A stretch of 64,000 nt of DNA from Mycobacterium noviomagense (GTDB lineage Bacteria; Actinomycetota; Actinomycetes; Mycobacteriales; Mycobacteriaceae): assembly GCF_010731635.1 (NCBI RefSeq), contig NZ_AP022583.1, positions 1,488,001 to 1,552,000 of the forward strand. The letters are read 5' to 3'. The position numbers were made by a program, and so were the translations under genes. The notes under the pieces were generated by a model. That model was not told the origin of the DNA and did no database searches. It worked only from the letters and a program-made list of their open reading frames with translations. Positions 1-64,000 of the stretch are shown here, in pieces (position 1 is the stretch's first letter; the number at the start of each line of letters is the position of its first letter).

Positions 1-410
1 CGCCGCGCGAGCGGGTGGTGCAAGACATTGAGGTGCCGATCGAGCGGACCGAGGAGTTCTTGGCGTGGTTCCTCGAAAATGTGCCGATCACGCCGGTTTG
101 GCTGTGCCCGTTGCGGTTACGCGACCAGGAAGGCTGGCCGCTGTATCCGATCCGGCCGGGCCGCACCTACGTCAACGTCGGCTTCTGGTCGTCGGTGCCG
201 GCGGGCGCGACCGAAGGCGCCACGAATCGACTGATCGAGGCCAAAGTCGGCGAGCTGGACGGACACAAATCGCTGTATTCGGACTCCTATTACACGCGCG
301 AGGAATTCGACGAACTCTACGGCGGCGAGGCCTACAAGACGGTAAAGAAGACCTACGACCCCGATTCGCGTCTCCTCGACCTCTATGCGAAGGCGGTGCA
401 ACGACGATGA
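1..410 (+). CDS. FAD-binding oxidoreductase, C-terminal part (Rv3719-like), cut by the window edge
   Basis: The reading frame is open from the left edge and stops at 408-410. The visible 135 or so residues (YPIRPGRTYVNVGFW and a YGGEAYKTVKKTYDPDSRLL-type ending) match the C-terminal end of FAD-binding, DIMINUTO/PCMH-type oxidases. The FAD domain lies outside the window. Its stop overlaps the start of the downstream methyltransferase (ATGA), so the two are translationally coupled. Such FAD-enzyme plus methyltransferase pairs (BfaA/BfaB or TmsA/TmsB) make 10-methyl branched acids such as tuberculostearic acid: the methyltransferase forms a 10-methylene intermediate and the flavoenzyme reduces it. 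That role is inferred from the pairing. Confidence 0.75.
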   Translation, partial: PRERVVQDIEVPIERTEEFLAWFLENVPITPVWLCPLRLRDQEGWPLYPIRPGRTYVNVGFWSSVPAGATEGATNRLIEAKVGELDGHKSLYSDSYYTREEFDELYGGEAYKTVKKTYDPDSRLLDLYAKAVQRR

Positions 411-1729
411 CAGCAATTAGGGAGACCAAAGAGGCAGGGGCACACGCTCCCGTCAATGGCAAGCTGACCCTGGCCCAGATCTTGGCGATCCTGACCGAGG
501 GCAGCCACTTGAAATTCACCGCCTACGACGGCAGCAGCGCCGGACCCGACGACGCCACACTGGGCCTCGATCTGTTGACGCCCCGCGGCACCACCTATCT
601 GGCCACCGCTCCTGGTGAGCTGGGTTTGGCCCGCGCCTATGTCTCCGGCGACCTCGAGCTGCACGGTGTTCACCCCGGGGACCCGTATGAGCTGCTCAAA
701 ACGATGGCGGAAAAGCTCGACTTCAAGCGGCCCTCGCCGCGGTTGCTGGCCAACATCGTCCGCTCGATAGGGGTCGAACGCTTGGTGCCCGTCGCGCCGC
801 CGCCGCAGGAAGCACTCCCTCGCTGGCGCCGGCTCGCTGAGGGGCTGCGGCACAGCAAAACCCGCGATGCCGAGGCCATCCACCATCACTACGACGTCTC
901 GAACACCTTCTACGAGTGGGTGCTGGGTCCGTCGATGACCTACACCTGCGCGGTGTACCCCCGCCCGGACGCGACACTCGAAGAAGCACAGGAGAACAAG
1001 TACCGGCTGATCTTCGACAAGCTGCGGCTGCAACCGGGTGACCGGCTGCTCGATGTCGGCTGCGGCTGGGGCGGCATGGTCCGCTACGCCGCCCGTCGCG
1101 GCGTGCGCGCCATCGGTGCCACGCTGTCGGCCGAGCAGGCGAAGTGGGCGCAACGCAAGATCGACGAAGAGGGCCTGGGCGAGCTGGCCGAGGTGCGGCA
1201 CTCCGACTACCGCGATGTCCGCGAAAGCGGTTTCGACGCCGTCTCGTCGATCGGGCTGACCGAGCACATCGGCGTCAACAACTACCCGGCGTATTTCGGG
1301 TTCCTCAAGGAGAAGCTGCGCACTGGCGGGTTGCTGCTCAACCACTGCATCACCCGGCACTCCAACAGATCGACCTTCCGAGGCGGCGGCTTCACCGACC
1401 GCTACGTCTTCCCTGACGGGGAACTGACCGGCTCGGGCCGCATCATCACCGAGATCCAAGAGGTCGGCTTCGAGGTGCTGCACAACGAGAACTTCCGCAA
1501 CCACTACGCGATGACGCTTCGTGACTGGTGCCGTAACCTCGTCGCGCACTGGGACGAGGCCGTGGCCGAGGTCGGACTGCCCATCGCGAAAATCTGGGGT
1601 TTGTACATGGCTGCGTCGCGAGTCGGGTTCGAGCAGAACAAGATTCAGCTGCACCATGTGCTGGCGGTCAAGCCCGACCGATACGGTCATGACGGCGGCC
1701 TGCCGCTGCGACCGTGGTGGCAGCCCTAG
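407..1729 (+). CDS. Cyclopropane-fatty-acid-synthase-like SAM methyltransferase (Rv3720-like)
   Basis: About 440 aa starting at the ATG that overlaps the upstream stop. The SAM-binding motif I is LLDVGCGWGGM, and EAIHHHYDVSNTFYEWVLG followed by YTCAVY is characteristic of the CFA synthase/mycolic acid cyclopropane synthase family. An N-terminal domain of about 130 residues precedes the methyltransferase core, as in long CFA synthases. With the preceding flavoenzyme it probably C-methylates unsaturated phospholipid acyl chains (oleate to 10-methylene stearate) in tuberculostearic acid synthesis. It ends 15 bp from the convergent dnaX stop. A cyclopropanating activity cannot be excluded from sequence. 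Confidence 0.85.
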   Translation: MTAIRETKEAGAHAPVNGKLTLAQILAILTEGSHLKFTAYDGSSAGPDDATLGLDLLTPRGTTYLATAPGELGLARAYVSGDLELHGVHPGDPYELLKTMAEKLDFKRPSPRLLANIVRSIGVERLVPVAPPPQEALPRWRRLAEGLRHSKTRDAEAIHHHYDVSNTFYEWVLGPSMTYTCAVYPRPDATLEEAQENKYRLIFDKLRLQPGDRLLDVGCGWGGMVRYAARRGVRAIGATLSAEQAKWAQRKIDEEGLGELAEVRHSDYRDVRESGFDAVSSIGLTEHIGVNNYPAYFGFLKEKLRTGGLLLNHCITRHSNRSTFRGGGFTDRYVFPDGELTGSGRIITEIQEVGFEVLHNENFRNHYAMTLRDWCRNLVAHWDEAVAEVGLPIAKIWGLYMAASRVGFEQNKIQLHHVLAVKPDRYGHDGGLPLRPWWQP

Positions 1730-1744
1730 CCGGGCAATCCAGCC

Positions 1745-3475
1745 CTAGCCGTTGTCGATGCGGCGGGCGCCCAGTTCGTTTTGCAGTAGCTCCAGCGCGG
1801 CCTCTTCCGGATCGCGGCGTTCCGGTGCGCTTTCGCGGCCGGCCTCGGCGAGCATGCTCTCTTCTTCGGCGCGCTGAGCCGGATCCGGCTCGGCAGCCGG
1901 TGTTTCTGTCAGGGTCGCGCTGCCCGTCTCACAGCGCACCCGCCAATCCACGCCCAGCGCGTCTTTGAGCGCTTCGGCGATGACGTCGGCGTTGCGTTGC
2001 TCGCACAACCGCTTAGCCAGCGGCGCCGATTCGTGGGTCAGCACCAGCGTGTTGCCCTCGACCGCGCGGACGGTGGCGCCTGCCAGCATCACTTCTGTGG
2101 TGCGGCTGCGTTGACGCACCTTGTCGCGCACAGTCGGCCACATGGTCCGGACCGCGGCCGCGCCCGGTTCGCCCGGAGTTGTCGCCGGCGCAGCCTGCAC
2201 CGGTTCCGGCGGCTTGTGCACGGATTCCGGCGCCCTGCGCTTGGGTTGGGGCGGGGTACGCACCTGAGGCGCCTCGCGTGGCCGCCCAGACGGCTTGGGT
2301 GATTCGCTGGTAGGAATCGAGATTTCCAGCCGGTTCTCGACCCGCTCTAGGCGTTGCAGCAGCGCCGACTCGGTGTCGCTGGCCGACGGCAGCAGCAGCC
2401 GCGCGCAGATCACTTCCAGCAGCAGCCGGGGTGCCGTCGCGCCGCGCATCTCACCGAGCCCGGCCTGCACCACCTCCGCGAAGCGAGTCAGCGTGGCCGT
2501 CCCGATCCGCGCCGCTTGATCACGCATCCGGTCCAGCACGTCTTCGGGCGCGTCGACCACCCCGCGAGCGGCGGCGTCCGGAACCGATTGCAGCACAATG
2601 AGATCGCGGAACCGCTCCAATAGATCGGTGGCGAACCGCCGCGGATCGTGGCCGGCGTCGATCACCGCTTCGACCGCACCGAACAGCGCCGCGGCGTCCT
2701 CGGCGGCCAGCGCGTCCACCGCCTCGTCGATCAGCGCGACGTCGGTGGCTCCGAGCAATCCCAGCGCACGCTGGTATGTCACCCGGTTGCTGTCGGCGCC
2801 AGCGAGCAACTGGTCGAGCACCGAGAGCGTGTCGCGCGGTGAGCCGCCACCCGCCCGGATCACCAGCGGGTACACCGCGTCGTCGATCGTCACCCCTTCC
2901 TGCTGACAGATCCGCTCGAGGAGAGCTCGCATGGTGCGCGGTGGCAGCAGCCGGAACGGATAGTGATGAGTGCGCGACCGGATCGTCGGCAGTACCTTTT
3001 CCGGCTCGGTGGTGGCGAAGACGAAGATGAGGTGCTCGGGCGGCTCCTCCACGATCTTGAGCAACGCGTTGAACCCGGCGGTGGTCACCATATGCGCTTC
3101 GTCGACGATGAAGACTCGGTAGCGCGACTGGGCCGGTGCGTAGAAAGCCCGGTCCCTCAGCTCACGGGTGTCGTCGACGCCGCCGTGGCTGGCCGCGTCG
3201 AGTTCGACGACGTCGATGCTGCCCGGCCCGTTGGGCGCCAGCGCGACGCAGGATTCGCAGACGCCGCAAGGCTTGGCCGTCGGTCCCTGCGCACAATTCA
3301 ACGAGCGGGCCAGGATGCGGGCCGACGATGTTTTGCCGCAGCCGCGCGGCCCGGAAAACAAATACGCATGATGGATCCGCCCGGCGGCCAGCGCAGTCGA
3401 CAGCGGCTCGGTGACATGCTCCTGGCCCACCACCTCGGCGAAGGTTGCCGGGCGGTACTTGCGGTAGAGGGCCAC
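1745..3475 (-). CDS. dnaX: DNA polymerase III subunits gamma/tau
   Basis: This 576-aa AAA+ clamp-loader ATPase opens and loads the sliding clamp in the replisome. MALYRKYRPATFAEVVGQ is the classic DnaX N-terminus. Walker A is GPRGCGKT (K48). The zinc module is Cys61, Cys70, Cys73 and Cys76. Walker B lies in VFIVDEAHM, with an SRT sensor motif in PTIRSRTHHYPF. A proline/basic linker (about 390-440) precedes the C-terminal tau-type domain. Length is close to the M. tuberculosis protein (about 578 aa). Confidence 0.97.
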   Translation of the reverse strand: MALYRKYRPATFAEVVGQEHVTEPLSTALAAGRIHHAYLFSGPRGCGKTSSARILARSLNCAQGPTAKPCGVCESCVALAPNGPGSIDVVELDAASHGGVDDTRELRDRAFYAPAQSRYRVFIVDEAHMVTTAGFNALLKIVEEPPEHLIFVFATTEPEKVLPTIRSRTHHYPFRLLPPRTMRALLERICQQEGVTIDDAVYPLVIRAGGGSPRDTLSVLDQLLAGADSNRVTYQRALGLLGATDVALIDEAVDALAAEDAAALFGAVEAVIDAGHDPRRFATDLLERFRDLIVLQSVPDAAARGVVDAPEDVLDRMRDQAARIGTATLTRFAEVVQAGLGEMRGATAPRLLLEVICARLLLPSASDTESALLQRLERVENRLEISIPTSESPKPSGRPREAPQVRTPPQPKRRAPESVHKPPEPVQAAPATTPGEPGAAAVRTMWPTVRDKVRQRSRTTEVMLAGATVRAVEGNTLVLTHESAPLAKRLCEQRNADVIAEALKDALGVDWRVRCETGSATLTETPAAEPDPAQRAEEESMLAEAGRESAPERRDPEEAALELLQNELGARRIDNG

Positions 3476-3654
3476 GGTCAGCAGGCTACCTAGGCCCGCT
3501 GACGATGCGGACCCGAGAGTGTCCGAGGAGGAGGCGGGCCATCAAACCGAGCCGTCCGACGACGGTGAGGCCCCATTGGGTCTAGGCGGGCGTCGAGTGT
3601 GCATCCAGCGCGTCGAGTGCGAATGCACGGGGCGCGATTTCTGCCGATTTTGCG

Positions 3655-6115
<2,461 letters not shown>

Positions 6116-6158
6116 TTCCGCCGACTCCGGCAACCGCTAGTAGGCCTATGCTGAGCGA

Positions 6159-7232
6159 GTGCCAAACAGCTATCGCGTGCTTCAGTGGACCACCGGCAAT
6201 GTCGGCAAAAGCTCCGTGGCGGCGATCGCCGCGAACCCGGCATTCGAACTCGTCGGCTGCTATGCCTACTCACCCGACAAGGTTGGCCGCGACGTCGGAG
6301 AGTTGTGCGGCATCGACCGAGTAGGCGTCGCCGCCACCGACGACGTCGACGCACTGCTGGCGCTGAAACCCGACTGCGTCGTCTACAACCCGATGTGGAT
6401 CGACGTCGGCGAGCTGGTACGCATCTTGTCCGCGGGCGTCAACGTGGTGACGACGGCCTCGTTCATCACTGGGCACAACTTAGGCCCGGGCCGCGAGCGT
6501 ATCGCCGAAGCCTGCCGCAAAGGCGGATCGACGATCTTCGGCTCCGGGGTGAGTCCCGGATTCGCCGAGCTGCTGGCAATCGTGTCGGCCATGGTGTGCG
6601 ACCGGGTGGACAAGGTCACGGTCAACGAGGCCGCCGACACCACGTTCTACGATTCGCCGGCCACCGAACTGCCGGTCGGGTTCGGCAAGCCGATCGACCA
6701 CCCAGAGCTTCCGGCAATGACGGCGCAAGGCACGGCGGTATTCGGTGAGGCGGTGCGGCTGGTCGGCGACGCGCTCGGGATCGAGCTCGACGAGGCGCGC
6801 TGCGAGGCGGAGTATGCGCAAACCACTGCCGACCTCGACCTCGGTTCCTGGACCATCGCGGCCGGATGCGTCGCCGGGGTCTACGCGAGCTGGCAGGGAA
6901 TCGTGGGCGGCAAAACCGTCGTCGAGCTCAACGTCCGGTGGCGAAAGGGCCAGACCCTCGAGCCGGACTGGAAAATCGACCAAGACGGCTGGGTCATCCA
7001 CATCGACGGGCGGCCAACGGTGAAAACCACCGTCGGGTTCTTGCCGCCACCGGACTTCCAGGCCGAGACGATCGCCGACTTCATGACGCTCGGGCACATC
7101 ATGACGGCGATGCCCACCATCAACGCGATCCCCGCCATCGTCGCCGCGGCGCCGGGCATCGCCACATATAACGACCTGCCGTTGACGCTGCCGCACGGCG
7201 TCGTTGCGCCGGCTTGCCGGCCAGCCGTCTAG
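6159..7232 (+). CDS. NAD(P)-binding dehydrogenase, dihydrodipicolinate-reductase-like / 2,4-diaminopentanoate-dehydrogenase-like
   Basis: 357 aa from a GTG start. The N-terminal Rossmann motif reads VLQWTTGNVGKSSV, followed by a short NAD(P)-binding domain (to about 120). A long C-terminal domain resembles the family around 2,4-diaminopentanoate dehydrogenase, common in mycobacteria as several paralogues of unknown substrate. VYNPMWIDVGELVRILSAG and FGSGVSPGFAELL are typical family landmarks. The substrate cannot be read from sequence. It starts 43 bp after the lucA stop. Confidence 0.75.
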   Translation: MPNSYRVLQWTTGNVGKSSVAAIAANPAFELVGCYAYSPDKVGRDVGELCGIDRVGVAATDDVDALLALKPDCVVYNPMWIDVGELVRILSAGVNVVTTASFITGHNLGPGRERIAEACRKGGSTIFGSGVSPGFAELLAIVSAMVCDRVDKVTVNEAADTTFYDSPATELPVGFGKPIDHPELPAMTAQGTAVFGEAVRLVGDALGIELDEARCEAEYAQTTADLDLGSWTIAAGCVAGVYASWQGIVGGKTVVELNVRWRKGQTLEPDWKIDQDGWVIHIDGRPTVKTTVGFLPPPDFQAETIADFMTLGHIMTAMPTINAIPAIVAAAPGIATYNDLPLTLPHGVVAPACRPAV

Positions 7233-7251
7233 CGGCGGGGTATAGAGGTGA

Positions 7252-7590
7252 TCAAGTTTGCGCGGGTGGAATGTTCTGCATGACCCCTGCCAGGTCGGGG
7301 CAGTAATAACCGATGGCAGTGCCGAGGAACTGGTACGCCTGAACCTGGGTGGTGCCCCGCGGCAGGTTGTGCATCAAGAAACGAGACGATGCGGCAGCGT
7401 CGGGATCCACATGGTCACCGAGGCGCCGACAGGCGATCTTGGCCAAGTACGGGTTGTAGTCGTGCGGGCCGTAGATGCCGTAGGTCTGCAGCTGGTTGTC
7501 GAAATCAGTGTCGACGTCCGCGTGTGCCGGCGCAGCCAAAGCGATGGCCGCGGCGGCGAGGGCGACGAACGCCAGCCTGGTTGCCTTCAT
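7252..7590 (-). CDS. Small secreted protein, DUF732 type
   Basis: 112 aa from the ATG at 7590. Residues 1-26 (MKATRLAFVALAAAAIALAAPAHA) form a Sec signal peptide with an AHA cleavage site. The mature part of about 85 residues has two Cys and the DUF732 pattern (FDNQLQTYGI, GDHVDP, FLGTAIGYYCPDLAGVMQ). This family of mycobacterial exported proteins has no known function. It is divergent from the mmpS region. Confidence 0.75.
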   Translation of the reverse strand: MKATRLAFVALAAAAIALAAPAHADVDTDFDNQLQTYGIYGPHDYNPYLAKIACRRLGDHVDPDAAASSRFLMHNLPRGTTQVQAYQFLGTAIGYYCPDLAGVMQNIPPAQT

Positions 7591-7742
7591 GCGCTGGATC
7601 GTACGCTCCGCATTCGACCCGTAATGCCGTCGCATGCGGCAAGACCGCCGGTCCCTAATCGACGACACCTTCAGAGTCGTCGTAGCCGCCTGCGTCGTAC
7701 GGTGATTCGAAGCGTCGTTACCCACCTGTCCCATTATGGGGG

Positions 7743-7802
7743 ACATTAGCCTCGCTAACCTATGATATCGGTACATTAGGCCGACTAATCTATGTCGTCA
7801 GT
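7743..7802. promoter_or_regulatory. Two tandem 30-bp operator-like repeats upstream of mmpS
   Basis: Two adjacent 30-bp units (7743-7772 and 7773-7802) share ACATTAG..C...CTAA.CTATG....C.GT. Each contains an inverted repeat: TTAGC-CTC-GCTAA (7746-7758) and TTAG-N5-CTAA (7776-7788). Exact 30-bp phasing puts the two on nearly the same DNA face, as expected for a TetR- or MarR-type dimer pair controlling an mmpS-mmpL efflux/export operon. No such regulator gene is adjacent. Confidence 0.55.
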
Positions 7803-7818
7803 AAGGAGGGCACTCGAC

Positions 7819-8019
7819 ATGGCACGAGGCCTGGCGCTGCGGTTAGGGAACCATGGCCGACTCGGCTGCTGAGGTCGTATTTCCGTGGCAGCCGCGCATG
7901 TCGGCAGGCCTACTGGTGCGCCGGAGGATCTGTTGGGCACTGATGGCGCCACGGTGTCGCCGAACGGCTCAAGAGGCGCTGGGAACATCTGCGGCACGGG
8001 CGTCAGCGTTGGCCATTGA
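7819..8019 (+). pseudogene. Short leader ORF or interrupted small gene ahead of mmpS
   Basis: An ATG at 7819 follows an AAGGAGG Shine-Dalgarno at 7803-7809. It encodes 17 codons, then TGA (7870-7872). The same frame continues open for 48 codons to a second TGA (8017-8019), with protein-like composition (HVGRPTGAPEDLLGTDGATV). It may be a small gene broken by a nonsense mutation, or a true 17-codon leader peptide before mmpS. I do not recognise the family. Confidence 0.35.
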
Positions 8020-8048
8020 GGCTAGCGACGAGAGGGGCGACAGTTCCG

Positions 8049-8480
8049 ATGTTTAGCTTTCTCAAACGTGTATGGCTGCCGTTGCTCATCGTGGTAGTCA
8101 TCGCCGTCGGCGGATTCACGGTGTACCGGGTCCACGGGTACTTCGGTGCACACGGCACGTTCGGCGGCCCCAGCAACGAATTCCAGGACACTAAGCCGTT
8201 CCACCCCAAGGTGGTGGTCTACGAGATCTTCAGCCCCGACGGCACGGTGGCCGACATCAACTACCTGGACCTCAGTGCCGACCCCAAGCGGGTGGACTCA
8301 GCACCCCTGCCGTGGTCGCTCACGCTAAAGACAACCGACCCTGCTGTGAGCCCCAACATTGTGGCGCAAGGCCATAGCGACACCATCGGCTGCCGTATCA
8401 CCGTCGACGGTGTGGTCAAGGACGAAAGGATCCGAAACGGCGTGAACGCCGAAACCTTCTGCATAGTGAAGTCCGCATGA
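8049..8480 (+). CDS. MmpS family membrane protein
   Basis: 143 aa from the ATG at 8049. A single N-terminal transmembrane helix (about 5-25, [21 protein letters not shown]) is followed by an extracytoplasmic beta-sandwich with the MmpS hallmarks [19 protein letters not shown] and a conserved Cys pair ([14 protein letters not shown]). MmpS proteins are accessory partners of MmpL transporters. Its end overlaps the mmpL start by 4 bp (ATGA), so the two form a translationally coupled operon. Confidence 0.93.
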
Positions 8481-11383
8481 GCGCCGACGCAACCGAGCAA
8501 CCGACCGATGTCTTGCCGGCCCCTGTCGAAGCGGCTAAGTCGCGTCTGGCGCAGTGGATCCGTCGGCTGGCAGTACCGCTGATCCTCGTCTGGGTCGGGG
8601 TCACCGTCATCCTGAATGTGGTTGTGCCGCAGCTCGATACGGTTGGCCAGATGCGCTCGGTGTCGATGAGCCCCAAGGACGCGCCGTCGATGATCGCCAT
8701 CAAGCGCGTGGGCAGCGACTTCCGTGAGTTCAAATCGGACAGTTCGGCCATGATCGTGCTGGAAGGCCAGCAACCACTCGGCGACGCGGCCCACAAGTTC
8801 TACGACGGACTGGTCGCCAAACTGCGGGCGGACAAGAAACACGTCGAGAACGTCCAAGACTTCTGGAGCGACCCACTGACAGCAGCGGGCTCGCAGAGCC
8901 CCGACGGGAAGGCTGCCTACGTCCAGGTATACCTGGCCGGGAATCAGGGCGAGAGTCTTGCTAACGAATCCGTCGAGACGGTGCAGAGCATCATCAAGAA
9001 TACTCCGGCACCGCCGGGGGTGAAGGCCTACGTCACCGGGGCAGCCCCACTTCTTGCCGATCAGCACATAGCCGGCGACCGAAGCCTGAAAATGATCACT
9101 GCGCTCACCTTCCTGGTGATCATCGTCATGTTGCTGGGCGTTTACCGGTCGATCGTCACCGTGTTGCTGGTGCTGGCGATGGTCTTCGTCGAGCTGGCAG
9201 CGGCCCGCGGTGTGGTGGCGTTCCTCGGCTATTACAAGCTCATCGGGCTATCGACGTTCGCCACCAACCTGCTGGTGATGTTAGCCATCGCCGCCGCCAC
9301 TGACTACGCGATTTTTCTGTTCGGCCGCTACCAGGAAGCCCGCACCCTCGGCGAGGATCGAGAGACGGCGTTCTACACGATGTACCGTGGGACGAGCCAC
9401 GTGATCCTCGGGTCGGGCCTGACGATTGCCGGCGCCACCTTCTGCCTGCGCTTCACCCGGCTGCCGTACTTCCAGACACTTGGCGTCCCGCTCGCGATCG
9501 GCATGCTCGTCGTGGTCTTCGCCGCGCTCACCCTGGGAGCCGCGGTCGTCGTCGTGGCGAGTCATTTCGGTCTATTAGAACCGAAACGGGCGATGCGGAT
9601 CCGCGGCTGGCGAAAGATCGGTGCCACCATCGTGCGCTGGCCCGGACCCGTCCTGGCGGCGGCAGTGGCGGTCGCGTTGGTCGGCCTGGTGATGTTGCCC
9701 AGCTACCGAGCAGGCTTCGACAACCGCATTTACATGCCCAGCGACATCCCGGCGAACCTGGGCTACGCGGCAGCCGACCGGCATTTCTCGCAGGCGAGAA
9801 TGAACCCAGACATGCTGCTGATCGAAACCGACCACGACATGCGCAATCCGGCCGATTTTCTCGTCATCGACAAAGTGGCCAAAGCGGTCTTCCGGACATC
9901 CGGCATAGGACGCGTACAGGCCATCACCAGACCGCTGGGGACCCCGATCAACCACACGTCGATCCCGTTCGCGATCAGCATGCAGGGCACCACCCAGCAG
10001 CTGAACATGAAGTACATGCAGGACCGCATGAAAGACATGCTGCGGATGGGTGAGGAAATGCAGATCACGATCAACAGCATGGAGAAGATGCTCGACATCA
10101 CCAGACAGATGTCGGAAACCACGCACAGCATGGTCACCAAATTTCACGGTATGGTCGGCGACGTGCAGGAATTGCGAGATCAAATCTCGAATTTCGACGA
10201 TTTCTGGCGGCCTATCCGTAGCTATTTCTACTGGGAGAAACACTGCTACGACATCCCGATTTGTTGGTCGCTTCGATCCATATTCGACGCGCTCGACGGC
10301 ATCGACACGTTGACCGATGACATTCAGAATCTGATGCCGGACTTGGACCGCCTGGACACGCTGATTCCACAGATGCTCACGATCATGCCGCCAATGATCG
10401 CCACGATGAAGAACATGCGTGTCATGCAGCTAACCATGCAGCAAACCATGGGCGGCATGCAGGATCAGATGGCAGAGATGATGAAAGATCAGCAGGCGAT
10501 GGGCCACGCGTTCGACGATGCCAAAAACGACGACAGCTTCTATCTGCCGCCGGAAGCCTTCACCAACCCCGATTTCAAGCGCGGGATCAAGATGTTCCTG
10601 TCGCCCGACGGCCACGCGGTCCGGATGATCATCTTCCATGAGGGTGATCCCGCGTCGCCCGAAGGTATCTCGACCGTCGAACCGATGAAACACGCCGTGC
10701 ACGAAGCCATCAAGGGCACACCATTGGAGGGATCGAAAGTTTACCTCGGTGGGACCGCACCGATGTATAAGGACCTGTCCACCGGCGCCATATACGACTT
10801 GATCATCGCCGGGGTAGCCTCCCTGTGTTTGATTTTCATCGTCATGCTGGTCGTCACGCGCAGCATCATCGCGGCGGCCGTCATCGTCGGCACCGTGGTG
10901 CTGTCGTTGGGCAGTGCGGTCGGGCTGTCGGTGCTGATCTGGCAGCACATCGTGGGCCTCGATCTGCACTGGATGGTGCTGGCGATGTCGATCATCATCC
11001 TGTTGGCGGTGGGTTCGGACTACAACCTGCTGCTGGTGGCGCGGTTCAAAGAAGAGATCCACGCGGGCCTGAAGACCGGCATCATCCGCGCGATGGGCGG
11101 TAGCGGCTCTGTTGTCACGTCGGCCGGCCTCGTGTTCGCCTTTACCATGATGTCCATGGTGATCAGCGACCTGCGTGTCATCGGCCAGGTCGGCACCACC
11201 ATCGGCCTTGGTCTGCTGTTCGACACGCTGGTGGTGCGCTCCTTCATGACGCCGTCCATCGCCGCGCTGCTCGGCCGCTGGTTCTGGTGGCCGCAACGGG
11301 TCCGCGTTCGGCCGGCCAGCCAGTTGCTTCGGCCATACCCACCGCGTCCGGTGGTACGCCAGCTTCTGGCGGATGCGCCGTGA
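8477..11383 (+). CDS. MmpL family RND transporter
   Basis: 968 aa. Typical MmpL layout: TM1 (about 28-50), a periplasmic loop, TM2-6 (about 198-400), a second large periplasmic domain with a Met-rich helical stretch (roughly residues 510-680), and TM7-12 (about 775-945). Family motifs include [15 protein letters not shown] in TM4-5 and [15 protein letters not shown] near the end, holding the Asp/Tyr proton-relay pairs. Substrate unknown; relatives move lipids, siderophores or drugs. The Met-rich coiled domain between the TM blocks is the MmpL4/5-like type. Confidence 0.95.
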
Positions 11384-11420
11384 CAGCAGCCGTTGCGCTA
11401 TGACAGCAGCCGTTGCGCTA
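11381..11420. repeat. Perfect 20-bp tandem duplication at the mmpL 3' end
   Basis: TGACAGCAGCCGTTGCGCTA occurs twice back to back (11381-11400, 11401-11420). The first copy contains the mmpL stop codon. Confidence 0.9.
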
Positions 11421-11910
11421 CCGCTCGGGAGCTAGTGTCGACTACCCGAACCGCCTCGCGGGTGCGTTTCGAGGCCGACGGTGATCTCCTGGCGCGGCTG
11501 TTCTGACCGCTCCGGGGACCGGAGGTTCTGTTTAGGGTTTAGATGACCGGTCGCAGCGGTCGCCTTGCACGCCGGATCATGCCGGGATCGTGACCGCGAC
11601 GTCGAACCCTCTGCCGCGAAACTTACGGTGGGGCAAAGGATTCGCCGCTTTCGGATCGAGCGCCAATTTATCCATGGCCGCCCCTTCTCCTGCGTGCGGG
11701 ACACTCATCACCGCCGGTCACCGCCGACAGAAATTCATCTCCCCCGGAGAATAACCGCGCCAACGCCTTCTATCCCGGCCGCTAAATACTTCTTCAACAC
11801 AGCCAACCGCAAAACAGCGTCAAGCGGAATCCCCTAGGGCCGGTAGGTTACCGCTCACTAGAGCTTAATAGCTGAGCCGCCGGCGATCTGCGGATAAACT
11901 GGCGACTCCG
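11421..11910. other. Intergenic region of about 490 bp between mmpL and the next gene
   Basis: No gene of recognisable family. The only candidate is a 32-codon minus-strand frame at 11577-11675 (listed separately). Longer open frames on both strands lack coding character or a plausible ribosome-binding site. Confidence 0.5.
11577..11675 (-). CDS. Candidate 32-aa small protein
   Basis: ATG at 11675 is preceded on the minus strand by a strong AGGAGAAGG Shine-Dalgarno about 9 nt upstream. The peptide begins MDKLALDPKAANPLP, continues through a basic HRKFRGRGFDV stretch and ends AVTIPA. It has no signal peptide or membrane helix. It is isolated, with no co-directional partner gene. A small regulatory or modified peptide is possible; nothing here assigns a function. 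Confidence 0.35.
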   Translation of the reverse strand: MDKLALDPKAANPLPHRKFRGRGFDVAVTIPA

Positions 11911-12369
11911 CTACCAGTCCCACACCGACATGTCACCCGGTGGATACTCGGCGCAGTGGTCGGTTTCTTTCGCGACAACGCCCTTATTGTTGAAGAAAAT
12001 CTTGAAGTTGTTAACCCACTGGATCGACATAGGATCGCGCACACCCGGTTCGTACAAGTGGTCCGAGTACTGCCTGCGCTCCGCGGGCGACAATGAGAAG
12101 AACCAGTGCGCCTTGTCTTGGACCGCCTGCTGGAAATTCTGGTGATTGTGGTAGTCGTTCATGTACCGCTCGTAATAAACCGGAGCGTAGTCTCTGGCGG
12201 CCGCCAGTATTTGCTCGGCCGTGCACGTAGTGTTGATCATTCTCCGAGGTATCGGGTAGTCATCTGTGGAGTCCGCTGCGGCGCGCCCCGGTAGGGCCGT
12301 CGCGGCGAGGCCGAGGGCGAGCACAGCCGCGCCCGCGCAGAGAACGGGTTTCCGGTAATAGCGACGCAT
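11911..12369 (-). CDS. Secreted mycobacterial protein, probably DUF5078 type
   Basis: 152 aa from the ATG at 12369. The signal peptide covers about 1-33 (hydrophobic core [18 protein letters not shown], cleavage near RAAA-DST). The mature part includes [29 protein letters not shown] and a helical, aromatic-rich segment ending [14 protein letters not shown], with two Cys that could form a disulphide. I associate it with a family of small exported actinobacterial proteins of unknown role; the family name is from memory. Confidence 0.65.
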
Positions 12370-12497
12370 GCCGTTTACTATAACGCCCGGACAAAGCCCT
12401 TTGCGCTGTCTCGGGGAATCGGTCAGGCGATAGTACCCGACCACCAGGTCCTGCCAACCAGGCCCGACAAGCGCTGGCGGTATGCCAGCATCGAGAA

Positions 12498-13127
12498 ATG
12501 AGTGCGCGGATCATCGCGTGCCTCGTTGCGGCTGCCGCGGTGACGGCTGGCGCGCTGCTGACCACCGCGACTGGTGCGGTAGCCGATCCCTGCCCAGACA
12601 GTGAGGTGGTGTTCGCGCGCGGCACCAACGAGCCTCCCGGCGTCGGCGCGGTCGGCCAGGCGTTCATCGACTCACTGAGGTCGCAAGCACGTGGGCGGTC
12701 AATCGGCGTCTACGCGGTCAACTACCCGGCGACCGACGCGTTCGTCAGCAGCTCGTACGCCGGTGCCGGTGACGCACGGGGTCATATCGAAAACATGGCT
12801 GCGAGCTGTCCCGCCACTCGAATGGTGCTGGGCGGATATTCGCAAGGGGCGGGTGTCATCGACTTGGCGACCGACTCCATGCCGCCCCAGGTGGCCGACC
12901 ACGTCGCCGCGGTGGCGCTGTTCGGCAATCCGGAAAGCACGTTCGCCAGGACGCTGGGCGGCGGCCGGCTCCCCACCATCAGCCCCCTGTACCGGCCCAA
13001 GACCATCGCCTTGTGCGTCGCCGACGACCCGATCTGTTCGGAGGGCAGAAATCCCGCTGCGCACGTCGCGTACATCCAATCGGGCATGACCAACGAGGCC
13101 GCTTCGTTCGCCGCTGGTCGGCTCTGA
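12498..13127 (+). CDS. Cutinase-family serine esterase (Cut5-like)
   Basis: 209 aa. Signal peptide about 1-29. The mature cutinase alpha/beta-hydrolase domain starts [19 protein letters not shown]. The nucleophile Ser is in GGYSQGAG, and the catalytic Asp and His are in CVADDPIC and HVAYIQSGM. Two disulphides are expected (CPDSE with the Cys before PATR; the two Cys around ADDP). Mycobacterial cutinases are cell-wall or secreted lipases and phospholipases. It is first of a tandem pair. Confidence 0.93.
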
Positions 13128-13213
13128 CCGCTAAGGCGGTTACTTTTGTCGGCGTCCATGTCTTACCAGCCATCGGGTCACGGCGAACACCACGGGTGTG
13201 TCAGCATGCAGAG

Positions 13214-13861
13214 ATGACTGTCCGCGAAATCGCTCGCATGCTCGCTGCTTCTGTGGTGACAGCTGGGGCACTGGTCAGCGCCACCATGCCGCCCGCTCAA
13301 GCGGACCAATGCCCCAACAGTGAGGTGGTGTTCGCTCGTGGCACCGGCGAGCCCCCCGGACTTGGTGGGGTGGGCCAAGCGTTCGTCGACTCGCTCCAGT
13401 CCCAACTCCCGGGGCAATCCATCGGCGTCTACCCGGTCAACTACCCGGCGACAAACGACTACGTCAACAGCGCGTTGGCCGGTGCCAGCGACGCCAGCGC
13501 TCATGTTCAGAACACCGTGGCGACTTGTCCCAACACCAAAGTGGTGCTTGGTGGCTATTCGCAGGGCGCGGGCGTGATGGACCTGGTCAGCAACCAGCTG
13601 CCGCCCCAGCCGGCCGATCATGTCGCTGCAGTCGCTCTCTTCGGTAACCCGTCGAGTAGCTACGCGAATTCGCTGACGAACGGTCAAATCCCGGCGGTCA
13701 ACTCCGCGTATCGCCCCAAGACCATCGACTTGTGCATTCCCGACGACATCATCTGCGCCGAAGGCGGAAACATGGTCCCCCACCTGATGTATGTCCAGTC
13801 CGGAATGCCAGACCAAGCCGCCACATTTGTTGCCAGTCGGCTGCAGCCGTCATCGACATAG
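13214..13861 (+). CDS. Cutinase-family serine esterase, second copy
   Basis: 215 aa from the ATG at 13214. Signal peptide about 1-32 (cut near AQA-DQC). Same catalytic set as its neighbour: [16 protein letters not shown] and HLMYVQSGM. Most of the mature domain aligns with the first copy without gaps, so the pair arose by tandem duplication. The spacing of 86 bp allows a shared transcript. Confidence 0.93.
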   Translation: MTVREIARMLAASVVTAGALVSATMPPAQADQCPNSEVVFARGTGEPPGLGGVGQAFVDSLQSQLPGQSIGVYPVNYPATNDYVNSALAGASDASAHVQNTVATCPNTKVVLGGYSQGAGVMDLVSNQLPPQPADHVAAVALFGNPSSSYANSLTNGQIPAVNSAYRPKTIDLCIPDDIICAEGGNMVPHLMYVQSGMPDQAATFVASRLQPSST

Positions 13862-14045
13862 TGGTTGACCGGGCGAGTAGTCGACTACCCCATTCGTGCG
13901 GATCATTGGTAAACCGATGCGCGCAGGCCTACATTCAGTGCGGCGGCGAACGGTATGACTGATCCGAGAGCTGTGCTGCGACTCCCCCGACCGGCCAAGC
14001 CGAGCGCGGCCTCAACAACGCAGTGTGCACGAAGGGAGTCTGGAC

Positions 14046-14438
14046 ATGTCAGCGCAAGAGCACAACATCGAGCTGGTCAAAAACGGCTATGCCGCATTCG
14101 CGGCAGGCGACGTCGAAACGCTGATGAACCTATTCGACGACAACCTCGAGTGGATCCAGCCGGGCGAAAGCGCGATCAGCGGGACCCACCACGGCAAAGG
14201 CGAACTCGGCCAACTGCTGGCCCGGTTCGCCGAGAAGTCGTTGCGGGTCACGCCACGCCGTTTTTTGGCTGACGGCGATCTGGTCGTCGCCCTTACCGAC
14301 ATCACCGTTGGCGCGGAAAGTGGCCAAGACGCCGATGTGTTCACGCTGCGCGATGACAAAGTGGTGCGGGCGCAGGTGCACACCGACACGGCAATGATGG
14401 AGCGGGTGTACGGCAAGAAGCAGGTGGTGGCCGGCTAG
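14046..14438 (+). CDS. SnoaL-like / nuclear transport factor 2-fold protein
   Basis: 130 aa from the ATG at 14046 (GAAGGGAG upstream); the frame is open seven codons further. NIELVKNGYAAFAAGDVETLMNLFDDNLEWIQPG is the usual start of SnoaL-like ketosteroid-isomerase-fold proteins. There is one compact domain, with no signal or membrane helix. Members bind or isomerise small hydrophobic ligands; the ligand here is unknown. Confidence 0.8.
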   Translation: MSAQEHNIELVKNGYAAFAAGDVETLMNLFDDNLEWIQPGESAISGTHHGKGELGQLLARFAEKSLRVTPRRFLADGDLVVALTDITVGAESGQDADVFTLRDDKVVRAQVHTDTAMMERVYGKKQVVAG

Positions 14439-14457
14439 GAGCTGCGCCCACGGATTC

Positions 14458-14485
14458 GGCCCGTCATCCATTCGGATGACGGGCC
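14458..14485. terminator. Hairpin between convergent genes
   Basis: A perfect 12-bp stem, GGCCCGTCATCC / GGATGACGGGCC, with an ATTC loop lies between the convergent SnoaL-like and GlsB-like genes. There is no U tract, as is common in mycobacteria. It could serve both directions. Confidence 0.7.
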
Positions 14486-14509
14486 GGTCCATGTGGCTAG
14501 ACGTTCGCG

Positions 14510-14809
14510 TTAAAGCCTGCGCGACCCACCAAGAGGCGTTCCGCCACGGCGACGGCCCGTGACTGCCTCGTAAGCCGCGATGAGGATGATGGCGACGACG
14601 ACCCCGATGATCAGCGGGATCCAGGCGATGCCCCCATTGGCGTTGTGATAGCCGAACGCACTGGCCACCGCCGAGCCGATCAAGCCACCCACGGCACCGA
14701 TCAGCACCGTCATGATCATGCCGATGCTCTGCCTGCCCGGCATGATGAGACGTGCCACCACACCGATAATGGCGCCCACGATGATGGCGAGAATTATTGC
14801 TCCGATCAT
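14510..14809 (-). CDS. GlsB/YeaQ/YmgE-family membrane protein
   Basis: 99 aa from the ATG at 14809, preceded by CAGGAGC. Three hydrophobic helices are rich in Gly (MIGAIILAIIVGAIIGVVARLI, TVLIGAVGGLIGSAVASAF, IPLIIGVVVAIILIAAYEA), ending in a basic tail. The LIMPGRQ motif after TM1 is the family signature. These are transglycosylase-associated, stress-induced inner-membrane proteins of unknown mechanism. Confidence 0.9.
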   Translation of the reverse strand: MIGAIILAIIVGAIIGVVARLIMPGRQSIGMIMTVLIGAVGGLIGSAVASAFGYHNANGGIAWIPLIIGVVVAIILIAAYEAVTGRRRGGTPLGGSRRL

Positions 14810-14912
14810 TGCAGCTCCTGTCGTAACGGCGCCTGGATCCAGCGCCTTGTTCAACATGTGTTCCCCGTAGTGGCTGCCTTGTAACGTCGCGTGAGAGTGG
14901 CCGTTCGTGGCC

Positions 14913-15695
14913 TCAGGCCCTTGCGTCGCGCCTCCGTCCGGTTAACGCTCGCGGCACAGCGGACAACATCTTCACCAATGGCGAGTTGAGGGCGAGCCCC
15001 ACGTAGGTGGCCACACCGACGCCGGTGAGCGCCGCGACGGCAGACGGCTTGGGCAGCCATCTCAGCGCGGCCACCGCCACGGCGGGCGGAGCGCTGAGCT
15101 GCGGATCGGACTCGCCCTGCCCACCGGAGGCCGCCGGCTGCAGCGGGGTCTTGGCGTCAAAGGTGTCCAGCATCGCGGGGACGAACGCCGCCATGTCCTG
15201 CGGGCCTCTACTGGTGACCAGATTTCCGTCGCGAACGACCTCGTGATCGAGCCACGTGGCGCCGGCATTCACCAAATCGTCGCGGATTCCCGGCCAGGAG
15301 GTCAGAGTCCGCCCGTTGAGAATTCCCGCCGACGCCAACACCCAGGGCCCGTGGCACAACGTGACAATCGGCTTGCCGCTTTCGGCGAACCCGCGCACGA
15401 ACTCCCGCGCCTGCGCTGACTGCCGCAACAGGTCGGGGTTGATGAAGCCACCGGGCAACAGCAGCCCGTCGTAGTTGCCGGAATGGGCTTCGCTGACGGT
15501 CTTGTCGACGCCGACCCGGGTGGCCGGCATATGCAGATTGACACCACGTATCCGCCCGTGGCGCAACGAGACGACGTCGACCTTGGCGCCCGCCAACTGC
15601 AGAGCCCGCAACGGAACGACGAGCTCGATCTTCTCGAAACCGTCAGCGGCGAGGATGGCAATTTTGCGGCCCTGAAGCCGGCGCATGTTGGGCAT
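14913..15695 (-). CDS. DJ-1/PfpI-family protein with C-terminal extension
   Basis: About 260 aa from the ATG at 15695. The DJ-1/PfpI domain (about 8-185) has GRKIAILAADGFEKIEL, a YDGLLLPGG strand, and the nucleophile elbow IVTLCHGPWVLASAG with Cys followed by His. This set is typical of PfpI-like deglycase/protease-fold proteins. A C-terminal stretch of about 70 residues, partly hydrophobic (AALTGVGVATYVGLAL), is not part of the core domain. Substrate unknown; a stress role is common in the family. Confidence 0.85.
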   Translation of the reverse strand: MPNMRRLQGRKIAILAADGFEKIELVVPLRALQLAGAKVDVVSLRHGRIRGVNLHMPATRVGVDKTVSEAHSGNYDGLLLPGGFINPDLLRQSAQAREFVRGFAESGKPIVTLCHGPWVLASAGILNGRTLTSWPGIRDDLVNAGATWLDHEVVRDGNLVTSRGPQDMAAFVPAMLDTFDAKTPLQPAASGGQGESDPQLSAPPAVAVAALRWLPKPSAVAALTGVGVATYVGLALNSPLVKMLSAVPRALTGRRRDARA

Positions 15696-15757
15696 GGCTT
15701 GCGGGTACCCGGCCCCACGCCTCGGCACACGGCGTGCGGGTTCTCCGCTGCAGCCGC

Positions 15758-15907
15758 TCAGTCGGTCCGCTCAGGAGGCTTTGGGACTTCTTGTCCGTCA
15801 GAGGACGGCTTGTTCAACCACTTCCTCAGCCGAGCCAGCTGATCGATCGCGATGCCAAGCCCCACCAGCGCGAGCGTCACCATAATCGCGGTGGCCATAT
15901 CACCCAT
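15758..15907 (-). CDS. Small single-pass membrane protein (49 aa)
   Basis: ATG at 15907. Residues 4-24 form a membrane helix (MATAIMVTLALVGLGIAIDQL), followed by a basic stretch (ARLRKWLNK) and a polar Pro-rich tail ending PPERTD. Helix, positive-inside flank and clean boundaries make it look like a real short gene. No family recognised. It lies between the DJ-1 gene and the flavoprotein remnant, all on the minus strand. Confidence 0.5.
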   Translation of the reverse strand: MGDMATAIMVTLALVGLGIAIDQLARLRKWLNKPSSDGQEVPKPPERTD

Positions 15908-15922
15908 GGTGACAGCCGGGCG

Positions 15923-16320
15923 CTAACTCCCGGCCGCTTTGACCTCGATGCCGACGTGCACCCTGTCGATGCCGCCGCGCACGATCGAGTGCGCGTAAAA
16001 CCACCATGCGTGATACCAGTACCGCTTGAGTACGGCGTTGTAGATGTGGCGGGTTTCCGACTTCGGTAGGACCCGGGCGATCGCTTCGACCGGTTCGCCC
16101 TTGGGTTTGCCCAACGCCGTACTCTTGGCGATCGTCACTCTAGGAGCGTTGCGAATTCGCTTGACTTTCCACGAGTAATCGTCGGTATGACGAGGAGCCG
16201 GTCGCCGTCCGGCACGCCCCAGATGGGTGTGGGCTTGGGGCGTCCATCCTTGGTGAACGTCGTCAAGAGCAGGTACTTGGATTGGATGACGTCGTTGAAA
16301 CTGAGAGCCAGCTTTCTCGT
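15923..16320 (-). pseudogene. PPOX-class F420-dependent oxidoreductase (Rv2061c-like), frameshifted
   Basis: The N-terminal half reads SFNDVIQSKYLLLTTFTKDG and GVPDGDRLLVI in one frame. The C-terminal half reads DDYSWKVKRIRNAPRVTIA through YWYHAWWFYAHSIVRGGIDRVHV in another. The frames meet at about 16186-16189, where one base appears missing (CTCGTCAT|ACCGAC). Joined, they give a full split-barrel flavin/F420 enzyme of about 130 aa. The original start is not certain (near 16310-16320). Confidence 0.75.
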
Positions 16321-16562
16321 TCCTTTCCGTGACTGGGGTGTGTCCCGGTCGCGCTTTATTTACTGTCTCGCGCGTGGCACCAGTCTTAGCCGACACGCTC
16401 GATCCAGAAGCAGTCGATACCGCTGTGTGATAGCCGGTCACAGACAGGTGTCAGTTGGTCGTCAGTTGTGCTCTCAGCCTCGACGCGAGGTGGCCACCTG
16501 GGTGCAGTCAGTACACACTGCGGGTAGTCGGCAACCTCAGAGCCGGACCAGGGGGCGACACC

Positions 16563-16718
16563 ATGCAGGCAGACGCGCACAACGACACGGGGCGCGAAGA
16601 GCGCCGCGCACAGCTTGAGCAGCGTCGCGCAGCAGTCGCACGCGAGATGCGCCGCCTGGCGAAGGAGTTGGCAGACATCGACAGGCAGCTTGACGAGATC
16701 GAGCAATCAGACCGCTGA
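16563..16718 (+). CDS. Small coiled-coil protein (51 aa)
   Basis: ATG at 16563. After about 10 polar residues the rest is one charged amphipathic helix (REERRAQLEQRRAAVAREMR, then LAKELADIDRQLDEIEQ) with heptad-like Leu/Ala spacing, consistent with a coiled coil. There is no upstream Shine-Dalgarno of note. Function unknown. It could be a small cytoplasmic adaptor, or spurious. Confidence 0.5.
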   Translation: MQADAHNDTGREERRAQLEQRRAAVAREMRRLAKELADIDRQLDEIEQSDR

Positions 16719-16791
16719 CTGAAAGACCACGACCCGCTGAAGCGGGCCACGGTGGTACCGTCGATGTGCCAGCGGGATAGGACGAGCACAG

Positions 16792-17646
16792 ATGAACGTC
16801 GACGACGAATCCGTGACAACGCTGGAGGACCTCAGAGGCGATCTGGCGCAACGGTACAAGTGGACACCGAGCAGCGGGGCCTCCGTCGACCCATCGGTTG
16901 TTGATGCCGACATGGCGGCCTTGGACCGCGACGGCTACGTGATTTGGGAGAACCTACTCAGCGCCGGAGACTGCCGGGAGATTCGTGACGTTGTGCGGCC
17001 CTGGCTGGGGCACACCGGGCGGAACTCGTTCGAGGGCAAGCGCACTCAGCGCGTCTACAGCGTGCTGAGCCGGACCCGGCTGTGCGACCGGCTTGTCGAT
17101 CATCCGCGGGTGCTGGCCGTGCTCGACCGGTTGCTGATGCCCAACTACCTACTTTCCGCGTTGCAGGCCATCAACATTCAACCGGGCGAGTCCGCGCAGC
17201 TGGCTCACCACGACGACGGGTTCTACCCGATCCCCCGTCCCCGGGAGCCGTTGGCCGCCGCGACGATCTGGGCGATCGACGACTTCACCGCGGACAACGG
17301 GGCCACAGTTCTCTACCCGGGCAGCCACCGTTGGGGCAAGCGGCGGCCGGGCCCAGACGATCCCGCGTTACCTGTCGTGATGCCCGCCGGTTCGTGCGTG
17401 TTCTTCGTCGGCACGTTGTGGCATGGCGGAGGGGCTAACACTACTGCGCGCGACCGCCTCGCCGTCACCGCGCAATACTGCCAGCCGTGGCTGCGACCGA
17501 TGGAGGCCTTCACGCTGTCGGTATCACGCGAGATCGCTCGAGCGGTGTCCGACGACATTCGCCGCATGCTGGGCTACAGCATCCATCCGCCGTTCGTCGG
17601 CGCGGTCGACGGCTTGCATCCGCTGCGGTTGTTGGACCAACCCTAG
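16792..17646 (+). CDS. Phytanoyl-CoA dioxygenase (PhyH)-like Fe(II)/2-oxoglutarate oxygenase
   Basis: 284 aa. The double-stranded beta-helix iron triad is visible: His140-x-Asp142 in LAHHDDGFY, and His211 in TLWHGGGAN. Arg220 is positioned to bind 2-oxoglutarate (TTARDRLAVT). PGSHRWGK is another family signature. PhyH-type enzymes hydroxylate lipids or small natural products. The substrate is not evident. The gene ends just before the convergent regulator (stops overlap by 4 bp). Confidence 0.88.
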   Translation: MNVDDESVTTLEDLRGDLAQRYKWTPSSGASVDPSVVDADMAALDRDGYVIWENLLSAGDCREIRDVVRPWLGHTGRNSFEGKRTQRVYSVLSRTRLCDRLVDHPRVLAVLDRLLMPNYLLSALQAINIQPGESAQLAHHDDGFYPIPRPREPLAAATIWAIDDFTADNGATVLYPGSHRWGKRRPGPDDPALPVVMPAGSCVFFVGTLWHGGGANTTARDRLAVTAQYCQPWLRPMEAFTLSVSREIARAVSDDIRRMLGYSIHPPFVGAVDGLHPLRLLDQP

Positions 17647-20600
17647 ACGTGCCTGGCCGCTTCTTGGGCGAGCTGCACGCGGGAGCTCAGGCCGAGCTTG
17701 GTGTAGACGTGGGTGAGATGGGACTGCACGGTACGTGGAGAGACGAAAAGCCTTGTGGCGATATCGTTATTGGCCAGTCCTTCGCTGACCAGTCGTACGA
17801 CGTCACGTTCGGTCGGGGTGAGCGAGGCCCAGCCGCTGGCGGGCCGTTTGCGTTCACCGTGGCGGCGCTGCGCGTAAGCGATCGCCTCCTCGGTGGACAA
17901 TGCCGCACCCTCTGACCAGGCGGCTTCAAAGTCATTGTCGCCCATGGTATTTCGCAGTGCCACCGTGGCTTCGTCGGCGAAGTCGTAGATCTTGAAGCGC
18001 ACCGAGCCCATACGCTGCCGGATTGCCTGTGCTGCGCCGAAAAGCCGCGCCGCTTCGGGGTGGCTGCCGGCCTCGCCGGCGAGAGCGGCGAGAGATTCGA
18101 GGATGTCAGGAACGTTCAGGTGCGCACCGGTGCTCGCCGCGAGCGAGAGAGCCTCGTGTGAATCACGTTCGCCCTGCTCAAACTCACCCGCTGCGATCGC
18201 AACGCGGGCGCGCATCAACAGCGCCGCCGCCTGGAAGCCGCCCCAGGAGGTCGACACGGCAGCGTCGGCCCAGCGGCGGGCCGCGACCAGATCCCCGCCC
18301 GCCAGCGCGGCCGCAGCACTGTACGTGCGCTGCAGCGCCGCCATCTGCGGCAGGGTAGTCACTTGCGGCCAGGCGTCGGCCGCGTCCTGCAGCGCCGCTG
18401 CATCGCCGCCGGCCATGGCCGAGAAACTCAGCGCCGCGTATCCGTAGGCTGCGTACGCCCCGCCAACCTCGGCGGCAGCGTTGACGGCCGCCTCGGCGGC
18501 GGCTCGGGCCGCGGCCACTTCACCTTGCAACGCCAGCACGACGCCCTGGCCCCCGAGGCATTGCAGCTCCATGAGCCCATCGTGGGCGGCGCGGGCGTCG
18601 GCCAGCAGGTCGGCGAGTTGTGTGGCCGCGCTGGCGAGTTCGCCCTGATGTATCTGTGCCCAAGCGAGACAGTAGCGGCATATGCGCGAGTTGTACCGGT
18701 CGCCGATGGCATCGGCGAGGTCGCGTCCTTCTTCGGCGGGCGCGCGCGTCGCGAGCGGGTCAGCGGCGTGGTTCGCTGCGCGTGCCTGCCCGGCGAGAAT
18801 CTGGCTAAGCCGCCATCGGTCGCCCAAATCTCGGGCCAGGCCGATCGCCTCGGCGAAGTACGGCCCGGCCGCCTCGGCGCTGAGGGCGGCGACAATGCCG
18901 CAGGCGGTCAGCGCCCGTACCAGCAGCGCCGCGTCATCGATCTCGCGCGCGATCGTCAGGGCCTGCTGGGCCTGATCCGGGCTGTCGGCATCGCCCAACC
19001 AGACGCCGAGCACGGCCCTGTCGGCGAGTGCCCGCGCCCGCACCGCGAGCACCACCTCCGCGCGCTGGACGTCGAGATCGCTAAGCGCGGCGTCGAACCA
19101 GGCCAGCCCTTCCCGGACGCGACCCCGCGCTTGCCATAGTGGCTGCAGCGACGACGCCAACGCCAACGCCGGCTCGATGTCGTGGTTCTCCAGACTCCAG
19201 GCGAACGCAGCGCGCAGGTTATCGATCTCGGTTTCGGCTTGCTCAAGGCGCTGTTCGTAATCACTGCCTGCTGGCGCGTCAAGCGGGGCGGCCATCGCCG
19301 TGTAGTAATCACGGTGACGCGTCCGCACGGTGTCGGCCTCGCCGGACTCTACGAGTTTTTCCTGGGCGTACTGGCGCACCGTTTCCAGCAAAAGGAATCG
19401 CGTTGCGCCACTGGCGTGTTCAGCCACGACAAGGGACTTGTCTACCAGCAGGGTGAGCAGGTCCAGAACCTGGAAGCGCTCCACATCACCGGATCCGGCT
19501 ACCGCTTGGGCGGCGTCGAGATCGAATCCACCCATAAAAACTGCCAGTCGACGGAAGAGCACCCGCTCAGGTTCGGTCAAGAGCGCGTGCGACCAATCCA
19601 CCGAGGCGCGCAAGGTCTGTTGGCGGCGCACCGCGGTCCGCGCACCACCGGTCAGCAGCCGGAATCGGTCGTGCAGGCTGTCGAGGATCTCATCCAGCGA
19701 TAGGGCGCGCACACGTGCCGCAGCAAGCTCGATCGCCAGAGGTAAGCCATCGAGGCGTGTGCAGATCTCCTTGACCGTCGCGGCATTGTCATCGCAGACA
19801 GCGAAGTCGGGCCGAACACGTCGAGCCCGGTCCTCAAATAACTCGACGGCTTCATCGGCCAGCGACAATGACGGCATCCGCCAACCGACTTCACCGGCAA
19901 CCCCGATCGCCTCACGGCTGGTAGCCAACACCGTCACGTCGGGACCTGCGCCCAGCAGAGCAACGACCATTGCCGCGCTGGCATCCAGTAGATGCTCGCA
20001 GTTGTCCAACACCAATAGCATCTGCCGGTCGGCGACGAAACGGGTGAGGGTGTCCATCGTGGAGCGGCCCGGTTGATCGGGTAACTCCAATGCGCGGGCC
20101 ACCGCAATAGGCACCACGTCGGGATCGGTGATCGGCGCCAGATCCACATACCAGATCCCGTCGGCGAACTCCTCGGCCAGCCGGGCCGCGATCTGCACCG
20201 CCAACCGGGTTTTGCCCACCCCTCCGGTGCCCGTCAAAGTGACCAGCCGGTTGTGCGCCAACAATTCCCGCACCTGAGCCAACTCCGCATCGCGGCCGAC
20301 AAATCTGCTCAACTGCACGGGAAGATGCTGGGAAGCAACGGTCTTGGTAACACGCAGCGGTGGGAAGTCGTTGCGGAGGTCAGGGTGGCATAGTTGCACC
20401 ACCCGCTCGGGGCGCGGCAGGTCTCGCAGCGGATGGGTGCCCAGATCGGTCAGCCATGCACCGTCCGGCAGTCGATCCACCACCAGATCGCTTGTGGTCG
20501 CAGATAATACGGTCTGACCGCCGTGGGCTAGATTGCGTAGCCGCGCCGTCCGATTGATCGTCGGGCCCGCGTAGTTGCCCTCATTGCGCAGCTGCACCTC

Positions 20601-20939
20601 GCCGGTATGCACACCGATGCGCAACCGGATCGGCGCCAACGGGGCACGTTGCAGCTCCAACGCCGCAACCACCGCATCCGAGGCCCGGGCGAATGCCGCC
20701 ACGAAGCTGTCGCCCTCGCCCTGCTCGACCGGGCGTACCCCCTCATGAGCCGCGACGACATCGCACACGACTTGGTTGAAGCGCGCGATCGCGTCCGTCA
20801 TTTCCTCAGGCTGCGTCTCCCACAGCCGCGTGGAGCCTTCGACGTCTGCCAACAGCAGCGTCACCGTGCCGGTGGGCAGAAGCCCGCTTACGCCCAACTC
20901 GCTCCAGTTCAGCAGCGGTGTGTCCGCGCGTTCGCTCAT
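17643..20939 (-). CDS. Cyclase / NB-ARC ATPase / LuxR-HTH giant regulator, copy 1
   Basis: 1098 aa from the ATG at 20939, the start conserved in all paralogues here (an ATG lies 4 codons upstream). Class III nucleotide cyclase domain at about 20-185: metal-binding Asp32 (LLADVEGST) and Asp77 (GEGDSF), and the Asn129-x3-Arg133 transition-state pair. NB-ARC/AAA ATPase at about 205-480 with Walker A TGTGGVGKT (Lys243) and MLLVLDNCEHLLD. A long TPR-like helical region follows. The last 65 residues are a LuxR HTH (LTPTERDVVRLVSEGLANND). M. tuberculosis relatives are Rv0386, Rv1358, Rv2488c and Rv0890c. It probably integrates a ligand with transcription. Confidence 0.9.
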   Translation of the reverse strand: MSERADTPLLNWSELGVSGLLPTGTVTLLLADVEGSTRLWETQPEEMTDAIARFNQVVCDVVAAHEGVRPVEQGEGDSFVAAFARASDAVVAALELQRAPLAPIRLRIGVHTGEVQLRNEGNYAGPTINRTARLRNLAHGGQTVLSATTSDLVVDRLPDGAWLTDLGTHPLRDLPRPERVVQLCHPDLRNDFPPLRVTKTVASQHLPVQLSRFVGRDAELAQVRELLAHNRLVTLTGTGGVGKTRLAVQIAARLAEEFADGIWYVDLAPITDPDVVPIAVARALELPDQPGRSTMDTLTRFVADRQMLLVLDNCEHLLDASAAMVVALLGAGPDVTVLATSREAIGVAGEVGWRMPSLSLADEAVELFEDRARRVRPDFAVCDDNAATVKEICTRLDGLPLAIELAAARVRALSLDEILDSLHDRFRLLTGGARTAVRRQQTLRASVDWSHALLTEPERVLFRRLAVFMGGFDLDAAQAVAGSGDVERFQVLDLLTLLVDKSLVVAEHASGATRFLLLETVRQYAQEKLVESGEADTVRTRHRDYYTAMAAPLDAPAGSDYEQRLEQAETEIDNLRAAFAWSLENHDIEPALALASSLQPLWQARGRVREGLAWFDAALSDLDVQRAEVVLAVRARALADRAVLGVWLGDADSPDQAQQALTIAREIDDAALLVRALTACGIVAALSAEAAGPYFAEAIGLARDLGDRWRLSQILAGQARAANHAADPLATRAPAEEGRDLADAIGDRYNSRICRYCLAWAQIHQGELASAATQLADLLADARAAHDGLMELQCLGGQGVVLALQGEVAAARAAAEAAVNAAAEVGGAYAAYGYAALSFSAMAGGDAAALQDAADAWPQVTTLPQMAALQRTYSAAAALAGGDLVAARRWADAAVSTSWGGFQAAALLMRARVAIAAGEFEQGERDSHEALSLAASTGAHLNVPDILESLAALAGEAGSHPEAARLFGAAQAIRQRMGSVRFKIYDFADEATVALRNTMGDNDFEAAWSEGAALSTEEAIAYAQRRHGERKRPASGWASLTPTERDVVRLVSEGLANNDIATRLFVSPRTVQSHLTHVYTKLGLSSRVQLAQEAARHV

Positions 20940-20969
20940 GCTAGCCACCATGCGGCCACCACGGGCCGC

Positions 20970-20991
20970 AAAACATCGGCAAAAACGCGTA
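20970..20991 (-). promoter_or_regulatory. Conserved upstream element, copy 1
   Basis: On the plus strand AAAACATCGGCAAAAACGCG, starting 31 bp upstream of the start codon. It matches the element upstream of the other copies (AAACATCAGCGGAAACGCGC) at the same distance. Confidence 0.4.
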
Positions 20992-21045
20992 GAAGTGTGT
21001 TCTAGAGCGCGGCTTTGTAAACTATGGCCCCCACCTCGATAACTT

Positions 21046-21069
21046 TGGTATTACCACATGGTATTACCA
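21046..21069. promoter_or_regulatory. VapB operator repeats
   Basis: TGGTATTACCA occurs twice (21046-21056 and 21059-21069, 13 bp apart). Each is an inverted repeat TGGTA/TACCA. It ends 18 bp before the vapB ATG, the usual place for autoregulation by VapBC. Confidence 0.6.
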
Positions 21070-21087
21070 TTTGATAGGCTGGCTCAT

Positions 21088-21312
21088 ATGAGGGTGACGA
21101 GTAAAGGCCAGGTAACGATTCCATTAGTGGTGCGGCGCAAGCTCGGGATCGAGCCGGGCTCCGAGGTCGAGTTTGAACTCGACGAGCGTGGCGCCCGGCT
21201 AGTGCGCGCCGAGACCGCCCGGGGCAAGACGATTGCCCGTCGGATGCGCCGCCGCGGCACGGTCGCGATGAGTACCGACGAGATCATGGCGCTCACCCGC
21301 GGCGACGAATAG
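21088..21312 (+). CDS. vapB: VapB-type antitoxin, AbrB/SpoVT fold
   Basis: 74 aa from the ATG at 21088. MRVTSKGQVTIPLVVRRKLG is the classic swapped-hairpin AbrB DNA-binding motif. The basic C-terminal half (RRMRRRGTVAMSTDEIMALTRG) would wrap the toxin. The vapC start lies 7 bp downstream. A frame open further upstream would cross the operator repeats, so this start is preferred. Confidence 0.9.
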   Translation: MRVTSKGQVTIPLVVRRKLGIEPGSEVEFELDERGARLVRAETARGKTIARRMRRRGTVAMSTDEIMALTRGDE

Positions 21313-21319
21313 CTCGCCG

Positions 21320-21721
21320 GTGGCCGGTACGCTCGTCGACTCAAACGTGCTGCTCGATCTGTTCACCGAGGACCCCCGCTGGTGTGACTGGTCTGAGGTG
21401 CGGCTTGCCAACGCCTTTGACCGTGGGGCAACGCTGATCAATCCGATCGTCTATGCCGAGGTCTCAATCGGCTTTGAGCGGATCGAAGAACTCGAGCAGG
21501 CATTGCCAGTGGAGCTTCAACGCGAGGCCTTGCCATGGGAAGCGGCCTTTCTGGCCGGCAAATGCTTCATCGAATATCGGCGACGGGGAGGCCAGAAGCG
21601 CTCGCCGCTGCCGGATTTCTACATTGGTGCCCACGCCGCGGTGACCGGACGTGCGCTACTGACGCGCGATCCCCGCCGCTATCGGTCGTTCTTTGGCCGC
21701 CTCGAGCTGATCTCGCCGTGA
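21320..21721 (+). CDS. vapC: VapC-type PIN-domain ribonuclease toxin
   Basis: 133 aa from a GTG start. PIN active-site acids: Asp7 (TLVDSNVLLD), Glu47 (IVYAEVSIG) and Asp99 (PLPDFYIGAHA), with LLTRDPRRYRSFF near the end. VapC toxins are Mg-dependent RNases cutting tRNA or rRNA and held inactive by VapB. The cassette is inserted between two paralogous giant regulators. Confidence 0.93.
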   Translation: MAGTLVDSNVLLDLFTEDPRWCDWSEVRLANAFDRGATLINPIVYAEVSIGFERIEELEQALPVELQREALPWEAAFLAGKCFIEYRRRGGQKRSPLPDFYIGAHAAVTGRALLTRDPRRYRSFFGRLELISP

Positions 21722-21767
21722 ACGTCACAACTTCGACGCCCAAGTAGTCGTTGGTGTAGACACACGC

Positions 21768-24700
21768 TCAGTGCCGTGCTGCTTCTTGGACGAGCTGCAC
21801 GCGTGAGGTGAGGCCGAGTTTGCTGTAGACGTGGGTGAGGTGGGATTGCACGGTCCGCGGTGAGACGAAAAGCCTTGTGGCGATGTCCTTGTTGGGCAGC
21901 CCTTCGCCGACCAATCGGACGACGTCGCGCTCGGTCGGAGTCAGCGATCCCCAGCCACTGGTGGAGCGTCGGCGCTCGCCGCGACCGCGTTGGGCATACG
22001 CGATCGCTTCCTCCATCGAGAGGGCAGCACCTTCGGCCCAGGCGACGTCAAAATCCTGCTGCCCCAACGCGTCCCGAACTGCCGCCACCGCGGCGTCGTA
22101 GCCTGCCTGATACATCGGGAAGTGGGCTTGCCCGGTGCGCTGCCGGATGGCATCGGCCGCGCCGAACAGCCGCGCCGCGTTGTGATGGTTGGCGCCGTCG
22201 GCGGCCAACCGGGCCAGGCATTCCACGGTGTCGGGCAGGCGCAGATATCCGTGGGTGCGGGCGGCGATCGCCAGGGCCTCATGCGCGTCGCGCTCGGCCT
22301 GCTCCGGCTCACCCTGGGCGATCGCCACGTAGGCGCGCGCCGTCAGCGCGACCATCTGGTACCAGCCCGGTACCACCGCGACGGTGTCGTCAGCCCACCG
22401 GCGAGCAGCGGCCAGATCACCGCACGCCAGGGCAGCCTCGGCCAGCGGGTTGGCGCCCCGGATGAAGACCTCGCGCTGCGGAACGGTGTGCCGCCAGGCC
22501 ACCTCGCAGGCCTGCCTCGCGGCAGCAGTGTCGCCGCCGGCCAGGGCGGCTTGGGCGAACACTGCATACACCGCGTCGCGGTAGACCCCGCCGATCGCAT
22601 CCGAGACGGCGAGTGCGGATTGGGCCGCGGCGTACGCGGCGACCGCGTGTCCTTGGTATGCGAGCACCAGGCCCTGGCTCACATAACCAAGGACCGCCGT
22701 GATCAGGTGGCCAGCCGCCTGCGCATCCTCGGCTGACGAACGGAGAACCCGGCTGGCGTCAGCGAGATTTCCCTGCGCCGCCATCGCGAAGCCCAACCAC
22801 GCGCGGCAGTTCCCCGACAGGAACCGGTCGCCCAGCGCGTCGGCAAGGTCTCGTCCTTCCTCGGCGGCCGCGCGCGCTGCCGTCGGCTCGCCGGCAATAC
22901 CAGCGGTGCCCGCCATCCACAGGAGGATTCCGCATAGCGTCCAACGATCACCGGCCGCGCGGGCCAAGTCGATCGCCTCGGCGAAGTATGGTGTGGCCAC
23001 CTCGGCGGTGTAGGCACCAAGCATCCCGCACGCCATGAGGGCTCGAGTGATCAATCCCGGGTCGTCGAGCTCACGGGCGATGGCCAGGGCTTCCCGCGCC
23101 TGATCCAGGCTCGCGGCGACGCCCGTCGACGCCGCGAGGAAGCTATTGTCCGCGACCGCGCGCACCCAGACGGCCGGCGCCACCTCCGGGTGGCGCTCAT
23201 CGGTTAAGACGGCGTCGAACCCGGCCAATCCTTCCCGGACACGTCCGCGCCGTTCCCAGAACGGATACAGCGACGACACCAGCCGCAACGCCGTCTCGAC
23301 ATCGGAATTCTCCCGGCTCCAGGCGAACGCGGCGCGCAGATTGTCGATCTCGACGTCCGCCCACTGCACCAGCCGCTCATCGCCGGCCTGCACCTGCGAT
23401 TCCAGCGCGGCGGCGGCTTGCGTGTAGTAGTCGCGGTGACGGGTGCGCACATCGACGGCTTCCCCGGATTCGCTGAGCTTCTCCAACCCGTACTGGCGCA
23501 CCGTCTCCAACAACCGGTACCGCATGCCGCCGCCGGCCTCCTCGGCGACCACCAGGGATTTGTCGACCAACAGGCTCAGTTGGTCAAGGATTTGGTAGCC
23601 CTCCACATCGCTGCTGGCGCCGACCGTCTGGGCGGCATCCAGGTCGAATCCGCCCATGAACGCCGCCAGCCGGCGGAACAACACCCGTTCGGGCTCGGTC
23701 AGCAGCGCATGCGACCAATCCACCGAAGCCCGCAACGTCTGCTGGCGCCGCACGGCGGTTCGTGCTCCGCCGGTCAGTAACCGGAACCGATCGTGGAGGC
23801 TGTCGACGATTTGCGTCAGCGACAACGCACGGGTGCGTGCCGCAGCGAGCTCGATGGCCAGCGGCATGCCATCGAGCCGCCGACAGATCTCGGTGACGAG
23901 GCCGACGTTGTCGTCGCTGACACGAAAGTCGGGTCGGATTCGCCGGGCCCGGTCGGTGAACAGCTCGATGGCCTCTTCGTCCACTGATAGCGATGGCACG
24001 CGCCAGGTCAGCTCACCGGGTAGGCCGAGCGGTTCGCGGCTGGTGGTCAGAATTGTCAGTTGCGGGCAGGCATCGAAGAGCTCGCCGATCATCTGGCCGC
24101 ACGCGTCGAGGAGGTGCTCGCAGTTGTCAAGAAGCAGCAGCATTTTGCGGTCGCCGACGAAACTCAGGAGTATTTCCATGGTCGAGCGGCCCGGTTGATC
24201 GGGTAGGCCAAGCGTGCGGGCGACGGTCAACGGCACCGCGACGGGATTGGTGACCGGTGCCAGGTCGATGAACCAGACGCCGTCCGGAAACTCGCCGACG
24301 AGCCCGGCGGTGACCTGCACGGCCAGTCGCGTCTTTCCGGCGCCACCGGCCCCGGTCAAGGTGACAAGCCGGTTGTCGGCGATGATCTGCCGCAACCGGA
24401 TGCTTTCGGTTTGTCGGCCAATGAAATTGGTTAGCTGGGCCGGAAGATGCTGTGACACCGTGGCTTTGGCGACGCGCAGCGGCGGAAATTCGTTGCGCAG
24501 ATCGGGATGGCACAGTTGCACAACCCGTTCCGGGCGAGCGACGCCACGCAGCTCGTGCGTGCCCAGGCCGGTCAGCCAAGCGTCGGCGGGCAGCGCGTCA
24601 ACGACGAGATCCTCGGTCGTGCCCGAAAGCACGGTCTGGCCACCATGAGCCAAATCCCGCAGCCGCGCCGTCCGATTGATGGTCGGGCCGATGTAATTGC

Positions 24701-25070
24701 CCTCATCGCGCAACTGGACCTCGCCGGTGTGTACGCCGATCCGCAGCCTGATTGGGGCCAGCGGCGCCCGCTGCAATTCCAATGCACATGCCACCGCATC
24801 GCTAGCCCGCGCGAATGCCACCACAAAGCTGTCACCCTCGCCTTGTTCCACAGGGCGCGCCCCGCCAAAAGACGTGAGCAGATCGGACAGCGCGTGATCC
24901 AGCCGAGTGAACGCCGCGGTCATCTCCTCGGGCTGGGTTTCCCATAGCCGCGTGGAGCCTTCGACGTCTGCCAACAGCAGCGTCACCGTGCCCGTCGGCA
25001 AAAGCGCGCTCACGCCAAGCTCACTCCAGTCCACCAGCGGTATGTCCGCGCGTGGATCGATCTGGCTCAT
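21768..25070 (-). CDS. Cyclase / NB-ARC ATPase / LuxR-HTH giant regulator, copy 2
   Basis: 1100 aa from the ATG at 25070 (MSQIDPRADIPLVDWSELG); the frame runs 32 codons further with no coding character. Same order as copy 1: cyclase (LLADVEGSTRLWETQ, GEGDSF, INRTARL), ATPase with Walker A TGAGGAGKT, the near-invariant LTGGARTAVRRQQTLRASVD segment, a divergent TPR-like middle, and LuxR HTH (LTPTERDVVRLVGEGLPNKD). The N-terminal half and HTH are much closer to copies 1 and 3 than the sensor-like middle. Confidence 0.9.
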   Translation of the reverse strand: MSQIDPRADIPLVDWSELGVSALLPTGTVTLLLADVEGSTRLWETQPEEMTAAFTRLDHALSDLLTSFGGARPVEQGEGDSFVVAFARASDAVACALELQRAPLAPIRLRIGVHTGEVQLRDEGNYIGPTINRTARLRDLAHGGQTVLSGTTEDLVVDALPADAWLTGLGTHELRGVARPERVVQLCHPDLRNEFPPLRVAKATVSQHLPAQLTNFIGRQTESIRLRQIIADNRLVTLTGAGGAGKTRLAVQVTAGLVGEFPDGVWFIDLAPVTNPVAVPLTVARTLGLPDQPGRSTMEILLSFVGDRKMLLLLDNCEHLLDACGQMIGELFDACPQLTILTTSREPLGLPGELTWRVPSLSVDEEAIELFTDRARRIRPDFRVSDDNVGLVTEICRRLDGMPLAIELAAARTRALSLTQIVDSLHDRFRLLTGGARTAVRRQQTLRASVDWSHALLTEPERVLFRRLAAFMGGFDLDAAQTVGASSDVEGYQILDQLSLLVDKSLVVAEEAGGGMRYRLLETVRQYGLEKLSESGEAVDVRTRHRDYYTQAAAALESQVQAGDERLVQWADVEIDNLRAAFAWSRENSDVETALRLVSSLYPFWERRGRVREGLAGFDAVLTDERHPEVAPAVWVRAVADNSFLAASTGVAASLDQAREALAIARELDDPGLITRALMACGMLGAYTAEVATPYFAEAIDLARAAGDRWTLCGILLWMAGTAGIAGEPTAARAAAEEGRDLADALGDRFLSGNCRAWLGFAMAAQGNLADASRVLRSSAEDAQAAGHLITAVLGYVSQGLVLAYQGHAVAAYAAAQSALAVSDAIGGVYRDAVYAVFAQAALAGGDTAAARQACEVAWRHTVPQREVFIRGANPLAEAALACGDLAAARRWADDTVAVVPGWYQMVALTARAYVAIAQGEPEQAERDAHEALAIAARTHGYLRLPDTVECLARLAADGANHHNAARLFGAADAIRQRTGQAHFPMYQAGYDAAVAAVRDALGQQDFDVAWAEGAALSMEEAIAYAQRGRGERRRSTSGWGSLTPTERDVVRLVGEGLPNKDIATRLFVSPRTVQSHLTHVYSKLGLTSRVQLVQEAARH

Positions 25071-25099
25071 GCTAGCCAGCGTGCGGCCGCAGCAAGCAG

Positions 25100-25122
25100 A
25101 AAACATCAGCGGAAACGCGCAT
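25100..25122 (-). promoter_or_regulatory. Conserved upstream element, copy 2
   Basis: Plus-strand AAACATCAGCGGAAACGCGC (within 25100-25122), 30 bp upstream of the start codon. It is identical over 23 bp to the element upstream of copy 3. Confidence 0.45.
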
Positions 25123-25308
25123 CTTCGACACCTTGTGCAGCGCAAATGCGTGATTCGACCCGCCACAACCGTGTTGGTTTATCGGTGCGTGCACCGCGCT
25201 ACACGCTGACATTTCCGACCCCGGGCGCGCGGATCTCCGTATTTCGCCCGATGGCGTGGGCCCGCCGTCAGCCGATAGTCGACTCAGAACCGAGCCACGG
25301 AGGCCACA

Positions 25309-26580
25309 GTGACCATCGAGAAGACCATCGAGAAGACCATCGAGAAGAACACCGAGACGTCGACCCGCTGCCCGAGCGTTTTCGAAGCGGGCCTGCCCTC
25401 GGTTGACTACTTGCACTTACATGACCCGTTCGATGCGCACCGCGTGATCGCCGCGGCGCGCCAGCAGGCGCCGATCGCCATGGGACGCTATGCACCCGAA
25501 GTATTGAGTTATGGACTGGTGCGCGCCGTGCTGCGCGACCCGCGCTTCGTCACCGCCAGCGGAGTCGGCCTTGACCTGCAGGGCATCACGTCGGGCCCGC
25601 TGTGGGAGCGGGCGATCACCAGCATCCTGAGCCTCGACGGCGAGGCGCACCACCGGTTGCGCCGACTCGTCTCCAAGTCGTTCGCACCGCGCGGCGCCGA
25701 ACGCCTGCGCGCGCTGGCCATCGAGGTCATTACCGAACTCGTCGACCCGCTCACCCGAGCCGGGCGCTGCGACGTGGTCAGCGACATCGCCCGCGGGTAC
25801 CCAACGCCGGTCATTTGCGCCCTGCTGGGCACGCCGCGCGAAGACTGGCCGCTGTTTTCCACCTGGGCTGACGACATCAAAAAAGTCTTCGACTGGAACG
25901 TCGCCAATGACGGGCCGGTGATCCTGACAGCCTGGGAGCAGCTCGACGCCTACCTCGAGGACATGATCGAGCGCCGGCGCCACACCCTGACCGACGACCT
26001 GATCTCGGACCTGATCCGCGCCGAATACGACGGCGACCGCCTCACCCATGTCGAACTCGTCAGGCTGGCCAGCACCCTGCTGATCGGCGGCACCGACACC
26101 ACCCGCAATCAGCTGGCCGCCGCGGTACAAGTGCTGGCCGACCACCCCGACCAATGGTCAATGCTTGCAGCACATCCCGAACTGGCCACCGACGCCGTTC
26201 ACGAGCTCATGCGCCACTGCCCGATCGTTTTCGGGGTCCCCCGTAAGGCCGCCGAAGACATCGAATTGGCCGGGGTCACCATCCCCGCCGGCACCCTGGT
26301 GCTGGCCAACACCGCCTCGGCCAACCGCGATCCCGCCGTCTACGACGAACCCGATCGCCTCGACATCACCCGCAACGATCCGCCCGCCATGCTGACCTTC
26401 GGCGGCGGAACGCACTACTGCCTGGGCGCACACCTGGCCCGGCTCGAGCTCACCGAGGCGCTGCGCATCATCACCCAGCGCATGCCCAACCCCCGCCGTA
26501 CCCAGCCCGCGCAATGGAAGGCGATGACCGGAATCGTCGGCCCGATCAGTGTGCCGCTCGAATTCGACAGTGGCTGCTGA
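25309..26580 (+). CDS. Cytochrome P450
   Basis: 423 aa from a GTG start. I-helix oxygen-binding motif LIGGTDTTRNQ, K-helix E-x-x-R region (ELMRHCPIVFGVPRKA), and heme-binding loop FGGGTHYCLGAH with thiolate Cys371. Soluble bacterial class I type, needing ferredoxin and reductase, none of which is adjacent. Residues 2-13 are three exact copies of TIEK encoded by a 12-bp tandem repeat (25312-25347), so the N-terminal tail length may vary. Substrate unknown. Confidence 0.95.
   Translation: MTIEKTIEKTIEKNTETSTRCPSVFEAGLPSVDYLHLHDPFDAHRVIAAARQQAPIAMGRYAPEVLSYGLVRAVLRDPRFVTASGVGLDLQGITSGPLWERAITSILSLDGEAHHRLRRLVSKSFAPRGAERLRALAIEVITELVDPLTRAGRCDVVSDIARGYPTPVICALLGTPREDWPLFSTWADDIKKVFDWNVANDGPVILTAWEQLDAYLEDMIERRRHTLTDDLISDLIRAEYDGDRLTHVELVRLASTLLIGGTDTTRNQLAAAVQVLADHPDQWSMLAAHPELATDAVHELMRHCPIVFGVPRKAAEDIELAGVTIPAGTLVLANTASANRDPAVYDEPDRLDITRNDPPAMLTFGGGTHYCLGAHLARLELTEALRIITQRMPNPRRTQPAQWKAMTGIVGPISVPLEFDSGC
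25312..25347 (+). repeat. Three tandem copies of a 12-bp coding repeat
   Basis: ACCATCGAGAAG repeated three times, encoding Thr-Ile-Glu-Lys in the N-terminus of the P450. Confidence 0.95.
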
Positions 26581-26583
26581 CAT

Positions 26584-29500
26584 TCAGGCGTGACGGGCTG
26601 CTTCCTGGACAAGCTGCACACGGGAGGTCAGGCCGAGTTTGGTGTAGACATGGGTCAGATGCGATTGCACCGTGCGGGGTGAGACGAAAAGCCTTGTGGC
26701 GATGTCGTTGTTGGCCAGTCCTTCGCTGACCAGTTGCACCACTTGATGTTCCGTCGCGGTAAGCGAGGCCCAGCCGCTACTGGGTCGTTTGCGTTGGCCG
26801 CGGCCACGCTGGGCGTAGGTGATCGCATCCTTGGTGGACAACGCCGTGCCCTCCGCCCAAGCCGAATCAAACTCGCTGTCGCCCAAGGCGTCCCGCAACG
26901 ACACGGCCGACGCTTCGTAGCCCGCATCCCAGACCTTGAAGCGCACTGAACCCATGCGCTGCCGGATGGCGTACGCCGCGCCCAACAGCCGCGCCGCTTC
27001 ATGATGACGATCGGCCTCGCCGGCCAGAACGGCGAGGCATTCGAGGATGTCTGGGATGAACAGGTGCAACTCGAGTTCAGCGGCACGCGTGAGCGCGTCA
27101 CGGGCGTCACGCTCGGCCTGCTCCGGGTCACCCTGCGCGATCGCAATGCGGGCGCGGGTCGTTAGCGCCCGCGACAAGACAAAGCCAGTCGCGGCGGTAA
27201 CGGCTTCGTTGGCCCGGCTACGCGCTGTGAGCAGGTTCCCGCCCGCGAGCGCGGCTTCCGCACTGTACAGCAGCTGCACACCCGTCGTCTGCTGCCGGGC
27301 ACGCAAGTGCGGCCAGGCCTCGATCGCGCCCAGCGCCGTCGCAGCATCCCCGGCGGCCAAGGCCCCGACGACCACCGCCGCGTAGCCCATCGCTGAGAAC
27401 AGCCCGCCCGCATCGGCGGCCGCTTCGGTGGCCGCGTCGGCCGCGGCCCTCATCGCAGCCGGGTCACCCTGGAAGGCCAGCACGACTGCGTGCAACGCGA
27501 GACTTTGCGCCTCGCTGAGCTCGTCGTGAGCTGCCTTGGCCTCGGTCGCCAGCTCGGCGAATTGTGCGGCGGCGCCAGCCAGCTCGCCCAGATACATCTG
27601 TGCCCATCCGAGGATGTAGCGGCACCGGTGTGAGCCGTATCGGTCGCCGATCGCGACGGCGAGGTCGCGCCCTTGTTCGGCGGGCGCGCACGCAGCGGCC
27701 GGATCACCGCCGTTCAGCTCTGCGCCCGCCTGCGCGGTTAGGATTTGGCTCAGCAGCCACCGGTCTTGCAAGGCTGGGGCCAGCCCGAGCGCCTCAGCGA
27801 AGTACGGCCGGGCCGAGTCGGCGCTGACGACGCTGACGATGTAGCCGCAGGCGGCCAGCGCCCGCGCCAGCAGGGCCGGGTCGCCGACCTTGCGGGCGAT
27901 CGCCAGGGCTTGCTGAGCCTGATCCAAGCTGTCGGCGGCGCCCATCCAGATGGCCAGCATGGCCCTGTCGGCGAGTGCCCGTGCCCGCACCGAGGCGGCG
28001 ACGTCGTCGTGCCGCGCGTCGAGGTCGGCCAGCGCGGTGTCGAACCACACGAGCCCCTCCCGGAGGCGCCCACGCGCTTGCCATAACGGCTGCAGCGAGG
28101 ACGCCAGCGCCAACGCCAACTCGAGATCGGAACGTTCGAGGCTCCACCCGAATGCGGCGCGCAGGTTGTCGATCTCGGTTTGGGCCAGATCGAGTCGCTG
28201 CTCGTAGTCGGTGTCGGATGGCTGATCGAGTAGGGCCGCGAGTGCGGTGTAATGATCGCGGTGGCGGGTGCGCACGGTGTCGGCCTCGCCGGACTCGCCG
28301 AGCTTTTCCAGGGCGTACTGTCGGACCGTTTCGAGCAATCGGTATCGCGTTCGGCCTCGGGTGTTTTCGGCGACTACCAACGATTTGTCGACTAGTAGGG
28401 TGAGTTGATCGAGGACTTGGTAGCGCTGCAGTCCGTCGGCGCCTGCGACAGCCTGGACTGCGTCGATGTCGCACCCGCCGAGGAACACGGCCACTCGACG
28501 GAGCAGGATGCGTTCGGTTTCGGTGAGCAGCGCGTGCGACCAATCCACCGAAGCGCGCAGCGTCTGCTGGCGGCGAACCGCGGTGCGCGCGCCGCCGGTC
28601 AACAGGCGAAACCGGTCATGCAGGCTGTGGAGGATCTCGGCCACCGACAGCGCCCGCACCCGCGCGGCCGCGAGCTCGATCGCCAAGGGCATTCCATCCA
28701 ACCGCTGGCAGATTTCCGCGACGGTAGCGGCATTGTCGTCGGTAATGGCGAAGCCGGTCTGGGCCAGCCGAGCCCGGTCGGCGAACAACTCGATCGCTTC
28801 GTCGGCCGTCGACAGTGACGGCACCCGCCACGTCACCTCACCCGTCACGCCGATTGGCTCCCGACTGGTCGCCAGGAGCGTCAGCCCCGGCGCCGCACCC
28901 AACAGCGAGGCGACCAGATCGGCGCAAGCATCGAGCAGATGCTCGCAGTTGTCCAACACCACCAGCATGTGGCGGTCACGAATGAAACGAAGCAGTATGT
29001 CCATCGTCGAGCGGCCGGGCTGGTCGGTTAGACCCAGCGCGCGCGCCACAGTTACCGACACCACAGCGTGATCGGTGATCGGCGCCAAATCCACGTACCA
29101 GACCCCATCGGCGTATTCGGCGGCCAACTGGTTCGCGACTTCTATGGCCAGGCGCGTCTTGCCCACCCCGCCAGCGCCTGTCAGCGTTACCAACCGGCTC
29201 TGCGCCAACAGCTTTCGCACGTCGGTCAACTGTTCGCTGCGACCGACGAAGCTGGTGAACTGCGACGGGATATTGTGCGCAGCAATGCTTTTAGGCGTTC
29301 GCAACGGTGGGAACTCATTGCGGAGATCGGGATGGCACAGCTGCACGACCCGTTCGGGGCGCGGAACACCACGCAACTCGTGGGTCCCCAGATCGGTCAG
29401 CCACGCATCGGGTGGAAGCGCGTCGACAACTAATGCCTCGGTCACCCCCGACAGCACCGTCTGCCCGCCGTGGGCCAGATCCCGAAGCCGCGCTGTGCGA

Positions 29501-29895
29501 TTGATCGTCGGACCGATGTAGTTACCCTCATCGCGCAACTGGACCTCGCCGGTGTGCACGCCGATCCGCAAGCTGATCGGCGCCAATGGTGCCCGCTGCA
29601 GGTCAAGCGCGCACGCCACCGCGTCGCTGGCCCGCGCGAACGCAATGACGAAACTGTCGCCTTCACCTTGCTCCACCGGCCGGACCCCGCTATGGGCGTC
29701 AAGCAGATCCGTTAATTTGCGATCCAGCCGTGCGAACGCGGCGGTCATCTCCTCCGGCTGGGTCTCCCACAGCCGCGTGGAGCCTTCGACGTCAGCTAAT
29801 AGCAACGTCACGGTGCCAGTCGGCAGCAGCCCGCTCACGCCTAGTTCGCTCCAGTCCACCAGCGGCGTCTCCGCGCGTGGATCAATGTCGCTCAT
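26584..29895 (-). CDS. Cyclase / NB-ARC ATPase / LuxR-HTH giant regulator, copy 3
   Basis: 1103 aa from the ATG at 29895 (MSDIDPRAETPLVDWSELG). Cyclase residues conserved (LLADVEGST, GEGDSF, GPTINRTARL). Walker A is TGAGGVGKT and the ATPase segment MLVVLDNCEHLLD. The C-terminal LuxR HTH reads LTATEHQVVQLVSEGLANND. Its TPR-like region resembles copy 1 more than copy 2 (QPLWQARGR, AIRQRMGSVRFK). It ends 3 bp from the convergent P450 stop. Confidence 0.9.
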   Translation of the reverse strand: MSDIDPRAETPLVDWSELGVSGLLPTGTVTLLLADVEGSTRLWETQPEEMTAAFARLDRKLTDLLDAHSGVRPVEQGEGDSFVIAFARASDAVACALDLQRAPLAPISLRIGVHTGEVQLRDEGNYIGPTINRTARLRDLAHGGQTVLSGVTEALVVDALPPDAWLTDLGTHELRGVPRPERVVQLCHPDLRNEFPPLRTPKSIAAHNIPSQFTSFVGRSEQLTDVRKLLAQSRLVTLTGAGGVGKTRLAIEVANQLAAEYADGVWYVDLAPITDHAVVSVTVARALGLTDQPGRSTMDILLRFIRDRHMLVVLDNCEHLLDACADLVASLLGAAPGLTLLATSREPIGVTGEVTWRVPSLSTADEAIELFADRARLAQTGFAITDDNAATVAEICQRLDGMPLAIELAAARVRALSVAEILHSLHDRFRLLTGGARTAVRRQQTLRASVDWSHALLTETERILLRRVAVFLGGCDIDAVQAVAGADGLQRYQVLDQLTLLVDKSLVVAENTRGRTRYRLLETVRQYALEKLGESGEADTVRTRHRDHYTALAALLDQPSDTDYEQRLDLAQTEIDNLRAAFGWSLERSDLELALALASSLQPLWQARGRLREGLVWFDTALADLDARHDDVAASVRARALADRAMLAIWMGAADSLDQAQQALAIARKVGDPALLARALAACGYIVSVVSADSARPYFAEALGLAPALQDRWLLSQILTAQAGAELNGGDPAAACAPAEQGRDLAVAIGDRYGSHRCRYILGWAQMYLGELAGAAAQFAELATEAKAAHDELSEAQSLALHAVVLAFQGDPAAMRAAADAATEAAADAGGLFSAMGYAAVVVGALAAGDAATALGAIEAWPHLRARQQTTGVQLLYSAEAALAGGNLLTARSRANEAVTAATGFVLSRALTTRARIAIAQGDPEQAERDARDALTRAAELELHLFIPDILECLAVLAGEADRHHEAARLLGAAYAIRQRMGSVRFKVWDAGYEASAVSLRDALGDSEFDSAWAEGTALSTKDAITYAQRGRGQRKRPSSGWASLTATEHQVVQLVSEGLANNDIATRLFVSPRTVQSHLTHVYTKLGLTSRVQLVQEAARHA

Positions 29896-29925
29896 GCTAG
29901 CCAGCATGGGGTCACTGCGACCTGT

Positions 29926-29948
29926 AAAACATCAGCGGAAACGCGCAT
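29926..29948 (-). promoter_or_regulatory. Conserved upstream element, copy 3
   Basis: Plus-strand AAACATCAGCGGAAACGCGC within this interval, 31 bp upstream of the copy 3 start. Similarity with copy 2 continues further upstream (CAGCGCAAAT.TGCG). Confidence 0.45.
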
Positions 29949-30027
29949 GTTTGGCACCGCATCCAGCGCAAATATGCGATCCGGCCCGGCACTAGTCCGC
30001 GTTTTCCACCGCACGGCCGACAAAAGG

Positions 30028-30200
30028 CTGAGCCGCGCGAACGCCGCCGTCATCTGCTCGGGCCGGCTCTCCCACAACCCGGTGGAGTTTTCGACGTCAG
30101 CCAACAGCAGCGTCACCGTGCCCGTCGGCAAAAGCCCGCTCACGCCAAGCTCACTCCAGTCCACCAGCGGCGTGTCCGCGCGTGGATCGATCTCGCTCAT
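30028..30200 (-). pseudogene. Truncated fourth copy of the cyclase/LuxR regulator (N-terminus only)
   Basis: From the ATG at 30200 the frame encodes 58 or so residues matching the other copies (MSEIDPRADTPLVDWSELG, LLADVENST, TAAFARLS). It then loses similarity at about 30028 and runs on in unrelated sequence to a stop near 29892. The GEGDSF Asp, ATPase and HTH are all missing, and ADVEGST has become ADVENST. Its start is preceded by the same upstream element as the intact copies. It looks like a recombination remnant. Confidence 0.85.
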
Positions 30201-30229
30201 GCTAGCCAGCATGCGGCGGGCCAGAGCCC

Positions 30230-30251
30230 CAAACATCAGCGAAAACGCGCA
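30230..30251 (-). promoter_or_regulatory. Conserved upstream element, copy 4
   Basis: Plus-strand CAAACATCAGCGAAAACGCG in this interval, 30 bp upstream of the start of the truncated copy. Confidence 0.4.
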
Positions 30252-30423
30252 GAGGAAGGGTCCCCACACGCCGATTTCGTCCGAACCATTAGCACCCCGA
30301 GGTGAAGACCCGATCAGCAATGCCCGTCCCATGGGCCTGTCGATGTTGCGGGGTGTTTGCAATTGACAGGGCAGGACTAAACTATGCCGCGTGGCCGCGT
30401 CATGGGCCTGGAGGCACCCTACG

Positions 30424-30882
30424 ATGGTTGACCTCGCCCAGCTCCAGGAGGCGAGTGCCGACTGGGAGGCAATGGATCGAGGCGGACACCGGCTGGCCCG
30501 TCACCTTAGTTTCACGTGCTTTGGGCTGGCCGTCGTCGCTGGCATTACGGCCGCGTTGATCCCTTCGGCGACAACTGTGGCGGCGATGGCCACCGGCCTC
30601 CTGTTGATGGCGTCGGTGTTTTGTCTCCGGGTCTGGTGGGGTCCCTCGCCGTTGCCCTATTCCGAGCTGGAACCGCCGGCCACGGTGGCGTTCACGGCTG
30701 AGGAGAACCGCTGGTTCATGGCATCCCAAGCGCCGGAACCATTTAGCGCGATTTCGGCGTGTCCAAGCTGCGGCGATTTGACTGTTCATCCGGCCCGTAG
30801 ACCCAGCGAGTCCGATCCGAGTTGGGCGGCGATTATTCGGCACTGCGCCGTATGTCAGAGGGAATGGGCGCAAGCCCAGTAG
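30424..30882 (+). CDS. Two-helix membrane protein with C-terminal zinc ribbon, hypothetical
   Basis: 152 aa from the ATG at 30424. Two adjacent membrane helices at about 28-48 and 50-70 (FTCFGLAVVAGITAALI, TVAAMATGLLLMASVFCL). The soluble C-terminal part ends in a four-Cys zinc-ribbon pattern (CPSCGD and CAVCQ). No family recognised. It converges with the coupling-ATPase fusion gene (37 bp gap). Confidence 0.65.
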   Translation: MVDLAQLQEASADWEAMDRGGHRLARHLSFTCFGLAVVAGITAALIPSATTVAAMATGLLLMASVFCLRVWWGPSPLPYSELEPPATVAFTAEENRWFMASQAPEPFSAISACPSCGDLTVHPARRPSESDPSWAAIIRHCAVCQREWAQAQ

Positions 30883-30919
30883 CCGGTACAGGCTTCTGAG
30901 GGAGCTCAGGGCGCGAGCA

Positions 30920-32944
30920 TCAGCGCTCAGGCTGGGGTGGGGATATTGCTAGTTCGGCGACCAGCCGGCGAACACGGCCTTCAATTTCGTCGCGGATGAG
31001 CCGTACTGCCGCCACATCTTTACCGTCTGGGTCGTCGAGGTCCCAGTCTTCGTAACGGCGGCCGGGCAACGTTGGGGGAGCATCGCCGCAGCCCATGCTG
31101 ATGATCACGTCGGCGGCTTGGATGATCTCGTAGCTCCACGGTTTGGGGTATTCGTCGGCGATGTCGATCCCGTGCTCGGCCATCACGGCGATGGCAGCTG
31201 GGTTGATCTGGCCGTGGGGCGCTGAACCACCAGACCACGCCACGGCCGCGTCCCCGATGAGACGGCTGAAAAAACCCATGGCCATTTGGGATCGGCCCGC
31301 GTTGTGGTTGCACAAGAACAACACCACCGGCTTGTCGTCGGTTGATTTGCCTTCCACCTTCGCCAGGGCGCGAAGTCGTTGCCGCGCGAAGCGCTCTGCG
31401 AGCAGCGCCAAAAATTCTTGAACGGTAGCGGAGATGGCGAGCTGGTCGTAGGACGAGTACAGGACCCGCTCAATGGTCTCCGAATTGAAGGTGTCGGCGA
31501 ACTCGCTGTGCAATCGCGCTACTGCCGATTTGAGCGCTTGACGCTGGCGGCCCCCGCGCAGCTCATCAAGGTAGGCGACGAACTCGCTCCATTCCAAAAG
31601 GTTCACCATCCGCCCGGCTGTTCCCCGTACGATCAGCCGGGCCTGATTCTCATTGTGCGGAACCAGTTCTCCGGGTTCCTGCTCGTTGCTGATCACCCGA
31701 TGGGTGGTTTTGTCGTCGCCGTTGTGGTTATGGGACTGCTGGCTGCGGGTGGTTTTGGCCGCCCATAACGTCGCTGCCTCCATCAGGTCGTCTTCAGGGG
31801 CGCCGTACATGATCAGCGACGCGGGCAGAGCATCGCGAATCGCGCGGCCCTGCAGTGGCCCATAGATCGCGTCGAGCTGCGAAGTTGACTGAGCCGCAAA
31901 ACATATCGATACCCCCAAGCCGCGGCTTTCGGCCAGATACCGCGGCAGCCGCGGCAGCGGCGTGTTGGTGATGTCATCCAAAAACATGCCCACCCGCGGG
32001 AATTCGTCCCATTGAGCGCTTTTGACCCGCTGGCGGTTAATCACTTGGTCCATCAACGTGATCGCCTGCGCAGCCATGGTGCCGTCATCGGGAGTCAGCA
32101 GGTACACCGTCGCGTGGTGCTCATCGAGGAACGACAGATCCAAACTCGACAGCTCGCGGTCACGCAACCAGGTGCGCAGCCACGCCGTCAATACCTTGGT
32201 CACCGTGATCTTCACCGAATCACGCAGGCGCGGCGCCATATCCAAAACCCCGCGCACCCGCGCCTCAAACAACCTGCTGTCGCACCACGCTGCCGCGGAC
32301 GCCCACGACGGGGTCGTACATTGGTAGCCCAGCCCATTGCGGGGTTTCGCCACATCCTCGGCGGCCTCCAGCGTCCACTCAATCCCCCCACCAGTGCAAG
32401 CTGGACTGGCCGCAAACAACAGGCACGTCAACGGGGCGAACGCCAACTCATCCCACGGCCGGGGATCGGCGGCGCTGCGAAGCGAGCCCCCTCTCAACAC
32501 CACCGTCGACATGCTCAGCAGTGTTTCGGCGACAGCTTCGGCGTCCTCGAGTGTGCTGATCAGGGTTGTGGGATCGAAGCGGTAGCGAATGAACTCGGCC
32601 GGGTAATACGATTTGCTGTTCGGCCGCAAGTCCAGCAGCGCCGCCCGCCCATAGCGGCGTGAGGCGACCAGCTGCATCAGGTCATCCTTGCTGGAGGACA
32701 CCAACGCCGGGCCGGGCCAAAGCACCGCGCTTTGGGACAACCACTTGCGTGTCTTGCCGGTGTTCGGCGGGCCAAAACCGCCGATATGCGGGGCGGTCTC
32801 CACGGGCCGGAGACGGCCGCTGCGCTCGTCGCGGACCCAGCCGCCGAACGGGGTCACCTGTGTGTGGTGCTCGTCGTTCAGGACTTGGGCGTTTTCCTCA
32901 AACCCCGGCGTGTGAGCCACCGACCTTTGTGGCCGCGGTTTCAC
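30920..32944 (-). CDS. Conjugative coupling ATPase (TraG/VirD4-like) fused to a thioredoxin-fold-partner-type arsenate reductase
   Basis: 674 aa from a GTG start with AAAAGGAG upstream. Residues about 30-470 are a TraG/TraD-type ATPase: Walker A GPPNTGKT (58-65), Walker B around VGMFLDDIT, then RGLGVSICFAAQSTSQLDAIYG. The N-terminal membrane helices usual for VirD4 are absent. Residues 473-535 are the three-helix domain found in front of actinobacterial arsenate reductases (FADTFNSETIERVLYSSYDQ). Residues 540-665 are a low-molecular-weight phosphatase-type ArsC with P-loop CNHNAGRS (Cys545) and MGCGD (Cys619). The third redox Cys is Pro (DAPPTLPG versus DTCPYIPG in the separate arsC at 37650). 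Uninterrupted frame throughout. Confidence 0.85.
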   Translation of the reverse strand: MKPRPQRSVAHTPGFEENAQVLNDEHHTQVTPFGGWVRDERSGRLRPVETAPHIGGFGPPNTGKTRKWLSQSAVLWPGPALVSSSKDDLMQLVASRRYGRAALLDLRPNSKSYYPAEFIRYRFDPTTLISTLEDAEAVAETLLSMSTVVLRGGSLRSAADPRPWDELAFAPLTCLLFAASPACTGGGIEWTLEAAEDVAKPRNGLGYQCTTPSWASAAAWCDSRLFEARVRGVLDMAPRLRDSVKITVTKVLTAWLRTWLRDRELSSLDLSFLDEHHATVYLLTPDDGTMAAQAITLMDQVINRQRVKSAQWDEFPRVGMFLDDITNTPLPRLPRYLAESRGLGVSICFAAQSTSQLDAIYGPLQGRAIRDALPASLIMYGAPEDDLMEAATLWAAKTTRSQQSHNHNGDDKTTHRVISNEQEPGELVPHNENQARLIVRGTAGRMVNLLEWSEFVAYLDELRGGRQRQALKSAVARLHSEFADTFNSETIERVLYSSYDQLAISATVQEFLALLAERFARQRLRALAKVEGKSTDDKPVVLFLCNHNAGRSQMAMGFFSRLIGDAAVAWSGGSAPHGQINPAAIAVMAEHGIDIADEYPKPWSYEIIQAADVIISMGCGDAPPTLPGRRYEDWDLDDPDGKDVAAVRLIRDEIEGRVRRLVAELAISPPQPER

Positions 32945-32969
32945 GGAGCGCTCCTTTTGCGCGTTTTAC

Positions 32970-33007
32970 TCAGGCTGATTTAAACCCTACTTCAGGCTAA
33001 TTTAAAC
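32970..33007. promoter_or_regulatory. Pair of 16-bp direct repeats upstream of the fusion gene
   Basis: TCAGGCTGATTTAAAC (32970-32985) and TCAGGCTAATTTAAAC (32992-33007) differ at one base and are spaced 22 bp, two helical turns. They lie 26-63 bp upstream of the start, so they could be activator or repressor sites. Confidence 0.45.
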
Positions 33008-33322
33008 TGTGGTCCGTCAAGCTGACACCCAGATGTGTTTTGGCTGGGTGTTTGCTTGCGGCGCATGACTAGTGTCAACGGCGTGACGCTCGGCATCGCG
33101 CTGGTGGCTAGCAGCTTTGACGCCGATGGACGTCGGACCAGCCCCGGGAAGCGGGCTAAACGCCATACTTGACTTCCTTCATAGTTTTGTATAGGCAGTC
33201 GTTCCCCCAGACCGTACGCAAGTCCGATTCAGCGGCCGGCGACTTCGCGGGGTCTCGCAGAGCGGCATGATGCAACGGTTTTATGACGAGTGCCAACCGC
33301 ACAGATTCGATCTTGGGCGTCC
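33008..33322. other. Intergenic region without a recognised gene
   Basis: Contains an 8-bp hairpin ACACCCAG/CTGGGTGT (33025-33051) followed by TTT, terminator-like on the plus strand though no gene runs into it. Base composition is lower in GC than the neighbours. No supported coding frame. Confidence 0.4.
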
Positions 33323-34360
33323 CTAGCCCTTATTCCTCGTGGTCAAGTCTCTATCCCTGCTCGGCTGCACCCGCTTCGGTTCCCCCGGCATCTTCGGGTA
33401 ATTCGGCGGATAGGGCAGGTCACCCAGACCACGTTCTTCATCGGCCTTGACCATCTCCAACAGCGGAGCAACCGACTGCTTGACCGTGTCCATCCCGGCC
33501 CACGGATCTTCGCGCCGGGCCACCAGGTCGGGGACCGTGGCCATGGTGTAGTCGTCTGGATCGGCGACGGCCAGTTCATCCCACGTCAAAGGGGTCGACA
33601 CGGTCGCGATCGCGGTACGCCGCACCGAATACGCCGACGCGAACGTGCGATCACGTGCGTTCTGGTTGTAGTCGACGAAGATCCGCTTCCCCCGCTCCTC
33701 CTTCCACCAGGAGGTGGTGACCGCATCCGGTGCGCGCCGTTCGACCTCGCGGGCCAGTGCGATCCCGGCGCGGCGCACTGCGATGAAATCCCAGTCGGTT
33801 GCGATCCGCACGAATACATGGACACCGCGGCCACCGGACGTCTTGGGATAGCCGATCAATCCCAGCTCGTCGAGCAGCGGCTTGAGCACCTCGACGGCGA
33901 TCGTCCGGGCCTCGGTGAAGCCCGTGCCCGGTTGCGGATCCAGGTCAACCCTCAGCTCGTCGGGGTGTTCGGTGTCGGGGCAGCGCACCTGCCACGGGTG
34001 CAGGGTAACGGTCCCCATCTGCGCGGCCCACACGATCGCCGCCGGATGGGTGACCTTCAGGGCGTCGGCGGTCCGCCCGGACGGGAACGTGACCCGGCAG
34101 GTCTGCAGGTAGTCGGGGTGGTGCGGCGGTACGCGCTTTTGGTAGATCTCTTCGCCGTCGATGCCGTCGGGGAAGCGTTGCAAATGGGTGGGACGATCGC
34201 GCAGCGCAGTCAGCATCGGTCCCCGAGCGACGGCCAAGTAATACTCGACGAGCCTGCGCTTGGTGCCGGACGAGCCGAGCTTCGGGAAATACACCTTGTC
34301 CGGGTTGGTGAACCGGACCATGATCCCGTCGACGTCGAGTTCTTCTGCAGCGCTTGGCAT
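33323..34360 (-). CDS. LigD-type polymerase domain protein (Rv3730c-like, stand-alone prim-pol)
   Basis: 345 aa, archaeo-eukaryotic primase-like polymerase fold as in the LigD polymerase domain. Catalytic Asp139/Asp141 in DELRVDLDPQPG; template/nucleotide-binding region KTSGGRGVHVFVRI; late motif FVDYNQNARDRTFASAYSVR. Such stand-alone polymerases fill gaps with ribonucleotides and act with LigC in base-excision or end-joining repair. Divergent from ligC, 171 bp apart, as in M. tuberculosis. Confidence 0.92.
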   Translation of the reverse strand: MPSAAEELDVDGIMVRFTNPDKVYFPKLGSSGTKRRLVEYYLAVARGPMLTALRDRPTHLQRFPDGIDGEEIYQKRVPPHHPDYLQTCRVTFPSGRTADALKVTHPAAIVWAAQMGTVTLHPWQVRCPDTEHPDELRVDLDPQPGTGFTEARTIAVEVLKPLLDELGLIGYPKTSGGRGVHVFVRIATDWDFIAVRRAGIALAREVERRAPDAVTTSWWKEERGKRIFVDYNQNARDRTFASAYSVRRTAIATVSTPLTWDELAVADPDDYTMATVPDLVARREDPWAGMDTVKQSVAPLLEMVKADEERGLGDLPYPPNYPKMPGEPKRVQPSRDRDLTTRNKG

Positions 34361-34531
34361 TACGATTCCGGTACGTCGGGCCGGCCGGACTCAGTCCGGT
34401 ACTCGCAGGCGCGCCGAGCGGCGTCCGATTGCAGTGCGCTCACGCTTTGAAGTTACGCGTTCGGCCTGGCCGCTAGAAGCCAACGCGCGTAGGACGCAAC
34501 TAGTTGATCGCCGAGACGGCACAATGAGCCG

Positions 34532-35602
34532 GTGGAGCTTCCCGTGATGCCGCCGGTCTCGCCGATGCTGGCCAAATCGGTTCCGACAGTCCCACCCGGG
34601 GCGTCGTATGAGCCCAAGTGGGATGGATTCCGGTCGATCTGTTTCCGCGACGGCGACGAGGTGGAGCTGGGCAGCCGCAACGAGCGGCCGATGACACGCT
34701 ATTTCCCGGAGCTGCTCGCCGCCTGCAAAGCAGAGTTGCCCGAACGCTGCGTGATCGACGGAGAGATCGTCATCGCCACCGCGCACGGCTTGGATTTCGA
34801 GGCGCTGCAACAGCGCATCCACCCAGCGGCCAGCCGCATCAACATGCTCGCTGAGAAGACGCCCGCCGCCTTCATTGCGTTCGACTTGCTGGCCCTCGGC
34901 GAGAACGACTACACCCGCCGACCGTTCGCCGAACGCCGCGCCGCCCTCGTCGACGCGTTGGCCGGCTCCGGTCCCTCGATCCACGTCACACCGGCGACCA
35001 CCGACCTCGGGACGGCACAGCGCTGGTTCGAGGAGTTCGAGGGAGCGGGCCTCGACGGGATCGTCGCGAAGCCGCTGACCCTCACCTATCAACCGGACAA
35101 ACGCGTCATGTTCAAGATCAAACACGAGCGCACCGCCGACTGTGTGGTCGCCGGCTACCGGGTACACAAGTCCAGCGACGACGCGATCGGCTCGCTGCTG
35201 CTCGGGCTCTACAAGGACGACGGGACCCTGGCGTCGGTCGGTGTCATCGGCGCGCTCCCGATGGCCGAGCGACGGCGGCTGTTCAGCGAATTACAGCCTC
35301 TTGTCACTACCTTCGATAACCATCCGTGGAACTGGGCCGCCCACGAAGCAGGTCAACGCACCCCGCGCAAGAACGAGTTCTCCCGGTGGAACGCCGGTAA
35401 GGACCTCTCCTTCGTGCCGCTGCGACCTGAGCGGGTGGTCGAGGTGCGCTACGACTACATGGAAGGCGAACGGTTCCGCCACACCGCGCAATTCAACCGG
35501 TGGCGCCCCGACCGCGACCCACGCTCGTGCACTTATGAACAGCTGGAGCGTCCGATCACGTTCAGCGTCGGCGAGATCGTTCCCGGTCTTAGCCCACGCT
35601 AG
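34532..35602 (+). CDS. ligC: ATP-dependent DNA ligase C
   Basis: 356 aa from a GTG start. Adenylation motif EPKWDGFR with Lys29 as the AMP-accepting residue, motif III region AFDLLALGEND, motif IV GLDGIVAKP, motif V MFKIKHERTAD, and an OB-fold C-terminus (VVEVRYDYMEGERFRHTAQF). Length and order match Rv3731 (about 358 aa). LigC seals nicks in repair with the neighbouring polymerase. Its TAG stop shares the CTAG palindrome with the arsR stop. Confidence 0.95.
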   Translation: MELPVMPPVSPMLAKSVPTVPPGASYEPKWDGFRSICFRDGDEVELGSRNERPMTRYFPELLAACKAELPERCVIDGEIVIATAHGLDFEALQQRIHPAASRINMLAEKTPAAFIAFDLLALGENDYTRRPFAERRAALVDALAGSGPSIHVTPATTDLGTAQRWFEEFEGAGLDGIVAKPLTLTYQPDKRVMFKIKHERTADCVVAGYRVHKSSDDAIGSLLLGLYKDDGTLASVGVIGALPMAERRRLFSELQPLVTTFDNHPWNWAAHEAGQRTPRKNEFSRWNAGKDLSFVPLRPERVVEVRYDYMEGERFRHTAQFNRWRPDRDPRSCTYEQLERPITFSVGEIVPGLSPR

Positions 35603-35958
35603 GCGCAGCAGTTGGGGTCCAACGCCGCGCACAACGCCTGCAAGGCTTCCGGCCGGACCCTGTGAAATACATTCATTCCTCGACGCTCTGAGACCACCAA
35701 ACCGGCCTTGCGCAGCTGGCTCAAGTGATGGCTGACCGTTGACTCGCTGAGGTCCAGCACCGCGGCCAGCTTCCCGGAGATCTCCTCGCCGGCCGAGGAA
35801 CTGAACAGATACGACACGATTTTGACCCGCACCGGATCAGCCAGGGCCTTCAAACGCAACGCAACCGCCAACGCATCGGCATCACTCATCGGGCCCGAGG
35901 CCACCGGGGCGCAACCTACTGGGGCGGTCGTGTCGATGACCGGCAACGCTTTCGGCAT
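35599..35958 (-). CDS. arsR: ArsR/SmtB-family metalloid-responsive repressor
   Basis: 119 aa from the ATG at 35958. Winged helix: LADPVRVKIVSYL, then recognition helix DLSESTVSHHLSQLRKAGLV and wing ERRGMNVFHRV. Cys residues suited to As(III)/Sb(III) binding are near the N-terminus (VGCAPV) and in the terminal NCCA. Transcribed divergently from cadI-acr3-arsC, with paired operators between. Confidence 0.92.
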   Translation of the reverse strand: MPKALPVIDTTAPVGCAPVASGPMSDADALAVALRLKALADPVRVKIVSYLFSSSAGEEISGKLAAVLDLSESTVSHHLSQLRKAGLVVSERRGMNVFHRVRPEALQALCAALDPNCCA

Positions 35959-35981
35959 TACACCATCCTGCCACATGTGTT

Positions 35982-36036
35982 GACATATATCGAAAAGGTA
36001 GGCATGCTTGGGCTGGCCACTAGTTCGATATATGTC
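35982..36036. promoter_or_regulatory. Paired ArsR operators between arsR and the ars operon
   Basis: GACATATATCGAA (35982-35994) and its exact inverse TTCGATATATGTC (36024-36036) flank a 29-bp spacer. The second site sits just before the cadI Shine-Dalgarno and the first just upstream of arsR, so one repressor could silence both directions. Confidence 0.75.
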
Positions 36037-36059
36037 TCACAGCTTGGAGGTCGGCTCCC

Positions 36060-36527
36060 ATGCCGCGTGTTCAACTCGCTCTTAATGTCGACGACCTAGA
36101 TGAGGCAATCACGTTCTACTCCAAGCTGTTTAACACCGAGCCCACCAAACGCAAGCCCGGCTACGCCAACTTCGCGATCGCCGATCCACCGCTAAAGCTG
36201 GTGCTGCTGGAAAGCCCCGGCTCGAGCGGCACCCTTAACCACCTTGGTGTGGAGGTCGACTCCAGCGAGGTCGTGCACACCGAGATCGCCCGGCTGGCCG
36301 AGGCCGGCATGTTCACCGAGAAGGAGATCGGCACCACCTGCTGCTTCGCCACTCAGGACAAGGTCTGGGTCACCGGACCCGGCGGCGAGCGCTGGGAGGT
36401 TTACACCGTGCTGGGCGACTCCGACGCCTTCGGCACCAGCCCCAATCGCCCCGAGACCACACAGAACGAGAGTGTGTGCCGTGGTGTGACCGCCACCGCC
36501 GGCGGGGCGACGGGGTCGTGCTGCTGA
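36060..36527 (+). CDS. CadI/ArsI-family vicinal-oxygen-chelate protein
   Basis: 155 aa glyoxalase-fold protein nearly identical in pattern to M. tuberculosis CadI (Rv2641). Start MPRVQLALNVDDLDEAITFYSKLF; vicinal Cys94-Cys95 in GTTCCFATQDKVWVTGPGGE; His61 and Glu113 as likely metal ligands. ArsI relatives use the Cys pair to bind trivalent organoarsenicals and cleave the C-As bond. First gene of the ars operon; stop is 2 bp before acr3. Confidence 0.92.
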   Translation: MPRVQLALNVDDLDEAITFYSKLFNTEPTKRKPGYANFAIADPPLKLVLLESPGSSGTLNHLGVEVDSSEVVHTEIARLAEAGMFTEKEIGTTCCFATQDKVWVTGPGGERWEVYTVLGDSDAFGTSPNRPETTQNESVCRGVTATAGGATGSCC

Positions 36528-36529
36528 CC

Positions 36530-37660
36530 ATGGAGACAACGCCCATCACCGGAACACCAATGACCGACACCACCAACGTCGCCGACTCATCTGCGGTGAC
36601 AAGGCTTTCCGCACTGGATCGCCTGCTGCCGATCTGGATCGGGGTAGCGATGGCCGCCGGGCTGCTGCTCGGACGCTGGGCGCCCGGGCTGAATACCGCC
36701 TTGCAGCGCGTGCAGATCGACGGGATCTCGCTGCCGATCGCCGCGGGCTTGTTGATCATGATGTATCCGGTGCTGGCCAAGGTTCGCTACGACCGGCTCG
36801 ACGCCGTCACCGCCGACCGGCGACTGCTGATCAGCTCGCTGCTGCTGAACTGGGCGCTGGGGCCGGCGGTGATGTTCACTCTGGCTTGGCTGCTGCTTCC
36901 GGATCTGCTCGAATACCGCACCGGTCTAATCATTGTCGGGCTGGCCCGCTGCATCGCCATGGTCATCGTGTGGAATGACCTGGCCGGCGGTGACCGAGAA
37001 GCCGCCGCAGTCCTTGTCGCGCTCAACTCGATCTTCCAGGTCGTCATGTTCGCCGCGCTGGGCTGGTTCTACCTTTCGGTGCTGCCCGGCTGGTTACATC
37101 TGCCCCAAACCACCATCTCCACCTCCCCGTGGCAGATCGCCAAATCCGTGCTGATCTTCCTGGGCATCCCCCTGGCTGCTGGATACGTCTCTCGACGATG
37201 GGGTCAAAAAGCCAAGGGGCGTCACTGGTATGAGGACCGGTTCTTGCCCAAAGTCGGGCCTTGGGCGCTGTACGGCCTGCTGTTCACCATCGTGATCCTC
37301 TTCGCGCTGCAAGGCGAGCAGATCACGACCCGGCCTTGGGACGTTGCCCGCATTGCGCTCCCGCTGCTGGCCTACTTCGGGATCATGTGGGGCGGCGGCT
37401 TCTTGCTGGGCTCGGCCTTGAAGCTGGGCTACGAACGCACGACCACGGTGGCGTTCACTGCTGCCGGCAACAACTTCGAACTGGCCATCGCCGTGGCGAT
37501 CGCCACCTACGGCGTCACCTCCGGGGAAGCGCTGGCCGGCGTCGTCGGACCGCTTATCGAAGTCCCCGTTCTTGTCGCCCTGGTTTATGTATCACTAGCC
37601 TTGCGGCCCAGGCTGGTTCGCCGCGCCGTCGACGACGAAGCGCTCAGCTATGACCGATAA
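36530..37660 (+). CDS. acr3: ACR3-family arsenite efflux permease
   Basis: 376 aa from the ATG at 36530 (another ATG at 36560 is possible). Ten hydrophobic helices. Conserved ACR3 features include LLINWALGP-type TM with LLLNWALGPAVM, the GLARCIAMVIVWNDLAGGD segment with the transport-essential Cys, and FTAAGNNFELAIAVAIATYG. It exports As(III)/Sb(III). In M. tuberculosis the acr3 homologue is fused to arsC; here the two are separate and overlap by 11 bp. Confidence 0.95.
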   Translation: METTPITGTPMTDTTNVADSSAVTRLSALDRLLPIWIGVAMAAGLLLGRWAPGLNTALQRVQIDGISLPIAAGLLIMMYPVLAKVRYDRLDAVTADRRLLISSLLLNWALGPAVMFTLAWLLLPDLLEYRTGLIIVGLARCIAMVIVWNDLAGGDREAAAVLVALNSIFQVVMFAALGWFYLSVLPGWLHLPQTTISTSPWQIAKSVLIFLGIPLAAGYVSRRWGQKAKGRHWYEDRFLPKVGPWALYGLLFTIVILFALQGEQITTRPWDVARIALPLLAYFGIMWGGGFLLGSALKLGYERTTTVAFTAAGNNFELAIAVAIATYGVTSGEALAGVVGPLIEVPVLVALVYVSLALRPRLVRRAVDDEALSYDR

Positions 37661-38069
37661 ACCCAGCGTCCTTTTCGTATGCGTCCACAACGCCGGCCGC
37701 TCCCAAATGGCCGCCGCACTGCTCACCCATCTCGCCGGTGACCGCATCGAGGTCTGCTCCGCCGGAACCGAACCCGCCGACCAGCTCAACCCCACCGCCA
37801 TCGCAGCGATGGCTGAACTCGGCATCGATATCACTGCCAACACACCGAAAATCCTCACCGGCGATGCGGTGCAGTCGAGCGACGTCGTGATCACCATGGG
37901 CTGCGGCGACACCTGCCCCTATATTCCTGGAGTCTCCTACCGGGACTGGGAGCTCGATGACCCCGCCGGCCAACCGCTCGACGCCGTTCGCGCGATCCGC
38001 GACGAAATCGGCGATCACGTGCGCGCCCTCATCGCCGAACTACTCCCGGCCACTCGCCGACACTGCTGA
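37650..38069 (+). CDS. arsC: Arsenate reductase, low-molecular-weight phosphatase type
   Basis: 139 aa. P-loop CVHNAGRSQMA (C-X5-R, Cys11), second Cys in MGCGD and third in DTCPYIPG, then DWELDDPAGQPLDAVRAIRDEI. Reduces As(V) to As(III) for export by ACR3, with electrons from thioredoxin or mycothiol. Unlike the copy fused to the coupling ATPase, all three redox cysteines are present. Confidence 0.95.
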   Translation: MTDKPSVLFVCVHNAGRSQMAAALLTHLAGDRIEVCSAGTEPADQLNPTAIAAMAELGIDITANTPKILTGDAVQSSDVVITMGCGDTCPYIPGVSYRDWELDDPAGQPLDAVRAIRDEIGDHVRALIAELLPATRRHC

Positions 38070-38146
38070 TCGACGGGGTCGACGTCGTCACCGGCGCACC
38101 GCTCGCGGACAACCCCTGCTGCCGGTTGAACCTGCCCACCGCCGAG
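38042..38146 (+). pseudogene. C-terminal remnant of a thioredoxin-fold (alkylmercury-lyase-like) gene
   Basis: In the +2 frame relative to arsC, overlapping its last codons, the sequence reads SPTLLIDGVDVVTGAPLADN and then PCCRLNLPTAE before TAG; ILAALGCVK follows after the stop. SPT-LLIDG and a late C-RL-PT pattern are typical of small thioredoxin-like proteins seen next to metal-resistance genes. There is no start codon or N-terminal half, so it is a fragment. Confidence 0.4.
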
Positions 38147-38375
38147 TAGATCCTCGCCGCGCTGGGCTGCGTGAAAGGCGCGGGTAACCAAATACCTTGA
38201 ATCGCGGGTAATTATTTGAGGTGCCGGCGCCGAGCGATAACGGCCCATAAAGCCGTACGACCCTCTGCGGTCCTGGACCGGGCAGATCAGGCGCGGGCCA
38301 AGTCGGTGACGCCGTTAGAGATAACACTGTCTCCCACGAGCACCCCCCGCTGCGGGCGGGCCATTTCTCCGGGTA
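38147..38375. other. Intergenic region between the ars and copper operons
   Basis: No supported gene. It separates the 3' ends of convergent arsC and the Rv0970-like gene. Confidence 0.5.
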
Positions 38376-39020
38376 CTACAGCATTGCGCCGAACATGACG
38401 GCCATACCGGCGGCCATGAACGCCTGACATGGCAGGCCTAGATCCGCGAGATTAGCGCGTTGCAAGGCCGGGTTGGTTTTACGCTGAGCGAAATACCGGT
38501 ACAGCCAATACACCGCCGCAGTTGCGTATCCGACGGTCGCAATCCAGTTGACCGTGGTGACCCACACCGGTTGGGCTGTCTCGGACAAGGACATGTTCAT
38601 ACCGGGCATCTGCACGCCCGGCGCGCTCGACATCGTGTGGTCAGGAGAATGACTGTGCTGGCCCGGCAGGCCTCCGTTCATGACCGCGTACAGCCAAGCC
38701 ACCGCCGCCATCATTATGGCGTGGTACCCGTTGATCAGTCGCTCCGCGGTGCCGGAAAATACGAGGGCAGCCACCAGCATGAACCAGACCGTTGCGGCGA
38801 GGAAGAAGATTATCGGCCCAAGTGGCGCGAGTTCCATCCCGACGGGCCAAGCCATTACAACCATCGCTGCGCACATCACTATGTGCAACAAGCGCTCGAC
38901 CGTGGATGTCCATGGACCGTCTTGCGCGACAAGGATATACACGTGTGTCGCGAAGCTGGCGCCGAAGAGGACGGTAACCGCCAATGGCAGCGCGAGGCCG
39001 TCGATCAAGGATTGAGACAT
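38376..39020 (-). CDS. DUF5134-type polytopic membrane protein (Rv0970-like)
   Basis: About 214 aa from the ATG at 39020, 4 bp after the ATPase stop (upstream ATGs at 39047 and 39056 would overlap it). Six membrane helices. A His/Met-rich loop between TM4 and TM5 (QHSHSPDHTMSSAPGVQMPG, then MNMS) is a plausible copper-binding stretch facing outside. In M. tuberculosis the equivalent follows ctpV in the CsoR regulon. The role in copper handling is inferred. Confidence 0.8.
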   Translation of the reverse strand: MSQSLIDGLALPLAVTVLFGASFATHVYILVAQDGPWTSTVERLLHIVMCAAMVVMAWPVGMELAPLGPIIFFLAATVWFMLVAALVFSGTAERLINGYHAIMMAAVAWLYAVMNGGLPGQHSHSPDHTMSSAPGVQMPGMNMSLSETAQPVWVTTVNWIATVGYATAAVYWLYRYFAQRKTNPALQRANLADLGLPCQAFMAAGMAVMFGAML

Positions 39021-39024
39021 CGCA

Positions 39025-41430
39025 TTATCGAAAACCGCCTCGAACATGCCGGCCAAACCGGCGCAGCCGCAGCGAGTTAGTCACCACGCTGACCGACGAG
39101 AACCCCATCACCGCGCCTCCGATGACGGGGTTCAGCACGCCGAGCGCAGCAAGTGGGATCGCGGCGGTGTTATAGCCGAAAGCCCAGCCAAGGTTCTGAT
39201 GGATCGTGCGTAGGGTGCGCCTCGATAGCTGGATGGCATGCACGACACCGTCGAGGCGGTCCGACATCAGCGTGATATCGGAGGCCTCGATCGCCACATC
39301 GGTACCGGTGCCGATCGCAATGCCAAGATCGGCTTGTACGAGGGCCGGCGCGTCGTTGACGCCATCGCCCACCATTGCGACCACTCGGCCCTCGTCCTGC
39401 AGTCGCCGAACCTCGGTTACCTTGTCCTGCGGCAACACCTCGGCCAGCACTCGCTCGATCCCGACTTGCTTGGCGATGGCGGCAGCCGTGCGGGCATTGT
39501 CCCCAGTGATCACGGCAACCTGCAGCCCCATGGCGTGCAGCTGACGGACCACGTCGCGGGCGTCGTCCTTGACCGTGTCAGCCACTGCGAGCACACCCAC
39601 GACCTGGCCATCCCGGGCGACGAACACCGCGGTGCGGCCTTGGTCTTCCAGCTCCGCGGCCGCGGCAGCGAGGTGGTCAGGCAGACCCAAATCATGCTCG
39701 TCGACTAGCTTGCGCCGCCCAACGAACACGGGCCAGCCCTCCACCTCGGCCCGCACCCCGTACCCGGCAAGGTTCGTGAACGCTGTGGCGGCCGGAATCT
39801 CCAATCCCCGCTCGCGCGCACCGGCGACGATCGCCGCGCCGATGGGATGTTCGGAGCCCGACTCGGCCGCGGCGGCAATGCCCAGCAGCAGATCGGGATG
39901 GCGCCGCTTGCCGGCAATAACATCGGTGAGCTGCATCTGGGCGCGGGTGAGAGTGCCGGTCTTGTCGAACACCACGGTGTCGATCTTCTTCGAGGCCTCC
40001 AGCACCTCGCCGCCCTTGATCAGGATCCCCAGGTCTGCGCCGCGGCCGGTGCCGACCATGATCGCCGTGGGGGTGGCCAGGCCGAGTGCACACGGGCACG
40101 CGATTATCAGCACCGCCACCGCCGCGGTCATGCCGGCGACCGGGTTGCCTGCGATTAACGTCCACCCCGCGAATGTCATGATCGCAAACCCGATGACAGC
40201 CGGCACGAACACCGCCGAGACCCGGTCCGCCACACGCTGTACCGGGGCCTTGCCGCCCTGTGCCTGCTCCACCAGGCGCACAATCTGAGCCAGCGCGGTG
40301 TCTGCCCCGACAGCGGTGGCGCGCACGGTCAGCATCCCATCGACGTTGACTGTTGCCCCCGCGACATGGTCACCCGCCGCTTTCTCGACCGGGACGGACT
40401 CGCCTGTCAGCATCGACTCATCGACGGCAGCGCGGCCGTCGATGACCTCGCCGTCGACTGGGATCTTCTCGCCAGGCCGCACCCGCACCAGATCGCCGAC
40501 TTGAACCTGGTCGACCGGGACTAGAAGCTCTTGGCCGTCGACGAGGAGCGTCGCTTCCTTGGCGCCCATCTCCAGCAGCTTGCTGATCGCCTCCCGTGCC
40601 TTGCCGTGGGCTCGGGCCTCGAAATAGCGGCCCAGCACCACGGCCGCGATGATCAATGCGGAGGTGTCGAGGAACAGCGGTCCACCGGTGAACAACTGGA
40701 ACGTGGAGTAGGTGAAGGCAGTCAACGTGCCCAGGGCGATAAGCGTGTCCATATTCGCGGTCAACTTCCGCGCTCGCTCTGCGGCCCCCTTCAGAAATGG
40801 CCAGCCAGCACCGAATTGCACCGGCACCGTCGCAGCGAAGGCCAACCAGCGTGCCCACGGATAACCGCCGAAAAACGTTGTCGCGCCAAACACCACAAGC
40901 CCGAGCGGCCAGGCCAGCCACACCCGCCGCAGCCACCTTCGTCGCTCGCGTCTATTTGCATCGCCCGGGGACGACTGGCCGGGGGTTACCGGTTTGACGT
41001 GGCAGCCAAGACTGGCGAGTGCATCCCGCAGCCTCTCGATCTCCGGCGGATGGTCTGGGACGTCACGGCCTAGACCTAGCAGCGCTTGCCCTATCCCGCC
41101 GATGACTTTACCCACGATGCCGCCGCTGCCGGTATCGGTCGAGCCCGGGGCACGCGCGGGCACCGACGCGGCAGGGGTGTGCTCTGCATCGCTGATCGCC
41201 GACAAGATGGCAGCGGTGTCGCAGACCGCGGGCGAATACCTGATGACAACGGATGCCGTTCGCGGATAGACACGCACGGCGCGCACACCGGTCAGCTTGC
41301 CGACCGCCTCCTCGATCGCGGCGGAGCGGACCCCGTCGATACGAAACCCGTTGGTGTGCACACGCATCCGGCCGGCCGCGGCCGATGCCACGGTCAGCCC
41401 GGCATCACGGTCAGCATCAACGGTCAGCAT
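39025..41430 (-). CDS. ctpV: P1B-type copper-translocating ATPase (CtpV-like)
   Basis: About 801 aa from the ATG at 41430 (an upstream start at 41454 is possible). Features: degenerate HMA-like N-terminus without CxxC, membrane CPC motif in [15 protein letters not shown], actuator LTGESVPV, phosphorylation site [17 protein letters not shown] with the soft-metal His-Pro, and hinge [12 protein letters not shown]. The final helices carry [13 protein letters not shown] and [16 protein letters not shown], the Cu(I) P1B-1 signature (YN; M..SS). It pumps Cu(I) out of the cytoplasm. It follows the DUF1490 gene with a short overlap. Confidence 0.95.
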
Positions 41431-41737
41431 CGGTGGTCTTCGCCTTCGCAGCACGCTTCCGGGGTGAAACCTTCTCCTCCGCCGCCGCTGACGGTGGAAC
41501 TCCCTCCCCGCTGCGCTCTATCGCCTCGGCGAACATGTCGGCGGCCGTCAGTCGAGCCCGCTCGGTGCTCACTTCGGCCTTGCGGACACCGCGGACACCA
41601 CAGGCGAGAGCGCTAACCGTCGCCTCCCGCCACGGAACCTTCGCCACCACCCGGTGTAGCGCCTCATACGCCGCAAAAGCCACCAGGTGGGGCACCACCT
41701 TGGGCGCCGCCTTCCCCACGAGTCCATGCCAAGCCAT
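41417..41737 (-). CDS. DUF1490 small protein (Rv0968-like)
   Basis: 106 aa from the ATG at 41737, with GAAAGGAG upstream. [27 protein letters not shown] resembles the start of Rv0968, which sits between csoR and ctpV in M. tuberculosis. The N-terminal half is an amphipathic or weakly hydrophobic helix and the tail is Lys/Arg-rich. First gene of the copper operon here. Function unknown. Confidence 0.85.
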
Positions 41738-41916
41738 CTCGAATGCTCCTTTCCCCTCGTCCGGCGAATCACGCTCGAGTGGTCGTCAAGTCGATACCTA
41801 CTGGTCGCTGACCCGTGCGGACCGGTCCCGTCAGCTGGACTTCAACGTTCGCGTCAAACCGCTCAGCGCTCTGCAACGCGAGACTCGGCGTATCCCCTTA
41901 GCTAACGACAACCGTC

Positions 41917-41948
41917 AACGTAAGAGGTTGCCCCAGGGGCAAGGTCAA
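41917..41948 (-). promoter_or_regulatory. MerR-type promoter of the copper operon
   Basis: On the minus strand TTGACC (-35, 41943-41948) and TTACGT (-10, 41918-41923) are separated by 19 bp. The spacer holds a near-perfect dyad TTGCCCC-T-GGGGCAA (41928-41942). Over-long spacers with a central dyad are the hallmark of MerR/CueR-activated promoters. It drives the DUF1490-ctpV operon with a leader of about 170 nt and faces the divergent merR-family gene. Confidence 0.65.
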
Positions 41949-42224
41949 GTGCTAGGCAACTCCGGCGGTCGAGTAGCTGGATTCAGGGATAATTCGCCGC
42001 TTCCCTCAGTGCACCATTGATCATTCGAACGCATCGCAGTGACGAAATATGTTGCGAGGCAACTACTTAGGCGGCTAGCCCCCGAAGTTTAGACGAACGT
42101 CGTTGGCCTGCCATGCATTTGTCATCGAAATTCACTGCCGAGGGACACTGAGCCGGTTTTCGTGTGCCCGACCGCGGCGGCTTGGCCTTGCCCCGAGGGC
42201 CATTTCCAACGTTAGTATCACCGT

Positions 42225-42266
42225 CGGCGATGCCCGTCGCGAGTCCAATCGAGTCAGGCATCGCCG
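42225..42266. repeat. 10-bp inverted repeat upstream of the MerR-family gene
   Basis: CGGCGATGCC (42225-42234) and GGCATCGCCG (42257-42266) with a 22-bp spacer. Could be a hairpin in a leader RNA or a protein site. Confidence 0.4.
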
Positions 42267-42378
42267 GAAACATCGGTAGTTGGGCTATAAAGGATAAGGG
42301 GAACGGACCTGCAACGCTGGCACCGAAGCCCCTAACGAATGATCAGCGCGCTTGGATCCGGGACTCGCATTGGTACGC

Positions 42379-42837
42379 ATGAATGCTGCCGCTCGAAAAG
42401 CGTCATCACTGGCGGAACCCATCCGTGAGCGAAGCCTGGTGACGCACACCGTCGGTGACGCCGCCAAAGCCGTCGGCGTCTCAGCCAAGGCCATCCGAAT
42501 CTGGGAAGCCAAAGGGCTGCTCCCGCCGGCTGCGCGCACCCGAGCCGGCTACCGGCTATATACCGACGACGACATCGCGATCCTGCGTTTCATTCTGCGT
42601 GCCCGAACCCTCGGCTTGACGCTATCGGAGATCAAAGTCATCCTCGACTTGCATCGCCACGGCACGGCGCCCTGCGAGCAGGTCACTGCGCTGCTAGACA
42701 AGCACATTCGCGACATCGACCGCACCATCGCCGACTTGCGCGCCCTACGCACTACCCTGGCCGCTGCCCTACAGTCAGCCCGCAGTGATCAACGTCGCGG
42801 AGAGGCGGCCACGATCTGCCGCATCATTGAATCTTGA
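42379..42837 (+). CDS. MerR-family metal-responsive regulator
   Basis: 152 aa from the ATG at 42379 (a TTG at 42352 is in frame). HTH and wing: HTVGDAAKAVGVSAKAIRIWEAKGLLPPAARTRAGYRLY. A long dimerisation helix follows (CEQVTALLDKHIRDIDRTIA). Cys residues at the start of that helix (APCEQ) and near the end (TICRIIES) are the likely metal ligands. It is divergent from the copper operon and takes the position of csoR in M. tuberculosis. The metal could be Cu(I), but Cd, Zn or Hg are not excluded. Confidence 0.9.
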   Translation: MNAAARKASSLAEPIRERSLVTHTVGDAAKAVGVSAKAIRIWEAKGLLPPAARTRAGYRLYTDDDIAILRFILRARTLGLTLSEIKVILDLHRHGTAPCEQVTALLDKHIRDIDRTIADLRALRTTLAAALQSARSDQRRGEAATICRIIES

Positions 42838-43080
42838 AACGGCCAGGCCAAGGCCGCTCATTTGGGCGCGTCAGCCACCCCGTTGAATGCCGGCGAGCTC
42901 GCGCCTGCCGCTACACCGCGCAGACAACCGTCCAGCAGCACCTCTAGGTCGATACTGGGCGCGCCACCGCGGTGGTCGCCGCGATCGCCGTCGGCATCTA
43001 CCGCTACCGGCAACGGCGCTGGCGCAAACTGGTCCGCCACCATCTGCTGCCCGACGGGCCTGCCTACGCCGCGTAAGGGC
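42838..43080. other. Intergenic stretch with a possible gene fragment
   Basis: Plus strand at about 42964-43077 has an open frame (AVVAAIAVGIYRYRQRRW then KLVRHHLLPDGPAYAA, stop TAA). It looks like the tail of a membrane-anchored protein but has no start or upstream part. Not counted as a gene. Confidence 0.35.
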
Positions 43081-43986
43081 TCAGCTGCGTAAGAACTCCA
43101 CGATGTAGTCGGCCAGTTCTTCACCGGCGTCTTCTTGCAGGAAATGCCCGGCGTCGCGCACGACGGGATGGTCGATGCCCTGCGCGCCGCGCATTTCACG
43201 TTTGAAGATCGGCGCCATAGCGCCCGTTATCGGGTCGCCGTCGCTGAATGCGACCAGCATCGGTGTCGGACTCCCAGAGAGCTTTTGCCACGCCGACCGG
43301 TTAGCCGGTGTCGCGGGGTCATCGGGCGCGGTCGGGACCAGGCCCGGCATGGCACGCGGGCCGGCGCAGTAGGTGTCGTCGGGAAATGGAGCGTTGTAGG
43401 CCGCGCGTGCCGCGTCGCTGAGCGGGCGTCGACAACCCGACTGTATGAAGCCGCCGATGTCCAGCGACGGCTTGGTCTGGATGGTCTCCCGGAACTTCCA
43501 CCAGATCTCGGGCATCGGGTGGTCCCCGGTTGGCAGTCCCGTGTTGGCGACGACCAGTCGGCTGAACCGTTCCGGATGCTCGGCGGCCAGCCGCAATCCG
43601 ATCAGCCCGCCCCAGTCTTGCCCGACCAGCGTCACACGTTGCAGGTCCAAGACGTCAAACGCCAGCGCCCGCATCCACTCGACGTGACGCGCGTAGGTGT
43701 GGTCTTCGCGCTGGGCCGGCTTGTCTGAGCGACCGAAGCCGACGAGGTCCGGGCACACCACGCGATACCCGGCGGCGGACAGGACTGGGATCATTTTGCG
43801 GTACAGGAACGACCACGACGGTTCGCCGTGCAGCATGAGCACGGGATCAGCGTCGTCCGGGCCGTCTTGAACCCAGGCCACCCGCAGCTGCCCGCCGTCA
43901 CCGCCTGCGATGTCGGAATACCTTGGTGCGTAAGGGAATTCAGGAATATCGGCAAACCGCTCGTCGGGCGTTCGCAATGTCTGCAT
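43081..43986 (-). CDS. Haloalkane dehalogenase (DhmA-like)
   Basis: 301 aa from the ATG at 43986 (MQTLRTPDERFADIPEFPY). Alpha/beta hydrolase with dehalogenase signature: HGEPSWSFLYRK (oxyanion and halide-binding Glu/Trp), nucleophile Asp124 and halide-binding Trp125 in LVGQDWGGLIG, and the His base in RDAGHFLQED. Hydrolyses carbon-halogen bonds to alcohol and halide. Closest by memory to M. tuberculosis Rv2296. Confidence 0.9.
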   Translation of the reverse strand: MQTLRTPDERFADIPEFPYAPRYSDIAGGDGGQLRVAWVQDGPDDADPVLMLHGEPSWSFLYRKMIPVLSAAGYRVVCPDLVGFGRSDKPAQREDHTYARHVEWMRALAFDVLDLQRVTLVGQDWGGLIGLRLAAEHPERFSRLVVANTGLPTGDHPMPEIWWKFRETIQTKPSLDIGGFIQSGCRRPLSDAARAAYNAPFPDDTYCAGPRAMPGLVPTAPDDPATPANRSAWQKLSGSPTPMLVAFSDGDPITGAMAPIFKREMRGAQGIDHPVVRDAGHFLQEDAGEELADYIVEFLRS

Positions 43987-44020
43987 GGCTGTGAACATAC
44001 GCCAGGTGCACCGGGCGGTT

Positions 44021-44506
44021 TCAGCGGTCTTCGCGCAAGCCCGCCAGCGAGGGATGAGCCATCAGGCGGTCGAGGAACGGGCGCTGTCCTTTGAGCAGCT
44101 TGTTCCTTGCGTGTGCCACCGGAAACCAGCCGACGCGATCGACCTCGGGGAACTCGCGAACGACTCCCGAACCTCTCGGCCACTCCAGCTGAAAGGTGTT
44201 GCTGCGGGCATCGGTGATATCCAGATCGCCCTGGACGGCGAACACGATCACCACTTTGCCGCTGGGCTGCTTCAGCGTTCCCAATTCGACCCGTGGCGCA
44301 GCAGGCGGATCAAGGCTGATTTCCTCGACGAACTCGCGCTGAGCGACGACCCAGGGATCGTCACCTTCGACATACTCGCCCTTGGGGATTGACCATGCCG
44401 CGTCGTCCTTCTTGGCCCAAAACGGTCCGCCCGGGTGGGCGATCAGAACTTCGACGACGCCGTCCTGCACGCGATAGAGCAGCAGGCCTGCGCTGAGTTT
44501 CGGCAC
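44021..44506 (-). CDS. NUDIX hydrolase (Rv3733c-like)
   Basis: 161 aa. The NUDIX helix reads GEYVEGDDPWVVAQREFVEE followed by ISL; the REFVEE metal-binding core is intact, while the first Glu position is Asp and the last Gly is Ser. MPKLSAGLLLYRVQDGVVEVLIAHPGGPFWAKKDDAAWSIPKG fits the diadenosine-polyphosphate/MutT-like subgroup. After the metal block it resumes the backbone order (ligC then Rv3733c in M. tuberculosis). Confidence 0.92.
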   Translation of the reverse strand: MPKLSAGLLLYRVQDGVVEVLIAHPGGPFWAKKDDAAWSIPKGEYVEGDDPWVVAQREFVEEISLDPPAAPRVELGTLKQPSGKVVIVFAVQGDLDITDARSNTFQLEWPRGSGVVREFPEVDRVGWFPVAHARNKLLKGQRPFLDRLMAHPSLAGLREDR

Positions 44507-44518
44507 GCGCCTCAGACT

Positions 44519-45982
44519 TTAGAAGTGCGGTATGCCGGGAATGCCGCCGCCACCAAGCCCTGGAATGCCTGGGCCTCCGCCGCCGTGGCCGATGCCCGGG
44601 ACGGGCGGGCCCGGGATGTTCGGGCCAGGAATCCCGGGACCGGGCACGTTCGGCGCAGGGATGGGATTGGCCGGCACGGGTAGCTGTGGCGGTGCAACCG
44701 GAGCCGGCGGCGGTGCGACCGGTGGAGGTGCGGGCGCGACCGGCGGAGGTGCCGGGAGAGCCGGCGCCGGAGCTGCCGGAGCGGGCGCCGGAGGTGCGGG
44801 CGCGGCGGGGGCAGGCGCCGGAGCTGCTGGAGCCGGCGCTGTCGGCGCAGGCGCTTGCGGCGGTGCCGGCGCTTGGTTGGTCGGTACCACCATCCGCTGT
44901 CCGAGGTTGGGCCGGTCGTTGACTTTCGGCCGGATATCAAGCGCCAACGCGATCGCCAGCGCGGCAACACCGACGACAAAGATCGTCAATACGCCGAGCG
45001 CCACCACGAAAGGCTTGCGTGTCGGCCGTTCTTCCTCGTGGACGTCGGCCGCATCCGCGGCGGCCAGTCCGGCGCCTTCCGCGCCCGCCACAGCGGTGTA
45101 GGCGTTGGCTGCACTGTCCGGATCGGCGCTGTAGGCCAGGGCTTGCGTCATTTCGGTGGCGTCATAGTCACCCTGGCCCACAAACGCCGCATATCCGGGA
45201 GCAGCCATCGTGGCCTCAGCAGGCGCGCCGGGCTCGACGACGCCCGCGCCTGGAACTTGCGCGTAAGCCTGTGCGGCGGTGGACGATTCGAACAAAGGCG
45301 CGTGCGCCGAGGCCAGTGCCGCGCCGCGCGCCAGCGCCATCTCAGGTTCGTCGGGGGCATTCACCAGAAGCGAGGTCGCCGCCTCCAACTGCGGCTTGAT
45401 CTTGGCGACATCGACATCGGAGCCGACCACGAAAATCCCATCCGGTCGGGAGTCCAACACCTCTGCGCCGGCGACCATCTCGGTGAGCGCTGCTACGGCG
45501 GCCTCGTCATCAGCCGGCAACTGCCGTGTCTGCACATCAGTGACGGACCCGTCGGCCGTGTCGACGACCGCCAAGGTCGCAGTATCCGGTTCCACGAAAA
45601 GCAGCGCGGTGTGGTCGTAACCGACCGCGTTGCCGACCGTTTGAGTTAGCGCGGCCGCGGACAGGAAGGCCGAGACCAGCATGACGTTTTCCATCTTGTG
45701 CGCGGCCAGCAGGTCACGCAGTGCCGCCGCCTCTGCCGGATCGGTCCATGTCACCCCAGTGGAGGTCACCTGGTGACCGCCTTGGGTTGCGCTTTCTCGG
45801 GTGCCCAGGATCGCCGACACGACCTGATTTGGCGCGGTCAAGGTTGCCGGCTCTTGGTTATTTCCGTCAGTGCTGATCGGAATGGTGTCTTCCTCGACGG
45901 TGGCGCCGTCGGCGTTTTCCCCTTCAACCAGCACCATGCGGACATTCTCAGGTGCCATCGACACACCCATTACGATGTCCAC
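44519..45982 (-). CDS. Membrane protein with actin-like N-terminal domain and Pro/Ala-rich exported tail (DUF7159 type)
   Basis: About 487 aa. Start at the GTG at 45982 (VDIVMGVSMAPENVRMVLVEG), the family's usual N-terminus; SD GGAGGA is only a few bases upstream, and an ATG at 45970 is an alternative. Residues 1-220 look like an ASKHA-type fold (ALLFVEPDTATLAVVDTADG). One membrane helix follows (about 330-352). The tail of about 140 residues is almost only Pro, Ala, Val and Gly, ending in PG-rich repeats. Topology suggests a cell-wall-spanning tail. Function unknown. Confidence 0.7.
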   Translation of the reverse strand: MDIVMGVSMAPENVRMVLVEGENADGATVEEDTIPISTDGNNQEPATLTAPNQVVSAILGTRESATQGGHQVTSTGVTWTDPAEAAALRDLLAAHKMENVMLVSAFLSAAALTQTVGNAVGYDHTALLFVEPDTATLAVVDTADGSVTDVQTRQLPADDEAAVAALTEMVAGAEVLDSRPDGIFVVGSDVDVAKIKPQLEAATSLLVNAPDEPEMALARGAALASAHAPLFESSTAAQAYAQVPGAGVVEPGAPAEATMAAPGYAAFVGQGDYDATEMTQALAYSADPDSAANAYTAVAGAEGAGLAAADAADVHEEERPTRKPFVVALGVLTIFVVGVAALAIALALDIRPKVNDRPNLGQRMVVPTNQAPAPPQAPAPTAPAPAAPAPAPAAPAPPAPAPAAPAPALPAPPPVAPAPPPVAPPPAPVAPPQLPVPANPIPAPNVPGPGIPGPNIPGPPVPGIGHGGGGPGIPGLGGGGIPGIPHF

Positions 45983-46238
45983 CGCTCCTCCAAGAGTTTG
46001 CTGACTCCCCCGCGGTACAACCGCCAATTATACCCCTCCCCCGTCGACCATAAACTTCGCGATTACGGCTTGGAACCGTTGCCGCGCCGACGATTAGCTG
46101 TGACGTGGCACCACTTCGAGTTAGGGAGAGCTGTAGCCCACCGTGGCGCACCAGCCTTGGCGGTGTGACGGTTTGGATGGCATGGGACCGGGGTATCTCG
46201 CCGGCACTAAACACATGCCCCATAGGAGGTGCGGGATC

Positions 46239-46430
46239 GTGACCGTCGACGTCTGTCCCGCGTGCGGCTACCCGACGATCGGCCCGGATGTGTGCTTCTT
46301 CTGCCGCCCCGAAATCGTGATGACCGGCCAGCAAACGTCTGAGCCGGACGTTTCCACGACGCTGCATCGCGGGTCGGTGCCAGTAGGAGTAATGCACCCT
46401 GGCCTCGATCCGGCCGCGCACGTCGGTTAA
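46239..46430 (+). CDS. Small zinc-ribbon protein (63 aa)
   Basis: GTG start at 46239 after a strong AGGAGGT (46224-46230). VTVDVCPACGYPTIGPDVCFFC carries a four-Cys rubredoxin-like knuckle. The rest is polar. The frame is open further upstream but the Shine-Dalgarno fixes this start. No family recognised. Confidence 0.65.
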   Translation: MTVDVCPACGYPTIGPDVCFFCRPEIVMTGQQTSEPDVSTTLHRGSVPVGVMHPGLDPAAHVG

Positions 46431-46494
46431 CGCCAGACCGCACTGCTCCGGCGGTGTGCCGGGCCATCCGACCACGTAAGAAAGAGGTGCCGCG

Positions 46495-46773
46495 ATGACC
46501 AACGTCCTCAACTCGCTGAACTCGCTGGTCTGGCTTCTGGTCCTGATTCTCATTATTGCCGCGGTCGTGGTGGTGGTGCGGGCGCTGGTGGCGCCGAGGG
46601 AAGGCCCGCCAGCGTCCAGCGAACCACCCGTCGTCCACCATCAACCTGTCGTGCAACAACCCATACAGACGAGCGGGTTAGCGCCGGGCTGGTACCCCGA
46701 CCAGAACCACCCCAATTCGGTGCGCTACTTCGATGGTCGGGTCTGGACCTCGGCTACTCAGCCTCGCAGTTAG
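46495..46773 (+). CDS. DUF2510-containing single-pass membrane protein
   Basis: 92 aa from the ATG at 46495 (AAGAAAGAGG upstream). N-terminal helix (about 10-30, LVWLLVLILIIAAVVVVVRAL), polar linker, then DUF2510 motif LAPGWYPDQNHPNSVRYFDGRVWT at the C-terminus. DUF2510 is a small Trp-rich domain common in actinobacterial membrane proteins; role unknown. Confidence 0.85.
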   Translation: MTNVLNSLNSLVWLLVLILIIAAVVVVVRALVAPREGPPASSEPPVVHHQPVVQQPIQTSGLAPGWYPDQNHPNSVRYFDGRVWTSATQPRS

Positions 46774-46845
46774 TAATCCGTGCAGGCCCCAGCACATATG
46801 CGCATGCTGAAGCAGCTCCTGACTGAGGCGATGCGCAGATAAAAA

Positions 46846-46936
46846 TGGCGGTGGCGGAGGGATTTGAACCCTCGGACGGGGGTTACCCGTCACACGCTTT
46901 CGAGGCGTGCTCCTTAGGCCGCTCGGACACACCACC
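46846..46936 (-). tRNA. tRNA-Ser (anticodon CGA)
   Basis: Minus strand. Acceptor GGTGGTG pairs with CGCCACC (one U-G), discriminator G, and CCA encoded at 46846-46848. Anticodon stem CACGC/GCGTG with loop CTCGAAA gives anticodon CGA (UCG codon). Long variable arm around TGACGGGTAACCCCCGTC; T arm GAGGG-TTCAAAT-CCCTC. Confidence 0.96.
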
Positions 46937-46965
46937 GCCGAGCAGCTTACCCAACAAGAAGCCGA

Positions 46966-47424
46966 TCACCCCAATCGCTGCCGGGCAAAGAAGGCCTCCA
47001 GCAGCGCCGCGCATTCGTCGGCCAGCACGCCGCCCCGCACCTCCGGGCGATGGTTGAGCCGTCGATCCCGCACCACGTCCCACAGCGAGCCAACCGCTCC
47101 GGTTTTGGGTTCCCATGCCCCGAACACCAGCCGCGCCACCCGCGCCATCACCAAGGCGCCGGCGCACATCGTGCACGGTTCGACGGTGACGGCCAGCGTG
47201 GTGCCCTCCAATCGCCAACCGTCGCCGAGCACAGTGGCGGCGGTCCGCATCGCCAGAATCTCGGCGTGCGCCGTCGGATCACCGAGTGCCTCGCGGGCGT
47301 TGACGGCGCGCGCCAGCTCCGTTCCGTCAGGGCCCATGATCACCGCACCGACCGGGACGTCACGCGGACCCGCGGTGGCGGCGACCACGAGCGCGGCTCG
47401 GATCAAGTCCTCGTCTGCGATCAC
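46966..47424 (-). CDS. tadA: tRNA-specific adenosine deaminase TadA
   Basis: 152 aa from a GTG start. Zinc-dependent deaminase: His53-Ala-Glu55 (TAHAEILAM) and Pro83-Cys84-x-x-Cys87 (VEPCTMCAGAL). Converts A34 to inosine in tRNA-Arg(ACG). Equivalent to Rv3752c and cotranscribed after the Rv3753c-like gene. The GTG start lies within the edge of the 44-bp repeat (GTCGGTGATCGC). Confidence 0.95.
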   Translation of the reverse strand: MIADEDLIRAALVVAATAGPRDVPVGAVIMGPDGTELARAVNAREALGDPTAHAEILAMRTAATVLGDGWRLEGTTLAVTVEPCTMCAGALVMARVARLVFGAWEPKTGAVGSLWDVVRDRRLNHRPEVRGGVLADECAALLEAFFARQRLG

Positions 47425-47428
47425 CGAC

Positions 47429-47529
47429 GGCGACCCGCTGCGCCCGGCTCCGCCGCGCTTGCGATCACCGACTCGGACTGATGGCGGCGACCCGCTGCGC
47501 CCGGCTCCGCCGCGCTTGCGATCACCGAC
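47429..47529. repeat. Two copies of a 44-bp GC-rich direct repeat
   Basis: 47429-47472 and 47486-47529 are identical, each starting GGCGACCCGCTGCGCCCGGC and ending GCGATCACCGAC. The 12-bp end occurs a third time at 47417-47428. The copies run from the Rv3753c stop codon to the tadA start codon. Confidence 0.9.
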
Positions 47530-48043
47530 CGAGACGCTCGAGCACGGCCGACAGCTCGTCGGCGAAACCCATCTCCTGCGCGATGCGCGTCAACTGCTCG
47601 TCGGCGTACAAGTCGGTCTCGTCAAGGATGACGCCCAGCACCGCCTCCGGTAGGCCGATGTCAGAGAGCAACCCGAGATCGCCTTCCTCGAACGGTTCGG
47701 CGTCCTCGAGATCTTCCGGATCGATTTCGGCGTCCAGGTTCTCCAGAACCTCGGCGGCAATGTCGTAGTCCAGCGCCGCGGTGGCATCCGACAACAACAG
47801 CCGGGTTCCCGACGGCGCCGGCCGCACGATGACGAAGAATTCGTCGTCGACATCGATCAGCCCGAAAACAGCTCCAGCGCTTCGCAATTCGCGAAGTTCC
47901 GTCTCGGCGGCAGTCAAACTGGTCAGCACTTTGGGGCGCATGGCAGAACAACGCCATTTGCCGTCTTCGCGAACAACGGCGACGCCGAAGCCGTCCGGCG
48001 TGTCCGCAGACGGGTCCTGCGCGGAGGCCCGTTGTGCTCCCAT
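47522..48043 (-). CDS. tRNA adenosine deaminase-associated protein (Rv3753c-like)
   Basis: 173 aa, acidic. GFGVAVVREDGKWRCSAMRP, DVDDEFFVIVRPAP and the Asp/Glu-rich AEVLENLDAEIDPEDLEDAEPFEEGD are typical of the actinobacterial family always found next to tadA. No known catalytic motif. Its TGA stop is inside the 44-bp repeat. Confidence 0.9.
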   Translation of the reverse strand: MGAQRASAQDPSADTPDGFGVAVVREDGKWRCSAMRPKVLTSLTAAETELRELRSAGAVFGLIDVDDEFFVIVRPAPSGTRLLLSDATAALDYDIAAEVLENLDAEIDPEDLEDAEPFEEGDLGLLSDIGLPEAVLGVILDETDLYADEQLTRIAQEMGFADELSAVLERLGR

Positions 48044-48152
48044 GGGCGCATACGCTAGTCGCTGAGCCGGTCGCTTGACCAGCTAACGGCAGCACCTCGG
48101 CCGCGCTGGCCGGGGTCGGACCGCCAGCGAAAAAATGTGCCAACCTGGAATC

Positions 48153-49112
48153 GTGGCGAAGACACCGATGTGCGTGCTGGGGCTCGGATTGATCGGTGGA
48201 TCGCTGATGCGGGCAGCCACGGCCGCAGGCTACGAGGTGTTCGGCTACAACCGCTCGGTAGAGGGCGTGCAGGCGGCACGATTCGACGGCTTCGACGCCA
48301 CCACCGACATCAACGAAGCCCTCAAACGCGCGGCTGACGTCGACGCGCTGATCGTGCTGGCCGTTCCGATGCCGGCCTTGCCGAGCATGCTCTCGCACAT
48401 CCGCGAGTGCGCGCCCAACTGTCCGCTGACCGATGTCACCAGCGTCAAAAGCGCGGTCCTCGAGGAAGTCACCGCGGCCGGCCTGCAGGCCCGGTTCGTG
48501 GGCGGGCACCCGATGACGGGAACCGCGCACTCCGGTTGGGCCGCTGGGCACGCCCGGCTGTTCACCGGCGCTCCCTGGGTAATCGCCGTGGACGACCACG
48601 TGGACCCCGCGGTGTGGTCGATGGTGATGACGTTGGCGCTGGACTGCGGATCGGTCGTGGTACCCGCGAAATCCGACGAGCACGACGCCGCCGCGGCCGC
48701 CATCTCGCATCTGCCGCACTTGCTTGCCGAGGCGCTCGCCGTCACCGCCGGGGAGGTTCCGCTGGCCTTCGCCTTGGCCGCGGGCTCCTTCCGCGATGGC
48801 ACCAGGGTCGCCGCCAGCGCACCGGATCTGGTGCGCGCGATGTGCGAAGCCAACTCCGAGCACCTGCTGCCCACGCTGGACCGCGCCCTGCAACTGCTGA
48901 CCCGCGCCCGCGATGCGCTGGCCAACAACAACTCGGTCGCCGAGCTTGTCGACGGCGGGCACGCCGCGCGCACCCGCTACGACAGCTTCTCGCGACCGGA
49001 TATCGTCACCGTGTTCATCGGCGCGGAGAACTGGCGCGAAGAATTAGCCGCCGAGGGCCGAGCCGGCGGTGTGATCAGATCCGCTCTGCCAAGCCTGGGT
49101 AGTCCACGATGA
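48153..49112 (+). CDS. tyrA: Prephenate dehydrogenase
   Basis: 319 aa from the GTG at 48153 ([20 protein letters not shown]). Rossmann motif GLGLIGGS, conserved DVTSVKSAV, catalytic-region [13 protein letters not shown] and an all-helical dimer domain. Converts prephenate to 4-hydroxyphenylpyruvate in tyrosine synthesis (Rv3754). The 3' end overlaps the convergent next gene by 38 bp. Confidence 0.94.
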
Positions 49113-49674
49113 ACCCGTCGGCGTCCACCGTGACCGTTGTCTTGGCGACCGGCGAGTGCAACTTGATGCCCTGGCTGCGGTCGCCGGTGCTGGTGTAGCT
49201 GACGGTAGCCGCGTCCACCGACATCTCGGGCAGCCGGACGTAGACCATCGGCAATGTGATCGACTCGGCCTGCTCGTGCAGGGCGCAGCGACGAATCGGC
49301 AACGCGTTGAAGAACGGACTGAACACCACGTCGACGTCCAGGGCACCGTCGTAGGCGTGACGCGACTCACCCCGATGATCGGTCACCAGCCACATGTTCT
49401 CTTCGTCACGTGCGACAGAGAGCTGACGTTCCCGCTCGGCCAGCGTCACAGTCAGGCCGAGCCGCTTTGTGGCGCCGGTCTCGTCGGTCTGCAAGTCGTA
49501 GTAGGCACCGAACGCCGGACTGGCTTCTGTGGCGGCCGCCACAATGCGCCCGTTGGCTTTAATTCGCTTGCCCGACAACTGGACTCGCACCGACTCCATC
49601 CGCGAGGCGTCGTGCGCACGCCAGGTCAGCATTGCCGACCAAACTCTCTGCGTCGCATCCGATGCGCGGTTCAC
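49075..49674 (-). CDS. Putative glycolipid-binding protein (Rv3755c-like)
   Basis: 199 aa, the same length as Rv3755c as I recall it. Beta-rich single domain without signal peptide. [28 protein letters not shown] and [11 protein letters not shown] correspond to the Glycolip_bind (DUF1089) family. An internal ATG at 49632 is another possible start. Ligand and role unproven. Confidence 0.8.
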
Positions 49675-49728
49675 CCGTATACGGTAAGCGACCGCTCTTG
49701 TGGTGTGCAGCCCGGTAGCGGCCTTCGG

Positions 49729-50475
49729 TCAACCGGGGGCCGGCACCGGCTCAGGTTCACCGCTGAGCCCATCGCTGGCTGGCTGTTGCGGCGCGCCGTC
49801 TATGCGACGCGGGCCGAGCCGACCGGTGCCGGGAACCGACAGCCACACCGCAAAAGCCAGCGCGGCATCGAGGATCAACGCCAGCGCTGCCACCATCAGC
49901 GCGCCCACGACCGCGATGTGGAATTGGCGCACCTTGATGCCGTCGATCAGATAGCGGCCCAGCCCGCCGAGACTGGCGTAGGCCGCCACCGTCGCGGTCG
50001 CAACGACCTGAAGCGTCGCGGTGCGCAAGCCTCCCACGATGAGCGGCAGCGCGTTGGGGACCTCGGCCCGCAGCAGCACCTGTGTTTCGGTCATGCCCAT
50101 GGCACGCGCGGCGTCGACGACGGTGCGGTCGACATTGGAGATGCCCGCGTACGTGCCGGCCAGCAGCGGCGGGATACCCAGCAGCATCAGCGCCACGATC
50201 GGCGGCCCCAGACCCAGCCCCCACCACAACACGCCCAGCAGCAGTACACCCAGGGTCGGCAACGCGCGCAGCCCGTTGACGAGACCCACCACGACAAGCG
50301 TGCCGCGACCGGTGTGCCCGATGATCATCCCGATCGGGATCGCGATCACCGCCGAAACCACCACGGCGGCAGCGGTGTACTCCAGGTGCTCGAGGGTGCG
50401 GGCCGCCAACCCGACCGGCCCGAGCCAGTTGTCGGCGGTGAAAAGGTAGGACAGGGCCTGAGTCAGATAATTCAT
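49729..50475 (-). CDS. proZ: Glycine betaine/carnitine/choline-type ABC permease ProZ
   Basis: 248 aa with six membrane helices. The EAA loop reads AARAMGMTETQVLLRAEVPNALPLIVGG. Second permease of an OpuC/ProU-type importer of compatible solutes (Rv3756c). Start overlaps the proW stop by 4 bp. Confidence 0.92.
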   Translation of the reverse strand: MNYLTQALSYLFTADNWLGPVGLAARTLEHLEYTAAAVVVSAVIAIPIGMIIGHTGRGTLVVVGLVNGLRALPTLGVLLLGVLWWGLGLGPPIVALMLLGIPPLLAGTYAGISNVDRTVVDAARAMGMTETQVLLRAEVPNALPLIVGGLRTATLQVVATATVAAYASLGGLGRYLIDGIKVRQFHIAVVGALMVAALALILDAALAFAVWLSVPGTGRLGPRRIDGAPQQPASDGLSGEPEPVPAPG

Positions 50476-51158
50476 CGCGCCCCACCGACGATCGGCGCTC
50501 TAACCTGGCGTCGCCTGTCCGGATGTGACGCGCGTTCCCACGGCGTGGCCAGCCGGCCGGCCAGCATGATCAGCATGTCCAGTACTACCGCGAGCGCGAA
50601 GATGGCGATGATGCCCGCGATTATCTGGTCGCTCTTGTTGGCCTGATACCCCTCGGTGAACCAGGTGCCCAGCCCGCCGATGCCGATCACCGCACCCACC
50701 GAGACCATCGAGATATTGGTCACCACAACGACACGCAGACCCGACACCAGCACCGGGACCGCAAGCGGCAGTTCGACTTTCACTATCCGGCTGATCGCAC
50801 TGTGACCGACAGCGGTGGCGGCGTCACGTATGTGTGCCGGCACCGCGTCGAGCGCTTCGAGCACCGCGCGTACCAGCAGCGCGGTGGCGTAGAGGGTCAG
50901 CGCGACGATCACGTTGGCTTCGTCGAGGATGCGGGTCGGGATGATCAACGGCAGCACCACGAACAGCGCCAGCGACGGGATGGTGAACACGACGCTGGCG
51001 GTGACGGTTGTCAGCCGGCGTAGCACCGTCCTGCGCTGCACCAGCACACCCAGTGGCAGTGCGATCGCCAGCCCGAGCAGCACCGGGATCAGCGACAGCC
51101 GCAGATGGATGACGGTCAGCGTCCACGCCGCGTTGAGGTGGGTCAGCAAATAGTGCAC
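50472..51158 (-). CDS. proW: Glycine betaine/carnitine/choline-type ABC permease ProW
   Basis: 228 aa from the GTG at 51158 (MHYLLTHLNAAWTLTVIHLRL), chosen because the open frame upstream lies inside proV. Five to six helices, EAA loop DAATAVGHSAISRIVKVELPLAVPVLVSG. Partner of ProZ (Rv3757c). Confidence 0.92.
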   Translation of the reverse strand: MHYLLTHLNAAWTLTVIHLRLSLIPVLLGLAIALPLGVLVQRRTVLRRLTTVTASVVFTIPSLALFVVLPLIIPTRILDEANVIVALTLYATALLVRAVLEALDAVPAHIRDAATAVGHSAISRIVKVELPLAVPVLVSGLRVVVVTNISMVSVGAVIGIGGLGTWFTEGYQANKSDQIIAGIIAIFALAVVLDMLIMLAGRLATPWERASHPDRRRQVRAPIVGGAR

Positions 51159-51160
51159 AG

Positions 51161-52264
51161 TCAGTCCTGCCGCCGCGATTCCACAACGGCAAGCACATCG
51201 GTGGCCAGCACTCCCCCGATCACCTTGCCGACGTCGTCGACGGCGACACCGACTGCCGATGGCGACGAGATCGCCGCGTCCAGAGCTTGGCTCAGGTTCC
51301 CGTCGAGGCGGAATGACGAACCGACCGCGGTCACGCTTTCGGACAAGGACGCGCCGCGCCGGTGCCGTTGCACACCGTCGGCGTCGATCCATCCCAACGG
51401 AGCGCCGTCGTGGTCGACGACGAGCGCCCAGCCGCCTTGAAGGAGCGCATCGCCGACCTCAGAAAGCTCGGACTGGCAGATCCGCGGAATGTCTCTCAGG
51501 GGCAGCCCGTCGGCCGGCAGGCGCTGCAGCCACCGATAGCCGCGGCCGAGGCCGACGAAACCGGACACGAAATCGTTGGCCGGACGCGACAACAGCCTCG
51601 CCGGTTCGTCGTATTGCTGCAGCGAACCGCCCGGCCCGAACACCGCTATCAAATCCGCCAGCCGGACCGCCTCATCGATGTCGTGTGTGACGAACACGAT
51701 GGTCTTGTGCAATTCGTTTTGCAGGCGCAGTATTTCGCGCTGCAACTCCCTGCGCACCACCGGGTCGACTGCGGAGAACGGCTCGTCCATTAACAGGATC
51801 GGCGGGTCTGCGGCCAACGCCCGCGCCACCCCGACGCGCTGTTGCTCGCCGCCCGAGAGCTGGGCCGGGTAGCGGGTCGCCAGTTTGGTATCCAGGCCGA
51901 CCTGTTCGAGGACCCGGTAGGCGGCCGTGCGCGCTGCCCGCCGGGACTGGCCTTTGAGTATCGGCACGGTGGCGACGTTGTCGATCACTCGTTGATGTGG
52001 CATCAGGCCAGCGTTTTGGATGACGTAACCGATACCGAGTCGCAGCTTGACCGGGTTGACGATGGATACGTCGGCGCCGTCGACCATCACTGTGCCGGAG
52101 GTCGGCTCGATCATCCGATTGATCATCCGCATCGATGTGGTCTTGCCGCAGCCGGACGGTCCGACGAAGACAGCCAGCTTGCCGCGCGGTACCTCGAGGG
52201 TCAGGTCGTCGACGGCCACGGTGCCGTCGCCGTACACCTTGGTGACCTTCTCGAAGCTGATCAA
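51161..52264 (-). CDS. proV: Compatible-solute ABC transporter ATPase ProV
   Basis: 367 aa. Walker A GPSGCGKTT, ABC signature LSGGEQQRVGVARAL, Walker B ILLMDEPFSA, H-loop VTHD. The C-terminal third contains paired CBS-like domains (about 250-360) that in OpuA/OpuC sense ionic strength. Energises ProW/ProZ (Rv3758c). Confidence 0.95.
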   Translation of the reverse strand: MISFEKVTKVYGDGTVAVDDLTLEVPRGKLAVFVGPSGCGKTTSMRMINRMIEPTSGTVMVDGADVSIVNPVKLRLGIGYVIQNAGLMPHQRVIDNVATVPILKGQSRRAARTAAYRVLEQVGLDTKLATRYPAQLSGGEQQRVGVARALAADPPILLMDEPFSAVDPVVRRELQREILRLQNELHKTIVFVTHDIDEAVRLADLIAVFGPGGSLQQYDEPARLLSRPANDFVSGFVGLGRGYRWLQRLPADGLPLRDIPRICQSELSEVGDALLQGGWALVVDHDGAPLGWIDADGVQRHRRGASLSESVTAVGSSFRLDGNLSQALDAAISSPSAVGVAVDDVGKVIGGVLATDVLAVVESRRQD

Positions 52265-52283
52265 GTGGAACCCAATCCCGCTC

Positions 52284-53225
52284 TCATTGCCGCATCGGGT
52301 GGTCGAAACCGTTGTCGTGCACCCATTTCCGCGCGGCCTCGTCGGGGTCGACTCCAGAGTTACCCGACACCGAAGCGTTGAGGTCGGCCAGGCCGCGGGT
52401 GGTCAGCTTGGCCGACACCGCGTCCAGGACGTCTTTGAGATGATCGGATTTTTTCTGCGAATTGACAAGCGGCACAATGTTTCCCGCAAGGAAGTTGTGC
52501 TCCGGGTCCTCGAGTACCACCAGGTGGTTCTGCGGGATGGCCGGCGAGGTACTGAAGATGTTGGCGGCGGTGACGGTGCCGTCCACCAGTGCGCGCACGG
52601 TCACCGGGCCTCCGCCATCGCTGATCGCGACGAAGTTGGCGGGGCTGATATCAAGCCCGTACTTCTGGCGCAGCCCGGGCAGCCCAGCCGGTCGGGTCTG
52701 AAACGCCGACGGGGCGGCCAGCTTCACCTCCGCTGAATGCGGCGCCAGGTCGGCGATCGTTTTCAGGTTCCACATCGCGGCGGTCGCCGAAGTGACTGTC
52801 ACCGTGTCGGTGTCTGAGGCGGGTGACGGCGTCAAAATCGACAAGTCGCCGGGTAACCGTTTGTACAACTCCAACTCGACGGCATCGAGCATGGTGACCA
52901 TCGCATCCGGTTGAAAGTAGAGCAGCAGGTTACCGATGTACTCGGGCACCAAGTCGATGGAATGGTCCTTCAATGCCGGAATGTAGGTTTCGCGGCTGCC
53001 GATTCCCAACCGGCGTCCGACATCGAATCCGTTGGCTTGCAAGGCTTGTGCGTAGATCTCGGCGACGACTTTCGACTCCAGGAAGTCGGCAGAGCCGACG
53101 ACGATCGATTTCGTGCTGCCAGGCATCGCCCCGAGGGGATTCGGGTTGCCGCAAGCCGCCAGGAGCCATGCCAGCACGACAAATACCGCCGTCGCGCCCC
53201 GCGCGCGCCGCCGCAGCATCGTCAT
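52284..53225 (-). CDS. proX: Substrate-binding lipoprotein ProX
   Basis: 313 aa from the ATG at 53225; the frame is open further upstream but the signal sequence begins here. Lipobox LLAAC (Cys about 23), then the OpuAC-type binding domain (IVVGSADFLESKVVAEIYAQ, DLVPEYIGNLLLYFQ). Delivers glycine betaine or choline-like solutes to ProWZ-ProV (Rv3759c). First gene of the proXVWZ operon. Confidence 0.94.
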   Translation of the reverse strand: MTMLRRRARGATAVFVVLAWLLAACGNPNPLGAMPGSTKSIVVGSADFLESKVVAEIYAQALQANGFDVGRRLGIGSRETYIPALKDHSIDLVPEYIGNLLLYFQPDAMVTMLDAVELELYKRLPGDLSILTPSPASDTDTVTVTSATAAMWNLKTIADLAPHSAEVKLAAPSAFQTRPAGLPGLRQKYGLDISPANFVAISDGGGPVTVRALVDGTVTAANIFSTSPAIPQNHLVVLEDPEHNFLAGNIVPLVNSQKKSDHLKDVLDAVSAKLTTRGLADLNASVSGNSGVDPDEAARKWVHDNGFDHPMRQ

Positions 53226-53337
53226 ATCAGCCGACACTAGCCGCAGAAACTGATGCGCTGGCGCTCTGAACTGAGGTGCGGCCAAGTTTGTCGCGCGTTC
53301 GGTTTCATTCCGTGCGGGAAAGGGCAAAGATGACACC

Positions 53338-53688
53338 ATGAGCAGCGATCGCCCCGCATCGCCCGATCAGCCCCATCGAACCACGGCACCCGCCGGCCAA
53401 GTGCCCACAGCGCCGGCCACGCCGGAGTCGGTCAGGTTCACCCGCGCCGCTGCGCTGTGGACGGCGCTGATAGTCGGTTTCCTGATTCTGATCGTGCTGC
53501 TGATCTTCATCGCCCAGAACACCGCGTCTCCGCAGTTCGCCTTCCTCGGCTGGCGGTGGAGCATGCCACTCGGGGTAGCCATCCTGCTGGCGGCGGCCTG
53601 TGGCGGCTTGATCACGGTTCTCGCTGGCACCGCGCGGATCTATCAGCTTCGCCGGGCAGCCAAGCGCGACCTGATGACCCGCCGCTAG
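53338..53688 (+). CDS. LapA-type (DUF1049) membrane protein, Rv3760-like
   Basis: 116 aa. Pro-rich N-terminus, two membrane helices (about 40-62 and 78-100) joined by QNTASPQFAFLGWRWSMPLGV, and a basic C-terminus. The stop TAG is formed jointly by the target TA and the first base of the inserted IS element. Divergent from proX. Confidence 0.88.
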   Translation: MSSDRPASPDQPHRTTAPAGQVPTAPATPESVRFTRAAALWTALIVGFLILIVLLIFIAQNTASPQFAFLGWRWSMPLGVAILLAAACGGLITVLAGTARIYQLRRAAKRDLMTRR

Positions 53689-54810
53689 TGTCCTGAGTCA
53701 TTAATTCGTTTGCAGTAGTTGGCAACGGATTCAAGGATTTGGTCGGCGGTCTTGGTCCAGACGTAGGGCTTGGGGTCGTCGTTCCAGTTCTCGATCCACG
53801 CGCGGATGTCGGCATTGAGTTGCCGCACCGAGGTGTGGGCACCGCGGCGCAGTTTCTTGGTGGTCAGTTCGGCGAACCAGCGCTCGACCAGGTTGAGCCA
53901 CGATGAGCTGGTTGGGGTGAAGTGCAGCACAAAGCGCGGATGGTTGGTCAGCCAACGCTTCACCGCGGGCGTCTTGTGGGTGGATGCGTTGTCGAGCACG
54001 ACGTGGCAGTCCAGATCGGCGGGCACCTCGGCGTCGATCTTCTTGAGGAACGCCAGGAACTCCTGGGAGCGGTGGCGGGCGTGCAGTGAGCCGATGATCT
54101 TGCCGGTGGCGAGGTCCAGGGCTGCATAAAGGCTCGAGGTGCCGTGACGGACGTAGTCGTGGTGGCGCGTGCCGGGGTGCCCGGCAGCATCGGGAAAACC
54201 GGTGCGGTGCGGTTGAGTGCCTGGATCTGGGTCTTCTCGTCCACACACAAGACCATCGCTCGTTCCGGCGGATCGAGGTACAGCCCGACGATGTCGCGGA
54301 CCTTGGCGACGAATAGCGGGTCCTGGACAGCTTCCACGAATCCTGTTTGTGCGGAGCCAATCCGAAGGCCCGCCACACCCGAGAGACCATCGACTGCGAC
54401 AGGCCCAGGTGCTCGGCCATCGATCGGGTCGACCAGTGCGTGGCATCAGCTGGACTGGACTCCAACGTCGCGGTGATCAGCACCTCGATTTGCTCGTCAC
54501 CCACCACCCGGGGCCGGCCCGGTCGAGGTTCGTCGAGCAGTCCGTCGCACCGCTTCTCTGCGAACCGATTGCGCCACTTGCGGATCGTGTTCCGATCCAT
54601 TCCAACCTGTCTGCAAGCTCGACATTGGATCCACCATCGGCGGCAGCCAGCACGATCCTGGCTCGAAGGGCCAACCCGGCGGCACTCTTGCGCCGCCGAA
54701 CCCAGCTCTCCAACTCGGCGCGTTCATCCTTGGTCAACACGATCTGCGCGGCATGCGGTGACGGCATCACCCATACTAACAAGAACCCACGAATTAATGA
54801 CTCAGGACAC
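53688..54810. mobile_element. IS630-family insertion sequence, decayed
   Basis: 1123 bp bounded by perfect 22-bp terminal inverted repeats (53688-53709 and 54789-54810; outer part GTGTCCTGAGTCATTAATTC). It is flanked by TA on both sides (53686-53687, 54811-54812), the target duplication expected for IS630/Tc1-mariner elements. The transposase gene on the minus strand is frameshifted. Confidence 0.92.
53695..54767 (-). pseudogene. IS630-family transposase, multiple frameshifts
   Basis: Four frame segments join into one DDE transposase. (1) HTH start RAELESWVRRRKSAAGLALR ... NVELADRL; (2) MDRNTIRKWRNRFAEKR ... [14 protein letters not shown]; (3) [33 protein letters not shown] (first catalytic Asp); (4) [31 protein letters not shown] and SSSWLNLVERWFAE (second Asp and Glu). 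Shifts lie near 54604-54610, about 54330-54370 and about 54145-54170. The element cannot transpose by itself as read. Confidence 0.85.
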
Positions 54811-54820
54811 TAGCGGCCTG

Positions 54821-55429
54821 TTACCAGCGCCTGTTGCGGGGCAGCAGGTCCCACACGTGTTCGGTGCAGTTGACAGTCACCACGGTGGCCTGGCCGGAGC
54901 GCGAGAACAATAGCCGGGTCACCGATACATAGTCGATCGGAAATGACAGCAGCCGCTTGGTTCCCAGGATCTGGTGCAACACCACGTTGATCACCCCGCC
55001 ATGGCTGAACACTGCCACGGTGTCTTCGTGATCCGCGGCGGTGACGACGTCGTCGACAGCGGCGCCGACCCGGGCTTGGAAAGCATCCTCATCGACCGAA
55101 CTCGGTAGGTGCCCCTCGGCCATGCGAGCCCACTCTTGGGGGTTCTCGTCGCGGATCTGCTCGATCGGGATGTATACCGGCAGATCCCGGTCATATTCGG
55201 CGAAGCGGTCATCGATGTCGACGGCTAGATCGCGTGCCGCCGCGACCGGTTCTGCGGTCTGGATGGCACGCCGCTGCGGACTGCTCACCACCCGCGAAAT
55301 CGGGTACCGGGCCAAGGCGTCGGGCAGGCGCGCCACTTGTGCCCGCCCCTCGTCGGACAGCTCCGGGTCGGATCCCTGGCCGGGTTCGCTGCGGAGTGGC
55401 AAGGCATGCCGGACCAGAAGCAGTTGCAT
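54821..55429 (-). CDS. Histidine phosphatase superfamily protein
   Basis: 202 aa. N-terminal catalytic motif LLLVRHALPL (RHA variant of RHG), second Arg in SSPQRRAIQTAEPVA, and the late His in FSHGGVINVV. Cytosolic phosphatase of the phosphoglycerate-mutase fold; substrate unknown. Only 9 bp from the IS boundary. Confidence 0.9.
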   Translation of the reverse strand: MQLLLVRHALPLRSEPGQGSDPELSDEGRAQVARLPDALARYPISRVVSSPQRRAIQTAEPVAAARDLAVDIDDRFAEYDRDLPVYIPIEQIRDENPQEWARMAEGHLPSSVDEDAFQARVGAAVDDVVTAADHEDTVAVFSHGGVINVVLHQILGTKRLLSFPIDYVSVTRLLFSRSGQATVVTVNCTEHVWDLLPRNRRW

Positions 55430-55521
55430 CGTCTTCCTGTCGTGTGGTGAACCAAGCCATTAATTCACACGCCGTTGGCGTCGAGCGCGGCAGTCATAAG
55501 GTGCAATAGCCAGACGGTTGA

Positions 55522-56209
<688 letters not shown>

Positions 56210-56281
56210 CGTTGCCATGGGCTGCGCGCGAATCCAGCGCGGTTGAGCTCAAGGCCTCAATCGCGTTGGTGCGCAGTGGTC

Positions 56282-56881
56282 TTAGCTCTCGGCAAGCGTG
56301 CTGTGCAGCGCCTTCTTGGCCTCGGTGAGCGCGGCTAACACCTTGGCTCTGGCTTCGGCGAGCTTCGCTTTCTGCTCGTCGGTGCCAGACCAGGTGATCG
56401 TCCGCGCCAACCCGGCGACTTCGCGAAGTTCCTTGCGGATCTTGAACACGTCGCCGAACTGGGCGGCGCGGGCCAGGAAAGCATGTGCTGTTTCGCTGCT
56501 GATGCCCCGCCACGCCAACAGGTTTTTGCCGAGTTCGGTAAGCGTGGCGACGCCGTTGTCGACGGTCACCAAGCCGCGACCCGCGAGCAGTCCGATGGCC
56601 AGCTCCACGACCTCCTGGGGCGGGCTGAACGCGCCATCGGTTGCCTCGGAGGTACGCTGCACGATCTGCGCGGCGTCCGCCGGGCCGTCAAGCAGCAGTG
56701 CTAGCGTGCCAAACGCTGCCCGCTTGAGGCCGAAGCGCGGCCCACCAAAGCCGCGACCAAAACCGGGTCCGCCAAAACCAAAGCCGGGGCCACCCCAGGG
56801 CGGCCCACCAAAGCCGGGCCCGCCAAATCCAAAGCCCGGCCCGCCAAATCCGGGCGCGCCGGAAAATCCGCCGTAAACCAT
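56282..56881 (-). CDS. Gly/Phe/Pro-rich PadR-like winged-helix protein
   Basis: 199 aa from the ATG at 56881. Residues 4-48 are a low-complexity tract of repeated FGGPGFG and GPGFGFGGP units. Residues 50-120 resemble a winged helix (AFGTLALLLDGPADAAQIVQ, then LGLVTVDNGVATLTELG-type wing). The C-terminal part is a Lys/Ala-rich helix. PadR-like regulators with Gly/Phe-rich heads occur in actinobacteria. Self-association through the head is a speculation. Confidence 0.65.
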   Translation of the reverse strand: MVYGGFSGAPGFGGPGFGFGGPGFGGPPWGGPGFGFGGPGFGRGFGGPRFGLKRAAFGTLALLLDGPADAAQIVQRTSEATDGAFSPPQEVVELAIGLLAGRGLVTVDNGVATLTELGKNLLAWRGISSETAHAFLARAAQFGDVFKIRKELREVAGLARTITWSGTDEQKAKLAEARAKVLAALTEAKKALHSTLAES

Positions 56882-56951
56882 ATCTGTCTTCCTTCGGTGT
56901 GATGCCGGTTCACCACCGGCATAGCCATAACGCCCTCGGGCCGCGGCCAAG

Positions 56952-57641
<690 letters not shown>

Positions 57642-57664
57642 CTATCTATCAACCTGCTTGATCT

Positions 57665-57683
57665 ATGTCAACATGTTTGACAT
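57665..57683. promoter_or_regulatory. MarR operator overlapping the marR start
   Basis: ATGTCAA-CATGT-TTGACAT is a perfect 7-bp inverted repeat. It covers the candidate marR start codons and lies 30 bp upstream of the divergent methyltransferase start, so binding could repress both. Confidence 0.6.
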
Positions 57684-58140
57684 GGACGAGTACGAGGATC
57701 AGCCGTTGGGCTATCTGCTCTACCGCGTGATGACGGTGCTGCGGCCCCAGGTGATGGCGGCGCTGGGGCCAGTCGGGATCGGCTTACCGGAATTCGTGTG
57801 CCTGCGAGTTCTGTCCATGTTCCCGGGCCAATCCAACGCCGAGCTGGCCCGGGCCACGAATGTGTCGCCGCAAGCGATGAACCTGGTGCTGCGCGGACTT
57901 CAGGACATCGGCGCGGTGACACGGCCAGATACGGTGTCGTCCGGCCGCGCGCTGCCGGCCCGGCTCACCAGCAAGGGCCGAGCGCTGCTGAAGCGCGCCG
58001 AAGCGGCCGTGCACGTTGCCGACGAGCGACTCCTGGCCCACCTCACGGTCGCCGAGCGCCGGGAATTCAAGCGGCTACTGCACGCAGTGGGTTCGCAACC
58101 GGCCGATGGCGCCGCCCCTTCGTCGCCCTGCTCGAGTTAG
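57682..58140 (+). CDS. MarR-family transcriptional regulator
   Basis: 152 aa from the ATG at 57682 (MDEYEDQPLGYLLYRVM); an ATG at 57673 is the alternative. Winged helix: LPEFVCLRVLSMFPGQSNAELARATNVSPQAMNLVLRGLQDIG, wing with RALPARLTSKG. Likely represses itself and the divergent methyltransferase. Confidence 0.9.
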   Translation: MDEYEDQPLGYLLYRVMTVLRPQVMAALGPVGIGLPEFVCLRVLSMFPGQSNAELARATNVSPQAMNLVLRGLQDIGAVTRPDTVSSGRALPARLTSKGRALLKRAEAAVHVADERLLAHLTVAERREFKRLLHAVGSQPADGAAPSSPCSS

Positions 58141-58203
58141 CGATCGTCGCCGCACTTTCGGTCAATACGCGGAGAATGCTATTCTCCGCAGCGAGAGCGA
58201 GGT

Positions 58204-59253
58204 GTGCGCATGGCGGTGGCGGGCGGACCCCAACTGGACCCGGGGGTGTTGGGTCGCTGGCTGGACGCCCACCACGCGCCCGGGGACGGAGAGGAGCCCG
58301 TCCTGGAGCCGCTGACCGGCGGTTCCCAGAACACGCTCTACCTGATTCAGCGCGGCGGCGAACGCATGGTGTTGCGGATGCCCGGACCCCGGGCCGACGC
58401 GGCCCGCATCGACGGCCTGCTGCGCGAGATCCGACTGGTGCGGGCGCTGTCCGGCACCGATGTGCCACATGCCGAGCTGATCGCCGCCAACGACGCCGGC
58501 GATCTGCTCGGCATGCCTTTCTATGTCATGCGGGCGATCGACGGGTGGAGCCCGATGGACGGCGGTTGGCCCCCGCCGTTCGATACCGACCTAGAAGCCC
58601 GCCGAGGACTGGCGTTCGAACTCGTCGGCGGCGCAGCCAAGTTGGGCCGGGTGGACTGGCGCGCCCGAGGTCTGGAGGGCTTCGGCCGCCCGGACGGGTT
58701 CCACGAGCGGCAGGTCGATCGCTGGCTGGCATTCCTGGATGCGTATAAAGTCCGCGAGCTGCCGGGCCTCGACGAAGCCGCCGACTGGCTGCGCCGCAAC
58801 CGGCCCGCGCACTACACCCCGGGCATCATGCACGGCGACTATCAGTTCGCCAACGTGATGTTCGCGCACAGGCCGCCGGCCAAGCTGGCCGCGATCGTCG
58901 ATTGGGAGATGACCACGGTCGGCGACCCGCTGCTGGACCTGGCTTGGTGTCTGCTGGGCTATGACGGCGAACACCCGCGGACCGACGGCTTTTACCTCGA
59001 CCTGACCGGCATGCCCACCCGCAGCGAATTGCTCGAGCACTACGAGAAGATCAGCGGGCTTTCCACCGAGAACATCGACTATTACCTGATTCTGGCGAAC
59101 TGGAAGCTGGGCATCGTGCTGGAGAAGACCTACGCTGCCGGAGTGCGGACCGGCAAGGTGGACTCGAAGATCACCGAGGCGTTCGGGCCCATGATCCTGC
59201 AACTGATCGCGACGGCTGCCGAGCTGGCCCGGTCGCTGCCGACGAGGGCGTGA
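58204..59253 (+). CDS. Phosphotransferase, APH/ACAD10-like (Rv3761c-like, annotated fadE36 in M. tuberculosis)
   Basis: 349 aa from a GTG (or ATG at 58210). Kinase-like fold: LTGGSQNTLYLIQRGGERMVLRMPG (nucleotide Lys/Arg strand), Brenner motif MHGDYQFANVMF with catalytic Asp, then IVDWEMTTVGDPLLDLAW with the metal Asp. ACAD10-type domains phosphorylate 4-hydroxyacyl-CoAs for dehydration, which fits the acyl-CoA dehydrogenase two genes downstream. First gene of a co-directional run of five. Confidence 0.85.
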   Translation: MRMAVAGGPQLDPGVLGRWLDAHHAPGDGEEPVLEPLTGGSQNTLYLIQRGGERMVLRMPGPRADAARIDGLLREIRLVRALSGTDVPHAELIAANDAGDLLGMPFYVMRAIDGWSPMDGGWPPPFDTDLEARRGLAFELVGGAAKLGRVDWRARGLEGFGRPDGFHERQVDRWLAFLDAYKVRELPGLDEAADWLRRNRPAHYTPGIMHGDYQFANVMFAHRPPAKLAAIVDWEMTTVGDPLLDLAWCLLGYDGEHPRTDGFYLDLTGMPTRSELLEHYEKISGLSTENIDYYLILANWKLGIVLEKTYAAGVRTGKVDSKITEAFGPMILQLIATAAELARSLPTRA

Positions 59254-59254
59254 A

Positions 59255-60019
59255 ATGGGTTACGCCGAGCAGCTTTTCGACCTCACCGATCGCGTGGTGT
59301 TGATCACCGGCGGCAGTCGGGGGCTGGGCCGGGAAATGGCGTTCGGGGTCGCCCGCTGCGGCGCCGACGTGGTGATTGCCAGCCGCAAGATGGATAACTG
59401 TGTGGCCACTGCCAAGGAAATCGAGGCCGAGACGGGGCGTCCCGCGATGCCCTATGGCGTGCATGTGGGTCGATGGAATGAGCTCGACGGCTTGGTCGAT
59501 GCGACGTATGAACGGTTCGGCAAGGTCGACGTATTGATCAACAACGCCGGCATGTCGCCGATTTACGACAAGCTCACAGATGTCACCGAGAAGCTGTTCG
59601 ACGCGGTGGTCAACCTCAACCTCAAGGGCCCGTTTCGATTGTCGGCTTTGGTTGGTGAGCGCATGGTCGCGGCCGGCCGCGGGTCGATCATCAACGTCAG
59701 CACTGCGGGCTCGCTTCGCCCGACACCGGACATCATCCCGTACGCGGCGGCCAAGGCCGGTCTCAACGCGATGACCGAGGCGCTGGCCAAGGCGTTCGGA
59801 CCGGCGGTGCGGGTCAACACGCTGATGGCCGGACCGTTTCTGACCGATGTCAGCAAGGCCTGGAATCTGGAGCAGGCGACGCAGAAGCCGTTTGCTCACC
59901 TATCGCTGCAACGGGCCGGTGACCCGGCTGAAATCGTGGGCGCTGCTTTGTTTTTGGCGTCGGACGCATCAAGCTTCACCACCGGCTCGATTCTGCGGGC
60001 CGACGGCGGGATCCCCTAG
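59255..60019 (+). CDS. Short-chain dehydrogenase/reductase
   Basis: 254 aa, start 1 bp after the previous stop. NAD(P) motif TGGSRGLGRE, NNAG at VLINNAGMSP, catalytic Ser in INVSTAG, Tyr-x3-Lys in YAAAKAG, and C-terminal FTTGSILRADGG. Likely oxidises a hydroxyacyl or related lipid intermediate in the same pathway. Confidence 0.93.
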   Translation: MGYAEQLFDLTDRVVLITGGSRGLGREMAFGVARCGADVVIASRKMDNCVATAKEIEAETGRPAMPYGVHVGRWNELDGLVDATYERFGKVDVLINNAGMSPIYDKLTDVTEKLFDAVVNLNLKGPFRLSALVGERMVAAGRGSIINVSTAGSLRPTPDIIPYAAAKAGLNAMTEALAKAFGPAVRVNTLMAGPFLTDVSKAWNLEQATQKPFAHLSLQRAGDPAEIVGAALFLASDASSFTTGSILRADGGIP

Positions 60020-60067
60020 CGGCGATCGCAACCGTGTCGGCTCCCATGAAACTAAGGAGGGTTCAAC

Positions 60068-61372
60068 ATGGCCTGGGATTTCTCCACTGAACCGGAATTC
60101 GAGAAGAAGCTCGACTGGATCCGCGAGTTCGTCCGCGAAGAAGTGGAGCCCCTCGAGGTGCTGTTCCCCGGCTGCGAATTCCTGCCACTGGGCGACGAGC
60201 GCCGCAAAATCGTCGACCCGCTCAAACAGCAAGTCCGCGACCAAGGGCTCTGGGCACCGCACCTCGGTCCGGAACTCGGCGGTCAAGGCTTCGGCGCGGT
60301 CAAGCTGGCGCTGATCAACGAGATCCTGGGCCGCAGCCCCTGGGCGCCAATCGTGTTCGGAACACAAGCACCCGACACTGGCAACGCCGAGATCCTGGCC
60401 CGCTTCGGCACCCAAGCGCAGAAGGACCGCTACCTGGCCGGGCTGCTGTCCGGGGAGATCTTCTCCTGCTTCTCGATGACGGAGCCGCAAGGCGGCGCCG
60501 ATCCGCGGGTTTTCACCACGCGTGCCGCGCGCGACGGAGATGACTGGGTGATCACAGGGCGAAAGTACTTCTCCTCCAACGCCTCTGTGGCCTCGTTCTT
60601 CATCGTCGTCGCGATCACGGACCCCGATGTGCCGGTCCATCGCGGGGCGTCGACCTTCTTGGTTCCGGCAGGGACACCGGGCCTGGTCGTCGAAGCCACC
60701 CACCATTTGGCCGGTGCCCATCCGCACGAGCCCGGTCATTCGCTGGTGCGCTACGACGGGGTGCGGGTGTCGGCGGACGCGCTGCTCGGCGAGCCCGGCC
60801 AGGGTTTCTTGATCCTGCAGAGCCGGCTGGCCGGCGGCCGGCTGCATCACGCGATGCGCTCCATCGGCGTCGCCCAGCGCGCCATCGACATGATGGCCCG
60901 CCGCGCGAAAAGCCGCTTCACCCAAGGCAGCTCGTTGGCCGACAAGCAGCTGGTGCAGGCATTCATCGCCGACTCCTACGCCGAGCTGATACCGTTCCGG
61001 CTCACCGTGCTGCACGCCGCGTGGCTGATCGACACCGCCGGCGAGCACGCCGCCCGCACCGAGATCGCGGTCTGCAAGATCTTGGCGTCGCAAGTGCTCA
61101 AATCGATCGGGTTGCGCGCCATCCAGGTACACGGCGCACTGGGGCTGACCGATCAGCTGCCCTTGACCAACGTGCTTCTTGGCGGCGTGGCGCTCGGTCT
61201 GGCCGACGGCCCCACCGAGGCGCACAAGGTCAACCTCGCCCGGATGCTGCTGAAGAACTACGAGGCAGAGGATCCCGAATGGCCCAGCGAATTGCTGGAC
61301 AAGCGCGTGGAAGCGGCCCGGGCGAAGTATGGCGGCCTCGTCGATCGCGTTCCGGCGCTGCCTGATTCGTGA
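60068..61372 (+). CDS. Acyl-CoA dehydrogenase
   Basis: 434 aa with a strong AAGGAGG upstream. ACAD signatures: GEIFSCFSMTEPQGGADPRV (FAD contact), WVITGRKYFSSNAS, RTEIAVCKILASQVLKSIGLRAIQVHGALGLTDQLPL. Alpha,beta-dehydrogenation of an acyl-CoA. Together with the APH/ACAD10-like kinase and the SDR it suggests breakdown of a hydroxylated or branched fatty acid. Confidence 0.94.
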   Translation: MAWDFSTEPEFEKKLDWIREFVREEVEPLEVLFPGCEFLPLGDERRKIVDPLKQQVRDQGLWAPHLGPELGGQGFGAVKLALINEILGRSPWAPIVFGTQAPDTGNAEILARFGTQAQKDRYLAGLLSGEIFSCFSMTEPQGGADPRVFTTRAARDGDDWVITGRKYFSSNASVASFFIVVAITDPDVPVHRGASTFLVPAGTPGLVVEATHHLAGAHPHEPGHSLVRYDGVRVSADALLGEPGQGFLILQSRLAGGRLHHAMRSIGVAQRAIDMMARRAKSRFTQGSSLADKQLVQAFIADSYAELIPFRLTVLHAAWLIDTAGEHAARTEIAVCKILASQVLKSIGLRAIQVHGALGLTDQLPLTNVLLGGVALGLADGPTEAHKVNLARMLLKNYEAEDPEWPSELLDKRVEAARAKYGGLVDRVPALPDS

Positions 61373-61965
61373 TGAACAGCCGAGTCGCTGCCGCGGTGGA
61401 ACGGGCGCTCGACGACCGTCAGCGCGAGGCCACCGAGGAAGTCGAGCGCATCCTGGCCGCCGCCGTGCGGGTGATGGAACGCGTCGCACCTGAGCCGCCG
61501 CGCGTCAGCGACATCGTCGCCGAAGCCGGATCGTCGAACAAAGCGTTCTACCGATACTTCGCCGGCAAGGACGATCTCATCCTGGCGGTCATGGAGCGCG
61601 GGGTGGCGATCGTCGTCTCATATCTTGCGCACCAGATGGCCAAAGAGTCCAAGCCGCAAGACAAGATCGCGCGCTGGATCGAGGGCACGCTCGCGCAGGT
61701 CGCCGACCCGCATCTGATCAGCATGAGCCGCGCAGCAGCGGGACAGATGTCGGCCAGCGTGGATGTCGACCAGATCATGCGACCGCTGCGTGACCTGCTG
61801 ACCGAACCGGTCTCCGCGCTGGGGGGTTCCGAGCGGGACGCCGACGCGGTATTTCTCTGCACCGCCGCAGCGATGCGACGATATGTGGGCTCGGCCGACC
61901 GCCCCAGCCGCGATGACATCCGGCATTTGGTGCGATTCTGTCTGCGCGGCTTGGGCGTAACCTGA
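61369..61965 (+). CDS. TetR-family regulator
   Basis: 198 aa from a GTG that overlaps the acyl-CoA dehydrogenase stop. N-terminal HTH PPRVSDIVAEAGSSNKAFYRYFAGKDDLILAV is a clear TetR head. The ligand domain is variable. Embedded in the operon, so it probably controls it in response to an acyl-CoA or substrate. Confidence 0.92.
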   Translation: MMNSRVAAAVERALDDRQREATEEVERILAAAVRVMERVAPEPPRVSDIVAEAGSSNKAFYRYFAGKDDLILAVMERGVAIVVSYLAHQMAKESKPQDKIARWIEGTLAQVADPHLISMSRAAAGQMSASVDVDQIMRPLRDLLTEPVSALGGSERDADAVFLCTAAAMRRYVGSADRPSRDDIRHLVRFCLRGLGVT

Positions 61966-62936
61966 TGCGGGCTGTTGTCTGCCGTCGATACGGGCCGCCC
62001 GAGGATCTCGTCCTCGAAGAGGTTCCTGACCCGACGCCCGCTGCGGGCGAGCTGGTCGTCCGGGTCCGCGCCGCGGCCGTGAACTTCCCGGATGTGCTGC
62101 TGATCGACGGCAAATACCAAATCCAGATTCCCGTGCCGTTCACTCCAGGCAGTGAACTGGCCGGTGAGGTGGCAGCGGTCGGCGACGGTGACGGCTTCGC
62201 TCCGGGCGACCGGGTGAGTGGTACCGCGTTCGTGGGCGCGTTCGCCGAGCAGGCGCTGCTTCGCGCCGAGTCGGTGTCGGCGATACCGGAGGGCGTCGAC
62301 TTTGCCGCGGCGGCTGCGTTCGGTGTCACCTATCGCACCGCTTACCACGCGCTGCGCTCGATTGGTCAAGTGGCCGAAGGTGATTGGGTGGTCGTGCTCG
62401 GCGCCGCCGGCGGGGTGGGGTTGGCGGCCGTCGATTTGGCGGTCGCGATGAAGGCTCGGGTGCTGGCGGCGGCGTCCAGTCCGGAAAAACTCGAGGTGTG
62501 CCGGCAGCGCGGCGCCGAGGCGATTGTCGACTACGAGCGCGACGATCTGCGAGCGCGGATCCGTGAGCTCACCGGTGGCGGTGCCCGGGTGGTGATCGAT
62601 CCGGTCGGTGGACGGTATTCCGAGCCCGCGCTGCGGGGTCTGGGTCGTGGCGGGGTGTTCGTCACCCTGGGATATGCGGCGGGCGAGATTCCCGCTATCC
62701 GGTTGAACCTTGTTCTGCTTAAAGGCATCACGATCAGCGGTATGGAGATCCGCACCTTCCATGAAGACCACCCGGCCGAAGCCGCCCGCGACATGGGCGA
62801 GCTACATCAGATGTTCGCCGACGGCCGGATCCGGCCCTACATCGGCGCGCGCTTCTCTTTAGCCGAGACCGCCGCAGCGTTACGGTATGTGGCCGACCGC
62901 AAGGCGATCGGCAAAGTGGTCATCGACGTCGATTGA
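61965..62936 (+). CDS. NADPH:quinone oxidoreductase / zinc-independent MDR
   Basis: 323 aa, start overlapping the tetR stop. MDR fold without structural zinc cysteines: GVTYRTAYHALRSIG, nucleotide motif VLGAAGGVGLAAVDLAVAM, and VIDPVGGRYSEPALRGLGRGG. Reduces quinones or enoyl-type substrates with NADPH. Last of the five-gene run, followed by a hairpin. Confidence 0.92.
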   Translation: MRAVVCRRYGPPEDLVLEEVPDPTPAAGELVVRVRAAAVNFPDVLLIDGKYQIQIPVPFTPGSELAGEVAAVGDGDGFAPGDRVSGTAFVGAFAEQALLRAESVSAIPEGVDFAAAAAFGVTYRTAYHALRSIGQVAEGDWVVVLGAAGGVGLAAVDLAVAMKARVLAAASSPEKLEVCRQRGAEAIVDYERDDLRARIRELTGGGARVVIDPVGGRYSEPALRGLGRGGVFVTLGYAAGEIPAIRLNLVLLKGITISGMEIRTFHEDHPAEAARDMGELHQMFADGRIRPYIGARFSLAETAAALRYVADRKAIGKVVIDVD

Positions 62937-62975
62937 GCACCTGGAGACGTGATTTCGTTGTGAGACTTCGGATAT

Positions 62976-63010
62976 GATGACGGCGGCGCCCCGCGGACGC
63001 CGCCGTCATC
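62976..63010. terminator. Strong hairpin between convergent genes
   Basis: Perfect 13-bp stem GATGACGGCGGCG / CGCCGCCGTCATC with a 9-nt loop, between the quinone oxidoreductase stop and lpqH stop. Likely bidirectional. Confidence 0.8.
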
Positions 63011-63023
63011 GTGACCGATTCTG

Positions 63024-63469
63024 CTACGGGCAGGTCACGTCCACCTCGAAGGGCTTGCTCACCATCCCCGCCATCGGATCGGACGGGTTCATGCCGGTCG
63101 CCGTCCCGCTGAACTTGTAGCCGCTGCCGTCCTTGGTGGCTGAAGCGCTGGCCCCGGGGCTGCCCTGCTGATACGCGAGCTGAACGCCGTTGACTTTGCC
63201 GAGCGAGATCTGGTGAATGGCAGGCGGATCCGCGTCGGTGGCTTGCACCGCGACATTATTGGGAGAACCGGGCTGACCGATCCCGATTTGCAGCTGGCCG
63301 CCAGCCTTCTGACAGGTGACCGGACCGTTGACGTTCTGGTCTTGGCCATCGACCACTACCTTGGCATGCCCAGAAGTGCTGACCTTCTGGCCGCCGCCGC
63401 TGGCACAACCAGCAACGGCTGCGACGATCATCGCCGCGCCCCCAGAACCCCGACCCAACGATTCACCAC
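63024..63469 (-). CDS. lpqH: LpqH-family 19-kDa lipoprotein with a frameshift in the signal peptide
   Basis: The mature domain is intact: lipobox VAAVAGC, KVVVDGQDQNVNGPVTC, ASATKDGSGYKFSGTATGMN, and FEVDVTCP with the usual disulphide Cys. The natural start is the GTG at 63469/63466, after AAGGAG (63473-63478), giving MNRWVGVLG. That frame breaks in a run of five C on the plus strand (63439-63443): one more G on the coding strand joins it to GAAMIVAAVAGC. As read, the lipoprotein would need another start (63515) with no normal signal sequence. Cell-envelope glycolipoprotein and TLR2 ligand in M. tuberculosis. Confidence 0.85.
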
Positions 63470-63515
63470 TGTCTCCTTTTTGTCGTGGCCAGCCAATTGC
63501 GGCGGGCCGCCGCAA

Positions 63516-63659
63516 GCAGTATGGGGTTCAGATGACCAGCGGTGTTGGTAATAATCAAAATTAACGCAAGGCTCCGCCGATGAACTGCCTGCCAAAATCG
63601 ATATTCGCGGTACCACTTATTGTTTCGCGTGTCACGCGCCCTTCACATCGACCGATTTT
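63516..63659. other. Intergenic region lpqH-tcrY
   Basis: No gene supported; likely contains the lpqH promoter (minus strand, downstream of tcrY). Confidence 0.4.
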
Positions 63660-64000
63660 CTAGCGGTGGTTATTGAAAGGCAGCCGAACGGTGAATTCGG
63701 TGTGGCCCGGCCTGCTCTGTACCGAGATCGTCCCATCGTGGGCTTTGACCACAGCCGAGACGATCGCGAGCCCCAAGCCGGTGCTGCCGCCCTTGCGGGA
63801 GCGTGATGTGTCGCCGCGGGCAAATCGCTCGAAGACTTCCGACTGCAACCGTTCCGGAATTCCGGGACCGTTGTCGATCACCTTGAGCACAGTGTGTTCC
63901 GGCTCGGTGGTGAGCCGCGTCGTTACCACGGTTCCCGGGCCGGTGTGGATGCGGGCGTTGGCAAGCAGATTGGTCACTACTTGGTGCAGCCGTGCCGCGT
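63660..64000 (-). CDS. tcrY: Sensor histidine kinase TcrY-like, C-terminal part, cut by the window edge
   Basis: The last 113 or so residues of an HATPase domain. N box RLHQVVTNLLANARIHT, G1 VIDNGPGIPERLQSEVFERF, G2 GGSTGLGLAIVSAVVKAHDG, and ending VRLPFNNHR. Position beyond lpqH on the minus strand matches Rv3764c (tcrY), whose response regulator partner would lie outside the window. The HisKA, HAMP and sensor regions are not visible. Confidence 0.85.
   Translation of the reverse strand, partial: AARLHQVVTNLLANARIHTGPGTVVTTRLTTEPEHTVLKVIDNGPGIPERLQSEVFERFARGDTSRSRKGGSTGLGLAIVSAVVKAHDGTISVQSRPGHTEFTVRLPFNNHR

What the first reader, a model, noticed from the sequence alone, without database searches (positions are those of the whole stretch)
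30920..32944. Conjugative coupling ATPase fused to an arsenate reductase
One unbroken 2-kb frame joins a TraG/VirD4-type DNA-transfer ATPase (Walker A GPPNTGKT) to the helical domain plus low-molecular-weight ArsC normally found as a separate enzyme. The window already has a complete separate arsC. I know of no described function that needs this pairing. Options are a recombination chimera captured from a mobile element, or a real two-domain protein in which the phosphatase-like part acts on another substrate.
Basis: partly seen in the sequence, partly recalled or inferred. Interest (0 to 1): 0.75.

Follow-up and report, generated by a model that had tools for sequence, protein, structure and literature searches.

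The report
Plasmid ATPase fused to arsenate reductase
A mycobacterium carries one gene that joins a stranded plasmid-transfer ATPase to an arsenate-reducing enzyme; the join is real and old, but the ATPase half is losing its key residues, so this looks like a working enzyme with a relic attached.

Summary
Window 30920-32944, minus strand, is one 674-codon frame: TraG-type coupling ATPase (codons 1-465) joined to a three-helix-plus-LMWP ArsC (codons 466-674). It is not an assembly join: two metagenome proteins share the junction (P0001, 692 aa, 81% identical; P0241, 299 aa), and Candidatus Mycobacterium methanotrophicum carries a broken copy in the same chromosomal neighbourhood. The TraG half falls in a clade that on two of three plasmids examined sits beside eccE/mycP and conjugation genes. 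In this genome it is orphaned: no second TraG-D_C, no VirB4-like protein, no TrwC relaxase. It breaks 11 of 138 near-invariant TraG positions (119 controls: mean 1.1, maximum 4), including the Walker B glutamate; P0001 and L032 lost the Walker A lysine. The ArsC half breaks 1 of 39 and keeps its active site. Best reading: one ancient chimera of a plasmid coupling ATPase and an arsC, kept as an arsenate reductase with a folded but catalytically degenerate N-terminal passenger. ArsC fusions, often with arsenic-related partners, are known; a TraG partner is new to our searches. Function is untested.

The parts
30920..32944 (-). Fusion ORF, 674 aa, GTG start at 32944, stop at 30920-30922
31550..32944 (-). 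TraG/VirD4-type coupling-ATPase half, codons 1-465 (TraG-D_C at codons 317-430)
32750..32773 (-). Walker A GPPNTGKT, codons 58-65 (lysine K64 present here; isoleucine in P0001 and L032)
31973..31990 (-). Walker B GMFLDD, codons 319-324; E324 of relatives is D here
30923..31549 (-). ArsC half, codons 466-674
31361..31534 (-). Three-helix N-terminal domain of the ArsC half (PF21234 / NF046112), codons 471-528
30962..31324 (-). LMWPc (ArsC catalytic) domain, codons 541-661
31292..31312 (-). ArsC active-site loop CNHNAGR, nucleophile Cys545 to Arg551
32951..32958 (-). Shine-Dalgarno-like AAAAGGAG, 6 nt before the GTG start
   Evidence: sequence
33323..34360 (-). LigD primase-polymerase, the gene upstream of the fusion; also near the broken copy in L032
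34532..35602 (+). ATP-dependent DNA ligase
35599..35976 (-). arsR-like regulator (named by eye from the translation, not scanned)
36060..36527 (+). glyoxalase-family gene beside acr3 (CadI-like is a recalled name)
36476..37660 (+). acr3-type arsenite exporter (SBF family; acr3 is a recalled name)
37650..38069 (+). separate short arsC, 139 aa, without the three-helix domain

Best explanation
The gene is an old chimera. A coupling-ATPase gene (traG) of the kind carried by mycobacterial conjugative ESX-type plasmids, now stranded in the chromosome, was joined in frame to a three-helix ArsC gene; a few to some twenty residues of the TraG tail and about the first 18-20 ArsC codons were lost at the join. 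The 674-aa protein is most likely kept for its ArsC half: arsenate is attacked by Cys545, reduced with a cellular thiol or thioredoxin partner, and the arsenite leaves through the Acr3 pump coded about 3.5 kb away. The TraG half still folds and its frame is held open because a stop would cost the ArsC, but it is no longer a conjugation motor. Shown: the frame, the shared junction, the plasmid-type relatives of the TraG half, the absence of the conjugation genes searched for, decay at TraG catalytic sites, conserved ArsC positions. Inferred: translation from the GTG, arsenate reductase activity, the redox partner, and that TraG is a passenger.
For: Domain calls (4, 5, 7). Same architecture in P0001, same junction in P0241; broken copy in the same neighbourhood in Ca. 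M. methanotrophicum. TraG halves of window, P0001 and L032 form one clade, SH-aLRT 100. Near-invariant TraG positions broken: window 11/138, P0001 9/138, L032 12/137; 119 controls mean 1.1, max 4. P0241 tail: 8/29; controls mean 0.18, max 3; it differs from the window at 20/93 TraG-tail but 17/200 ArsC positions, Fisher p 0.004. ArsC positions broken: window 1/39, P0001 1/39; 58 controls mean 0.57, max 4. TraG pN/pS, window against L032, 0.31 at pS 0.35; stand-alone pairs, doubles removed: 0.090-0.095 in 5 pairs (all sharing one sequence) at pS 0.30-0.42, 0.010-0.043 in 9 pairs at 0.05-0.30, median 0.11 (0.05-0.46) in 50 pairs at 0.42-0.55. No AAA_10, plasmid VirB4 or TrwC match in the genome. 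Neutral simulation: chance of no stop in 465 codons 0.02 at 8% and 0.01 at 10% divergence.
Against: TraG is not evolving neutrally (pN/pS about 0.3; 80 local orthologue frames, overlap frames not all removed, median 0.27), and window, P0001 and the L032 TraG piece are stop-free, so some function of that half cannot be excluded; at 3-5% divergence a neutral frame would stay open with chance 0.15-0.26. Window against P0001 the two halves are equally diverged (80.2% and 79.9%), and ArsC pN/pS against L032 (110 codons, broken partner) is 0.46, higher than TraG's. Stand-alone TraG pairs at pS over 0.55 show median 0.35 (257 pairs), but pS is near saturation there. The ArsC tree does not itself recover the four fusion ArsCs as one clade (not rejected, AU p 0.226). 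The ArsC lacks the third cysteine seen in 64 of 118 relatives and scores below the NCBIfam arsenate-reductase cut-offs. No expression data.
Confidence: 0.68

Rival explanations
1. A working two-domain protein: the TraG fold, without conjugation, was recruited as an oligomerising or nucleotide-sensing scaffold for ArsC.
For: Open frame in window and P0001; TraG pN/pS about 0.3, not 1; TraG domain predicted as folded (most 10-residue blocks from 31 to 390 have pLDDT 76-97, one 52; 391-420 lower) with one helix 452-481 crossing the junction; window keeps the Walker A lysine.
Against: Walker B glutamate lost in the window, Walker A lysine lost in P0001 and L032, 8 to 12 near-invariant positions lost in each of four copies. 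The fusion is rare: intact in 1 of 396 Mycobacterium genomes searched.
Confidence: 0.15
2. The ArsC half is translated alone from an internal start (the database's gene call uses TTG at codon 450, 225 aa), and the TraG half is untranslated pseudogene.
For: P0240 is that gene call, on 3 contigs of which the longest has this genome's length. 225 aa is close to stand-alone ArsCs of about 222 aa. P0241 starts with V inside TraG. A partial Shine-Dalgarno-like GGTGA lies 5 nt before the TTG (sequence).
Against: A fuller Shine-Dalgarno-like AAAAGGAG precedes the long frame's GTG. TraG frames stay open in window, P0001 and the L032 piece, unlikely under neutrality at 8-10% divergence.
Confidence: 0.15
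3. Assembly or sequencing artefact joining two genes.
For: None found.
Against: The same junction in P0001, P0241 and, decayed, L032, at 75-92% identity.
Confidence: 0.01

Closest known systems
TraG/VirD4-type coupling ATPases of mycobacterial ESX-bearing plasmids (for example pP4-4a of M. avium, pJCM12603 of M. poriferae, pJCM12687 of M. branderi)
   Same: TraG half is 65-71% identical to these three over about 440 residues; on the first two the gene lies beside eccE/mycP and further on a VirB4-like ATPase.
   Different: In the window it is chromosomal, fused to ArsC, lacks the Walker B glutamate, and the genome shows none of the conjugation genes searched for.
Three-helix arsenate reductase of Actinobacteria (PDB 3t38, labelled Arsenate Reductase; that it is C. 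glutamicum ArsC1' is recalled)
   Same: ArsC half aligns over 479-667, E 1.3e-46; three-helix domain, CX5R loop and WDLDDP motif present.
   Different: About 18-20 N-terminal residues replaced by the TraG half; proline in place of the second cysteine of GCGDxC.
Known ArsC fusion proteins (Acr3-ArsC, ArsR-ArsC, aquaporin-ArsC)
   Same: Same idea of ArsC as one half of a fusion. PMC6514093 (passages seen) reports Acr3-ArsC in Mycobacterium/Mycolicibacterium and ArsR-ArsC in different genera; one search lists aquaporin-family and other partners.
   Different: Those partners are often arsenic-linked; here the partner is a DNA-transfer ATPase.

Membership tests
T4SS coupling protein (TraG/VirD4) | TraG-D_C domain over Pfam cut-off | tested here: met
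   43.6 bits against 22
T4SS coupling protein (TraG/VirD4) | RecA-like coupling-protein fold | tested here: met
   Foldseek best matches TrwB, E 1.1e-10, TM 0.57 by target, 15% identity; model
T4SS coupling protein (TraG/VirD4) | Walker A lysine and Walker B acid pair DE | tested here: not met
   Window GPPNTGKT but FLDD, not LDE; P0001 and L032 GPPDTGIT
T4SS coupling protein (TraG/VirD4) | Works with a relaxase and a VirB4 ATPase in the same cell | tested here: not met
   No match in the own genome to AAA_10, a plasmid VirB4 or TrwC; other relaxase families not searched
T4SS coupling protein (TraG/VirD4) | N-terminal membrane anchor | not tested
   no transmembrane prediction was run
Three-helix LMWP arsenate reductase | Three-helix domain followed by LMWPc | tested here: met
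   PF21234 60.8 (27), NF046112 48.7 (25), LMWPc 61.2 (23.2)
Three-helix LMWP arsenate reductase | CX5R nucleophile loop and Asp-bearing WxLDDP motif | tested here: met
   CNHNAGRS at 545, WDLDDP
Three-helix LMWP arsenate reductase | Third cysteine (GCGDxC) as in 3t38 | tested here: not met
   Proline in the window; Cys in 64 of 118 relatives read by pattern, 15 of them without the pattern
Three-helix LMWP arsenate reductase | Score over NCBIfam arsenate reductase models | tested here: not met
   83.5 against 157.6 (TIGR02689), 65.9 against 174.3 (TIGR02691), 75.1 against 215 (NF010053); stand-alone relatives not scanned
Three-helix LMWP arsenate reductase | Reduces arsenate | not testable with these tools
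   needs an enzyme assay
Known ArsC fusion proteins | Partner is an arsenic-related protein | tested here: not met
   Partner is TraG; among the 120 listed of 142 hits only P0001 carries a TraG domain

The most novel reading that the evidence does not exclude
A conjugation coupling-ATPase fold, cut off from its plasmid, has been domesticated as a non-motor scaffold (perhaps oligomerising or nucleotide-sensing) for an arsenate reductase, kept in frame across diverged mycobacterial lineages while its ATPase chemistry was lost by different routes.
Probability: 0.15. Interest if true: 0.55.

Novelty: new variant of a known kind. Interest (0 to 1): 0.36.

Why it matters
It shows how a stranded plasmid gene can survive in a chromosome by being welded to a useful enzyme, and it gives a clean before-and-after comparison (free plasmid TraG against fused TraG) for watching a motor domain lose its catalytic residues while the reading frame stays open. 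It also exposes an annotation blind spot: the protein database held this locus as a 225-aa ArsC alone, and no full-length identical protein was among the 120 best hits, where it would have ranked first.

Tried and rejected
Donor arrangement: looked for traG and arsC as neighbouring separate genes. None of 11 traG loci and 3 plasmids fetched holds an arsC, and none of 7 arsC loci holds a traG; one of those 7 (L131) has a ligase beside acr3 and arsC, as the window's ars operon does. Of 78 further loci, 69 hold a full three-helix arsC (9 dropped); none of the 69 holds traG, LigD or ligase, and 20 hold acr3. So how the two genes met is not known.

Lateral transfer of the finished fusion: TraG pS between window and L032 (0.354) is below the local median (0.48 over 80 frames, overlap frames not all removed), but the nucleotide identity (80.4%) equals that of LigD (79.7%) and the neighbourhood is the same. 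Vertical descent with a local inversion is preferred; later exchange is not excluded.

Viral origin: no relative of P0001 found in viral contigs. Plasmid-borne fusion: 567 plasmid records match, 0 cover 80% of the query. Promoter and terminator scan: near the chance level. The predicted model of the ArsC catalytic part is poor (many blocks under 60), perhaps from the mixed alignment, and is not used. Literature: searches for arsenate reductase with TraG and fusion terms and for ArsC fusions listed no title on a TraG-ArsC protein (listings only; the library is open-access only); some searches gave background listings. PMC6514093 and PMC4791881 were seen as passages.

Selection baseline: the first stand-alone TraG baseline held the same sequences twice; one search removed the doubles and its numbers are used. 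Rechecking the sequence before codon 450 showed a partial Shine-Dalgarno-like GGTGA, so the odds of the internal-start rival were raised from 0.12 to 0.15 and those of the best explanation lowered from 0.70 to 0.68.

Full report
WHAT IS THERE. The frame at 30920-32944 is real, on the minus strand, 674 codons, starting at a GTG with AAAAGGAG six bases before it. Pfam finds TraG-D_C at 317-430, the three-helix Phosphatase-like_N at 471-528 and LMWPc at 541-661, all over their cut-offs. The ArsC half is closest to PDB 3t38, E 1.3e-46; the TraG half has weak sequence similarity to TrwB, and the predicted model's best Foldseek matches are TrwB (E 1.1e-10, TM 0.57 by target). The junction is at codons 465/466, where the TraG tail YLDELRGG meets RQRQALKSA of ArsC. 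Three stand-alone TraGs read in full run 5 to 22 residues past YLDELR, and stand-alone ArsCs typically begin 18-20 residues before the matching point (one, P0245, begins about 5 before it), so nearly all of both genes is kept.

IT IS NOT AN ARTEFACT. P0001, a metagenome protein of 692 aa standing for 16 sequences, matches over 99% of the length at 81%. P0241 (299 aa, from a 1658-base contig) carries the last 93 TraG residues and the same junction; what lies upstream there is not known. Candidatus M. methanotrophicum (L032) has both parts adjacent but broken: a frame change at the junction, the ArsC nucleophile cysteine replaced by arginine, and the C-terminus missing. In that genome the copy lies between mmpL-like genes and LigD, as in the window, but turned round.

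HOW RARE. In 396 Mycobacterium genomes (at most 3 candidates scored in each; drawn from a larger group) 27 have a match at E 1e-150 or better; only the window's genome shows both halves intact, and the broken copy appears in one genome. A first sample of 248 showed the same among the rows listed, its list being cut. Of 567 plasmid records with a match, none covers 80% of the query. In two protein searches (120 listed of 175, and 120 of 142) only P0001 carries both kinds of domain. The database's gene call of this locus is a 225-aa ArsC starting at TTG codon 450 (P0240, 3 contigs).

WHERE THE HALVES COME FROM. The five closest named plasmid relatives of the TraG half are on mycobacterial plasmids. 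On two of the three looked at, the gene is preceded by eccE and mycP and followed further on by a VirB4-like gene; on the third, M. branderi pJCM12687, it stands about 8 kb from eccE with no VirB4-like match in the 31 kb fetched. PMC4791881 (passages) says that pRAW and three related ESX plasmids carry type IV secretion components and a relaxase. The window's genome shows no other TraG-D_C, no AAA_10 VirB4, no plasmid VirB4 and no TrwC relaxase. The ArsC half belongs to a three-helix family that fuses often: Pfam domains of the listed partners include ArsR-type HTH, aquaporin, Acr3-type SBF and methyltransferase. It is the only three-helix domain found in this genome; a separate ars operon with acr3 and a short arsC lies at 35599-38069.

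HOW THE HALVES EVOLVE. Leave-one-out near-invariant positions: TraG broken at 11/138 (window), 9/138 (P0001), 12/137 (L032), against mean 1.1 and maximum 4 in 119 controls; ArsC broken at 1/39 (window), 1/39 (P0001), 2/19 (L032), against mean 0.57 and maximum 4 in 58 controls. Losses include the Walker B glutamate in the window and the Walker A lysine in P0001 and L032. P0241's tail breaks 8/29 (controls mean 0.18, max 3) and differs from the window at 20/93 TraG against 17/200 ArsC positions, p 0.004. TraG pN/pS against L032 is 0.31 at pS 0.35; with doubles removed, 26 stand-alone TraGs give 0.090-0.095 in the 5 pairs at pS 0.30-0.42, 0.010-0.043 in 9 pairs below that, and median 0.11 (0.05-0.46) in 50 pairs at 0.42-0.55. 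Against this: window and P0001 are equally diverged in both halves (80.2% and 79.9%), ArsC against L032, over only 110 codons and with a broken partner, has 0.46, and TraG is far from 1. A neutral TraG of 465 codons would avoid stops with chance 0.02 at 8% and 0.01 at 10% divergence, 0.15-0.26 at 3-5%; half of the observed DNA difference is about 10%. The TraG half is therefore relaxed but not free: its frame, and probably its fold, are still kept. TraG halves form one clade, SH-aLRT 100. The ArsC tree pairs window with P0241 and P0001 with L032; one clade of all four is not recovered but not rejected (p 0.226). The shared junction argues for one event.

HOW IT MOST LIKELY WORKS. Inferred: the whole protein is made from the GTG; TraG folds as an inert N-terminal domain, joined by a predicted continuous helix (452-481) to the three-helix domain; ArsC reduces arsenate through Cys545; arsenite leaves by the neighbouring Acr3. 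The reductant is open: the protein keeps Cys619 but lacks the third cysteine present in 64 of 118 relatives. PMC6514093 (passages) describes thioredoxin-dependent and mycothiol-dependent actinobacterial ArsC classes. Translation of ArsC alone from codon 450, which has a partial Shine-Dalgarno-like GGTGA before it, remains possible.

VERDICT. A real, rare and old fusion; best read as an arsenate reductase carrying a relic of a plasmid motor. New as an architecture in our searches, ordinary in kind.

Noticed in passing
window 17643-20951, 21768-25166, 26584-29907 (all -), and 29892-30362 (-): Three ORFs of about 1100 aa on one strand; the third (26584-29907) has cyclase, NB-ARC and LuxR domains, the first two were not scanned. 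A fourth, truncated frame (29892-30362) carries nearly the same start as the third.
   Followed up: partly
L032 15040-16579: In Ca. M. methanotrophicum the DNA ligase next to LigD appears cut short after its first part, followed by a frame that looks by eye like a transposase; two places there match the start of the window's ligase.
   Followed up: no
P0121 and P0122: Proteins of 407 and 457 aa that score higher on the ArsC region than P0001 despite lower identity, suggesting tandem double ArsC proteins.
   Followed up: no
L114 (M. branderi plasmid pJCM12687) 15001-16377: The closest named plasmid traG (70.9%) also stands apart, about 8 kb from eccE and without a VirB4-like match in the 31 kb fetched; similarity reaches upstream of its annotated start, with stop codons in the matched stretch.
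   Followed up: partly
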